From contig JAJDAE010000002.1 in the NCBI GenBank assembly GCA_029262035.1, positions 1-44,518 on the forward strand: 44,518 nt of DNA. Reading direction: 5' to 3'. The stretch comes from Candidatus Zhuqueibacterota bacterium. GTDB taxonomy: Bacteria > Zhuqueibacterota > Zhuqueibacteria > Oceanimicrobiales > Oceanimicrobiaceae. Positions 1 through 44,518 of this stretch are shown here, in pieces. Made by a program: the position numbers and the translations under genes. The number at the start of each line of letters is the position of its first letter. The first letter of the stretch is position 1. Below the pieces are notes generated by a model. The model was not told where the DNA came from and made no database searches. It saw nothing but the letters and a program-made list of their open reading frames with translations.

Positions 1-7
1 AGGTTTA

Positions 8-862
8 ATGGAATCCATGATTTATTTATTATTGATGTTTGTCATTACTGCGACAGTAATTGGTTTTGGGATCACTATTGTACCTCAGGGTAACAAACAC
101 GTTGTAGAACGCATGGGCAAGTATAACCGCACTTTAGAACCTGGTCTGAATGTTATCATTCCCTTAATGGATCGGGTGGCCTACAAAAGTATTACCAAAG
201 ATATTGTTCTCGACATTCCGTCACAGGAAGTTATCACATATGATAATGTAGTTATTATCGCGAATGCCGTGGCTTACATCAACATCAACAACCCCCGAAA
301 ATCGGTTTATGGTATTGAAGACTATGAAATTGCTATAAAAAATTTAGTGCAAACCTCGCTCCGCTCTATCATCGGTGAAATGAGTCTGGACGATGCCCTT
401 TCTTCCCGCGAAGAAATAAAGTCAAAATTGAAAGCTGGGATCGCCGACGATATCGATGAGTGGGGCATTACACTGAAAACTGTAGAAATCCAAGATATCA
501 CACCATCCGAAACCATGCAAAAAGCGATGGAAGAACAAGCCGCCGCTGAAAGACAACGTCGGGCAAAAGTTATTCGTGCCGGCGGTGAAAAAGATGCTAA
601 CATTCTAGAGGCCGAAGGGCGTGCCGAAGCTGCCAAATTAGATGCCGATGCAACCATCGTTTTGGCAGATGCCAATCAACGCGCTATTCAATTTATTTCA
701 GAGGCAATTAAGGATAATGACCTGCCAATTACATTTCTATTAGGTGAAAAGTACATTGACGCACTTCGGAAAATATCGATTTCCGATAATTCAAAAGTTA
801 TTGTGCTGCCCGCCGATTTGCCGGCCGCTGTGAAAGGAATGATAAATCAACTGGGAAAATGA
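8..862 (+). CDS. SPFH/Band 7 (stomatin-like) membrane protein
   Basis: A 284-residue stomatin/QmcA-type protein. Residues about 5-25 form one hydrophobic N-terminal anchor, followed by the SPFH domain to about residue 180, with the typical 'VPQGNKHVVERMGKYNRTLEPG' start region. Residues about 170-230 are Ala/Glu/Arg-rich and should form the coiled-coil used for oligomerisation. Family members form large ring or cage assemblies at the inner membrane and often act with an NfeD partner or FtsH. The gene begins only 7 bases into the window, so an upstream NfeD cannot be seen. The start could also be the second ATG three codons on. Family assignment is firm; the partner protein is unknown. Confidence 0.93.
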   Translation: MESMIYLLLMFVITATVIGFGITIVPQGNKHVVERMGKYNRTLEPGLNVIIPLMDRVAYKSITKDIVLDIPSQEVITYDNVVIIANAVAYININNPRKSVYGIEDYEIAIKNLVQTSLRSIIGEMSLDDALSSREEIKSKLKAGIADDIDEWGITLKTVEIQDITPSETMQKAMEEQAAAERQRRAKVIRAGGEKDANILEAEGRAEAAKLDADATIVLADANQRAIQFISEAIKDNDLPITFLLGEKYIDALRKISISDNSKVIVLPADLPAAVKGMINQLGK

Positions 863-1097
863 TAACCGCTTAGTTGTCCAACCCTATAATGTTCTTTAAA
901 ATTTTGCAAAAAAAATTGGACTAATCTGCCTCATCTTTATCCAGTAAAGCCACAAATTATTAACCAAATTTACTCCCTTTGTGGCAAATTGCTCTATTCT
1001 CGTTCCAAAATGAAATTAGTTCTTTTTTTTTACTTTTTGGCTTTTGTATTTTCAAAGCAATTCCGATACTTTTCTTTAGGTAGAGTTTCTCTATTAA

Positions 1098-1460
1098 ATG
1101 AAAACGAGGATTGTCTTGGAAGACCGTCGAAAATATGAAAGAAAAAACCTGGCTGACCACCTGGATATATTTTGTGGCAATGCCGAGCAGCCCATTGGTA
1201 GATTGATCGACATCACGCCTGAGGGTTTCATGATGCGCAGCAAAAGGTTATTTGAGGCACAACACACTTTTCATTTTAACATTAGCCTGCCTGGGTTCTT
1301 TTTCAGACGAAAGCAAATTACCTTTACTGCCGTTAGTATTTGGTGTAGAAGAGAAGATGATTTCGAAACTTTTTATACAGGCTTTCAGCTTCGGGTCATT
1401 GACCCAAAGAATTTACAACTTATTCAGAATTTGGTTGAAAGAGTTTTACGGGTACCATAA
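1098..1460 (+). CDS. PilZ domain protein (first of two)
   Basis: A 120-residue single-domain protein. It carries the cyclic-di-GMP signature of PilZ domains: an RxxxR motif in 'RRKYERK' near residue 10, and a D-x-[ST]-x-x-G motif in 'DITPEGF' near residue 40, with Thr in place of the commoner Ser. The rest fits a six-stranded beta barrel. It is probably a soluble c-di-GMP receptor. No GGDEF or EAL gene lies in the window, so the controlled process is not evident. A second PilZ protein lies 2 kb downstream beyond an MscS-type channel, so the two may be functionally linked. The 235 bases before it and the 193 after it hold no recognisable gene. Confidence 0.82.
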   Translation: MKTRIVLEDRRKYERKNLADHLDIFCGNAEQPIGRLIDITPEGFMMRSKRLFEAQHTFHFNISLPGFFFRRKQITFTAVSIWCRREDDFETFYTGFQLRVIDPKNLQLIQNLVERVLRVP

Positions 1461-1653
1461 GCTGAATTTATATCTTTAACTTTTGTATTCCTCCAATTAA
1501 TTTTTAAATTAAACGCAATTATTTTTTACGTATCCAGGTCACATAAACTCATTCAATAAGAGTGATTATGGAAATTATAGTGTGATATTAACTCTATTAA
1601 AAAAGATGGTCAGCTTGAAACGCGACAGACCATACAGATCGGACTAGCAAATT

Positions 1654-2910
1654 ATGCATGAATTATTACAAAACTGGATGATCGCTAAAGGCCTTCCTGC
1701 AGAGACAACATTTTATTCGGTCAATTTGTTGTCATTTCTGAGTGTACTTTTACTCAGCGCTATCACAGCTTATATCTCCCGTAAATATTTACCGCGGATA
1801 GTAAACAAGATTGTCGTCCGAACAAAAAACCATTGGGATGATATTTTTCTGAATCAGAATATCATCAACCGGTTAGGCCGTTTGGCCTCGGTTTGGGTCA
1901 TTTATGCTCTCATTCCTCAGGCATTATCTGAACTGCCGCAAGTTGTTTTTTTTATTATGAACATCACCCACATTTATATCATCGTTTTACTTATCCTGAT
2001 TTTAGATGCTCTTGTGGATGCACTCGTTGATATTTATAATACTTTTAAAATTTCAAAAGAAATACCCATTACGAGCCTTGTTCAGATTATTAAAATCGCC
2101 CTTTATTTTTTTGGCGGTGTTTTTATTGTTTCAATTTTACTAAATAAAACGCCGCTTTACCTATTAAGTGGCTTGGGGGCATTGTCAGCTATTTTGATGC
2201 TTATCTTCAAAGATGCGATCCTGGGATTTGTAGCCGGCATACAGCTTACCGCCAATAAGATGATCGCCCATGGCGATTGGATTTCCATGCCAAATTATGG
2301 CGCCGATGGCGATGTTTTAGAAGTTTCTCTTGCTACGGTTAAAGTTCAGAATTTTGATAAAACTATTACGACTATCCCAACCTATGCTTTAATCAGCGAG
2401 TCGTTTAAAAATTGGCGGGGTATGGAAAAATCAGCTGGCCGTCGTATCAAACGCGCTATTGCCATAGATATGAGCGTTATCAAATTTTGTGATAAAGAAA
2501 TGATTGAACGGTTTTCTAAAATCCAATATATTGCTGCCTATGTTGAAAAAAAGAAGGCTGAATTATCGGAATTCAATAAAAATACAAAGGTGGATGATTC
2601 AAGCCTCGCAAATGGCAGACGTATGACCAATATTGGAACTTTCCGTGCTTATGTTGTCGCCTATTTACATAATCACCCCATGGTTAACACAGATATGACC
2701 TTCCTGGTGCGTCAATTAAAACCAACCGCTGAGGGCCTGCCGATAGAAATTTATGTCTTCAGCGCGGATAAAGCCTGGGCAAATTACGAAGCAATTCAAG
2801 CCGATATCTTCGATCATATTCTCGCGGTTATTCCTGAATTCGATTTGCGGGTCTTCCAAAACCCAACTGGCGGTGATTTCAGCGCATTAAAATTATCTTC
2901 AAAAAAATAG
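1654..2910 (+). CDS. Mechanosensitive channel, MscS family (YbdG-like)
   Basis: A 418-residue inner-membrane channel subunit. About five hydrophobic segments lie in residues 20-200. The pore-lining helix is the Gly/Ala/Leu-rich 'LSGLGALSAILMLIFKDAI' stretch near residues 171-190, followed by the MscS beta-domain containing 'GDWISMP'. The later 'NWRGMEKSAGRRIKRAI' segment is characteristic of the YbdG/MscM subgroup, and the length matches E. coli YbdG. The role is osmotic safety release or tension sensing. The YkvA gene starts 10 bases after the stop, so the two are probably co-transcribed. Confidence 0.92.
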   Translation: MHELLQNWMIAKGLPAETTFYSVNLLSFLSVLLLSAITAYISRKYLPRIVNKIVVRTKNHWDDIFLNQNIINRLGRLASVWVIYALIPQALSELPQVVFFIMNITHIYIIVLLILILDALVDALVDIYNTFKISKEIPITSLVQIIKIALYFFGGVFIVSILLNKTPLYLLSGLGALSAILMLIFKDAILGFVAGIQLTANKMIAHGDWISMPNYGADGDVLEVSLATVKVQNFDKTITTIPTYALISESFKNWRGMEKSAGRRIKRAIAIDMSVIKFCDKEMIERFSKIQYIAAYVEKKKAELSEFNKNTKVDDSSLANGRRMTNIGTFRAYVVAYLHNHPMVNTDMTFLVRQLKPTAEGLPIEIYVFSADKAWANYEAIQADIFDHILAVIPEFDLRVFQNPTGGDFSALKLSSKK

Positions 2911-2920
2911 CGATATTTAT

Positions 2921-3334
2921 ATGAACATGGATAGGCCAGATCAAAAACGTGAATTCACCAGCGCAAAAAATAAAGCTGAGGAGTTTGCCAAAGATAAGGA
3001 GAAGGCCGGGTATCTTTTAGAAGAAGCCACAGCAAAGGCCAACCGAAACCGCTCCGTTTTAGAGGATGTTTGGAATGATCTGCAAACATTATTTCGGTTG
3101 CTGAAGGCCTGGAAAACCGGTGATTATGCGATTCTGCCTTTACAATCAATCATACTTGCTTTAGCCAGCGTTATTTACTTTGTTAATCCCTTTGATATTA
3201 TTCCCGACTTTTTACCGCTGGGTGGCTATCTTGATGATGCCACAGTTTTGAGTTTCGTTTTAAAGTCAATTAAAAGCGATATCAAGCAATTTTTAGAGTG
3301 GGAAGAACCAGACTCTTTCAATTCTTCTCATTGA
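2921..3334 (+). CDS. YkvA/DUF1232 family membrane protein
   Basis: A 137-residue protein with a charged N-terminal half and a C-terminal DUF1232 domain at about residues 65-125. The core is a hydrophobic helix followed by 'NPFDIIPDFLPLGGYLDD', the hallmark of the family. The function of YkvA-type proteins is not established. It follows the YbdG-like channel gene by 10 bases with no clear ribosome site of its own ('tagcgatatttat' precedes the ATG), which suggests coupling to the channel gene. Confidence 0.87.
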   Translation: MNMDRPDQKREFTSAKNKAEEFAKDKEKAGYLLEEATAKANRNRSVLEDVWNDLQTLFRLLKAWKTGDYAILPLQSIILALASVIYFVNPFDIIPDFLPLGGYLDDATVLSFVLKSIKSDIKQFLEWEEPDSFNSSH

Positions 3335-3434
3335 CTGCTCTTTTCTTCCTTCCCTTTATTTTTTTTGCTTTATCAATTTTCAATCAAAGTTTCCGATATT
3401 TAAAATGATATTCAATTCAAACTAGTAATGGAAA

Positions 3435-3770
3435 ATGGAAAACAAACGCCGTCATAAAAGAATTCAACTAAATTGCTTGCTGGATGTTTTTGACACCAAA
3501 TCAAAAAAAATAATGGGCCAAGTATTAGATTTAACAGTCGATGGGTTTCAACTGATGAGTCAGGAGCCAATTACACGCGATGCCACTTTCACCGCAAAAA
3601 TACAATTGCCTGAAATTATCTCCGGCCACACATTCTTAGAATTATCAATAAAGAAAGTTTGGGGAACGGAAGATATGAATATATATTATTCAGGCTTTCA
3701 TATTGAAAAGGCATTACTAAGTCAAACTGAAATTATCCTTGAGGTTCTTAATAAATATGGAAATGATTAA
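3435..3770 (+). CDS. PilZ domain protein (second of two)
   Basis: A 111-residue single PilZ domain. The RxxxR motif is in 'KRRHKRIQLN' at residues 4-13 and the D-x-[ST]-x-x-G motif is 'DLTVDGF' near residue 32, again with Thr at the usual Ser position, as in the PilZ protein at 1098. The two are similar in layout (N-terminal Arg motif, barrel, short C-terminal helix) and may be paralogues, though identity looks low by eye. Predicted soluble c-di-GMP binding protein with an unknown target. Confidence 0.82.
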   Translation: MENKRRHKRIQLNCLLDVFDTKSKKIMGQVLDLTVDGFQLMSQEPITRDATFTAKIQLPEIISGHTFLELSIKKVWGTEDMNIYYSGFHIEKALLSQTEIILEVLNKYGND

Positions 3771-3799
3771 AGAAATTTTTACTGAAGATAAATTCTATA

Positions 3800-4042
3800 A
3801 TGTTTGGGCCGACTCCGGAAAAGCGTAAAGAGTGGCGCCGAAAAGCAGCCCAAAAAAAAGCAGTTGTGCCCAATTATTTCGAAATATCTCCTTACCAGGC
3901 ATACATAGTTTGTGGGAAATGCAAAAGCACATTTAATCGCAACCTAATACCCAATGTTAATGAACCAACCTTTGTTTGCCCGGCAAACTCTTGCCAGGCT
4001 AAAAATTGGCTTCCGGTTACTTATAAATTAAATATCGAGTAA
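3800..4042 (+). CDS. Small zinc-ribbon protein, unknown function
   Basis: An 80-residue protein with a basic N-terminus rich in Lys/Arg (residues 8-22) and four cysteines arranged C-x2-C ... C-x4-C ('CGKC' near residue 38 and 'CPANSC' near residue 60). The spacing fits a zinc ribbon. I do not recognise the family. It starts 29 bases after the second PilZ gene and could be co-transcribed with it. No strong ribosome site precedes the ATG, so the start is uncertain. The 240 bases after it contain no convincing gene. Confidence 0.6.
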   Translation: MFGPTPEKRKEWRRKAAQKKAVVPNYFEISPYQAYIVCGKCKSTFNRNLIPNVNEPTFVCPANSCQAKNWLPVTYKLNIE

Positions 4043-4282
4043 TTTACGGAAAAGACTTTCTGTAAAGTAAATGTAATAATTTGCTTGCAGATATTATTTT
4101 TTTTTTGCAGTTTCACATCTATTGGGATACGTAAAGCTTTAGAGTTGATTTATGTCTGCCGAAAAATATATCTTTGTGGGTGATAAAATGCTAACTGTTC
4201 ACTCGGGTCGGGAAATTTAAAGTTCGTATAAACCGGGGAGGGCTTCGACGCTTTTTTTTAGAACCGCCGGAGGGAGGGAAAA

Positions 4283-4885
4283 ATGTCTGTAATCGGACCA
4301 TTCAATAAACAAGATTTAATCAAAGCACTTGGGCAAACGCACCAGGAAGTACGAAGTACGATTGGAAGTTTACCTTTGGATGATTTATACGATCGTAGCA
4401 AGGATAATTGGTCGCCTTCAGATACATTGAGACATCTTGTTAAATGTGTTAAACCAATTACGCTTGCGTTGCGCTTGCCAAGGACAGTTATTGGTTTTAA
4501 GTGGGGTAAATCAGATCGACCTTCCCGACAGTACCACGAGATGCGAAAGTTTTATCAAGGTGCGCTTGCAAGGGGGGCACAAGCCGGCAGTTTTGCGCCG
4601 GAGTTTATGGAAATACCTGCCGCACAAGATGACGCCGAAAGTATTCGTACTAAGGTTTTTCAAAATTGGGATAAAGCCATTCTGAGTTTAACATCAGTTC
4701 TGGAAAGTTGGCCTGAAATGTATTTTGACAAATATTTTCTACCACACCCAATACTTGGTAAAATTACTGTACGTGAAATGATCATGTTTACGATATATCA
4801 TAATGTACATCACCTTACAAAGGTTCAAAAACTGTTCGCTGATAGTTTGAGAAAACAAAAAAAGCGGGACGAAGAAGATTTTTGA
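4283..4885 (+). CDS. DinB/YfiT-fold putative metalloenzyme
   Basis: A 200-residue helical-bundle protein of the DinB superfamily. The metal-binding histidine triad is probably His51 ('LRHLVK') plus His173 and His177 in 'HNVHHL', near the C-terminus as expected. Superfamily members include thiol-dependent S-transferases and stress proteins, so the substrate cannot be predicted. A very strong ribosome site (GGAGGGAGGG at about 4269-4278) fixes the start. The stop codon overlaps the TTG start of the NFACT-R gene, so the two are translationally coupled. Confidence 0.82.
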   Translation: MSVIGPFNKQDLIKALGQTHQEVRSTIGSLPLDDLYDRSKDNWSPSDTLRHLVKCVKPITLALRLPRTVIGFKWGKSDRPSRQYHEMRKFYQGALARGAQAGSFAPEFMEIPAAQDDAESIRTKVFQNWDKAILSLTSVLESWPEMYFDKYFLPHPILGKITVREMIMFTIYHNVHHLTKVQKLFADSLRKQKKRDEEDF

Positions 4886-5259
4886 AAGTAAAACGTTTTA
4901 TTAGTTCAGATGGCCTTGAAATTTTAGTTGGTCAAGATGATGCAAGCAATGATAAGCTTACGTTTAAAGTAGGCAAGGCAAATGACATCTGGATGCATGT
5001 AAGCGGAGTGCCCGGCAGCCATGTTATTTTATGCAGTGGGGAACTAAAAAATAAACCTGACAAAACCAACCTGAGTGAAGCCGCTTCTCTCGCGGCATGG
5101 TTTTCAAAAATGCGAAATGGCGGCAAAGTAACCGTTAACTATTGTTTCGTGAAAGATGTCAGTAAACCTCGAGGTGCGAAGCCCGGCACCGTTACCATTC
5201 GTAACAGCCAAAAAATCTCAGTAAAGCCGGCACTTCTCTCTGAGTCTCCTGAAGAATAA
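4882..5259 (+). CDS. Stand-alone NFACT-R (DUF814) domain protein
   Basis: A 125-residue protein consisting of only the NFACT RNA-binding domain: 'GLEILVGQDDASNDKLTF', then 'DIWMHVSGVPGSHVIL', then a C-terminal 'KPRGAKPGTVTI' strand-turn. In RqcH/Rqc2/FbpA this domain is fused C-terminally to NFACT-N and coiled-coil regions and contacts RNA on stalled 60S/50S subunits. Here it is alone, a form that also exists in other bacteria. It starts at a TTG that overlaps the DinB gene's TGA (TTGA). Probable RNA- or ribosome-binding role; the link to DinB is positional only. Confidence 0.85.
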   Translation: MKVKRFISSDGLEILVGQDDASNDKLTFKVGKANDIWMHVSGVPGSHVILCSGELKNKPDKTNLSEAASLAAWFSKMRNGGKVTVNYCFVKDVSKPRGAKPGTVTIRNSQKISVKPALLSESPEE

Positions 5260-5382
5260 ATCGAAAAGCTTAACGCGCGCAATTGTCCTTCGCCCACCCT
5301 GCATGCCCTAAGCCACTACATTCTCACCAAGACTTCCACTATTTGATCGAAGTAAAGCTAAAATTCAAACAATCCATTTCTA

Positions 5383-6204
5383 TCAAATCAATCCTTGATG
5401 CGGGTTCAGAAATGCGATAACAAGTGTTACAATAACTGCAAGCCATATTGCAACGTAAAGCGGTACAAAATATTGCCGTTTACTGAGCCATTCAGGAAAC
5501 TGAATTTCTTTGCCGGCAAACTTGCCGCGTGGTTTGCTAGGAAAGAAAAATGTCTTGTAAGTTTCAATCGTGCCGATGGTGAACCCCAATCCGCCAAAAC
5601 AAATGTACAAGTAATTATCTGTAAAATTTGCAAGCATTATGGCATAACCAAGTGCCATACCCGGGCTGCGAAAAAATTTCAGTGTTTCAAAACCTTCTTT
5701 CGGAGCATCTTTCCAGGCGCCACCGAAGGCAGAAATCCAGCCGCCAAAACTGCCTACAGTTAAAAGCGCAACCCAATTGTTGGTAATAGCACCACTTTTT
5801 TGCAGATAATGCACAAGAAAAGCAACCCCCGTAACTCCGACGAGATAACCAAAACCAGCTGAAAGTCTCGCCGCTCGGCTTTTTACAACATTACCCATAA
5901 CACTGAACTGCATCGGGATAAAATATTTAGATTGATCTTGCTCCCGTAAAAATGTTTTGTAGTATTCTGTGATGGCGCGTTCTATTACATAAACAAAGCC
6001 ATAAAGTACAACCATGTTACTTGCCTGAGTAAGATCAAGCTCGGCAAAAGTTACCACAGCGAACGCGACAATTGTACTTAATATTGTGCTACGAAAATAC
6101 CTGATCCAGGTAAAGCCTTCATAAGGCGCATCTTTATACATCCCCCAGGTTGAGGTATGTAAGCCAGCGCACAAACCGATAATCAAAGCGATAGATTCTT
6201 GCAT
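5383..6204 (-). CDS. Internally duplicated membrane protein, unknown family
   Basis: A 273-residue integral membrane protein I do not recognise. It is a tandem duplication: residues about 9-88 and 149-222 share G-x(2)-[YW]-KDAP-x-EGF, then an FRS tripeptide six to seven residues on, then an E-x-YKTF tail about 40 residues later. Each half has about two hydrophobic segments, and a final helix lies at about 248-266. KDAP, EGF, FRS and YKTF are polar motifs conserved in both halves, suggesting a pseudo-twofold structure with functional residues near the membrane surface. A strong AAGGAGG precedes the ATG. It lies 30 bases after the Gfo/Idh gene and is probably in the same operon. No enzymatic role can be claimed. 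Confidence 0.75.
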   Translation of the reverse strand: MQESIALIIGLCAGLHTSTWGMYKDAPYEGFTWIRYFRSTILSTIVAFAVVTFAELDLTQASNMVVLYGFVYVIERAITEYYKTFLREQDQSKYFIPMQFSVMGNVVKSRAARLSAGFGYLVGVTGVAFLVHYLQKSGAITNNWVALLTVGSFGGWISAFGGAWKDAPKEGFETLKFFRSPGMALGYAIMLANFTDNYLYICFGGLGFTIGTIETYKTFFFPSKPRGKFAGKEIQFPEWLSKRQYFVPLYVAIWLAVIVTLVIAFLNPHQGLI

Positions 6205-6234
6205 TTATTTCTTTCCTCCTTTATTCCGATTCCA

Positions 6235-7203
6235 TTATGATTTAATCGATGCATAAATTTTCTCGATGGTTACAATGTCTTTTTTAGCAAGGCTGAACGT
6301 AAAGTCCGGTTCTTTCTCTTCTCGGATGGATTGAAAAAAATCTTCGAACATACCCTTGTACCCTGCAATATCTTTAAGACCTGGAAAAATAAATTTCTTT
6401 TCCCGTCCGCGCACAATGATAAAAATTCCATTGGACTCAAAAGTGATGCTGCCTTCCGTGCCGTATATTTTTGAGATGCGAAGGCCTTTAAATAGCGAGG
6501 GTGTTTCCCAGGAATGGTACAAAGAACCAACGGCCTTTTCTTCATACTCCAAACTAATAAGAATACTTTTATCCATCCCCTCCAAACTGCCTGGTCGCCA
6601 ACCCTTTACAGTTTTTAAATTGAGGCCAAGGTTGGATACAAAGTTTATCCAATGAATACCGCCTTCAAAAAGAGCACCACCGCCCGACAAATTAGTATCG
6701 CCGCGCCAGCCTTTAATTTTTTGTTGCTTTAACGCATTGATGTGTACAAATAAAACCTCACCAATAATTTTTGATTTAATCAGGCTTTGTAAGTGTGAAA
6801 GTAACGGTTTATAAAAATAATTTTCAGCAATAAAAACTTGTTTGCCGGACTTATTGCTCTCCTTTTCAATCGTGTCGAAATCTTTGGATTTTAGAAATGG
6901 CGGTTTTTCAACCATAACATGTTTACCGGCTTTTAGAGCAGAAAGCGTCAGCTCCATGTGCGATGCCGGTGGTGTGGCAACGAAAATAACATCAACTTCA
7001 TCCGATTGAATAGCGGCCTCATAGCTGCTAAAAATACCAACCCCGTCAAACCTTTGATTATAAGATTGCGCTTTTTCCGCAGCCCTGCTGGCGTAATAAC
7101 AGGACACATTCTGGTTGATTTTTGAAATGGTTTTGCTGTGCAGTTTTGTGGCAAAACCGCAGCCCAAAAATGCAACTCGAATGGGGTTCATTTCCGAATT
7201 CAT
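6235..7203 (-). CDS. Gfo/Idh/MocA family NAD(P)-dependent oxidoreductase
   Basis: A 322-residue two-domain dehydrogenase. The N-terminal Rossmann fold has 'VAFLGCGFATKLH' at residues 9-21. The family 'EKPP' motif, whose Lys is usually catalytic, is near residue 99, and a C-terminal alpha/beta substrate domain follows. Members oxidise or epimerise sugars, cyclitols and related polyols; the substrate here is unknown. The ATG overlaps the TAA of the upstream GMC gene (TAATG), so the pair is translationally coupled and may work in sequence on one substrate. Confidence 0.9.
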   Translation of the reverse strand: MNSEMNPIRVAFLGCGFATKLHSKTISKINQNVSCYYASRAAEKAQSYNQRFDGVGIFSSYEAAIQSDEVDVIFVATPPASHMELTLSALKAGKHVMVEKPPFLKSKDFDTIEKESNKSGKQVFIAENYFYKPLLSHLQSLIKSKIIGEVLFVHINALKQQKIKGWRGDTNLSGGGALFEGGIHWINFVSNLGLNLKTVKGWRPGSLEGMDKSILISLEYEEKAVGSLYHSWETPSLFKGLRISKIYGTEGSITFESNGIFIIVRGREKKFIFPGLKDIAGYKGMFEDFFQSIREEKEPDFTFSLAKKDIVTIEKIYASIKS

Positions 7204-8762
7204 TATTTTGCTCCATTTTGGGCGATGTACTCGCCGACCCGCAAGGCGTTGGCAGAAATTGTCAAGCTTGGGTTTAATCCGCTAGAAGTTGGCATAAAGC
7301 TGCCATCGACCACAAACAAATTTTCCAAACCGCGAAAACTACAATTTTCATCCAACGGGTCTGTTTGTGAATTTTCACCCATTCGCACCGTGCCCACGGC
7401 GTGCGAGAAAGTTTTTATTTTATGAAGATAACAGAATTTCGCACCGGCATTCTTCAAAATTTTACTGGCATTTTTCAGTAGAACATCGCGAGCGGCATAA
7501 TCTCTTTTTGTGTGATGATGAGTCACGTTAAGTTGGGGCAAACCAAATTTATCTATTACATCAAAGTTAACTGCTACATGATTTTCAAATACGGGTTGGT
7601 CTTCTGCCATAACCAAGAGGCCGGTTAAATGCGGCACACCAAGGCCAAGTAATTTACCAAAGGGTGGTGGCACCATCGAATGGACCAACCCAACCGGCGG
7701 CGTTTGCAATTGCTGAATGGTGCCTAATTTGCCTGTTGGATTTGTAATGCTCGGGTGTCCGAAATAAAAATCATGAATCCCGATTTGTTTATGAAATTCA
7801 TTCTTGGGATTAGGCTTCTTCATGAAAAACCCAAATGCAATGGCATTGCAGTGGCGCATCAAATACCGCCCGATAAATTTCCCTGCGGGATTAATACCAT
7901 CCAGATTTGAAGCCAATAACAAGTGAGGTGATGCCAAAGCTCCGGCCGAAAGCACAATGGTTTTACCGGTATAGCATACGCTTTCATTACTGCCTTTATC
8001 AAAACACTCCACCCCAGAAACTCTACCGCTTTCCGCAATAAGTTTGGTTGCAATTGTGTTGGTTTTTAGCTCAAGACCCTTTGTGAGCAGGTCAGGCAAA
8101 ACAATGGTGGCGAGATCATTTTTGGCTGAAACGGCGCAAGCAAATGTGTCGCATGTTGGGCTGGAAACACATTCTTCGCGAGCACCTTTCTTTGAGTAGT
8201 TGATAGCCAGTGGCAACCGAAAAGGCTTTAAATGTAACCGTCTGGCCGCATCAGAAATCATTTTTGATGTATCGGAAATCCCATTGAGTTGTTGAGGATA
8301 CTCGCTTGAGCGAAAGGGTTCGCTCGGGTCTATTCCTGCGATACCGGCCACATCAAGTATTTGCTCAGCCTTAGAATAGTAAGCTTCCATCTCATTATAT
8401 TTAACCGGCCAGTTTGCACCCGATGATCCGGTAATTTCATCTGCCGGTACAAAGTCAGATTTCCTAAAACGCAAGGAGACAGCGCCATAAAATATTGATG
8501 GCCCGCCAACACATGTATAAGCGCCCATAAAAGGCTTATTGCCACCCGCCAAAATTTTGTAGGAGATCTCCTTCGAGTAGTGTGGCGTTAAATCAACAGA
8601 ACCATTAATATCCCAATTGTGCGTGCCGCGTTGCACCCAATCGCCCCTTTCCAGCATGAGTACCTTCATCCCCTTATTCACGAGCACGTGCGCCGTCATT
8701 GCACCGCCAAAACCGCTGCCAATAATAATTGCGTCGTAAATTTTCTGTTTTTCTGAAATCAA
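7203..8762 (-). CDS. GMC-family FAD-dependent oxidoreductase
   Basis: A 519-residue flavoprotein of the glucose-methanol-choline family. The ADP-binding 'GSGFGG' is at residues 15-20, with Glu38 in 'MLERG' ready to contact ribose. The C-terminal catalytic pair is His454 ('HAVGTVRMG') and Asn497 ('GLNPSLTIS'). A Cys-containing stretch followed by 'SAKNDL' near residue 205 resembles the cholesterol-oxidase/long-chain-alcohol branch. No signal peptide is seen, so it is probably cytoplasmic. The start is a TTG with no obvious ribosome site, so the exact N-terminus is uncertain, but the Rossmann motif begins immediately after. First gene of a GMC-Gfo/Idh-membrane protein operon. Confidence 0.9.
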   Translation of the reverse strand: MISEKQKIYDAIIIGSGFGGAMTAHVLVNKGMKVLMLERGDWVQRGTHNWDINGSVDLTPHYSKEISYKILAGGNKPFMGAYTCVGGPSIFYGAVSLRFRKSDFVPADEITGSSGANWPVKYNEMEAYYSKAEQILDVAGIAGIDPSEPFRSSEYPQQLNGISDTSKMISDAARRLHLKPFRLPLAINYSKKGAREECVSSPTCDTFACAVSAKNDLATIVLPDLLTKGLELKTNTIATKLIAESGRVSGVECFDKGSNESVCYTGKTIVLSAGALASPHLLLASNLDGINPAGKFIGRYLMRHCNAIAFGFFMKKPNPKNEFHKQIGIHDFYFGHPSITNPTGKLGTIQQLQTPPVGLVHSMVPPPFGKLLGLGVPHLTGLLVMAEDQPVFENHVAVNFDVIDKFGLPQLNVTHHHTKRDYAARDVLLKNASKILKNAGAKFCYLHKIKTFSHAVGTVRMGENSQTDPLDENCSFRGLENLFVVDGSFMPTSSGLNPSLTISANALRVGEYIAQNGAK

Positions 8763-9084
8763 TTTAAAAGCGGAATCTTCAGTCTATCTATTTGTTAATT
8801 TGTTAAGCGATTTTAATTTTGTGTAAATTAAAAGAAACGGCTAAAAAAGCAAGGCTTTTGAATGAACTAACACTTCTCATAAATGGTTGATTGTCGGCCA
8901 GTTTTAGGCTATTCTTGTTATCATTTTATAAAACAATACAAAGTTAACAATTTTGTGGTTTGGGGAACTCAAATAAGCCATTGAAAAACAATTAGTAATG
9001 GCACAAGTTACAATAATCTAATTATCTTGAAACTGGAATACATATTGCTTAATCAAAAGTAGTTTATTAGTTAGGAGTGCCTTT
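8763..9084. other. Intergenic region, no gene seen
   Basis: An AT-rich stretch of 322 bases between the divergent GMC gene and the small ORF at 9085. Stop codons are frequent in all frames. It presumably contains the promoters for both directions, but I could not assign -35/-10 elements with confidence. Confidence 0.5.
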
Positions 9085-9258
9085 ATGAAATTTATTGAAC
9101 TTAAACATCCTGAAAATATTGTAAGAATCATAAGGGCGCATTCCGTAGAACTGAATTTTTACTACCGTGAAATGTATAAAATTTTTGACGGGTGCAAAGA
9201 AACAGAACTTATTTTCTCCCTGCTATACGAATTGGAATCTGATTTTTATCTGAATTGA
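9085..9258 (+). CDS. Small hypothetical protein, 57 residues
   Basis: An ATG preceded by AGGAG at about 9074-9078, with good spacing, opens a 57-codon frame ending in TGA. The peptide begins MKFIELKHPENIVRIIRAHS and continues with a hydrophobic/acidic alternation that looks helical; it has one Cys and no transmembrane segment. The ribosome site and protein-like composition support it being real, but I do not recognise a family and it stands alone. Confidence 0.5.
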   Translation: MKFIELKHPENIVRIIRAHSVELNFYYREMYKIFDGCKETELIFSLLYELESDFYLN

Positions 9259-9494
9259 CTTCGCATTAAACATAAGTTTTTAGATTAACCTCATCGAAGC
9301 CGCAAATAGTAATTAAACCAACCCAACTCACAAGGAAACGTAAAATTACAAAAAAATTAAAATTTACCTTTCGTCCAGAAAAGCAAAAAATTCCAAGACT
9401 TTTATAGCAGAATTTCAATCCTAAAAAGCGACATGTTTAATCATTAACTTTCAAATTATATCACAAAAACCCTATGGAGGGAGTCCAATTCTAA
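9259..9494. other. Intergenic region, nothing recognised
   Basis: AT-rich sequence with stops in every frame. A good Shine-Dalgarno-like GGAGGGAG lies near 9477-9484 on the + strand but is not followed by a usable reading frame. Confidence 0.4.
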
Positions 9495-9686
9495 TCACAA
9501 AAAATGACAAAGAATAAACCTTGCATTAAAAAACAGCCCTAAGTCATTAAAAAACAAAATCACAGCGTTCTCCTCATCTATATCAATACTAAATTTCTCT
9601 TGATAATACTTACGGCAGAATTCGGACGCTGTGTTTTTAAGTAGCTGAGATTCACCGAAATTCCTTTTTATAAGGGCATAATTTCC
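9495..9686 (-). pseudogene. Possible decayed small ORF
   Basis: Between two in-frame stops the minus strand has 63 open codons with protein-like composition (containing KNTASEFCRKYYQEKF and DEENAVILFFNDLG). There is no ATG, GTG or TTG in its upstream part. An ATG with a GAGG ribosome site lies just upstream in another frame, close to a run of A residues, so a frameshift near 9670 is a plausible explanation. The segment also contains CACAGCGT/ACGCTGTG inverted arms (9561-9568 and 9626-9633), which may be coincidental. Weakly supported. Confidence 0.3.
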
Positions 9687-9761
9687 TCACCAAAGCCCCC
9701 AATCTGCCTACCTGCTTTTTAACAGGATATTTATAGTAAAAAATATTGATTAAAGTTTATG

Positions 9762-9790
9762 TTGACTTATAAAAATACTTTCCCTATTAA
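9762..9790 (+). promoter_or_regulatory. Sigma70-like promoter for the small-basic-protein/sigma operon
   Basis: TTGACT (9762-9767) and TATTAA (9785-9790) are separated by exactly 17 bases, about 88 bases upstream of the GTG at 9878. This matches the general housekeeping -35/-10 pattern. It would transcribe the small basic protein gene and the sigma factor gene. Based on consensus match only. Confidence 0.5.
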
Positions 9791-9877
9791 CTATATATAT
9801 AAATGTAAAAGAGTTAAGTTCAAAAAGTCGCTCTTTATATTTTCATAACACAAATACCCATTAAAAAGGAAAACAAG

Positions 9878-10039
9878 GTGGCAAGAACAAATTATCAATT
9901 TGAAAAACGTAAGAAAGAATTAGCCAAGATAAAAAAACGAGAAGAAAAAAGACAGCGCAAACAGGGTAAGAGTGAAATTGAGCCCGACGAGAATTCAGAA
10001 CAGTCTCCTGATGAGGGAGAAAATGAAGAGACTACATGA
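9878..10039 (+). CDS. Small highly charged protein coupled to sigma factor
   Basis: A 53-residue frame with a GTG start preceded by AAAAAGGA. Residues 8-31 are almost entirely Lys/Arg/Glu (KRKKELAKIKKREEKRQRKQ) and the C-terminal half is acidic, rich in Glu/Asp/Pro/Ser, so the peptide is a basic helix with an acidic tail. Its TGA overlaps the ATG of the sigma factor gene (ATGA), a classic translational coupling. Short proteins with this kind of Lys/Arg/Glu helix are seen in several bacterial phyla without known function. The arrangement suggests co-production with the sigma factor; a nucleic-acid or RNA polymerase interaction is only inference. Confidence 0.65.
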   Translation: MARTNYQFEKRKKELAKIKKREEKRQRKQGKSEIEPDENSEQSPDEGENEETT

Positions 10040-10896
10040 GAAAAGAACAATTTAAACCTGGGAATCGGCAAAGAAACTCCATTGAAAAATATTTAGAAGA
10101 AATTGTAGTATTTACACCACTTGCGCCTGCCGAGGAGATAGAATTAACTCGAAGAGTGCGAAAAGGTGAACCATTTGCATCGGATAAATTAGTTAAGGCA
10201 AACCTGCGCTTTGTAATTAGTGTTGCCAAACAGTATCAGGGTCGCGGCCTGCCGTTAGAAGATTTGATTAGTGAAGGCAATTTGGGGTTATTGAAAGCGG
10301 CGCAAAGATTTGATGAAACTCGTGGATTTAAGTTTATTTCCTATGCTGTTTGGTGGATCAGGCAGTCTATTTTACAGGCACTGGCAGAGCAGACCCGCAT
10401 GGTACGTTTGCCAATGAATCGCGTAGGCGCCATTCATAAAGTTCACAATGTAATTGAAAAATTGCAAAGGAAACATGGAAAAGAACCCAGTCTTCATCAA
10501 GTTGCAGATTGTCTGGATATAGCGGTATCCGAAGTGGCAGATATTTTAAAAACATCTGCCCAACATCTATCTTTAGAAAAGCCATTAAAGCAGGAAGAAG
10601 GCAGCAATTTATTAGATGTTTTGAAAAATGATGGCGATGTTTCCCCGGATGAGTTCTTAATGCAGGAATCTTTGAAAGAAGAAATTCGTCAAATTTTAAT
10701 TACCTTAAAACCTCGGGAAGCTGAGATTATTAGATTGTCTTTTGGTTTGGTTGGGGAACGCGCTTTAACTCTCGAAGAAATTGGTGAACATTTCAAATTG
10801 ACCCGTGAACGAATAAGACAAATAAAAGACAATGCGTTACGGCGCATTCGCCATCAAACGCGATCGGAGCCATTGAGAAAATACTTAGGACAATAG
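10036..10896 (+). CDS. rpoD: RNA polymerase sigma-70 factor, short primary type
   Basis: A 286-residue sigma factor. Region 1.2 is at about residues 13-45; region 2 follows with 'KANLRFVISVAKQYQGRGLP' at 54-73, 'DLISEGNLGL' and the DNA-melting 'AVWWIRQSI' at 104-112; region 3 is at about 120-190; region 4 ends with the helix-turn-helix 'TLEEIGEHFKLTRERIRQI' at 245-263. There is no region 1.1 or non-conserved insert, which matches the short primary sigma factors of the Bacteroidota and relatives. It could instead be a group 2 sigma, and the rest of the genome would decide. The ATG overlaps the stop of the upstream small basic protein gene. Confidence 0.9.
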   Translation: MRKEQFKPGNRQRNSIEKYLEEIVVFTPLAPAEEIELTRRVRKGEPFASDKLVKANLRFVISVAKQYQGRGLPLEDLISEGNLGLLKAAQRFDETRGFKFISYAVWWIRQSILQALAEQTRMVRLPMNRVGAIHKVHNVIEKLQRKHGKEPSLHQVADCLDIAVSEVADILKTSAQHLSLEKPLKQEEGSNLLDVLKNDGDVSPDEFLMQESLKEEIRQILITLKPREAEIIRLSFGLVGERALTLEEIGEHFKLTRERIRQIKDNALRRIRHQTRSEPLRKYLGQ

Positions 10897-11063
10897 CCAA
10901 AGTATACCGGCAAAACTCCGAAAGATGATCTTGAGATTCATTGTTCAAAGTTAGGAAAAATAGAATTAGAATATTGTAGAGAATCCGTTTTCAGAATAGT
11001 CGAAAGGTTTTGATTTGTAGATCAGTTAAACGGTTAATTGTAGAAACTCAATGGAGGTCCCCA

Positions 11064-11297
11064 ATGAAAGAGTTTATTGAATTTATAATTAAACAGTTAG
11101 TTGACAAACCCGACGAAGTTGAAGTCATTGAAATTGCAGGCGAACGAACCGTTATTTTTGAGTTACGTGTTGGCGATGGGGATATGGGCAAAGTGATTGG
11201 GCGCCGCGGACAAACTGCCAGAGCGCTCCGAACCCTTCTAATGGCAGCCTCTGCAAAACAAGGTAAGCGGTCTGTTTTGGAAATATTGGAAGACTAA
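11064..11297 (+). CDS. khpA: KH-domain RNA-binding protein KhpA
   Basis: A 77-residue protein formed of a single type-II KH domain. The RNA-contacting GxxG loop is 'GRRG' in '[18 protein letters not shown]'. Length and sequence fit the KhpA/YlqC family, which binds many RNAs, often as a heterodimer with KhpB, and affects cell elongation and small-RNA biology in Gram-positives. I start it at 11064 because GGAGG lies at 11053-11057, six bases before this ATG; an in-frame extension upstream lacks such a site. It stands 167 bases after rpoD and is probably transcribed separately or by read-through. Confidence 0.9.
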
Positions 11298-11456
11298 AAG
11301 CCTTAAAACATCCTTGCTACATTTATATTAATCCAGAAGTAAACGCCGGATTTTTACCCCGTTCGAAACCGGTTTAAAAATTTTACTGGTTTGAAAGAAC
11401 CCACACCTCTATCAAACCCGTTTAAGCAGTTTTTCTTTTCTTAATAATAGCTACAA

Positions 11457-13061
11457 TCAAGGCAAAGAACGAGCGACTCTCACACCAACCTGAACACCTC
11501 CCGCTGCGGTGGGGTCTTCTTCATTAGCCTGGTGCTTGGTTCCCCTGAATCCCGAGCGCAACCAAAATTCATCAAAAACAAAAAGCTTATAAAAAGGTGT
11601 AGTTGCACCAGAAAGCCAACTTCCGCCTCTGGTAACATACCATAGATTTGGATCAGGAATACCAGTTTCCAAAACAGGGCCGGGACCGGTTGGGTTTTTG
11701 GTCGGACTATTCTGATAATAAGTCTCATCATAAAAGTCGAAGGCGTACTCCAAGGCATTGCCACACAGATCGTGAAACCCCCATGGATTTGCTGGAAACG
11801 AACCTACAGGCGCAACAAATTCATACGTATCTTGCCCATCAGTTCCATAATAGTTAGCAAGGTCGTGGGATAAAGTACCATCAGTAGTCCCGTACTCCAG
11901 GCGGCGGTCAGCGCGTGCTGCTCTTTCCCACTCCGCTTCTGTCGGTAAGCGTAAATCGTAAAATCGACAAAATTCCTCAGCGCCAAACCAGGTGAGTTGG
12001 ATAACCGGGTGGTTCTCAAACCCGGGAACCACTTCAAACTGACTAACTTCGGAAGATTCATTGAACCGGATATAAACCGGTACAGCAGGGTCTTGTGGAA
12101 AATCATTCACTCGGGTTATAAACATAAATCGATGTGGCGGTTTCTTCTTTTTCACTTGTCCCGCATCCACCAGAATATCTTCCCGGGCAAGGGCCGAATT
12201 GAGAAATACAACATATTGTGCATTTGTGATCTCATATTTCCCAAGGGCATAGGCATCAAGAAAAACTTCGTGTTCAGGACGCTGATCAAGAACTGTGCCG
12301 CTGCGGCTATAGGCACTATCGCTGTTGTCTCCCATAATAAATTTGCCCGCATCAATGTTTATCATTTCAAACCTCTCGAGATAGACAGCCTGAATATTCA
12401 CCTCGCTGGTAGATGAATATACCTGAAAAGTCGCTGAGACGGTTTCAGAACCTGTCATGCCCGGGATGGCTCTAAGCAGGCCTTCTGCATCGATTTCAGC
12501 TGCGACTCCCGGCGTTACTTGCCAGGAAATACCAGTTGAAACAATTGCTTCTGTCCCATCCTCCCAACTGGCAAATGCCTTCAGTCTGAGATCAACTCCG
12601 GCTTCTAGATTTGGCATGGCGGGCGAGATGGCGAATGCGACGGCTCGAGGATCAATCTGAATATCAGTGCTTGCTTTTTCTGATTTATAATCAGCCTGAA
12701 TGGTCACGATACCAATTTGATTTTGAAAAGCTTTGAACAGACCACTTAGATTCACCTCTCCGGCAGACGAGGGTGAAACACTCCAGGTAGCTTGCGCTGT
12801 AACGTCTTTCGCTGTACCGTCATCACCGATGAGCGTTGCTGTAAGCTGAACACTGCTACCGGAAATAACATTTGGGGTTGTGACACTTATGGTTAGAGAA
12901 TTATTGACCTGTTCCGGCTCATTGGGGCTGCTCTCGCGGCATGCGGACAAACTAAATAGAACCAGTACGCAGGGTATGACGATACCAATTCTGTAAAACC
13001 GAATTCCAGGCTTTCGGTTCGTGATAAATACGCTCCATCTATTGACAAAAAATAAAGACAT
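11457..13061 (-). CDS. Lipoprotein with Ig-like and formylglycine-enzyme-fold domains
   Basis: A 534-residue secreted protein. The ATG at 13061 has a good AAGGAG six bases before it; the upstream in-frame ATG at 13124 has not. A lipobox 'LSAC' is at residues 38-41. Residues about 50-220 contain two bacterial Ig-like (Big_2) repeats with 'VTAQATWSVSPSSAG'-type cores. The rest is an FGE-sulfatase/SUMF1 domain ('NIDAGKFIMGD', 'YEITNAQYVVFLN', 'LRLPTEAEWERAAR', 'DLCGNALEYAFD', 'VTRGGSWLSG'). The C-terminal region where true formylglycine-generating enzymes carry two active-site cysteines reads 'LRSGFRGTKHQ' with no Cys, so sulfatase activation is unlikely. A binding or structural role at the cell surface is more probable. 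Confidence 0.88.
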   Translation of the reverse strand: MSLFFVNRWSVFITNRKPGIRFYRIGIVIPCVLVLFSLSACRESSPNEPEQVNNSLTISVTTPNVISGSSVQLTATLIGDDGTAKDVTAQATWSVSPSSAGEVNLSGLFKAFQNQIGIVTIQADYKSEKASTDIQIDPRAVAFAISPAMPNLEAGVDLRLKAFASWEDGTEAIVSTGISWQVTPGVAAEIDAEGLLRAIPGMTGSETVSATFQVYSSTSEVNIQAVYLERFEMINIDAGKFIMGDNSDSAYSRSGTVLDQRPEHEVFLDAYALGKYEITNAQYVVFLNSALAREDILVDAGQVKKKKPPHRFMFITRVNDFPQDPAVPVYIRFNESSEVSQFEVVPGFENHPVIQLTWFGAEEFCRFYDLRLPTEAEWERAARADRRLEYGTTDGTLSHDLANYYGTDGQDTYEFVAPVGSFPANPWGFHDLCGNALEYAFDFYDETYYQNSPTKNPTGPGPVLETGIPDPNLWYVTRGGSWLSGATTPFYKLFVFDEFWLRSGFRGTKHQANEEDPTAAGGVQVGVRVARSLP

Positions 13062-13266
13062 TTCGGTCTCCTTAATTCTGCCCATACTGAATAGGCTAGA
13101 CGATATACTCTTCACTACATTCAATTAATCCGGCGTACCACATTGTTGGTTGCCAAGTCATTAAAATTACATATCTTTGGATAGGTTTATTCCCATGGTG
13201 CTCAGATGATGGAATGGATTACCGGCTGGATTTAGGTTAAGTAGAGATGGCCGAAATGCTTAATTT

Positions 13267-15522
13267 TTATTTTTTTGTAAGAGTAATTGGGATGGTTTTA
13301 AGTGTAGAGCGCTTTGAAATATTGTCGACAATGTTAATCTCCAATTCGTACTCACCTTTGTCCAAATTGCTTACATCAAAACTAATGGACTCATTTACAT
13401 TTACCTTGCTACCGGTTCTTCTATCATTAAGGGAAACTACTTTTTTTGTGCCAGACCCAAGGAGACCGAAAAGATTTTTGATACCACTTTTTTTGTTAGT
13501 TTGGGATAACTTACTTTCAATTGAGTAATCCGTTTCGCCATTATCATTTATGGATAAATTATAAACTTCGTAGTAAAGAAAAACGGGGTCAGCCAAATTG
13601 AATTCTTTGGATGGATTGGAAACTACTTCTAAAATTGAACTTTCGTTTGAAGCATCATCTGGCATTTCAATCCAAAAAGCGGGCACAATACTGCTCATAT
13701 CTAACCCGGAAGAAGAAAAAGCGGGCACCTCAACCTCAATATTTTCGCCACCTATTTTAAGGCCATCCTTTACAAAATAAGAAAAATTGTAAGCGCCGGA
13801 CGTAACATGAAAGCTATAATTCTTCATATAAAAATCCTTATAAATCGCGCTGGCCGCGGTTACCAAGCTGACGTTCCCTAACTTCTTCTGTCGTGTCCCA
13901 TAATTCTCATCAACTATTGCGCTGCCAAATTCAACATTTTGTGAGTCTGTGGATATCCCGTTGCTTCCTCGGTTTAGAGGAAGGGCTATATAAACTTTTG
14001 CTTCAGTTTTTCCAGAATCTCCTTGAAAATAGGCAAAATGATAATGAGTTTCCAAAGGCATGATTTCCTCCGACCAAGTGTGAAAATCAGAAGCCATCGC
14101 CCTTGTAACATCCCCCATACTTTGTTCAGCCATAATGTTTAAAGAGCTGTAAAAGTCAAGTTCCGATTTGGCAAATAAGGCTGTTCGGATTGTGTGGTCC
14201 CATCCGAGTCTGTCCTCCAGCATTGTTCGACTGTCAAGCGCAGAAGAAAGGCGCCAGTTATTTCCCATTGAATATTCGGATACCAAAAAATGAAAAACAA
14301 ACTTATCTCGGTCTTCCCGCTCATGATATAGCCAAGATTCATTCAGCAGAACGCTCGCTCCGGATGTTCGTGCAATATCGTTTGGAGCACCATGCCGAAT
14401 ATAAATTAACCCCTTATCATTGAACTCCTCATTCAATTTGTAATAGGCAGGAAAATCAAGAACTCCGAATTTATCCGGATTATTTACTCGCGACCGTACA
14501 TCATCATACCAGAACTGTCTCTCAGCCACAAGCATCCTTTCGTAATGTTCCAACAATCTATAGCTCACAGAAGCAGCCGGAATAAGCTCTCTTTTCAGCC
14601 AAAATTTCAAAAAGAAAATTTTGTAATTCTCAATTTCCGTAATCTTGAAAAACTGAGTATGCTCTTCAGCAGTCAAAATATATTTAACATCTTCGAAAAG
14701 AAAAAGGGCATCAGTCTTTGACTGAATAGAATCCAATGCCTCAAAGTAATATGCATTTGCTTTTTCAGTTTCATGCAGCTGCAAACTGAGACGAACCAGC
14801 GCTAAATATGTCGGTGTTCGGGAAACGTCAAATTTCGAGTTAAGTAAGGTCTGAAAAACGGAGTCGGCCGCTTCAGGATTATCATGTTTCCTGAAATACT
14901 CTCCGGTAAAATGAATTGCCCAATCTGACTTTGAGATTTCAAACCATGGCAACATACGGCTTTTATTACCATGAATAAGATAAAGTCGATAGAGTTTAAA
15001 GAGCCCAATCTGAGCTTCTGGCAAGTCCGGTTTTACTTTGATTTGACGGTGGCCATACAAAATCGCTGACTGCCATTTTTCTCTTCTGCGCTTAAGCAGT
15101 GCCCGCTGCAACAATACATCTTTATGCAGGGAATCTTGATTAATTACTGCCTCAAAATATTTTTCTGCCTTTCCGAAATCCCTTCGGCGTAAAACTGTTG
15201 CTTTAAATTTGCCGGTCTCACGATGTGCAATTCCGTTGTAGTAATTGGCGTCTAAATCACTTGGGCGAAACTTCAAGATATTGTTACTCCAGTCCTTCAG
15301 GTCACCCCAGCTTTCTAACTTCATTTCAAGTTCAGAGAGTCTTCGAAGCGCCGGCAAAAACTGTTTATTTGGCTTCAATGCTTTTTTATAAATTTTCCGG
15401 GCAGCTTTATATTCTCCGTTTTGAAATAAACTATCGCCTTCGGAAATATATTTTTCCTCTTGGGTGAAACCAAAACTCACAAATAAAAAAAGACAGAAGA
15501 TAAATATGAGATATTTTTTCAT
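13267..15522 (-). CDS. TPR and GWxTD-domain exported protein
   Basis: A 751-residue protein with an N-terminal signal peptide (hydrophobic residues 5-18, then FTQEE). Residues about 25-290 are TPR-like helical pairs. The GWxTD domain begins near residue 320 with 'RQFWYDDVRSRVNNPDKFG' and continues through 'FNDKGLIYIRHGAPNDIA'. The Gly-Trp-x-Thr-Asp signature itself is degenerate here (EEFNDKG), although the following RHGAP segment is kept. The C-terminus is beta-rich and may hold Ig-like strands. The family occurs in FCB-group bacteria and Acidobacteria and has no fixed function. It sits between the FGE-fold lipoprotein gene and the OmpP1-like porin gene, which ends in a terminator, so it probably has its own promoter. 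Confidence 0.85.
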   Translation of the reverse strand: MKKYLIFIFCLFLFVSFGFTQEEKYISEGDSLFQNGEYKAARKIYKKALKPNKQFLPALRRLSELEMKLESWGDLKDWSNNILKFRPSDLDANYYNGIAHRETGKFKATVLRRRDFGKAEKYFEAVINQDSLHKDVLLQRALLKRRREKWQSAILYGHRQIKVKPDLPEAQIGLFKLYRLYLIHGNKSRMLPWFEISKSDWAIHFTGEYFRKHDNPEAADSVFQTLLNSKFDVSRTPTYLALVRLSLQLHETEKANAYYFEALDSIQSKTDALFLFEDVKYILTAEEHTQFFKITEIENYKIFFLKFWLKRELIPAASVSYRLLEHYERMLVAERQFWYDDVRSRVNNPDKFGVLDFPAYYKLNEEFNDKGLIYIRHGAPNDIARTSGASVLLNESWLYHEREDRDKFVFHFLVSEYSMGNNWRLSSALDSRTMLEDRLGWDHTIRTALFAKSELDFYSSLNIMAEQSMGDVTRAMASDFHTWSEEIMPLETHYHFAYFQGDSGKTEAKVYIALPLNRGSNGISTDSQNVEFGSAIVDENYGTRQKKLGNVSLVTAASAIYKDFYMKNYSFHVTSGAYNFSYFVKDGLKIGGENIEVEVPAFSSSGLDMSSIVPAFWIEMPDDASNESSILEVVSNPSKEFNLADPVFLYYEVYNLSINDNGETDYSIESKLSQTNKKSGIKNLFGLLGSGTKKVVSLNDRRTGSKVNVNESISFDVSNLDKGEYELEINIVDNISKRSTLKTIPITLTKK

Positions 15523-15648
15523 TTTCCTGAAACTCGCTTGGTTAGTTTACTCGAATGAAAAAGGACTGAATAACGTTTAAAGATTAGACATACGTAAAGT
15601 AATCTTTAGATTTTACTGAGTCAAGAAAATTAGTTCTTTTGGGAGAAG

Positions 15649-15677
15649 AAAAAAACCGGCCATTTTCATGACCGGCT
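15649..15677 (-). terminator. Rho-independent terminator after the OmpP1-like gene
   Basis: A 10-bp stem (15654-15663 with 15668-15677, two G-U wobbles), a 4-base loop and a run of seven U on the minus strand lie directly after the porin gene stop at 15685. Confidence 0.85.
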
Positions 15678-15684
15678 AAAATTA

Positions 15685-17097
15685 TTAATTGTCCATTGCG
15701 AAAGAGAGAGAAATAAAAACCTGATTAAGCTTGATGTCTTCAACATAATCGCCAATCTCGTTTGTTCGTACATAACTTGGCGGATCATCCAATTCTCCTA
15801 AAAGCTCGGATGCAGGAACAGGTAGTTGAGAATTAAAGCTTTTCCAAAAGCCATGTACAAACGCGATATCTAATCTTACCTGCTTATCTATGTTGAAACC
15901 AATACCGGCGGATAAAAATTGCTTATCCTCATCCGGATCGACATTTTGAAAAACTGACGGATCTTTGAAATAACCACCGCGGATACTCATACCAATCGGA
16001 AAATTCAACTCAGCACCCAGCCTTACTTTTGTCGTCGCCCGGTAATTACTTCTTATATCCGAATTGGCCTCACCTTGTGTGTAAGTTGTGCCATCGGAAC
16101 CAAGGAATGGTGGGTCGCTCTTGTACTCAATTTGTGACCAGTCTGCATATTCAAGATCACCGGCGAGGATAATGTTACCCACGTGAAAAGAAGCTCCCGC
16201 AGAAAACATCCACGGAGACTTTAGCTTATATTCAAAAAACCCATCCGTTGGTACAGATTCACTGAAACCATCATCGAAGACAATCTCTTCGTTGAAAAAC
16301 TGGTCTTCTTCAACCTTAAAAGTAATCGGGGTTGAAACTGTGAGCCCTAAATCAAGCATTTGATTGACTTGAAATAACCCGCCAACTTTGAGATTAAAGC
16401 CGGTTATATCACTTTCAAGACGATTTTCAAAAAACAGACTGTGAAAATCCTCACCCTCAGCGTTTTCATAAATATTGTTTACATCCGTTTCGCCAAAAGT
16501 GGATTCCAGTTCCGTATGGCCGCTCCAGAAGTTTAAGCCTATACCTACGGATGCGTTCGGGGAAACATCAACTGCGCCCCCAAGAGTCCATGCGTTCAGG
16601 CCACCACTTTCAAATTCGCGCCAAACCTGATTTAACTGATCGTCTTCCGAGCTATTAAAGGTATCAAAATTCAAATTAGAATCGTATGATTTCACGCGAT
16701 TAAATCCGAATGAAAAAACCATGCTTCCTTGAATTGTCGGAACGACATATGCAGCGCCAAGGTCATTAAATTTAGTGAAGCTTTCCTCGTTTTCCTCTGC
16801 GCCGGGGTTAAAAAATGCAAGATTATTAGAAAGTCCAAAATCGTTCTTTCGGGTCAAATGGCTCAATGAACCGGAAATTTCAGATTTTTTGATATTCCTC
16901 AACGCGGCCGGGTTCCAAAAGGATGCCGTGTAATCTCCACCCAAAGTTGAATATGCGCCCCCCATAGCAACCGCTCTTGAACCCGACCCCAATTGCATAC
17001 CCAGAGAAAAAATTTCTTCTTGTGCTTTCAATGAATGACCAAACACCAAAAACGACATTAAGAAAAAAACAAAAGTGCACCGATTTAAATTACCCAT
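15685..17097 (-). CDS. OmpP1/FadL-like outer-membrane beta-barrel protein
   Basis: A 470-residue protein. I start it at the ATG at 17097, which has GAGG six bases before it. A signal peptide ends near 'SLKAQ'. The mature N-terminus 'SGSRAVAMGGAYSTLGGDYTASFWNPAAL' is the diagnostic Gly/Ala-Asn-Pro-Ala motif of OmpP1/FadL/TodX transporters and PorV-like proteins. The rest alternates strands and long loops, and the protein ends in a phenylalanine-rich terminal strand ('FISLSFAMDN'). It is likely to import hydrophobic compounds or to serve as a PorV-like shuttle; sequence alone does not separate these. The low-complexity lipoprotein gene ends about 23 bases upstream, so the two are probably one transcript ending at the 15649-15677 hairpin. 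Confidence 0.88.
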   Translation of the reverse strand: MGNLNRCTFVFFLMSFLVFGHSLKAQEEIFSLGMQLGSGSRAVAMGGAYSTLGGDYTASFWNPAALRNIKKSEISGSLSHLTRKNDFGLSNNLAFFNPGAEENEESFTKFNDLGAAYVVPTIQGSMVFSFGFNRVKSYDSNLNFDTFNSSEDDQLNQVWREFESGGLNAWTLGGAVDVSPNASVGIGLNFWSGHTELESTFGETDVNNIYENAEGEDFHSLFFENRLESDITGFNLKVGGLFQVNQMLDLGLTVSTPITFKVEEDQFFNEEIVFDDGFSESVPTDGFFEYKLKSPWMFSAGASFHVGNIILAGDLEYADWSQIEYKSDPPFLGSDGTTYTQGEANSDIRSNYRATTKVRLGAELNFPIGMSIRGGYFKDPSVFQNVDPDEDKQFLSAGIGFNIDKQVRLDIAFVHGFWKSFNSQLPVPASELLGELDDPPSYVRTNEIGDYVEDIKLNQVFISLSFAMDN

Positions 17098-17120
17098 TAA
17101 CTCCCTCATAAGTTTTAATG

Positions 17121-18455
17121 CTATCTTCTGCTACTACCTCTTTTACCAGACGAGCTACGCGAAGAGGAGCCTGAGCTTTTCGAAGAACCACTACTGCTGT
17201 TCTTCCCTGAACTTGAGCTGCTGGACGGTTTGCTATAACTTCCGCCGGAAGACCTGCTGCCACCGCTGCTGGACTTACTTCTACTACCGGATCTACTCTT
17301 TTTAACAGAAGACTTGCTGCTTTTCGAACGACTGCTCTTTACGTTAGATTTACTTCTGCTCGAAGAACTTCGCTTTTTAACGCTTTTACTTTTACGGGAA
17401 CCATTGCTTTCTCTCTTTGCAACCGCTTTACCCGTTCTTTTGCTTCTGTCGCGTACAACTTTAGAATCCGATTTTTTCGTTCTACTTCTTCTGGTCACCC
17501 GAGAAGTCGATTTTGTACGTGATGTTCTTCCATCCGAGATATTTGAGTCACCGGATCCGGATGGTTTACGACCGGAGCGTCGAGTGGTTCGCGCCGTTGA
17601 TCTTCCGCTGTCAGAGGAAGAACTATCCTCAGACCTAACTCTACCTGAGCTACGTGAAGTGCTTCTCACACCGCCAAAGTTTCCACTTGAAGCTGTTTTT
17701 GTAACACGGGTACTCCCGGAAGTAAGGGGTGCTGATGACCCTGCTGAATTTATGGGCGTTGTATAACTACCGCGCCTGCCGCCTCTCCGGGTATATTGAC
17801 GTTGTACTTGCGGGCTTGCTGCAAAACCTTGGTTGCCATAACTTGATCCGCTGTAATAACCACCGCTATAATATCCACTATTGTAATATCCACCGTGGTA
17901 GCCGCCGTAGTTGTACCCCCACCTGTAACCGAAAGGTCTGTTATAATAGCCGCAATGAGCACCCCAATAGGATGACAAATAGTAGCGATTATAATTGTGG
18001 GCGTAGGACCAATTATCATAATAGAATGGGTCATAATAAGACCACCGATCGTAGTACCAAGGGTCATACGAGCCAACGTGGATCGTCACCCGGCTTGAAT
18101 AAGGAGAATATGAATCGTAATACCATGGGTCATAAAATGGATCGTAATAATGCTGATTACTGCGTGTTACGATCTCGACGTCATCATCTTCATAATCGTT
18201 ATAACCGTAATCGGAATAATCCTCTTCTTCATCATCGTAACCTTCCTCAGCATACTCATCTTCAGAGTATTCCTCATATTCGTCTTCACTGTATTCCTGA
18301 TCCCTGCCCGTATCCTTTTGGGTACTGTAAGTTCTGTCTTTTCTGCTATACTCCGGGGTAGGTGTTGCCAGTTGAGTATAACAACCTGAAAGCATCACAG
18401 ATACACTTAAAAGAATTGCGAAGAGCATTGTTTTTGTCTGGAAAATAAGTTTCAT
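17121..18455 (-). CDS. Low-complexity lipoprotein with acidic, aromatic and basic blocks
   Basis: A 444-residue protein with a lipobox 'LSGC' (Cys25), so probably an outer-membrane or inner-membrane lipoprotein. Four compositional blocks follow: acidic Glu/Asp/Tyr (about 48-95), Tyr-Asp-Pro-Trp repeats (about 100-165, motif YDPWYYD), Gly/Tyr/Ser (about 165-215), and a 220-residue Ser/Arg/Lys block to the C-terminus (for example 'KSSRSKSSKSSVKKSRSGSR'). The last block is strongly cationic. No enzyme domain is visible. The frame is intact and has an AAGGAG ribosome site, and the AT-rich bases upstream contain a TATAAT. It could bind polyanions such as LPS, DNA or polysaccharide; this is inference from charge only. 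Co-transcribed with the OmpP1-like gene. Confidence 0.75.
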   Translation of the reverse strand: MKLIFQTKTMLFAILLSVSVMLSGCYTQLATPTPEYSRKDRTYSTQKDTGRDQEYSEDEYEEYSEDEYAEEGYDDEEEDYSDYGYNDYEDDDVEIVTRSNQHYYDPFYDPWYYDSYSPYSSRVTIHVGSYDPWYYDRWSYYDPFYYDNWSYAHNYNRYYLSSYWGAHCGYYNRPFGYRWGYNYGGYHGGYYNSGYYSGGYYSGSSYGNQGFAASPQVQRQYTRRGGRRGSYTTPINSAGSSAPLTSGSTRVTKTASSGNFGGVRSTSRSSGRVRSEDSSSSDSGRSTARTTRRSGRKPSGSGDSNISDGRTSRTKSTSRVTRRSRTKKSDSKVVRDRSKRTGKAVAKRESNGSRKSKSVKKRSSSSRSKSNVKSSRSKSSKSSVKKSRSGSRSKSSSGGSRSSGGSYSKPSSSSSSGKNSSSGSSKSSGSSSRSSSGKRGSSRR

Positions 18456-18644
18456 GATTTTTGCTCCTTTAAATTAAGTAACCATAACTTAATTTTTCTA
18501 ATCAGAATTTATGCAAAGGCTATGCCATTCTAAAAATACTATTGTTCACACTTAATTAACCTATTATACACTCAATTAGTTCAAAACACTTACTTAAAAG
18601 ATGTAAAAAAAACAATCAAAATCCGATTTCTGTTAACAAAGTTA

Positions 18645-19277
18645 TCAATTAATTTTAACATCAAATCGAAATGGTTGAGAAATCCAGGTACCAACGGCTT
18701 TTCCATTTTCCTCTGCCGGGAAAAACCGGCTCCCATAGGCAGCTTCTATTGCGGCTTCAGCACATTTAGAACTATTCGTGGTATTGTTCAGGACGATAAC
18801 TTCTACAACTTTGCCTGTATTATCAATGTGTAGGCTCAACTTCACAATTCCATGTACGCCGTCCTTCTTTTCATCTTCAGGGTACTCAGGGAAACGCCAT
18901 GCTATTGGTTTTGGTGGTGTGATTCGAAGTCCAGAAAAATCCGGTATTCCATCGTCAAAAAAAATATCCGGTAGATCGGTTACTTCAATCGTGACATCCT
19001 CCGGAATCGATTCATCATCTGAAGGTATAGGCACCGTTGGCTTTGGTGGTGGCGGCTTAACCTGAGCTTGTCTTGTTAGTGGAATATTTTCTACATTAAT
19101 AACAATTTCGGGCGGAATTTCGACTTCCGGGGCGAGTTTGATTTCGGGAGTGAGCAAAACAACACCATTTAAAAATACTAAAATAGCTATGAAAGATTTT
19201 TCTATATTTAGCCGGTAGCTTCCTCGATTATCAGCATCATTTTTTTTGAAATCAGTCCAATGCCATTTATCAAACAT
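18645..19277 (-). CDS. TonB-family energy transducer, end of the Bat operon
   Basis: A 210-residue protein. One transmembrane helix is at about residues 28-46, preceded by a short basic cytoplasmic region. A periplasmic Pro/Lys linker contains 'KPPPPKPTVPIP', and the TonB C-terminal domain at about 125-210 includes 'GIVKLSLHIDNTGKVVEVIV' and 'SQPFRFDV'. TonB proteins transmit the proton motive force from ExbB/ExbD to outer-membrane receptors. No exbB/exbD is in the window. The gene starts 12 bases after batE, so it is the last gene of the Bat operon, an unusual partner. Confidence 0.88.
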   Translation of the reverse strand: MFDKWHWTDFKKNDADNRGSYRLNIEKSFIAILVFLNGVVLLTPEIKLAPEVEIPPEIVINVENIPLTRQAQVKPPPPKPTVPIPSDDESIPEDVTIEVTDLPDIFFDDGIPDFSGLRITPPKPIAWRFPEYPEDEKKDGVHGIVKLSLHIDNTGKVVEVIVLNNTTNSSKCAEAAIEAAYGSRFFPAEENGKAVGTWISQPFRFDVKIN

Positions 19278-19289
19278 TGTTTTATCAGT

Positions 19290-20042
19290 CTAAATTCTTT
19301 CGATTTGTCGCTGGTTCAACCAGCCAATTTTGCCATCTGCAAGTCTGATTTTCACCCAATTCAAAGACGCATCTTTTATTTCGATTTTTACGCCTTCATG
19401 CAGTGTAAAAACATCTGTAGCGGAATCATCCGGAGCGCTTTTCACATCCACCTTATCAGTCAAAACTACTGCATAAGAAAAAGTTTCATTTTCATAAATT
19501 CTTAACATTAAAATTCCGCTTACAGAACAAAGCAAAATGATCAAAATCAGTGAAACTGAAAACGTTCGGGCAAAACTAAAATTATTTAATAGCATTCTTA
19601 AAATAAAAAGTGCGATGATCGCAATGTAGAAAATCAGGAAAATTGTTCCCCACGCCGGCAAAGCCAATAAGTTTGCCAATTGAAAAATCCATGCTGTTAG
19701 AAAAAATTCCGGTAGTATTTGGATACGATCAGCAATTTGCAGGTTGACGAGTTGAAGATTATAAACAATGTCTTCATTTTTAGGATTAAGACGCTTCGCC
19801 CGTTCATAATTTAAAATTGCTTTGCCTGTCGCTCCCAACTTGTAATAAGTATTACCCAAATTGTAATAAGCTTGCCAATTTTCATAACCATGCTGAATAA
19901 TTTTTTCATATTCAGAAACGGCCGAATCAAAATCACCTTCCTGATAAAATTTGTTACCAGCCATAAAAAAAGCATCCACTTCTCCTGCATATAAATTAAC
20001 AACCAGGACAATATTCAGAATAAGTAACAATAACTTTTTCAT
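19290..20042 (-). CDS. batE: BatE: TPR and SH3 membrane protein
   Basis: A 250-residue protein with a signal peptide (residues 1-19), TPR repeats at about 22-95 ('AYYNLGNTYYKLGATGKAIL'), two hydrophobic segments at about 118-150 and 160-180, and a C-terminal bacterial SH3 domain ('KVDVKSAPDDSATDVFTLHEG', 'KIGWLNQRQIERI'). This layout matches BatE of the Bacteroides aerotolerance operon. The periplasmic TPR and SH3 parts probably dock partner proteins. The ATG overlaps the batD stop (TGATG). Confidence 0.85.
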   Translation of the reverse strand: MKKLLLLILNIVLVVNLYAGEVDAFFMAGNKFYQEGDFDSAVSEYEKIIQHGYENWQAYYNLGNTYYKLGATGKAILNYERAKRLNPKNEDIVYNLQLVNLQIADRIQILPEFFLTAWIFQLANLLALPAWGTIFLIFYIAIIALFILRMLLNNFSFARTFSVSLILIILLCSVSGILMLRIYENETFSYAVVLTDKVDVKSAPDDSATDVFTLHEGVKIEIKDASLNWVKIRLADGKIGWLNQRQIERI

Positions 20043-21898
20043 CAGCTTTTTATTTCTTTATCCAGTAAAATAATCGCGTTCTTGGCCTTTTCAAAAAATA
20101 CCTGCATCGAACCATTTTCTGAATCACTCGCTGCAAATCGCTGAAAGTCACACGTCTGAAGGCATGCCAAATACTCAGCAACTGTTTGGTTACTGATCCC
20201 GCGTTCCTTCAGCATGTCGTCCACTTCATCCGTAATCAAACCAGCGGCAGAGACATTTAATTTGTCCCCAATAAAACCCATCAACGCATTCGAAACCTCA
20301 GCATAAAATTGTATAGAATCGCTATTTTTCATCTGCTGGCTTGCTGTTTTCAACTTCTTCAACGCCATCTGGTTGGCCTTACGGTTTCTGGCATAAGCAA
20401 CATTGGTACTCATTTTTTCTACGTGGCCTTGATATGCGAATGCACCCATCAGCGCAACCAAAGGCAAGAACAACAGCGCATAAAAAAACCAACTCTTATA
20501 AAATACATCACCTATTTCCTTAAATTCCGCCAAGCTTAAATGGATGTAGCGAATATCCTGCCCGATGAACTGAACGTCCTCTTTGGAGTTCCCAACGGCC
20601 AGATTAACAAACTGGTCATCGCCTTTTTCAACGGTTAAATTAATCTCGCTTGTTGCTGCCGTTTTATAGGTTTTTGAGGCCAAATCAAAATAGGCCAATG
20701 TAATTGGCTTAATGGTTTGATTACCCGGGAATCTTGGAATCACCACATATTCGAAAGTTTTTGAACCAAAAATTTGTTGACCATTTCTTTTGATACTTTC
20801 AATAATTTTGGGATCATAAACTTCAAAATCAGAGGGGAAATTGATTTTCGGCTGTGGAATGATTTTAATATTGCCTGTTCCAGACACTCTAACTTTTAGA
20901 GAAACAGCTTCGTTGGTTTTGGTATTTTGTTTGTCTACTGTTGCGCTTATTGAATATTTCCCCACTGCGCCGGAAAAGTTAACCGGCTTATTCTGAGCCG
21001 GCAACGGCAGTACATTCAGATCAAGCTCATTGGAAACAATCCGCTGTTTTGTCCTTCTGCCGAAATTAAAAAACGGATCATCAAAAATACTATCAAATGG
21101 ATCCCGGCGGGTTTTCCTTCGAGGTAACTGAACCTCACATTCCAATGCAAGAGGCTCTAATTGTTTATCTCCCGGACCTTGTGGAAACAGCGCAACTTTT
21201 TTCACTTCGGCAACACGAAACTCCCGCCCATTGATAACCTCATTAGTTATTCTTGGACGATTCGGCAGCTCAAAGTCTTCCGACCAAAAACCTACGAAAT
21301 TGGGTAGCTGTGCAATACCATAATTGCTTACATTTAAGGCTGTATAAATTTTGTATGAAATGATTACGGGCTCATTTTGATAAATAGTCCGTTTATTGGG
21401 TTCAGCTTTCAAATACAACAAGTCTGAAATATCACTCTCACCCGTCTGAGTATTTGCGTTGCGATTGGTCCGACGAGAGTTCTGCTGGCCCGTTGCGGGT
21501 TGTCCGGCGTTTACAATCTTTAAAATAAATGGCTCGGAACTGTAGTCCTGGCCTTTGTAAAAAACTTTAACCGCAGGTACAGCAAACTCACCTTTTTCTA
21601 CAGCAATATAATGATGAATATATTGCTTGGTTACAGACATCTTACCGTTGACATATTGCATGTTTGTAGAAGAACTACTACCAACAAAAGAAGCAAAACC
21701 ACCTAGATTGGGGGCATCAGGCTGCGGCGCAGAATTAGCATCCGAGCCGCTTAACTCAACAGTTAGTTGAAATTGTTGATTCAGAGGGATGTTAGTCTTG
21801 TCGGCGTAAACATTCAGGTGAATATCCTGCGCACCCAAAATGCTCGCCAGGCACAGGCTTATTAAAACAGATAAAATATTTTTCAGTGGAAATATCAT
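20042..21898 (-). CDS. batD: BatD: membrane protein with periplasmic Ig-like domains
   Basis: A 618-residue protein. A signal peptide ends near 'ILGAQD'; the large periplasmic part has the BatD signature 'VYADKTNIPLNQQFQLTVEL'. One transmembrane helix lies near residues 470-490, and a cytoplasmic C-terminal domain ends with 'LQTCDFQRFAAS'. The CD-x-x-[KR]-F motif is shared with the two BatD-like proteins at 24734 and 28610. I prefer the ATG at 21898; a TTG nine bases upstream in frame overlaps the batC stop and could serve instead. BatD is thought to be a periplasmic scaffold of the Bat system. Confidence 0.87.
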   Translation of the reverse strand: MIFPLKNILSVLISLCLASILGAQDIHLNVYADKTNIPLNQQFQLTVELSGSDANSAPQPDAPNLGGFASFVGSSSSTNMQYVNGKMSVTKQYIHHYIAVEKGEFAVPAVKVFYKGQDYSSEPFILKIVNAGQPATGQQNSRRTNRNANTQTGESDISDLLYLKAEPNKRTIYQNEPVIISYKIYTALNVSNYGIAQLPNFVGFWSEDFELPNRPRITNEVINGREFRVAEVKKVALFPQGPGDKQLEPLALECEVQLPRRKTRRDPFDSIFDDPFFNFGRRTKQRIVSNELDLNVLPLPAQNKPVNFSGAVGKYSISATVDKQNTKTNEAVSLKVRVSGTGNIKIIPQPKINFPSDFEVYDPKIIESIKRNGQQIFGSKTFEYVVIPRFPGNQTIKPITLAYFDLASKTYKTAATSEINLTVEKGDDQFVNLAVGNSKEDVQFIGQDIRYIHLSLAEFKEIGDVFYKSWFFYALLFLPLVALMGAFAYQGHVEKMSTNVAYARNRKANQMALKKLKTASQQMKNSDSIQFYAEVSNALMGFIGDKLNVSAAGLITDEVDDMLKERGISNQTVAEYLACLQTCDFQRFAASDSENGSMQVFFEKAKNAIILLDKEIKS

Positions 21899-21900
21899 TC

Positions 21901-22713
21901 TTACCAATCTTTACCCCGAAATGCACCTTTTGATATTTTTGTCTTCTTCTTTTTTAGAAGATCCTCCTCCTCATTTTTTAATGCATTGAGAATTCGCTCT
22001 GCGTCTTCTTTTGATATATCTTTCGGCTCACCTTTTTGCTCTTGCTGTTGCTCTTCTTCTTGTTGTTCTTGCTGGTCTTCGTTTTGTTGTTGTTGCTTTT
22101 GCTGTTCCTCCTCTTCACCATCCTGTTGTTCTTGCTGCTGTTGTTTTTCTTGATTCTCTTGCTGTTCCTGTTCTTGATCTTTTTGTTCTTCTTGATTCTG
22201 TTGTTGGTCTTGCTTCTGCTCTTGATTTTGCTTCTGGTCTTGATCCTGATTTTGCTTTTCAGATTCATCCTTCAGCTTTGCACGGACATATTCCATGTTG
22301 TATTTCGCGTCTTCATCATCGGGGTTTAACTCAAGCGCTTTTCTATAATGAAGAATGCTTTCCGGCATTTTTCCCATTTTGTACAATGTGTTACCCATAT
22401 TGTAGTAGTTTTTGGATTGCATCAAAATATCTTCAGATGACAAAGCAGTCTGGTATGACTTGAGAGCCTCTTCGTAGTTACTTTTTTTGTATTGCACATC
22501 GCCAATATTAAAATGCAAAATATCAGATTCCGGATGGTCCACCAAAGCATCCCGGTATTTCGTGTTGGCTTCGTCGTATTTTTGCTCCTCAAACAATTTA
22601 TTGGCCTCAGCGACCTTGCTGTTCATGCCTTGGCCAAATAAATTTGTAGCTGCTACCACAATAGTCAGAAAAATAAAAACCACTTTGTTCATACTTTTAC
22701 GGTTGTTAATCAT
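21901..22713 (-). CDS. batC: BatC: exported TPR protein with Gln/Glu-rich tail
   Basis: A 270-residue protein with a signal peptide (to about residue 27), TPR repeats at about 30-145 ('FNIGDVQYKKSNYEEALKSYQ' and 'YYNMGNTLYKMGKM') and a low-complexity Gln/Glu/Lys/Asp-rich block at about 150-235, before a short basic end. It matches BatC of the Bat operon, which is thought to be periplasmic. The repetitive CAA/GAA block is prone to slippage, so tail length may vary among strains. The ATG overlaps the batB stop (ATGA). Confidence 0.87.
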   Translation of the reverse strand: MINNRKSMNKVVFIFLTIVVAATNLFGQGMNSKVAEANKLFEEQKYDEANTKYRDALVDHPESDILHFNIGDVQYKKSNYEEALKSYQTALSSEDILMQSKNYYNMGNTLYKMGKMPESILHYRKALELNPDDEDAKYNMEYVRAKLKDESEKQNQDQDQKQNQEQKQDQQQNQEEQKDQEQEQQENQEKQQQQEQQDGEEEEQQKQQQQNEDQQEQQEEEQQQEQKGEPKDISKEDAERILNALKNEEEDLLKKKKTKISKGAFRGKDW

Positions 22714-23738
22714 TCAAACCTTCCACGCCATTCAGTTTTTGTTTTCACTCTTTCCGAAATAAAAAGTTCAATCAACAATAGGAATAATGCCAAAGCCACA
22801 AAGTACTGAAACCTATCCTCGTATTGTGAAAATTTCATAGAAGCCAGTTCCTTCTTTTCCATGTTTGAAACTTCCTCGTAGATTTGTTCCAGCTTGGTTT
22901 CACCAGTTACAGATTGATAATACTTTCCACTGCTGCTAAGCGCAATTTTTTCAAGCGTGACATGATCTAGCTTGGTCAAAATTATATTCCCCGCCCGATC
23001 CTTTTTGAAGTCCTTATTTCCAAATCTATCATACTCAGGTATGGGAACACCTTTCGGCGAACCAATACCAACCGTGTAAATAATCACTCCTTCCTGAGCC
23101 GCCGCCTTTGTAATATCCAGAACGTCATCGCCATGATCCTCTCCATCAGTAATCAAAACCAGAACTTTGTACTTGCGCTCCTGGCCTTCAAAACTCTTCA
23201 TAGCTACCGAAATTGCTTCGGTTAAGTTTGTACCCGGTTCCGGGATTAAATCCGGCTCCATAATATCCAGGAAGGTTTTTGCCGCGCCATAATCTAACGT
23301 TAAGGGACATTGTACAAACGCTTCTCCTGCAAAAGCAACGAGGCCTATGCGGTCTCCCCTGAGCAATTCGATAAAAGAAGAAATCTCATGTTTAGCTTTC
23401 GAGAGTCGGTTGGGTTTAATGTCTTCAGCAAGCATAGATTTAGAGACATCGAGCGCTATAAAAATGTCAAGTCCCTCTCTTTTCACTTCTTCCAGCTTAG
23501 TGCCAATTTGCGGACGCACGAGCGCCATCAGAATAAAGGCCAATCCCAAAACAATCAATATTGCTTTGAAGTTTTGCCTTTTTCGACTCACAGAAGCACT
23601 AAGTTTTTTCACCAAATCCATGTTCCCAAATCTGGCCATTGCATTTTTCTTCCAGCGAAAAACATAGAAATAAAACACCACGGCTGCCGGGATCAATAAA
23701 AATAGAAAAAATAAACTGTCGTTGCCAAACCGAATCAT
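22710..23738 (-). CDS. batB: BatB: membrane VWA-domain protein
   Basis: A 342-residue protein with transmembrane helices at about 10-27 and 60-78, a VWA domain at about 85-285 and a final helix at about 310-328. The metal-ion-dependent adhesion site is intact (Asp97-x-Ser99-x-Ser101 in 'ALDVSKSM'), as is the 'LITDGEDHGDDV' element. BatA and BatB are thought to pair through these domains in the periplasm. Three bases separate its start from the batA stop. Confidence 0.92.
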   Translation of the reverse strand: MIRFGNDSLFFLFLLIPAAVVFYFYVFRWKKNAMARFGNMDLVKKLSASVSRKRQNFKAILIVLGLAFILMALVRPQIGTKLEEVKREGLDIFIALDVSKSMLAEDIKPNRLSKAKHEISSFIELLRGDRIGLVAFAGEAFVQCPLTLDYGAAKTFLDIMEPDLIPEPGTNLTEAISVAMKSFEGQERKYKVLVLITDGEDHGDDVLDITKAAAQEGVIIYTVGIGSPKGVPIPEYDRFGNKDFKKDRAGNIILTKLDHVTLEKIALSSSGKYYQSVTGETKLEQIYEEVSNMEKKELASMKFSQYEDRFQYFVALALFLLLIELFISERVKTKTEWRGRFE

Positions 23739-23741
23739 ATT

Positions 23742-24734
23742 TTATGGAATCTTTCTAAATTTCGTGTTTGCTAAAGTTACTTCCGTGGCAACAAGAAATA
23801 ACGCCAGAAAAATAAACGGAGTGAACATCTCGCTAAAGCGGGTATACTGCTTCACTTCGATTTTTGTTTTTTCAAGTTGATCAATCTCGGCGAAAATGCC
23901 GGCAAGACTCTTTTTATCTGTTGCCCGGTAATATTTGCCATCCGTGATATTGGCAATTTCTTTCAAAGTTTTTTCATCAATTTGTACGGGCATTTGCACA
24001 TAACGTTTCCCGAAAATCGGATCGTTGACCGGATAAAGCGCATTGCCTTGTTTACCAACGCCAACAGTGTAAATCTTTATGTCGAAAGCATCCGCGACTT
24101 TTGCAGCGGTAATGGGATCCAACTCACCACGATTATTTTGTCCATCGGTCAATAGAATTAAAATTTTGCTTTTTGCCTTACTGTCACGCAGACGATTGCT
24201 GCCATTAGCAATAGCCATTCCAACCGCTGTACCATCCTCAATCATGCCGATTTCAACTTCCTGCAAAAAGTTAAGCAAGATGCCGTAATCCAGTGTAAGC
24301 GGACACTGAGTGAAGCTTTTTGCCGCAAATACAACCATGCCGATACGATCGCTCGTTCTGCCGTTTATAAAATCAGCCGCAACTAATTTTGCTGCACCCA
24401 AACGATTGTTTGGCCGAAAGTCTTCAGCAAGCATACTGCTTGAAATATCCAGCGCCAGCACAATATCCACACCTTCGGTAATAATTTCCTCCTCCGTGTG
24501 GCTGGATTGTGGACGCGCAAAACCAATTATCAACAGTGAAATAACAAGTACTCTGAGCACGAAAAGTACGTGTCGCAACTTCCGCTTCATCGATATTTTC
24601 TCAACAGATTTTGCGATATTTATGTTGGAATACTTTATAGTGCCCGAACGATTTTTTTGCTTTTTGAAATACCAATAAACCAACAGCGGCACCAAAATAA
24701 ACAGGAAAAGAAACTCAGGATTTGCAAACGTCAT
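23742..24734 (-). CDS. batA: BatA: membrane VWA-domain protein
   Basis: A 330-residue paralogue of BatB with the same order: helices at about 8-23 and 56-72, a VWA domain with Asp96-x-Ser98-x-Ser100 ('ALDISSSM') and 'LLTDGQNNRGE', and a last helix at about 308-325. MoxR ATPases commonly act on such VWA proteins. The ATG overlaps the stop of the preceding BatD-like gene (TAATG). Confidence 0.92.
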   Translation of the reverse strand: MTFANPEFLFLFILVPLLVYWYFKKQKNRSGTIKYSNINIAKSVEKISMKRKLRHVLFVLRVLVISLLIIGFARPQSSHTEEEIITEGVDIVLALDISSSMLAEDFRPNNRLGAAKLVAADFINGRTSDRIGMVVFAAKSFTQCPLTLDYGILLNFLQEVEIGMIEDGTAVGMAIANGSNRLRDSKAKSKILILLTDGQNNRGELDPITAAKVADAFDIKIYTVGVGKQGNALYPVNDPIFGKRYVQMPVQIDEKTLKEIANITDGKYYRATDKKSLAGIFAEIDQLEKTKIEVKQYTRFSEMFTPFIFLALFLVATEVTLANTKFRKIP

Positions 24735-25768
24735 TACTGCTCCACCCCAACGACTTCAACCTTATCATCTGCGCCGTCTTCCGGTTTTACCGTTGCAGGC
24801 TCTTCCGAGTTTTCAGAGTCCAGCTGGGAATCATAAATTAATTTGGTCTGTTCTACCAGGTCAAAAGCTTGACATAAGATCTTTTCTACTTCATCTGAGG
24901 AAGGTTTAAATTTTGCAAATTTAACCAAATCACACGATTCCAAAAACTCCTGAAACAAATCAATGTGCGGCTTTTCTAATTCAGCGCTCTGAAGTTCCTC
25001 AACCAATTCATGGGTTGTGAGCTCCAATGCAACAATGAAGTATCTGCCCTCGACATACTTGCGAATAATTTCAGACATGCGTATGTAAAAAGCTTTGAGC
25101 TTGCCTTCCTCTAATAATGTCGACTCTTTCAAAGCATTCAACTCTTCAAAGGCAATTTCGTGTGCCGGGCGAGGCGGTTCTACCTTAATTGGCAAAATTC
25201 CCTTGCCTAACCTTTTACGACGTAAAATATAGAATGAGACGCCCATTAAAATCAGGAAAGCCAACGCAATGCTCGACCATATAATAATTTTTCGCCAATC
25301 ACGAGGCAACTCAAGCGGCTGTTTAATATCTCGAATATCGCCGGCTTCACTCGGCTTTAAACTTTCAACAAGAATTTTTATTTCCTGCGTTTTAAGTGAG
25401 CTTTTAACTGTATCGTTTGGCACCGTAAAATAAAAAGTAAGCGGGGGAATTACAAATTCACCCACATCAAAAGTGGAGATAGTGTAAACTACACTTTCCA
25501 GAATACTCCCATCGACTTTTTGAGGATCCTGAACCTGATAATCCCGGATTTCGAAAGAACCCAGGTTCGCTCCTAATTCCGGCATTTCCAGCGTAACCTC
25601 AGAGGCTCTTTTCACCTCAACGGTGTACTTTATCAAATCACCTATTTTAATAGTGCTTTTGTCAACACGGGAATCGATAGATACAGAGTTGCCTGCAAAT
25701 AAAAATACAGCGAGTAAAAGATTAATAAGAATGAAGAACGCTCTAAGATGTTTAACCAAAATATTCAT
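24734..25768 (-). CDS. BatD-like membrane protein (second)
   Basis: A 344-residue protein with a signal peptide (residues 1-27), a periplasmic beta-rich domain to about residue 158 ('IDSRVDKSTIKIGDLIKYTV'), a transmembrane helix at about 161-182 and a cytoplasmic domain at about 205-310 containing 'LESCDLVKFAKF' (Cys279-Asp280). The cytoplasmic domain aligns without gaps with that of BatD and of the protein at 28610, while the periplasmic parts differ in length. It resembles DUF4381-type proteins found beside batA in other genomes. Its role is unknown; it may be a second scaffold. It overlaps batA by one base. Confidence 0.78.
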   Translation of the reverse strand: MNILVKHLRAFFILINLLLAVFLFAGNSVSIDSRVDKSTIKIGDLIKYTVEVKRASEVTLEMPELGANLGSFEIRDYQVQDPQKVDGSILESVVYTISTFDVGEFVIPPLTFYFTVPNDTVKSSLKTQEIKILVESLKPSEAGDIRDIKQPLELPRDWRKIIIWSSIALAFLILMGVSFYILRRKRLGKGILPIKVEPPRPAHEIAFEELNALKESTLLEEGKLKAFYIRMSEIIRKYVEGRYFIVALELTTHELVEELQSAELEKPHIDLFQEFLESCDLVKFAKFKPSSDEVEKILCQAFDLVEQTKLIYDSQLDSENSEEPATVKPEDGADDKVEVVGVEQ

Positions 25769-25773
25769 TTCAC

Positions 25774-26697
25774 TTATAATTTATCGTCATAAATTTCAAC
25801 AGCTTCTGCGCGCATCATTCGTTGGACAAGCAATTCGTAGGCTTCTTTCTGTTTTTCTAGAATTAAATCCTGCATCACTTGTGTACGAACTTCATCAAAT
25901 GGCTTAATCGATTTTGCATTCCCTTGCTTGTCGTTGACTGTATATTTTTCCCTGTTGGCCTTGTAATATAACTCAACATCGGACTCTGTAACATTGACAT
26001 TTTCGGAAATCTTTTCCTCGAGAAGTTTTTGCACCATCAAATTTTTCTTGGATTGAAACGCCCCTTCAATCACAGCTTTGTCTTTATCTAACCCTTGGCG
26101 TTTGGCAGAATCGTAAAAAAGTTCGGTTGCGATAAATTGCCGTAAAAAATCAGCCTTTTTTGATTTATCATCAAACTGAGCTCGGATATAAGGTGGCAAC
26201 TGAGAAATCTCAAACGCTAAATCGCCGGTAGTTATAGAACGCTTGCCAATTTTTGCGATGACTGCTCCTGGTCTCTTGGGTTTTGATTGTTCTGTATCAA
26301 GCAGCACCGACTCTTCCAAAACCTGTTGGGCGTCCGTGGAACGCTCAAGGCGCTCAAGACATTCAACCATTTTTTTATTCACGTCATCTATTAAATTGCT
26401 TTCAGGGTAGAAGTGCTTTATCTTCAATAAATAATTCAAAGCCTTTTCGTAATTACGCACTCTTTCAAAGTAAATATTTGCAATGGTGTAATTGATATTG
26501 GCGGCCTCAGAATCGGATGCATCATAATTATCCAGATAATAATTATACTCTGCAACAGACTGCGCATACAGCTGGTTATTATATAACGCACTGGCAAAAT
26601 CGCGAACATCTTCTGCATCTTGCTTTGGGCCGGAATTAAGCTGGCACCCATACAGTATCACCAAGCTCAGCATGTAAAATATTTTTTTTGAATTCAT
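25774..26697 (-). CDS. TPR lipoprotein with SurA-like chaperone domain
   Basis: A 307-residue lipoprotein (lipobox 'LYGC', Cys18). Residues about 25-130 form TPR-like repeats ('YAQSVAEYNYYLDNYDASDS', 'YTIANIYFERVRNYEKAL'). Residues about 143-235 resemble the SurA/PpiC N-terminal chaperone domain ('VIAKIGKRSITTGDLAFEIS' and 'FLRQFIATELFYDSAKRQGL'), followed by a helical C-terminus. No parvulin PPIase domain can be seen, so it is unlikely to isomerise proline. It may hold unfolded outer-membrane proteins or connect them to the Bat proteins. It sits five bases before the BatD-like gene and 27 bases after the DUF58 gene. Confidence 0.75.
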   Translation of the reverse strand: MNSKKIFYMLSLVILYGCQLNSGPKQDAEDVRDFASALYNNQLYAQSVAEYNYYLDNYDASDSEAANINYTIANIYFERVRNYEKALNYLLKIKHFYPESNLIDDVNKKMVECLERLERSTDAQQVLEESVLLDTEQSKPKRPGAVIAKIGKRSITTGDLAFEISQLPPYIRAQFDDKSKKADFLRQFIATELFYDSAKRQGLDKDKAVIEGAFQSKKNLMVQKLLEEKISENVNVTESDVELYYKANREKYTVNDKQGNAKSIKPFDEVRTQVMQDLILEKQKEAYELLVQRMMRAEAVEIYDDKL

Positions 26698-26724
26698 TTG
26701 AACTATCCCCTCTACGTTTTAGAT

Positions 26725-27603
26725 TTAATGAAACCGCTTGGCTCGGGCACGAAAAAACTTGATGAGCGGCTCAACATACGAGATGTCTGTACGAACATCA
26801 ATTGAATCTATACTCATTGAACGCAAGAGCTTATCGCGTTTTAATTTTAATTCTGAAGTCTCAGTATTAAACATTTGTCGCGTCATCACATCCGCAGAAT
26901 CAAGTAAAACAACTTCGCCGGTCTCAGCATCTTCAAGCTCAATTAAACCAATATCCGGTAAATCCATTTCCCGTGGATCTGTAATAGTAATTGCCACCAG
27001 GTCATGGCGTTTATTGGCAATTTGCATGGCCTTTTGGTAATCGGGTGAAATAAAATCGGATACCAAAAAAACTACTGCGCGTCGGTGCGTGATACGGCTC
27101 AAATATTCCAATGCCATAGAAATATCTGTGCCACGACCCTCAGGCTCATGATAGAGCAACTCGCGTAAAACCCGAAGTACATGTTTCTTCCCTTTTTTGG
27201 GTGGCACAAATTTTTCGATTCTATCGGTAAAAATGATAAGACCGACCTTATCATTATTTTTGATTGCAGAAAAAGCCAACAGGGCGCAGATTTCAATGGC
27301 GAGCTCGCCCTTCATTCGCTCAACAGTCCCAAAGTCACCGGACGAACTTACATCCACCAGCAGCATAACGGTCAGCTCACGCTCTTCTTCAAACACCTTA
27401 ACAAAAGGATGTCCCATCCTCGCCGACACATTCCAGTCGATGGTTCGCACGTCGTCACCATACTGGTACTCGCGCACCTCGGAAAACTCCATACCCCGAC
27501 CCTTAAAGACAGAATGATATTCTCCGGAAAGAACATCATTCACAAGCCCACGCGTTTGGATTTCAATGCGCTTAACTTTTTTCAGAATATCCTGAGGAAT
27601 CAT
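26725..27603 (-). CDS. DUF58 protein, MoxR-associated
   Basis: A 292-residue cytoplasmic protein with the DUF58 core 'YGDDVRTIDWNVSARMG' at about residues 48-64 and a VWA-like site Asp84-x-Ser86-x-Ser88 ('LLVDVSSSGD'). DUF58 proteins almost always sit beside MoxR ATPases and are thought to connect the ATPase to membrane VWA proteins. Its ATG overlaps the moxR stop (TAATG). Confidence 0.93.
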   Translation of the reverse strand: MIPQDILKKVKRIEIQTRGLVNDVLSGEYHSVFKGRGMEFSEVREYQYGDDVRTIDWNVSARMGHPFVKVFEEERELTVMLLVDVSSSGDFGTVERMKGELAIEICALLAFSAIKNNDKVGLIIFTDRIEKFVPPKKGKKHVLRVLRELLYHEPEGRGTDISMALEYLSRITHRRAVVFLVSDFISPDYQKAMQIANKRHDLVAITITDPREMDLPDIGLIELEDAETGEVVLLDSADVMTRQMFNTETSELKLKRDKLLRSMSIDSIDVRTDISYVEPLIKFFRARAKRFH

Positions 27604-28592
27604 TAAGGCACTTCGATTTTATTCAGCACTTTACGAACAACATCTTCAGAGGTCATTTCTTCAGCCTCCGCCTCGTATGTCACAATGACACGGTGGCGCA
27701 GAACATCCATGCCGATGGAACGAATATCCTCAGGTGTTACGTAACCTCTTCTTCTTAAAAATGCGTGTGCCTTAGCAGCCTGATGCAGATAGATTGATGC
27801 ACGTGGCGATGCGCCAAATGCGATCAAACCCTGGAGCTCGTCTAAACCGTACTCTTTGGGATTTCTTGTTGCAAATACAATATCTATAATATAGTTTTCG
27901 ATTTTTTCATCAATATAAACTTCATTAACAACTGAACGCGCCGCAATGATATCTTTTGGTGTAACAACCGGTTTGGGTTCAATTTTCTCTCCTGTGGACA
28001 TACGCCGCATGACCTCAAGTTCTTCACTTTTTTGAGGATAACCCACGGAAAGCTTTAACATAAACCGATCAACCTGGGCTTCAGGCAGCGGGTAAGTTCC
28101 TTCCTGTTCGATGGGGTTTTGAGTTGCTAAAACCAAAAAAGGATCATCCAGCGGGAAGGTATTATTCCCGATGGTCACCTGACGTTCCATCATGGCCTCC
28201 AACAGCGCAGATTGCACTTTTGCAGGGCTGCGGTTGATTTCATCTGCCAAAACCAAATTTGAAAAAATTGGGCCTTTTTTTGTAGTAAAGTCGCCCTTTT
28301 TCTGATCATAAATTAATGTTCCAAGCAAATCAGCCGGTAATAAATCCGGTGTAAACTGAATACGCTGAAACTTAGTTTTAATAGTAGACGATAAGGTGTT
28401 TACTGTCAGAGTTTTCGCCAGACCCGGTACACCCTCGAGCAGAACATGGCCATTGGCAAGCAGGCCAATTAAAAGCCGCTCAATCATATACTTCTGCCCA
28501 ACAATTACCTTCGATACTTCGTTGGTAATTTTATCTATAAATTCGCTTTCTTTTTTTATCTTTTCGTTTATGGCTTCAATATCTACTGCCAT
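27603..28592 (-). CDS. moxR: MoxR-family AAA+ ATPase
   Basis: A 329-residue AAA+ protein. Walker A is 'GVPGLAKT' at residues 54-61, Walker B 'LVLADEINRS' is near 112-121, and sensor/arginine elements follow in 'LATQNPIEQEGTYPLPEAQ' and 'DRFMLKL'. The C-terminal lid contains 'GASPRASIYLHQAAKA'. MoxR proteins act as chaperones that remodel VWA-containing complexes. It is the second gene of the operon, 17 bases after the first BatD-like gene. Confidence 0.95.
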   Translation of the reverse strand: MAVDIEAINEKIKKESEFIDKITNEVSKVIVGQKYMIERLLIGLLANGHVLLEGVPGLAKTLTVNTLSSTIKTKFQRIQFTPDLLPADLLGTLIYDQKKGDFTTKKGPIFSNLVLADEINRSPAKVQSALLEAMMERQVTIGNNTFPLDDPFLVLATQNPIEQEGTYPLPEAQVDRFMLKLSVGYPQKSEELEVMRRMSTGEKIEPKPVVTPKDIIAARSVVNEVYIDEKIENYIIDIVFATRNPKEYGLDELQGLIAFGASPRASIYLHQAAKAHAFLRRRGYVTPEDIRSIGMDVLRHRVIVTYEAEAEEMTSEDVVRKVLNKIEVP

Positions 28593-28609
28593 CAGTCCTC
28601 CACGATTTT

Positions 28610-29578
28610 TCAGTTAACTGTTGAATGCGTTTCTTCTTTTTCATCCGCTTGTTCACCAGACACGTTATTGCCTGTCTGTTTTAAAATTTCTTCTGCGAGC
28701 GTATAAACACGCTCAAGGTTGTTTTTTTCAACCTGTACACCTGAAAACTTGGCAACATCACACTTTTGTAAAACTTCTTCAATATGAGTTATTGCATCGC
28801 CGTTTATTGATGTTTTTTCTAAAGCTTTTGTTATATCAGAGTAAGTCATCTCCATCGCTACGAGGTCGTATTTTTCAGCAATATAACCCCGAACAATTTT
28901 GGAAATTGCAACAAATTGTCCGGTACCATCAGAAGCATTCAAATCAACATCTTCTTTTAGTTTAACCTGAAACTTCTCTTCATATGAAATGGCTGCGTCC
29001 TGTTGCTCTTTTAGTTCAGCTTCCTTCATTTTTTTTCTTTTTATTAGAAGTAAAACACCACCCGAAAAACTCATCAATACCAAAACTACCAACATCAAAA
29101 GCATAACATTATTTTGACTGCCCTCAAAAACCGGCGAAACAACTTCAAGTTCAAGGCGATTAGTAACCAACTTATGGCTGCGCTCGGTTTTTAAATCAAT
29201 GTACTCGATAAATGTGCCATCAATGTAGGCCATGCCCAAAGATTCAGGCTTTAAATCAAATTCGTATTTCTTTACAACCTCTTTAATCCCATCAACTTCA
29301 CCCACCCAGTTAGAAGATGCATTCCCAACAACTTCCAAATTGGTCAGCAGGGGGTTTTCGACTCTGGCAATTTCAAACCGATCAAAATCTCCTTGCCAAC
29401 TTACTTCAATATTTAAAACGGCTGTTTTATTTTGAGGAACTTCCCGGGTATCAATGCTAACCGATGCCTTTATCTCACTTTTATAATTCGGCGTATTTAG
29501 GGCAGTTGAATCCTGGCCGTATAAAAAGTTCGATAATATCAGTAAAACAAGTAAAATCAACACTCGTGTCTTTAGCAT
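28610..29578 (-). CDS. BatD-like membrane protein (first), head of the Bat operon
   Basis: A 322-residue protein with a signal peptide (to about residue 21), a periplasmic beta-rich region, a transmembrane helix at about 158-179 followed by 'KRKKMK', and a cytoplasmic domain at about 215-302 containing 'LQKCDVAKFSGV' (Cys273-Asp274). The cytoplasmic domain aligns gap-free with the corresponding parts of BatD and of the second BatD-like protein. No assigned function. As first gene it probably follows the operon promoter in the 29579-29735 interval. Confidence 0.75.
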   Translation of the reverse strand: MLKTRVLILLVLLILSNFLYGQDSTALNTPNYKSEIKASVSIDTREVPQNKTAVLNIEVSWQGDFDRFEIARVENPLLTNLEVVGNASSNWVGEVDGIKEVVKKYEFDLKPESLGMAYIDGTFIEYIDLKTERSHKLVTNRLELEVVSPVFEGSQNNVMLLMLVVLVLMSFSGGVLLLIKRKKMKEAELKEQQDAAISYEEKFQVKLKEDVDLNASDGTGQFVAISKIVRGYIAEKYDLVAMEMTYSDITKALEKTSINGDAITHIEEVLQKCDVAKFSGVQVEKNNLERVYTLAEEILKQTGNNVSGEQADEKEETHSTVN

Positions 29579-29660
29579 TTATACCTCAAAAATTCGAATA
29601 AATATACTTCGATAGAAAACAAAAGTTCCAAAGGCAAAACCGAAAGAGGAAACATAACAA

Positions 29661-29707
29661 AGCCGAATTCTGAACAGACGAAAGACTCGAAAATTAAAAA
29701 TTCGGCT
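29661..29707. terminator. Inverted repeat, possible terminator
   Basis: Arms of nine bases, AGCCGAATT (29661-29669) and AATTCGGCT (29699-29707), are separated by 29 bases. On the + strand TTTATTTT follows; on the minus strand TTTGTTATGTTT follows. It lies just after the TPR lipoprotein gene (minus strand). The long loop makes its activity uncertain. Confidence 0.35.
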
Positions 29708-29735
29708 TTATTTTGAAGCTAAAAATTAATCTATT

Positions 29736-30257
29736 TTAGTTAGACTTTGAGGCTCCATTAGCCTCTGAGTCTTCAAAAAGATGTAAAACTTGTTCATTTA
29801 CATCTTTCCCCAAATTATTGAGCTCCCATTTCACGCTCTCTGCCAACTCATTCTCAGGAAACTTTTCAAGAAAACCTGTATATGCGGCTTTAGCGCTTTC
29901 AAAATCCCCCATATCATTCGCATAAATAAAACCAATCATAAAGGAGGCCTGAGGCAAGTAATTACTTTCCGGATAACTTTCAGTCAGGGTTTTATGCAGT
30001 TCTATCGATTTTTTGAAATCTTTCAGATTGTTGTAATAAATAAAGGCTGTTTTGTGTAAAGCCTTATCTGCATTTTCACTTTCAGGATAATCTCTTACAA
30101 TTTTATTATACGCGTGTACAGCCTCTTCCCAATTACTTTCAGATTCAAATTTATCTGCTTGTTGAAAAAGTTGTTCCTCAGTTTGTTTTTTGCCACAAGC
30201 TGCTACCAAAACAACAGCCACAAGCAAAATACTTACCATTTTCAAATCATACATCAT
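29736..30257 (-). CDS. TPR lipoprotein (BamD/YbgF-like repeats)
   Basis: A 173-residue lipoprotein (lipobox 'VAAC', Cys21). It has three TPR motifs of the 'A-x-x-x-Y-x-x-[IF]-[VL]-x-x-[YF]-P-[ED]-[ST]-E' type, ending in 'DYPESENADKAL', 'SYPESNYLPQAS' and 'KFPENELAESV'. This repeat style occurs in BamD and in CpoB/YbgF, but it is too short to be either. A strong AAGGAGG precedes two consecutive ATGs. It is separated from the Bat operon by 157 bases and may have its own promoter. Confidence 0.8.
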   Translation of the reverse strand: MMYDLKMVSILLVAVVLVAACGKKQTEEQLFQQADKFESESNWEEAVHAYNKIVRDYPESENADKALHKTAFIYYNNLKDFKKSIELHKTLTESYPESNYLPQASFMIGFIYANDMGDFESAKAAYTGFLEKFPENELAESVKWELNNLGKDVNEQVLHLFEDSEANGASKSN

Positions 30258-30454
30258 TCTTGTTTCCTCCTTATCCTATGTAGAATAGGTTCCTATAAAA
30301 TTAAATTAAAGCCTGCGAAAAATAATGTTCAGGCTTCAGCCCGCCTCACGAAAACGTTGAACACACTCCTTTACAGAAGTCTAAATGTGGAATCAAATTT
30401 GAAAATTTTAGGTGTTAAAATCAAGAAGTTTTTGAGGTAAATTTAGTCCCAAAA

Positions 30455-30490
30455 CAAAAAAAGCGAAGACCGAATGATCCTCGCTTTTTT
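30455..30490 (-). terminator. Rho-independent terminator of dnaK
   Basis: A 10-bp stem (30462-30471 with 30476-30485, two G-U wobbles), a 4-base loop and a U-rich tail on the minus strand lie directly after the dnaK stop. Good classical form. Confidence 0.88.
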
Positions 30491-30503
30491 AGATTGAAAT
30501 ATA

Positions 30504-32417
<1,914 letters not shown>

Positions 32418-32616
32418 CTAAATCTTATTTTTATAAAACTTGATTCTATTTTTCAACTGCCATTCTTAAAACGTTCAAACTTAAGCAAACACTATGCCAC
32501 CACCAACTAAGCCATGTTACTATATGTTTAATTTAAACTTACATTAATTCAATAAAAAACTATGCTGCGAACTACCTGACAAAAAACCTGCCAAGATGGC
32601 GCACCTCATACAAAAC

Positions 32617-32650
32617 AAAAAAAGAGGATGATAAAATATCATCCTCTTTT
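32617..32650 (-). terminator. Rho-independent terminator after the FmdB gene
   Basis: A perfect 13-bp stem (32620-32632 with 32638-32650) and 5-base loop, with a T-rich tail on the minus strand, 26 bases after the FmdB-like stop. The stem ends are A/T-rich on both sides, so it may work in both directions. Confidence 0.88.
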
Positions 32651-32675
32651 AAATTATTCGAGTTTTAACTAAACT

Positions 32676-32945
32676 TCAATCTTTTTTAGAAGAACCGGAA
32701 GAGCTTTTAGTTTCTGATTTATTCTTTGCAGTTTTTGTATCCGTTGAAGAGGAACTTTTCGGATTCTTCTTATAATCTGTGATATAAAAACCAGACCCCT
32801 TAAAAATCAATCCGTTTCCAGCACCTATCAATTTTTTTACAGTTCCCTTACACTCAGGACAGCTATCGAGTGGGTCGGCTGTTATGCTGTGAAAAGCCTC
32901 AAACTGATGGCTACAGTCGTTACAAAAATAATCGTATGTTGGCAT
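32676..32945 (-). CDS. FmdB-family zinc-ribbon protein
   Basis: An 89-residue protein. Cys8, Cys11, Cys29 and Cys32 form two CxxC knuckles ('FCNDCSH' and 'CPECKG'), followed by 'KGSGFYITDYK', the typical FmdB end. A Ser/Lys-rich tail follows. FmdB-family proteins are presumed regulators or zinc-binding adaptors without firm function. It follows htrA by 29 bases and ends at a strong terminator, so it is the last gene of the DnaJ-like/HtrA/FmdB group. Confidence 0.9.
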   Translation of the reverse strand: MPTYDYFCNDCSHQFEAFHSITADPLDSCPECKGTVKKLIGAGNGLIFKGSGFYITDYKKNPKSSSSTDTKTAKNKSETKSSSGSSKKD

Positions 32946-32974
32946 ATATTAAAACTCTTCCTTTCTGCCCAATA

Positions 32975-34501
32975 TTACTTCGGCACTTTCATTGCGATAA
33001 AATGATTGTTCCCACCGCGTTTAACCTGAAACAAAACAATGCTTTCCGGTGAAAGATCGTTTGTTATACTTTCAACATCTCGAACATTTTTTACTCTGTG
33101 TCTATCTACCTCAACAATTAAGTCGCCATGGCGCATTCCTTTTTCTGCAGCCAGGCTGCCGGATTTAACGTCAGTAATAATAACGCCTTTCAAATCCTCA
33201 TAGCCATATCTTTCAGCAAGCTCTGATGTTAAATTGCGTGTCGTTAATCCCAGTTTATCCAGAACACTTTCTTCACTAGGGGTAGAAGACTGACTCACAT
33301 TATTATCGTCTCCGGGTCTTCTTTCCAACTTGACGGATATACTTTTTTCTTTACCATCTCTAATCACGTTAAGTTTAACAACATCATCAGGCTTGTATGA
33401 GGCGATGATATTGGTGAGTGTTTGTGAGTCCGATATTTTTTTGCCATCGACGTCAACAATTACATCATATTTTTCAAGTCCAGCCTTAGCAGCAGGCGTA
33501 CCTTCAACTACCTGAGTTACAACAGCACCTTCATTATCGTCAATTTTTAGGGCTTCACTCAATTCAGCATCAACAGTATTAATAAAAACTCCAAGATAGC
33601 CGCGAACAACCTCACCATGTTTAATTAGGTCATCCATTACGTTTTTTGCTAAATTAACCGGAACCGCAAAACCAATTCCGATATTGCCACCACCATTTCC
33701 AGCATAAATTGCAGAGTTTATTCCAATTAATTCGCCACGGACGTTAACCAGTGCCCCACCGCTATTTCCGGGATTTATTGCAGCATCAGTTTGAATAAAA
33801 TCCTGATAGGTTAACTCGCCGCTCAAATTAAGGGTTCTTCCTTTCGCACTAATAATTCCGGAAGTTACAGTATGCTGAAGCCGTAAATCAAAAGGACTTC
33901 CTATAGCCAAAACCCATTCCCCAACCTCAATTTTATCGGAGTTCCCAATAGAAATTGATGTTAAGTTCTGCGTATCTATCTTTATTACAGCAATATCTGT
34001 AGCCGGGTCAGTACCAACAACTTTTGCATTGAACGATTTCCTATCAATCATTACGTTAATTTCATCAGCATCTTTAATAACGTGATAATTTGTTAGAATG
34101 TAACCATCTGGCGACACAATAACTCCAGAACCCAAACCACGTTGCTTATATTCTTGCCCACCCTCTGGTGACCGAAAGAACCTCTTGAAAAAATCATCTT
34201 TTTGCATGAAATTAGAGAAAGGATGTTTAACTTTAACCATCTTTTCACTGGTAATTGAAACAACAGCCGGAGTTACCCTTTTTGCAATTTCAACAAAAGC
34301 CCGACTTGTTGACTCAATATCCGAATTTATTTGTTCCACAGGTTCTACAGTCGCTTTGGCAACTGAGTTTATTGCTGTATTTGAGTCGTTACCAGCAAAA
34401 CCATTTTGTGTTAAACTTAAATTTGAGGCGATAACCAACCCAAAAATCAACCCGACAAATACTGACAAGATTATAACCGCAGCTCTTTTATTATTTTGCA
34501 T
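32975..34501 (-). CDS. htrA: HtrA/DegP-family periplasmic serine protease
   Basis: A 508-residue protease. An N-terminal hydrophobic segment (about residues 8-25) anchors or exports it. The catalytic triad is His140 ('NYHVIKD'), Asp169 ('DPATDIAVI') and Ser247 ('NPGNSGG'). Two PDZ domains follow, at about 295-385 ('GYLGVFINTV', 'GTPAAKAGL') and 420-505. It degrades or refolds misfolded envelope proteins. GGAGG lies seven bases before the ATG. Transcribed with or near the J-domain gene, and its product fits the envelope theme of the window. Confidence 0.95.
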   Translation of the reverse strand: MQNNKRAAVIILSVFVGLIFGLVIASNLSLTQNGFAGNDSNTAINSVAKATVEPVEQINSDIESTSRAFVEIAKRVTPAVVSITSEKMVKVKHPFSNFMQKDDFFKRFFRSPEGGQEYKQRGLGSGVIVSPDGYILTNYHVIKDADEINVMIDRKSFNAKVVGTDPATDIAVIKIDTQNLTSISIGNSDKIEVGEWVLAIGSPFDLRLQHTVTSGIISAKGRTLNLSGELTYQDFIQTDAAINPGNSGGALVNVRGELIGINSAIYAGNGGGNIGIGFAVPVNLAKNVMDDLIKHGEVVRGYLGVFINTVDAELSEALKIDDNEGAVVTQVVEGTPAAKAGLEKYDVIVDVDGKKISDSQTLTNIIASYKPDDVVKLNVIRDGKEKSISVKLERRPGDDNNVSQSSTPSEESVLDKLGLTTRNLTSELAERYGYEDLKGVIITDVKSGSLAAEKGMRHGDLIVEVDRHRVKNVRDVESITNDLSPESIVLFQVKRGGNNHFIAMKVPK

Positions 34502-34596
34502 TTTTTGCCTCCCAGTTACTTAACAAAAAGAAATTAAACAACATGGTTTACCTTTCCGTTTAAAAATAAGTTCCGTATTAAATAAAACATTACAAA

Positions 34597-35481
34597 TCAC
34601 GTCAACTCTATTTTAACGTATTGGTCACCTTGATTGTCTTTTGTTTTTACTCCCATTCCCTTTAGCCTAAACGTTTTATTTTCAATTGTGTTGGGAGGGA
34701 TTTTTAATTCAACACTATTGCCATAAACGGTTTTCACACGCACAATAGTACCCTTTTTAGCCTTCTTTTTTTGCAAGGGAATCTCACAATTTATGTCCAT
34801 TCCATCCAAACGGAAAAACTTATGAGGAGCGACTTTAATTTTAACGATAAGATCTCCCTGGGCACGTCCATCCAGATCACCTTTCCCATGTCCGGAAAGT
34901 CTCAGCTTCTTGCCCTCGTTTGTACCGGCTGCAATATTTAACGAAAACTGTCTTTCCCCTTTTTCAGCTACTCGAAATACTACCTTGCCGCCATTCACGG
35001 CTGTTGCAAATGGTATCTCAAGAGTGGTATTAATGTCAAAATGATTACGAACACCATTTCTTGTTTTTGCATTGCCCGGCTGTTTATCGAAAAGTTGACT
35101 GAACAAATCACCCAGTCCACCTAAACCAAGCATATCGTCAAAATTACTATCACTAGATTTGTATCTCGGCCTTCTACCTGCTTGTGCTTGATTAAAAATC
35201 TCACTAAAATCAAAATCGAGGCCAGGCTGATTAAATCCATTAGTTCTTCTGTTACTCCCATAACCTAACCGCCTGAGTTGATCGTATTGACGTCGCTTTT
35301 TTGAATCACTTAAAACATTATAAGCCTCAGAAACCTCTTTAAATTTTTCCTCTGCTTGTTGATCGCCAGGATGTGCATCGGGATGGCATTCTTTTGCTAA
35401 TTTCCTGTATGCCTTTTTAATAACATCCGCAGTAGCACTTTCTGCGACATCCAAAATTTTATAAAGATCTTTTTGAGACAT
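34597..35481 (-). CDS. J-domain protein of CbpA type
   Basis: A 294-residue co-chaperone. The J domain has the essential His33-Pro34-Asp35 ('ECHPDAHPGD'). A Gly/Asp/Phe-rich linker is at about residues 75-130, and the two C-terminal substrate domains follow. There is no cysteine-rich zinc finger between them, so this is a type-II (CbpA-like) protein rather than canonical DnaJ. It stimulates an Hsp70 such as the DnaK encoded 2 kb away. Located 95 bases before htrA in the same direction. Confidence 0.93.
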   Translation of the reverse strand: MSQKDLYKILDVAESATADVIKKAYRKLAKECHPDAHPGDQQAEEKFKEVSEAYNVLSDSKKRRQYDQLRRLGYGSNRRTNGFNQPGLDFDFSEIFNQAQAGRRPRYKSSDSNFDDMLGLGGLGDLFSQLFDKQPGNAKTRNGVRNHFDINTTLEIPFATAVNGGKVVFRVAEKGERQFSLNIAAGTNEGKKLRLSGHGKGDLDGRAQGDLIVKIKVAPHKFFRLDGMDINCEIPLQKKKAKKGTIVRVKTVYGNSVELKIPPNTIENKTFRLKGMGVKTKDNQGDQYVKIELT

Positions 35482-35637
35482 TAAAAAGAAATCCTGTTCC
35501 TTTGTCGTAATTATCTGCCATTTAGTCAGCTAACAACTAAACAGTCCTAATTTGCAAATAATATGCCATAAAAAAACTCAAAAAATATACGCCAAACTGG
35601 CAACCAAATCGCATTCAATAGTTGAAACAGAAATGAC

Positions 35638-35805
35638 CTATTTTTTATGATCGCGAATGAGAGTGAAAGCAAGGTAAAGAAGTGCTATCCCTGGTATTAT
35701 TGGCAAAACAAGTCCAACCAAGCCAATAACTATCAACAATGGTACTAATTTAGTTTTCTCATGCCGGAACTCGCGGAGAACATCAAGTAATCTTTTTTTA
35801 GCCAA
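35638..35805 (-). CDS. Small membrane protein, 55 residues
   Basis: A TTG-initiated frame, with an in-frame stop three codons upstream so no earlier start exists. The basic N-terminus is about 20 residues ('AKKRLLDVLREFRHEKTK'). A single transmembrane helix follows with 'GLVGLVLPIIPGIALLYL', whose Gly-Leu-Val-Leu-Pro-x-x-Pro-Gly pattern resembles the PGPGW-type small membrane proteins, and the end is basic. No strong ribosome site is seen. It begins 15 bases after the STAS-HATPase gene, so it may be co-translated with it. Function unknown. Confidence 0.55.
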   Translation of the reverse strand: MAKKRLLDVLREFRHEKTKLVPLLIVIGLVGLVLPIIPGIALLYLAFTLIRDHKK

Positions 35806-35820
35806 CTTAAATTAAAAAGT

Positions 35821-36822
35821 TTAATTAGATGCTTGAGGAAGGTATTTTATCAGCGTTAATCGATTTCCACGCTTTGGATCGGGACGATAATCTATTTCAT
35901 TCATAGAACGACTTATTATGTAAAGCCCAAAACCACCTGTTTGTCGACCATCCATTGCAGACATAACATCATATTGCTTTTCTGAAAAGCCTTCGAAACC
36001 TGTACCATAATCTTGAAGAATTATCTTGAATATTTCTTCATTATATTCAATCCAAACATCGATCCAATTTTCAGGGCTTGAATGATACGCATGTTCGATT
36101 ATATTCAAGCAGGCCTCATAAATTGCAATTTTAATTTTTCCAACTTCTTTAGAGTCAAACCCTGCCCTTGAGGCATAATTCGTCACGAAGTCACAAATTG
36201 TGTAAAGATAGTTGTTACTGCTTTCTACTTTCAGGTGATTTCGTTCCCCTTTTCTGTTTTGTATTTCAGCTGGAGGGGTCGTTATCTGTGGCTCAGCTTC
36301 CGGCTGACCCTCAACGTACTGATCTTGTAGCTTTTCGATTATAGGATCTTCAACAATATCCACGGAGGAAAAAACTTGTTCAGACTCTTCAGTTGGCGTT
36401 TCGATTTTGTTATCACTTTCGATGGGAATTGTACTCTGCTCTGTATCATTTTGTAATTCAGCGTGAAAATCATTCAATGCGCTGGTTTCATCCTCAATCA
36501 ATGAAAGATAATTACCCGGAGAAAATGTTTCCAGATTGTTTTTTGCAGATGAAGCCAGATTATTAATTTTAACATCTCCGTCCAAACGACGCGCTCTTGA
36601 AGTTACTTCCAGTAGCAAAGCAATTAATGATGTGTTTGGATACTCTACATTTTCAAGATCTACAACAAATTTCCTGTAACCTTTTTGAAGACAATTATCA
36701 AATGTGTCTTTTAGAACATCAAAAACGAAACTGGCGTCATCGATATTGCCTAACGGGATTCGGACAACATCATCATATCCTTCAACAATTTCGTAAGCAA
36801 TTTTCAGGTCATTCATAGGCAT
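35821..36822 (-). CDS. STAS - HATPase fusion: anti-anti-sigma and anti-sigma kinase domains in one chain
   Basis: A 333-residue cytoplasmic protein. Residues about 5-115 form a STAS domain whose phospho-acceptor loop reads 'YPNTSLIALL' (Ser65 is the likely target, as in SpoIIAA D-S-S). A 90-residue acidic linker follows. Residues about 200-328 form an RsbW/SpoIIAB-type GHKL ATPase: N-box 'EACLNIIEHAY' (Glu236, Asn240, His244), G1 'DYGTGFEG' (Asp271) and G2 'GGFGLYII' (296-303). In the classical switch these domains are separate proteins controlling a sigma factor. No partner sigma is adjacent. Start is either Met1 or Met3; neither has a clear ribosome site. Confidence 0.85.
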   Translation of the reverse strand: MPMNDLKIAYEIVEGYDDVVRIPLGNIDDASFVFDVLKDTFDNCLQKGYRKFVVDLENVEYPNTSLIALLLEVTSRARRLDGDVKINNLASSAKNNLETFSPGNYLSLIEDETSALNDFHAELQNDTEQSTIPIESDNKIETPTEESEQVFSSVDIVEDPIIEKLQDQYVEGQPEAEPQITTPPAEIQNRKGERNHLKVESSNNYLYTICDFVTNYASRAGFDSKEVGKIKIAIYEACLNIIEHAYHSSPENWIDVWIEYNEEIFKIILQDYGTGFEGFSEKQYDVMSAMDGRQTGGFGLYIISRSMNEIDYRPDPKRGNRLTLIKYLPQASN

Positions 36823-36917
36823 ATGTCGGAAACTATCATGCCTTTTAAATTATTATTTTCATGCATTAAATCAATAATTTTTTCCAAAATTTAATTATAC
36901 CGGATGATTCCGTCTTA

Positions 36918-38594
36918 CTAGTCACCACCCGAATTTAGCATTTCTTCCTTTAGAACCCGCCTTAAAACTTTCCCAATATTACTCTTAGGCAAGGATTCCC
37001 TGAACTCTACAGATTTAGGTCTTTTAAAAGATGCTAAATTACTTTTACAGAATGCAAGAATTTCATCAACCGTGATTGATTTACCCTTCTTACAAACGAT
37101 GAATGCCATGACCGTTTCCCCTCTATACTCATCAGGAATTCCAACAACTGCAGCTTCTTCTATATCGGGATGTTCAAACAAAACTTCTTCAATTTCTCGC
37201 GGATAAATATTAAATCCGCCGGCAATTATCATATCTTTCTTGCGGTCCAAAATATAAAAAAAACCATCTTCATCCATTTTTGCCATATCACCGGTAAACA
37301 GCCAGCCATCTTTTAAAACCTGCTCTGTCTCACTTTCCATTTTCCAGTAGCCCTGCATAACTTGCGGCCCCTTTACCGCTAATTCCCCCAACTCACCAAC
37401 AGCCAGAACCTCTTTTGTTTCCGGGTCAACTATTCGGGCGTCGGTATTTGGTACAGGCATACCAATAGCGCCCTCTTTACGTAAACCCTTCAGCGCGTTG
37501 GCGTGGGTTACAGGAGACGTTTCCGATAAACCATAACCTTCAATCAACTTACCTTTTGAAATATCTTCAAATTTTCTTGCTACTTCAAGAGGCAAAGCAG
37601 CGCCGCCACTTATGCAGCCCTTAATTGAAGAAAGATCATATTTTTCAATTTTGGGAAAATTATTAATTGCAATATACAAGGTCGGGACGCCAGGAAAGAG
37701 TGTAGCCTTTTCTTTTTGAATTGCATTGAGCACAGCTTTAAGATCCCGAGGATTCGGAATTAAAATCATTTTTGATTTTATATAAACAGCCATGTGTAAA
37801 CAAGTTGTCAATCCGTAACTATGAAAAAAGGGCAGTGCAGATAGTATGGCTTCTTTCTTTTCTTCCACGAAACAATACCATGCACATGTTTGCATTACGT
37901 TGGCAATAAGATTTTGGTGGGTTAAAACTGCTCCTTTCGAGAGTCCTGTTGTTCCGCCTGTATAAAGTAAAATCGCTATATCGCCAGGTTTAACCTCCAA
38001 GTCAGGCAAATCAAAAGGAAACGGTTCGGTTAACAAATCGTTGAAAAAATGAACGCCTGGCAAACGCGGCACTTTTGTATAGTACCCACTCTTTTTTGCT
38101 TTTATCGGATAAAAAACTTTTAAATGAAAGGGTAAAAATTCACTAATTTTATTTATGATGATACACCGTAGAGAGGTACTCTCTTTAATAGCTGCAACTT
38201 TAGGATAATATATATCCAAAGTAATGATGATTTCGGCACCACTATTATTGATTTGATATGCCAACTCTCTTTCAACATAAAGTGGATTTGTTGGCACTAA
38301 AATGCCTCCAACGCGCAAAATTGCAAAATGAAAAATTACATACTGTGGAATATTCGGGAGCATGAGGGCAACGCGATCGCCCTTTTTTAGGCCAAGCCTT
38401 ATCAGCGCTTTCGAGAATTGTTTTACATACTTTTCAAGCTCGGAATAAGTTATTCTTGTTCCAAAATAATAAATTGCATCTACATTTGGCGAATTATTTA
38501 CAGCATCTTCAAAAATTTGATTTAATGAGATGTCCTGAAAGTCAATTGACTCGGGAACCCCATTATCATAATGCTGTAACCAGGGACGATTCAT
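36918..38594 (-). CDS. Long-chain acyl-CoA synthetase, AMP-forming
   Basis: A 558-residue adenylate-forming enzyme. The ATG at 38594 has an AGGA site, and the protein begins with 'MNRPWLQHYDNGVPESID', typical for FadD-type ligases; the upstream in-frame ATG lacks support. The P-loop is 'LLYTGGTTGLSKGAVLTH', followed by 'GYGLSETSPVTHAN', the 'GDMAKMDEDGFFYILDRKKD' hinge and the catalytic Lys region 'LPKSNIGKVLRR' near the C-terminus. It activates fatty acids as acyl-CoA, probably at the inner membrane. It stands alone on the minus strand between the TPR gene and the STAS-HATPase gene. Confidence 0.94.
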   Translation of the reverse strand: MNRPWLQHYDNGVPESIDFQDISLNQIFEDAVNNSPNVDAIYYFGTRITYSELEKYVKQFSKALIRLGLKKGDRVALMLPNIPQYVIFHFAILRVGGILVPTNPLYVERELAYQINNSGAEIIITLDIYYPKVAAIKESTSLRCIIINKISEFLPFHLKVFYPIKAKKSGYYTKVPRLPGVHFFNDLLTEPFPFDLPDLEVKPGDIAILLYTGGTTGLSKGAVLTHQNLIANVMQTCAWYCFVEEKKEAILSALPFFHSYGLTTCLHMAVYIKSKMILIPNPRDLKAVLNAIQKEKATLFPGVPTLYIAINNFPKIEKYDLSSIKGCISGGAALPLEVARKFEDISKGKLIEGYGLSETSPVTHANALKGLRKEGAIGMPVPNTDARIVDPETKEVLAVGELGELAVKGPQVMQGYWKMESETEQVLKDGWLFTGDMAKMDEDGFFYILDRKKDMIIAGGFNIYPREIEEVLFEHPDIEEAAVVGIPDEYRGETVMAFIVCKKGKSITVDEILAFCKSNLASFKRPKSVEFRESLPKSNIGKVLRRVLKEEMLNSGGD

Positions 38595-38616
38595 CCTTTT
38601 CCTGTATAATTGTAAT

Positions 38617-38653
38617 AAAAAAAACACCCACCCTAAAAATTAGGAAATGGGTG
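38617..38653 (-). terminator. Rho-independent terminator after the TPR gene
   Basis: CACCCA (38625-38630) pairs with TGGGTG (38648-38653), with a second inner stem CCTAA/TTAGG, and a run of U follows on the minus strand, directly after the TPR gene at 38683. Confidence 0.8.
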
Positions 38654-38682
38654 CTTTTAAATAATTGAATAAATTCTACTTA

Positions 38683-39729
38683 TTACCCGCCATACTTTTC
38701 TCGATTAACAATCAGGTCAATTTCATAATCAGCAGTCCGCTTCCACTGCCTATCTTTGGCACAAATTTGAAAATAACTAACCGCCTGATCAAATTGCTCC
38801 AATGATTTTGCAGCCTTGCCGGCTTCATAAGCTGCAGGTGCATAATTTTTCTTAAAAGTTAAGGACTGTTCAGCCGCGCTTTTAGCGCTATTATATTTAC
38901 CCTGTTTGTTGTATATGATAGCTTTGCGGTAATAAGGCTCTTTCCACTTTTTCTTTTTGGTTACACTCAATGCGTTTTCAAGCGCCAATAAAGCTTCTTC
39001 ATATCTACCAAGTTCAGTAAGACTAACTCCCAGCATATTAAAAGCTAAATCATAATCCGCGTTAACAGTGGTAGCCTGCATAAAACTCTGAGCGGCTTTA
39101 TTATAATTTTTCTTTTTCTGCAAATAAACTCTTCCCAATTGATAACTTGCTTTTGCAGAAGTAGGATCATTTTTTACAGCTGATTTATATGCAGATATCG
39201 CATAATCTACCTGACCAAGTTTATCATAAACTCTTCCCATTTCTATATAAGAATTAACATAGGATGGATTCTGTTCAGCAGCACCCTGGTAGGCCTTTAC
39301 GGCATCTGAGTATTTCCGCAATCTATAATAAGCTAAGCCTTTTCCATAATATGCTTTGTAAAATGTAGCATCCATTAAAATTGTTTTATCATAGTGGGAA
39401 ATAGCCGTTTGGTATTGACCTAACTTTAATGCGGTGTTGCCCTCATTATAAGATTTTTTTGCAGCATTAATTTTTTTCATTACTTCCGCGTCAGCCATCA
39501 ACTTGCCATTTATATCCTTAATTTCAGCCTCAATCTTCTTCCTTTTTTCAATTAAGGTGTCGTATTGCTCAGCAGATGGATTATCATTAAGTTGCTTATC
39601 AATATCACGGATTTCGACAACTTTTTGTTGTTTCTGTTGTTGTAAGTCTTGTGCCTGCAGACCAGAATAACTAACCATTAACGCCAATACAAGCAGTAAA
39701 AGTACTTTATGACCATTAAAAAAATTCAT
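38683..39729 (-). CDS. Exported TPR-repeat protein
   Basis: A 348-residue protein. GGAGGG at 39733-39738 fixes the ATG at 39729. A signal peptide ends near 'SGLQAQ'. A Gln/Lys-rich coiled coil covers about 28-75, then at least six TPR repeats follow ('YYGKGLAYYRLRKYSDAVKAY', 'YIEMGRVYDKLGQVDYAISAY', 'SYQLGRVYLQKKKNYNKAAQ'). It is probably periplasmic and a protein-interaction module. A good terminator follows. No more specific function can be given. Confidence 0.85.
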   Translation of the reverse strand: MNFFNGHKVLLLLVLALMVSYSGLQAQDLQQQKQQKVVEIRDIDKQLNDNPSAEQYDTLIEKRKKIEAEIKDINGKLMADAEVMKKINAAKKSYNEGNTALKLGQYQTAISHYDKTILMDATFYKAYYGKGLAYYRLRKYSDAVKAYQGAAEQNPSYVNSYIEMGRVYDKLGQVDYAISAYKSAVKNDPTSAKASYQLGRVYLQKKKNYNKAAQSFMQATTVNADYDLAFNMLGVSLTELGRYEEALLALENALSVTKKKKWKEPYYRKAIIYNKQGKYNSAKSAAEQSLTFKKNYAPAAYEAGKAAKSLEQFDQAVSYFQICAKDRQWKRTADYEIDLIVNREKYGG

Positions 39730-39865
39730 GAACCCTCCAATTATTTTCAAAATATTCCCAAATTATAAAAGTCTTTTCAGACTCAATTAGTAAATTATAT
39801 GTTATTTATATGAATGGAGTTCCGTTTTGAACACATCATGGTAATATAATATTGAAATGACTTTG

Positions 39866-39947
39866 TGCCGAGGGGGGGACTCGAACCCCCATGGGTTGCC
39901 CCACACGGCCCTCAACCGTGCGTGTCTACCAATTTCACCACCTCGGC
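39866..39947 (-). tRNA. tRNA-Leu(GAG)
   Basis: The acceptor stem GCCGAGG/CCTCGGC, T-arm GGGGGTTCGAGTCCCCC, D-loop 'AAATTGGTAGAC' and an anticodon loop TTGAGGG with anticodon GAG fold as a leucine tRNA with its long variable arm. Length is 82 bases including the discriminator A. The CCA end is not encoded (CAA follows). It lies 20 bases from secG; a leucine tRNA next to secG is a common arrangement. Confidence 0.95.
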
Positions 39948-39967
39948 GGCGGTAAATCTATAAAAAG

Positions 39968-40366
39968 TTATTGCTCCGAGTCGGACTGTGTAGCGCTTCC
40001 ACTTGTTTCAGCAGGTAGAACATTGGCATCCCCACCTGTTGGCACTATAGGTAACCCTGAGGCCGGAGTTGGTGTTACAACAGTTTCTCGCTTACTTTGC
40101 TCTTGCTGTACAAGGCCACCGTTGTCAGTACCACTCTTGCTAAGGAGAGAGATAACCAACGCCAAGCCCATAAAAGCTACTACCAGGTATGTTGTTAATC
40201 TACTGAGAAATGAAGCTGCGCCACGACCGCCAAAAACAGCGCCCATATCACCGCCACCGCCACCAAAAGCGCCGGCCAAACCACCGCCTTTACTAGACTG
40301 CAACAGCACGACTAAAATTAAACCAAAACAAACAACAATATAAATGAACATCAAAAAAGATAACAT
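39968..40366 (-). CDS. secG: Preprotein translocase subunit SecG
   Basis: A 132-residue two-helix membrane protein. The helices are at about residues 3-22 and 58-78, separated by the conserved 'QSSKGGGLAGAFGGGG' loop and 'GRGAASFLSRLTTYL'. A C-terminal tail rich in Gly/Ser/Thr/Glu extends about 50 residues into the periplasm, longer than in E. coli SecG. It supports SecYEG translocation. It follows tpiA by 12 bases and has an AGGA ribosome site. Confidence 0.95.
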   Translation of the reverse strand: MLSFLMFIYIVVCFGLILVVLLQSSKGGGLAGAFGGGGGDMGAVFGGRGAASFLSRLTTYLVVAFMGLALVISLLSKSGTDNGGLVQQEQSKRETVVTPTPASGLPIVPTGGDANVLPAETSGSATQSDSEQ

Positions 40367-40378
40367 AATTATTTCCTA

Positions 40379-41143
40379 TTAAACGCTTTGCGCTGATTTT
40401 ATAATTGCAGTAAAACTATCCGGATCAAGACTTGCACCACCGACCAATGCACCATCGATATTAGGCTGCCCAAGTAGTTCATCTGCGTTGGCGGGCTTTA
40501 CGCTGCCGCCGTATTGAATTCGTATTTGTTGGGCGAGAGCATTGCCATAAATATCAGTCAAAAATTTTCGAATAAACCGATGAACTTCTTCGGCTTGTTC
40601 CGGCGAAGCAGTTACACCGGTTCCAATTGCCCAAACAGGTTCATAAGCGATCACTAATTTTTCAGCGCTATTTATTTCTATACCAGCCAGCCCTTCTTTT
40701 AACTGACCTCCAACCACATCTTCAGTTTTCCCGGCATTCCGCTCTTCCAGTTTTTCACCAACACAAAAAATTGGAACAAGCCCCTTCGAAAGTGCCTTGA
40801 CAATTTTTTTATTTATTTCATCGTCAGTTTCGCCAAATACATGACGGCGTTCTGAATGGCCGACAACCACATAATCACAACCGGCGTCTTTCAGCATATC
40901 GGCGGAAATCTCACCGGTAAAAGCACCTTCGTCCTGATAATACATATTTTGACCACCAATTTTTATATTGGTGCCAGCTACAATTTCACGAACAGCCAGA
41001 ATGTCAATGGCAGTCGGGCAAACAACGACATCCACATTTTCGACATTAATCAATTTCACTTTTAACGATTTAGCAGTAGCAGCTGCCTCTGAAGGCGTCT
41101 TATACATTTTCCAGTTACCGCCAATAATTAGTCTTCTACTCAT
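40379..41143 (-). CDS. tpiA: Triosephosphate isomerase
   Basis: A 254-residue TIM barrel that interconverts dihydroxyacetone phosphate and glyceraldehyde-3-phosphate. Catalytic residues are Asn10 and Lys12 ('GGNWKMYK'), His near 96 ('VVVGHSERR') and Glu near 168 ('AYEPVWAIGTG'). The gene begins 17 bases after gap. Pgk, which usually lies between gap and tpiA, is not in this cluster. Confidence 0.98.
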   Translation of the reverse strand: MSRRLIIGGNWKMYKTPSEAAATAKSLKVKLINVENVDVVVCPTAIDILAVREIVAGTNIKIGGQNMYYQDEGAFTGEISADMLKDAGCDYVVVGHSERRHVFGETDDEINKKIVKALSKGLVPIFCVGEKLEERNAGKTEDVVGGQLKEGLAGIEINSAEKLVIAYEPVWAIGTGVTASPEQAEEVHRFIRKFLTDIYGNALAQQIRIQYGGSVKPANADELLGQPNIDGALVGGASLDPDSFTAIIKSAQSV

Positions 41144-41160
41144 CGAATTCTCAATCTTCT

Positions 41161-42171
<1,011 letters not shown>

Positions 42172-42329
42172 TCAATCTCCTTATTTGATAAACTAGAAAA
42201 ACAAAACTCAACCTGCCCCCTTCTCGACCTCAAAACCCACTTATTTCCCCGTGAATGCGCTTTTTTATTTGAAAAATAGTTATCTAAAACAACTAAAAAA
42301 TTGCGCTAAGGTCTTCAAAAAACGAAGCT

Positions 42330-42358
42330 AAAGTAATAATTATTTGCTGAAATGTCAA
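42330..42358 (-). promoter_or_regulatory. Promoter candidate for gap-tpiA-secG
   Basis: On the minus strand a perfect TTGACA (42353-42358) is followed after 17 bases by TACTTT (42330-42335), about 160 bases before the gap start. It lies just after the comF stop. Consensus match only. Confidence 0.45.
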
Positions 42359-42365
42359 GCACAAA

Positions 42366-43088
42366 TTAGACTTCAGAACTATGTTCAAAATCGCGAGCTT
42401 TGGCGACCGTTACAGCAAGAACCTGGTCGCAACCGGCATTCAATAAAACGTTTGCACAAGCAAATAAAGTTGCACCTGTGGTACACACATCATCTATCAA
42501 AATCACTTTTTTATTCTTAACTCTGTTGCCATCGACTACCTCAAAAGCAGTGTCTACATTTTTCATTCGTTGTTCAGCATTTAGTTTTGCTTGAACTTGT
42601 GTTTTCTGAACACGCTTTAAAACTTTATCATCGACCGCGAGCCCGGTATTTTGCGCGATGGATTTCGCCAACAATAGACTTTGATTAAACCCTCTCTCTC
42701 TTTGCTTATATTTATGTAATGGTACCGGAATCAATAAATCTGCGCTGGCAAAATCACTATCACGAAGAATTGAGTCTGCCAAATCAACGCCCAGTTTTTT
42801 GGCCAAAGATAACTTACGGTTATATTTCATTTCATGTATAACATTTTGAATAAAATCATCAAACCACCAAAGCGACTTTACTTTTTCAAGCGGCAAACTG
42901 CCCCAAACTTTCAAAGCTGTGAGTTCATCGGGATTGTTTGATTCCACGGGTTCGACTTTCTGCCAGCAGTTGGTGCAAAATAATTTTTCTTCATTCTGTA
43001 AACGAGCTTCGCAACAAATACAAATTGGGGGATAAATGAAATTTAACAGCGCATTAAAAAAGGAGACGCCCCAATTATATAGTGGCAT
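42366..43088 (-). CDS. comF: ComF family phosphoribosyltransferase-like protein
   Basis: A 240-residue protein. The N-terminal cysteines ('CICCEARLQNEEKLFCTNCW', about residues 22-41) bind zinc. The phosphoribosyltransferase fold has the PRPP loop 'VILIDDVCTTGAT' near residues 195-207 and the family 'RERGFNQSLLLA' segment. ComF proteins help DNA uptake in naturally competent bacteria but are widely kept elsewhere. It is transcribed toward gap but separated by almost 200 bases. Confidence 0.92.
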   Translation of the reverse strand: MPLYNWGVSFFNALLNFIYPPICICCEARLQNEEKLFCTNCWQKVEPVESNNPDELTALKVWGSLPLEKVKSLWWFDDFIQNVIHEMKYNRKLSLAKKLGVDLADSILRDSDFASADLLIPVPLHKYKQRERGFNQSLLLAKSIAQNTGLAVDDKVLKRVQKTQVQAKLNAEQRMKNVDTAFEVVDGNRVKNKKVILIDDVCTTGATLFACANVLLNAGCDQVLAVTVAKARDFEHSSEV

Positions 43089-43130
43089 GACATGGCCTAA
43101 AACTAAAACAAGTAATCGAGAATAAAACTT

Positions 43131-43165
43131 TAACAGGACTCACAAGATTCAACAGGATTGATTGT
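43131..43165. repeat. Short ACAGGATT-type direct repeats
   Basis: Three imperfect 10-11-base units (ACAGGACTC, ACAAGATTCA, ACAGGATTGA) follow each other. This resembles the dispersed ACAGGATT short-tandem motif that I recall from intergenic regions of many bacterial genomes. Function unknown. Confidence 0.45.
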
Positions 43166-43262
43166 GGAAGATAAAGGAGATTAGGATTAAACACAAATAA
43201 AAAAATGCAGGGAGTGGTGATTTCAATTTTTCACTCCTGGTAGTATCAGAAACTTTGTGTAA

Positions 43263-43490
43263 CTACCGAATAAATGGGGAGACGTTTTCAAGAACCTCCT
43301 TTAACTTCTCGTTTTTTATGGTTTTTGTTGCCGATTTATTATTTTTAACTGCCCTTTTACCATTTTTAACTGCGGCTTTACCATTTTTGGCAGATGGGAT
43401 ATCATTTTTAACCGCCGGTTTACCATTTTTGTCAGACGGAATACCACTTTTAAGTGAACCACAGCCATTTTTAACTGCGGCTGAATCATT
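43263..43490 (-). pseudogene. Decayed heptad-repeat ORF (K-N-G-K-x-A-V repeats)
   Basis: On the minus strand, between an in-frame TAA at 43491 and a TAG at 43263, 75 codons encode seven-residue repeats, for example KNGKPAV, KNGKAAV, KNGKRAV and KNNKSAT, and then a non-repeat tail KNEKLKEVLENVSPFIR. There is no ATG, GTG or TTG in this frame, and further in-frame stops occur in the upstream units, so the gene seems to have lost its N-terminus. Frames offset from this one are also open but give Met-Lys-rich or Leu-Pro-Phe-rich peptides without a sensible tail. I do not recognise the family. Confidence 0.45.
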
Positions 43491-43571
43491 TTATGGTGCC
43501 TCTCAGTCATTTTCGGGCGTGCTGTGCTGATTTTGGGACAACTCATAGTCATTGGGTGGTTGCCTGCATAA
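43320..43571. repeat. 21-bp degenerate tandem array, about 12 units
   Basis: ATTTTT-type blocks recur at exactly 21-base spacing at 43341, 43362, 43383, 43404, 43425, 43446, 43467, 43488, 43509, 43530 and 43551, with a less clear unit at 43320. The best units read ATTTTTAACTGCGGCTTTACC (21-bp). There are no insertions or deletions in the phase, although the units have diverged. It overlaps the decayed heptad-repeat ORF, whose seven-codon period it explains. Confidence 0.8.
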
Positions 43572-43615
43572 TTTTTTTGGCAAACGAGCATGGATTTATG
43601 CTACGATAGAATTAT

Positions 43616-43736
43616 CTCGTTCCACCGGTCTCCGGTGGAATGCCTGTCTGGATGCTCTGTGCCCTGTTGATTACAGTGGCCCCATTCCTCGACGCAGAGC
43701 GTCTGGCCAGGCATTCTGCAGGAGCGTGGGAACGAG
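43616..43736. repeat. Large imperfect palindromic repeat
   Basis: The ends CTCGTTCC (43616-43623) and GGAACGAG (43729-43736) are perfectly inverted. Inner matches include GAATGCCTG on the left with its complement CAGGCATTC on the right, and GCTCTG/CAGAGC. The left arm alone forms a perfect CCACCGG-TCT-CCGGTGG hairpin. This form (CTCGTTCC ... GGAACGAG ends with GC-rich internal hairpins) recalls a palindromic repeat I know as abundant in several bacterial groups. It could be a non-autonomous mobile element. Confidence 0.65.
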
Positions 43737-43753
43737 ACTAAAACCTCCCAGTT

Positions 43754-44380
43754 TTACCGTAAAATGGTGAATTTAATTACTTGGATTTCCTTGCCGGCTC
43801 TTACCCTGACAAAATAAGTTCCGTTAGAGGTGGGGCTGCCATTATAATCCATACCATCCCAATTGATCTGAATTGAATTTGTATTGTTAGAATTAGCTTT
43901 AAATTCTCGTACCACCCGCCCGAGTATATCAAAGATTTGAATTTCCACTTCAGGCTTATGTAAATTTTGAAGTGAAATCGTTGTTCGATTTCTGATTGGA
44001 TTTGGATAGACTTGTAGTTCAAACATATCAGGTAGACTAGAGTGGTTATTATTCTCATGTCTAATGCCAACGACAGGGGAGCCGAACTCTATCCCATCAA
44101 TCCTGGCGTAGACTAACGTATCGGTATCAAATCGGCTAAAGCCGATTCCTTCAATAAAAGTTGCACTATAATCCGGGATTATCCTTATTGAATCAGCCTC
44201 TTCTACGATTGAATTTACTGATACCCACTTTCGAAGTTCGTCGTAAAAAGCAACTATGCCAGTATCTGTAATTGCGGCTGTTACCTCAGTATCACCAAGA
44301 AGAATTTCCCACTTGCCGCCAATACCATCATTTGTGTTGAGATAGGGAACCGCGTTAAAGGGATCAAAAATATCTGGAAG
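43754..44380 (-). pseudogene. C-terminal fragment of a secreted protein with T9SS-type sorting domain
   Basis: A continuous minus-strand frame of 208 codons runs from a TGA at 44381 to the stop at 43754, with no start codon at its upstream end (the first ATG is at 44026, inside a domain). The last about 85 residues match a T9SS type A/FlgD-like sorting domain: 'VYPNPIRNRTTISL', 'IFDILGRVVREF', 'NGTYFVRVRAG' and a final 'KFTILR'. The upstream 115 residues look like the end of a beta-sandwich module. The frame is cut by sequence resembling an IS200/IS605 end, so this is probably the 3' remnant of an interrupted surface-protein gene. Confidence 0.7.
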
Positions 44381-44518
44381 TCAACTACCACCACCAGAGG
44401 TGGTGGCTTGATATTTTATACCTGGAAGGTATCCTGTTAATGATTATTTTTTCCTTTGTTGATTCTCTATTTCGCGCTCGCGTTGCTCCTGCCACTTCAC
44501 GTACTTTCGGATCTTATC
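44381..44518 (-). mobile_element. Probable end of an IS200/IS605-like element (partial)
   Basis: A perfect hairpin (44388-44395 with 44399-44406, CCACCACC/GGTGGTGG, 3-base loop) lies next to the broken secreted-protein frame. Upstream is the 3' end of an open frame that runs to the window edge. Small subterminal hairpins beside the transposase end are typical of the IS200/IS605 family. The element continues outside the window. Confidence 0.5.
44444..44518 (-). CDS. Partial transposase C-terminus (IS200/IS605-like)
   Basis: The last 24 codons of a frame cut by the window edge, ending in TAA at 44444-44446. The peptide, KIRKYVKWQEQREREIE then NQQRKK, looks like the terminal helix of Y1 (HUH) transposases of the TnpA/IS200 type, which often end in a 'KYxxxQE' helix. 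The catalytic HUH and Tyr residues are outside the window. Assignment rests on this tail and the hairpin. Confidence 0.5.
   Translation of the reverse strand, partial: DKIRKYVKWQEQREREIENQQRKK

What the first reader, a model, noticed from the sequence alone, without database searches (positions are those of the whole stretch)
35821..36822. STAS domain and RsbW-type kinase fused in one protein
The antagonist (STAS, Ser65 in a NTS loop) and its kinase (N-box Glu236/Asn240/His244, G1, G2 all intact) are normally separate proteins of a partner-switch. Fusion through an acidic 90-residue linker suggests self-phosphorylation in cis or between chains, with no free STAS protein to titrate a kinase. 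No sigma factor or PP2C phosphatase gene lies next to it.
Basis: partly seen in the sequence, partly recalled or inferred. Interest (0 to 1): 0.58.

Follow-up and report, generated by a model that had tools for sequence, protein, structure and literature searches.

The report
STAS–RsbW fusion beside chaperone genes
A bacterial stress-switch protein in which the "antagonist" and its kinase are joined in one chain is real and old in this little-known phylum, usually sits beside protein-repair genes, and its joined antagonist has often lost the site that the kinase would mark.

Summary
The ORF is real: window 35821-36822 (-), 333 aa, a STAS domain, a disordered acidic linker of about 65 aa and an RsbW/SpoIIAB-type kinase with intact ATP-site motifs. 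It is no sequencing artefact. The same fusion was recovered from 71 of 82 genomes held of this phylum (candidate division KSB1) and follows host families on a tree. The residue aligned with the RsbV phospho-serine is Thr64, not Ser65, and it is Ser/Thr in only 25 of 68 fused STAS domains, while free STAS partners in the same genomes keep it in 20 of 20. The catalytic Glu and Asn are invariant (71 of 71). So an intact kinase is tethered to a STAS domain that usually cannot be its substrate. Free STAS proteins and PP2C phosphatases abound elsewhere in the genome. Downstream lie chaperone/protease genes (HtrA, DnaJ, DnaK, GrpE, Zn-peptidase, ClpB) in 34 of 45 loci with enough flank; upstream 0 of 44. 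Best reading: the tethered STAS regulates the kinase, which acts on another STAS protein, as reported for SipA, CapK and VapK. The architecture is not new; the phylum-wide family, its decayed acceptor and its chaperone linkage are.

The parts
35821..36822 (-). STAS-linker-RsbW-type kinase fusion, 333 aa
   Evidence: ORF; Pfam; NCBIfam (RsbW 67 bits, below cut-off 145); same fusion in 71 of 82 genomes of the phylum
36439..36804 (-). STAS domain (residues 7-128 incl. C-terminal helix); Arg78 and Phe100 invariant in 68 of 68 fused STAS domains
36631..36633 (-). Thr64 codon, equivalent of the RsbV/SpoIIAA phospho-serine
   Evidence: RsbV Ser56 from PMC7340262 passage
36628..36630 (-).
36250..36438 (-). 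acidic, disordered linker (residues 129-191); length varies 12-283 aa among members
   Evidence: pLDDT under 50 at 135-160 and 162-190; composition
36328..36360 (-). short linker motif DIVEDPIIEKL (residues 155-165), predicted helix 161-165, shared in families f1, f6, f8, f15
35830..36249 (-). RsbW/SpoIIAB-type GHKL kinase domain (residues 192-331): N-box Tyr235-Glu236...Asn240...His244, Asp271-x-Gly273, Gly296-Gly297-x-Gly299
36918..38627 (-). upstream neighbour: AMP-binding (acyl-CoA ligase type) enzyme
   Evidence: Pfam; synteny
35638..35805 (-). downstream small ORF (54-55 aa), one hydrophobic stretch by eye, recurrent next to the fusion
   Evidence: (no Pfam match)
34597..35481 (-). DnaJ/CbpA-type co-chaperone
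   Evidence: Pfam
32975..34501 (-). HtrA/DegP-type protease with PDZ domains
   Evidence: Pfam
32676..32945 (-). FmdB-type zinc ribbon protein
   Evidence: Pfam
30504..32405 (-). DnaK (named from its sequence; not scanned)
   Evidence: ORF; synteny

Best explanation
It is a single-chain STAS-RsbW regulator, an old and vertically inherited family of this phylum. Shown by sequence: an RsbW-type kinase with every ATP-site residue kept, tethered by a flexible acidic linker to a STAS domain that keeps its fold and two invariant residues (Arg78, Phe100) but in most members lacks the phospho-acceptor. Inferred: the tethered STAS is not the kinase's substrate but its built-in regulator (docking, sensing or blocking part). 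The kinase site works in trans on a separate STAS protein, several of which are encoded elsewhere and presumably reset by one of the many SpoIIE/PP2C phosphatases. Inferred from gene order: the output bears on proteostasis genes (HtrA, DnaJ, DnaK, GrpE, Zn-peptidase, ClpB).
For: Kinase invariance: Glu236 71/71, Asn240 71/71, Asp271 71/71, Gly273 69/71, Tyr235 70/71. Acceptor column 64: S16 T9 of 68, else P17 A11 G5 N4 D3 V2 I1, with at least 15 changes on the protein tree; free STAS partners keep YISSAGLG in 20 of 20 genomes picked for this and in this genome. Domains not fixed to each other in the models: pTM 0.46, and 0.53 for a member with a 19-aa linker. Genome: 19 of 20 SpoIIE matches over cut-off, 18 of them strong; 10 short STAS-only frames among 17 PF01740 matches. 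Proteostasis gene within 8 kb downstream in 34 of 45 loci with at least 7 kb in hand, every one co-directional, upstream side 0 of 44. Published precedents: SipA (N-terminal STAS, C-terminal RsbW domain; the kinase domain binds its own STAS and the STAS of the sigma factor SsdA, on opposite faces in the authors' AlphaFold models; PMC10733313 passages); CapK (HTH-STAS-GHKL) phosphorylates a separate STAS protein CapS, and its ssDNA activator is modelled between its own STAS and kinase domains; VapK is STAS-GHKL (PMC13373217 section 11 and passages).
Against: No trans substrate, sigma factor or phosphatase could be assigned; none is adjacent in any of 71 loci, unlike SipA-SsdA, CapK-CapS and VapK-VapS, which are neighbours. 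25 of 68 members, this one included, keep Ser/Thr at position 64 and 47 of 68 at position 65, so a substrate role may survive in some lineages. Eleven of 45 loci show no proteostasis gene downstream, including 7 of families outside the window's class, and shared gene order among relatives is one inherited event, not 34 independent ones. The AlphaFold2 runs are single-chain and say nothing on dimers.
Confidence: 0.5

Rival explanations
1. Self-phosphorylating switch: the kinase phosphorylates its own or its dimer mate's STAS, as reported for Rv1364c, and a PP2C encoded elsewhere resets it.
For: Thr64 and Ser65 are both hydroxyl here; kinase motifs intact; Rv1364c autophosphorylates Ser600 of its own STAS (PMC10950880 passage); 47 of 68 members keep S/T at position 65; many SpoIIE phosphatases in the genome.
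Against: Acceptor-equivalent position non-hydroxyl in 43 of 68, neither position hydroxyl in 14 of 68, while the kinase stays invariant. No fused phosphatase, unlike Rv1364c.
Confidence: 0.2
2. Locked cis antagonist: the tethered STAS occupies the kinase/anti-sigma surface without being phosphorylated; a signal (chaperone, unfolded protein or a free STAS) pulls it away and frees the domain to hold a sigma factor.
For: Strong conservation at the STAS end of helix 3 (Phe100 68/68, Leu106 65/68, Pro102 55/68), the region whose counterpart in RsbV includes residues (Arg84, Arg87, Ile91) that contact RsbW (PMC7340262 passage). In SipA the two domains of one protein bind each other and the N-terminal STAS hinders binding of the partner.
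Against: RsbV Arg84/Arg87 are Ser92/Asn95 here by my reading of the alignment, and these columns vary; models show no fixed docking; kinase catalytic residues would not need to be invariant.
Confidence: 0.2
3. Not a sigma/STAS switch at all: the GHKL domain is an ATPase or protein kinase of the chaperone/protease machinery, with STAS as a protein- or lipid-binding module.
For: Gene order with DnaJ, HtrA, DnaK, GrpE, Zn-peptidase; no adjacent partner-switch genes; stand-alone paralogues of this STAS, also without acceptor, beside a UbiA prenyltransferase gene.
Against: Best matches of the kinase are RsbW and SpoIIAB by sequence and fold, fused precisely to their usual partner domain.
Confidence: 0.08

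Closest known systems
SipA of Actinoplanes missouriensis (with sigma-SsdA)
   Same: N-terminal STAS, C-terminal RsbW-like kinase domain in one chain; kinase domain binds its own STAS and a second STAS in trans (PMC10733313, abstract and passages read)
   Different: The partner sigma factor carries a STAS domain and lies adjacent or one gene away; found in Micromonosporaceae; tied to sporangium dehiscence. Here no adjacent sigma factor or STAS gene, a chaperone/protease neighbourhood, another phylum. SipA's sequence was not compared.
CapK / VapK (HTH-STAS-GHKL and STAS-GHKL kinases)
   Same: STAS before an anti-sigma-type kinase in one chain; substrate is a separate STAS protein (PMC13373217, section 11 and passages)
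   Different: Encoded next to their STAS substrate and immune or toxin genes, CapK activated by ssDNA; CapK has an HTH. Sequences not compared here.
Rv1364c of Mycobacterium tuberculosis
   Same: RsbW-type kinase and STAS in one chain; its kinase domain is a fold match (3ke6, Z 14.0)
   Different: Order PAS-PP2C-kinase-STAS with a built-in phosphatase; autophosphorylates its STAS (PMC10950880 and PMC12143880 passages)
LvrC of Leptospira
   Same: N-terminal regulatory domain fused to an RsbW-type domain (9qih, Z 14.6 over the kinase domain)
   Different: The regulatory domain is a receiver (Rec), not STAS (PMC13269768 passages)
RsbV-RsbW / SpoIIAA-SpoIIAB
   Same: Both folds; RsbW 6m37 Z 18.1, SpoIIAA 1h4x Z 10.2
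   Different: Separate proteins; acceptor Ser kept; sigma factor partner. The window's organism also has such a separate trio

Membership tests
RsbW/SpoIIAB-type serine kinase (domain level) | GHKL fold with N-box Glu/Asn, DxGxG and GGxG | tested here: met
   HATPase_c_2 above cut-off; Z 18.1 to RsbW; motifs invariant or nearly so in 71 members
RsbW equivalog (NCBIfam NF003144/TIGR01924) | score above curated cut-off | tested here: not met
   67.3 of 145 bits and 58.1 of 155 bits
STAS domain | STAS fold and profile match | tested here: met
   fold Z about 10-11 to TM1081, SpoIIAA, RsbS; profile-profile match to free STAS; single-sequence Pfam scores below cut-off
Canonical anti-sigma antagonist (RsbV/SpoIIAA) | phosphorylatable Ser/Thr at the acceptor position, conserved | tested here: not met
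   present as Thr64 in this protein, but 43 of 68 family members lack Ser/Thr there
Canonical partner-switch operon | adjacent genes for STAS, kinase, sigma factor or PP2C | tested here: not met
   none in 71 loci by BLAST with this genome's own members, E under 1e-3
STAS-GHKL fusion regulators (SipA, VapK, CapK type) | STAS N-terminal to an anti-sigma-type kinase in one ORF | tested here: met
   one ORF in 68 of 71 recovered loci, 3 cut by contig ends
STAS-GHKL fusion regulators (SipA, VapK, CapK type) | partner STAS protein encoded adjacent or nearly so | tested here: not met
STAS-GHKL fusion regulators (SipA, VapK, CapK type) | kinase binds or phosphorylates a STAS partner in trans | not testable with these tools
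   needs biochemistry
Rv1364c-type | PP2C phosphatase in the same chain | tested here: not met
   no such match in the 333 aa

The most novel reading that the evidence does not exclude
A phylum-wide partner switch devoted to protein quality control: a kinase permanently tethered to a mostly non-phosphorylatable pseudo-antagonist STAS domain that senses folding stress (through a chaperone or an HtrA/Zn-peptidase product, perhaps via the linker motif) and passes the signal in trans to a free STAS protein that controls the DnaK/DnaJ/GrpE/HtrA/ClpB genes beside it.
Probability: 0.22. Interest if true: 0.68.

Novelty: new variant of a known kind. Interest (0 to 1): 0.44.

Why it matters
Textbook partner switching rests on separate antagonist and kinase whose binding flips on phosphorylation. 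Here a whole phylum keeps both in one chain, keeps the kinase sites invariant and lets the acceptor in the tethered antagonist decay, while the same genomes keep an ordinary separate pair with its acceptor unchanged. That separates two STAS roles, substrate and regulator, by natural variation, and the gene order names a testable output (proteostasis) in organisms without a known heat-shock control circuit (the last point is recalled, not searched).

Tried and rejected
Sequencing or assembly error splitting or joining two genes: rejected; 68 of 71 recovered loci have both domains in one ORF, three are cut by contig ends, and for one of these (G024) the missing STAS half sits at the end of another contig.

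Chance STAS match: single-sequence Pfam scores are below cut-off, but fold and profile comparisons agree; rejected.

Cognate sigma factor: the SigB/F/G family model gives 15 matches in the genome, 0 over its cut-off (best 127 of 234 bits); it points to five full-length sigma-70 genes but to none as partner. Inconclusive: the cut-off is passed by 1 of 14 control genomes only.

Fixed intramolecular docking: not seen in AlphaFold2 models; single-chain only, so inconclusive.

Plasmids: only 3 of 72,556 records match, each over 35-41% of the protein, on the kinase half.

Wider distribution: 306 genomes of other phyla gave 0 matches at E 1e-45 or better with the family profile. That threshold was set above the scores of separate pairs in this phylum, so weaker or independent fusions would be missed, and two were: G196 and G333. 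A search with G333's protein over 388 genomes found full-length matches only in those two. Of the out-of-phylum hits, I opened 6 (G196, G333, G295, G154, G361, G098).

Literature: searches found no report of this family in KSB1; the library holds only open-licence PMC papers, so absence is weak.

Full report
WHAT IS THERE. The window is the whole of contig 2 of a 5.31-Mb, 372-contig genome. A relative of the same family, G002, appears to be the record named candidate division KSB1 bacterium isolate OFTM153: contig length and position agree. The ORF 35821-36822 (-) encodes 333 aa without interruption. Residues 201-326 match HATPase_c_2 (E 3.4e-22); residues 36-90 match STAS_2 and STAS weakly, below the curated cut-offs. 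RsbW and SpoIIAB are the solved relatives by sequence. AlphaFold2 on 39 family members gives two confident domains and a stretch under pLDDT 50 at 135-160 and 162-190. VIA-align gives RsbW Z 18.1, SpoIIAB about 17-18, TM1081 Z 11.2, SpoIIAA Z 10.2. So both domains are real.

THE FAMILY. A search of 60 relatives and of all 82 genomes held of the phylum, followed by fetching the loci, gave 71 members including the window. In 68 both domains can be aligned in one ORF; three (G024, G037, G058) are cut by contig ends on the STAS side, and G043 is cut within the kinase. Eleven of 82 genomes gave no fused member (G006, G045, G046, G050, G060, G067, G069, G073, G077, G078, G081); nine of these are 56-84% complete, two are 95-96%. 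The protein tree (quick method, SH-aLRT only) groups members largely by host family, which points to vertical inheritance; several deep forks are open. Linker length, counted between residues 127 and 193 of the window protein, ranges from 12 to 283 aa, median 42, and is net acidic in 56 of 69.

ACCEPTOR SITE. The free STAS protein of this genome (L094) aligns without gaps with RsbV around the site so that the second Ser of Y-I-S-S-A-G-L-G faces the Ser of M-D-S-T-G, which is RsbV Ser56, phosphorylated by RsbW (PMC7340262, one passage). The same free STAS aligns with the window protein so that this Ser faces Thr64 and the following Ala faces Ser65. The profile of 40 fused STAS domains aligned with SpoIIAA gives the same register. 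Column 64 in 68 members: P17 S16 A11 T9 G5 N4 D3 V2 I1. Column 65: S43 R7 K5 T4 A3 G2 D2 N1 E1. Both hydroxyl in 18, only 64 in 7, only 65 in 29, neither in 14. Fewest changes on the tree: 15 for column 64, 7 for column 65. Control: adjacent separate STAS and kinase genes in 20 of 20 chosen genomes carry YISSAGLG, as does this genome. Kinase residues by contrast are invariant: Glu236 71/71, Asn240 71/71, Asp271 71/71, Gly273 69/71, Tyr235 70/71. In the STAS part the two invariant residues are Arg78 and Phe100 (68/68 each). Arg78 has a counterpart in the free STAS; Phe100 does not.

SURROUNDINGS. In this window the order, all on the minus strand, is gap, tpi, secG, a TPR protein, an AMP-binding enzyme, the fusion, a small ORF, DnaJ, HtrA, an FmdB zinc ribbon, DnaK (gap, tpi, secG and DnaK named from sequence, not scanned). 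Among 45 loci with at least 7 kb downstream in hand, HtrA lies within 8 kb in 29, DnaJ in 24, DnaK in 22, Zn_peptidase_2 in 19, FmdB in 17, GrpE in 9, ClpB in 6; at least one of HtrA, DnaJ, DnaK, GrpE, Zn-peptidase or ClpB in 34; every one co-directional. On the upstream side none of these occurs in 44 loci with at least 5 kb in hand. The 11 misses are G008, G013 (f2), G025 (f11), G044 (f7), and G061, G063, G068, G070, G071, G074, G075, which belong to other classes of the phylum; yet other such genomes (G062, G064, G065, G066) have the Zn-peptidase and an HtrA-cluster gene directly downstream. BLAST with this genome's sigma factor, free STAS, RsbW and SpoIIE found none of them among the neighbours, apart from the window's own sigma factor at 10036-10896, about 25 kb away.

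ELSEWHERE IN THE GENOME. 20 SpoIIE matches, 19 over cut-off. 17 PF01740 matches, 16 over cut-off, the fusion being the one below; 10 lie in frames of 110-165 aa. 14 HATPase_c_2 matches, 11 over cut-off including the fusion. A textbook trio of STAS (116 aa), RsbW (146 aa) and GAF-SpoIIE-type phosphatase genes lies on contig 259. So substrates and phosphatases in trans are plentiful.

MECHANISM. An enzyme domain under strong constraint beside an acceptor under little constraint argues that the tethered STAS is not, or no longer, the main substrate. Published proteins with this layout work so: CapK phosphorylates a separate STAS protein and is activated by ssDNA modelled in the groove between its own STAS and kinase domains, VapK has the same layout (PMC13373217: abstract, section 11 and passages), and in SipA the kinase domain binds both its own STAS and the STAS of its sigma factor, on opposite faces in the authors' models (PMC10733313: abstract and passages). 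I therefore propose a regulator STAS in cis and a substrate STAS in trans. The trans partner, the signal and the output are inferred, the output from gene order alone.

WHAT IS KNOWN AND WHAT IS NEW. The fusion as such is not new: SipA (2023) has the same domain order, Rv1364c the reverse order with a phosphatase, LvrC a receiver in place of STAS. The authors of SipA wrote that they knew of no protein of similar domain structure. New here, as far as the searches named under Tried and rejected go: a phylum-wide family, decay of the acceptor against an invariant kinase with an in-genome control, linkage to chaperone and protease genes, and a conserved short motif in the linker of three or four families (20 of 71 by a pattern written after seeing it; mean 0.12, at most 1, in 200 shuffles; one further member, G027, has a variant that the pattern misses).

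CAUTIONS. Members are related, so counts of genomes are not counts of events. The 20 control genomes were chosen, not drawn at random. All genomes but one are unnamed here and many are draft assemblies. Pfam support for STAS in the single sequence is sub-threshold. No biochemistry bears on this family.

Noticed in passing
L233-L242 (genomes G028, G010, G034, G043, G015, G031, G046, G020, G022, G037): Stand-alone STAS proteins (frames of 115-134 aa), close relatives of the fused STAS (E 1e-24 to 1e-29), in families f4 and f9 only, each directly downstream of a UbiA-type prenyltransferase gene; by eye 0 of 10 have Ser/Thr at the acceptor equivalent. In family f2 the fused gene itself follows a gene that looks like the same prenyltransferase. 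(Pfam for one).
   Followed up: partly
L243 2096-3127 and L244 1642-2721 (genomes G196, G333, another phylum): An apparently independent STAS-RsbW fusion with four cysteines (CPFC...CPKC, zinc-ribbon-like) between the domains and a kept canonical acceptor motif YLSSTGIG..
   Followed up: partly
window 36328-36360: Short conserved motif [DE]I[VA][ED]xP..L in the otherwise disordered linker of families f1, f6, f8 and f15; a possible docking peptide.
   Followed up: partly
L094 1251-3831 (G000 contig 259): Canonical separate STAS, RsbW and SpoIIE-type phosphatase genes of the same organism; a Lon-like protease gene lies on the same 11-kb stretch at 9591-10955.
   Followed up: no
window 19290-28592: Run of vWA, MoxR-type ATPase, DUF58-like and TPR genes that looks like a Bat-type operon (named from sequence, not tested).
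   Followed up: no
window 43255-43591: Low-complexity ORFs on both strands with a short repeated unit (PKM/LKM-like); may be a tandem repeat tract. Not tested.
   Followed up: no
window 10036-10896: RpoD-like sigma factor; a second gene of the same genome (contig 371) is 73% identical to it.
   Followed up: no
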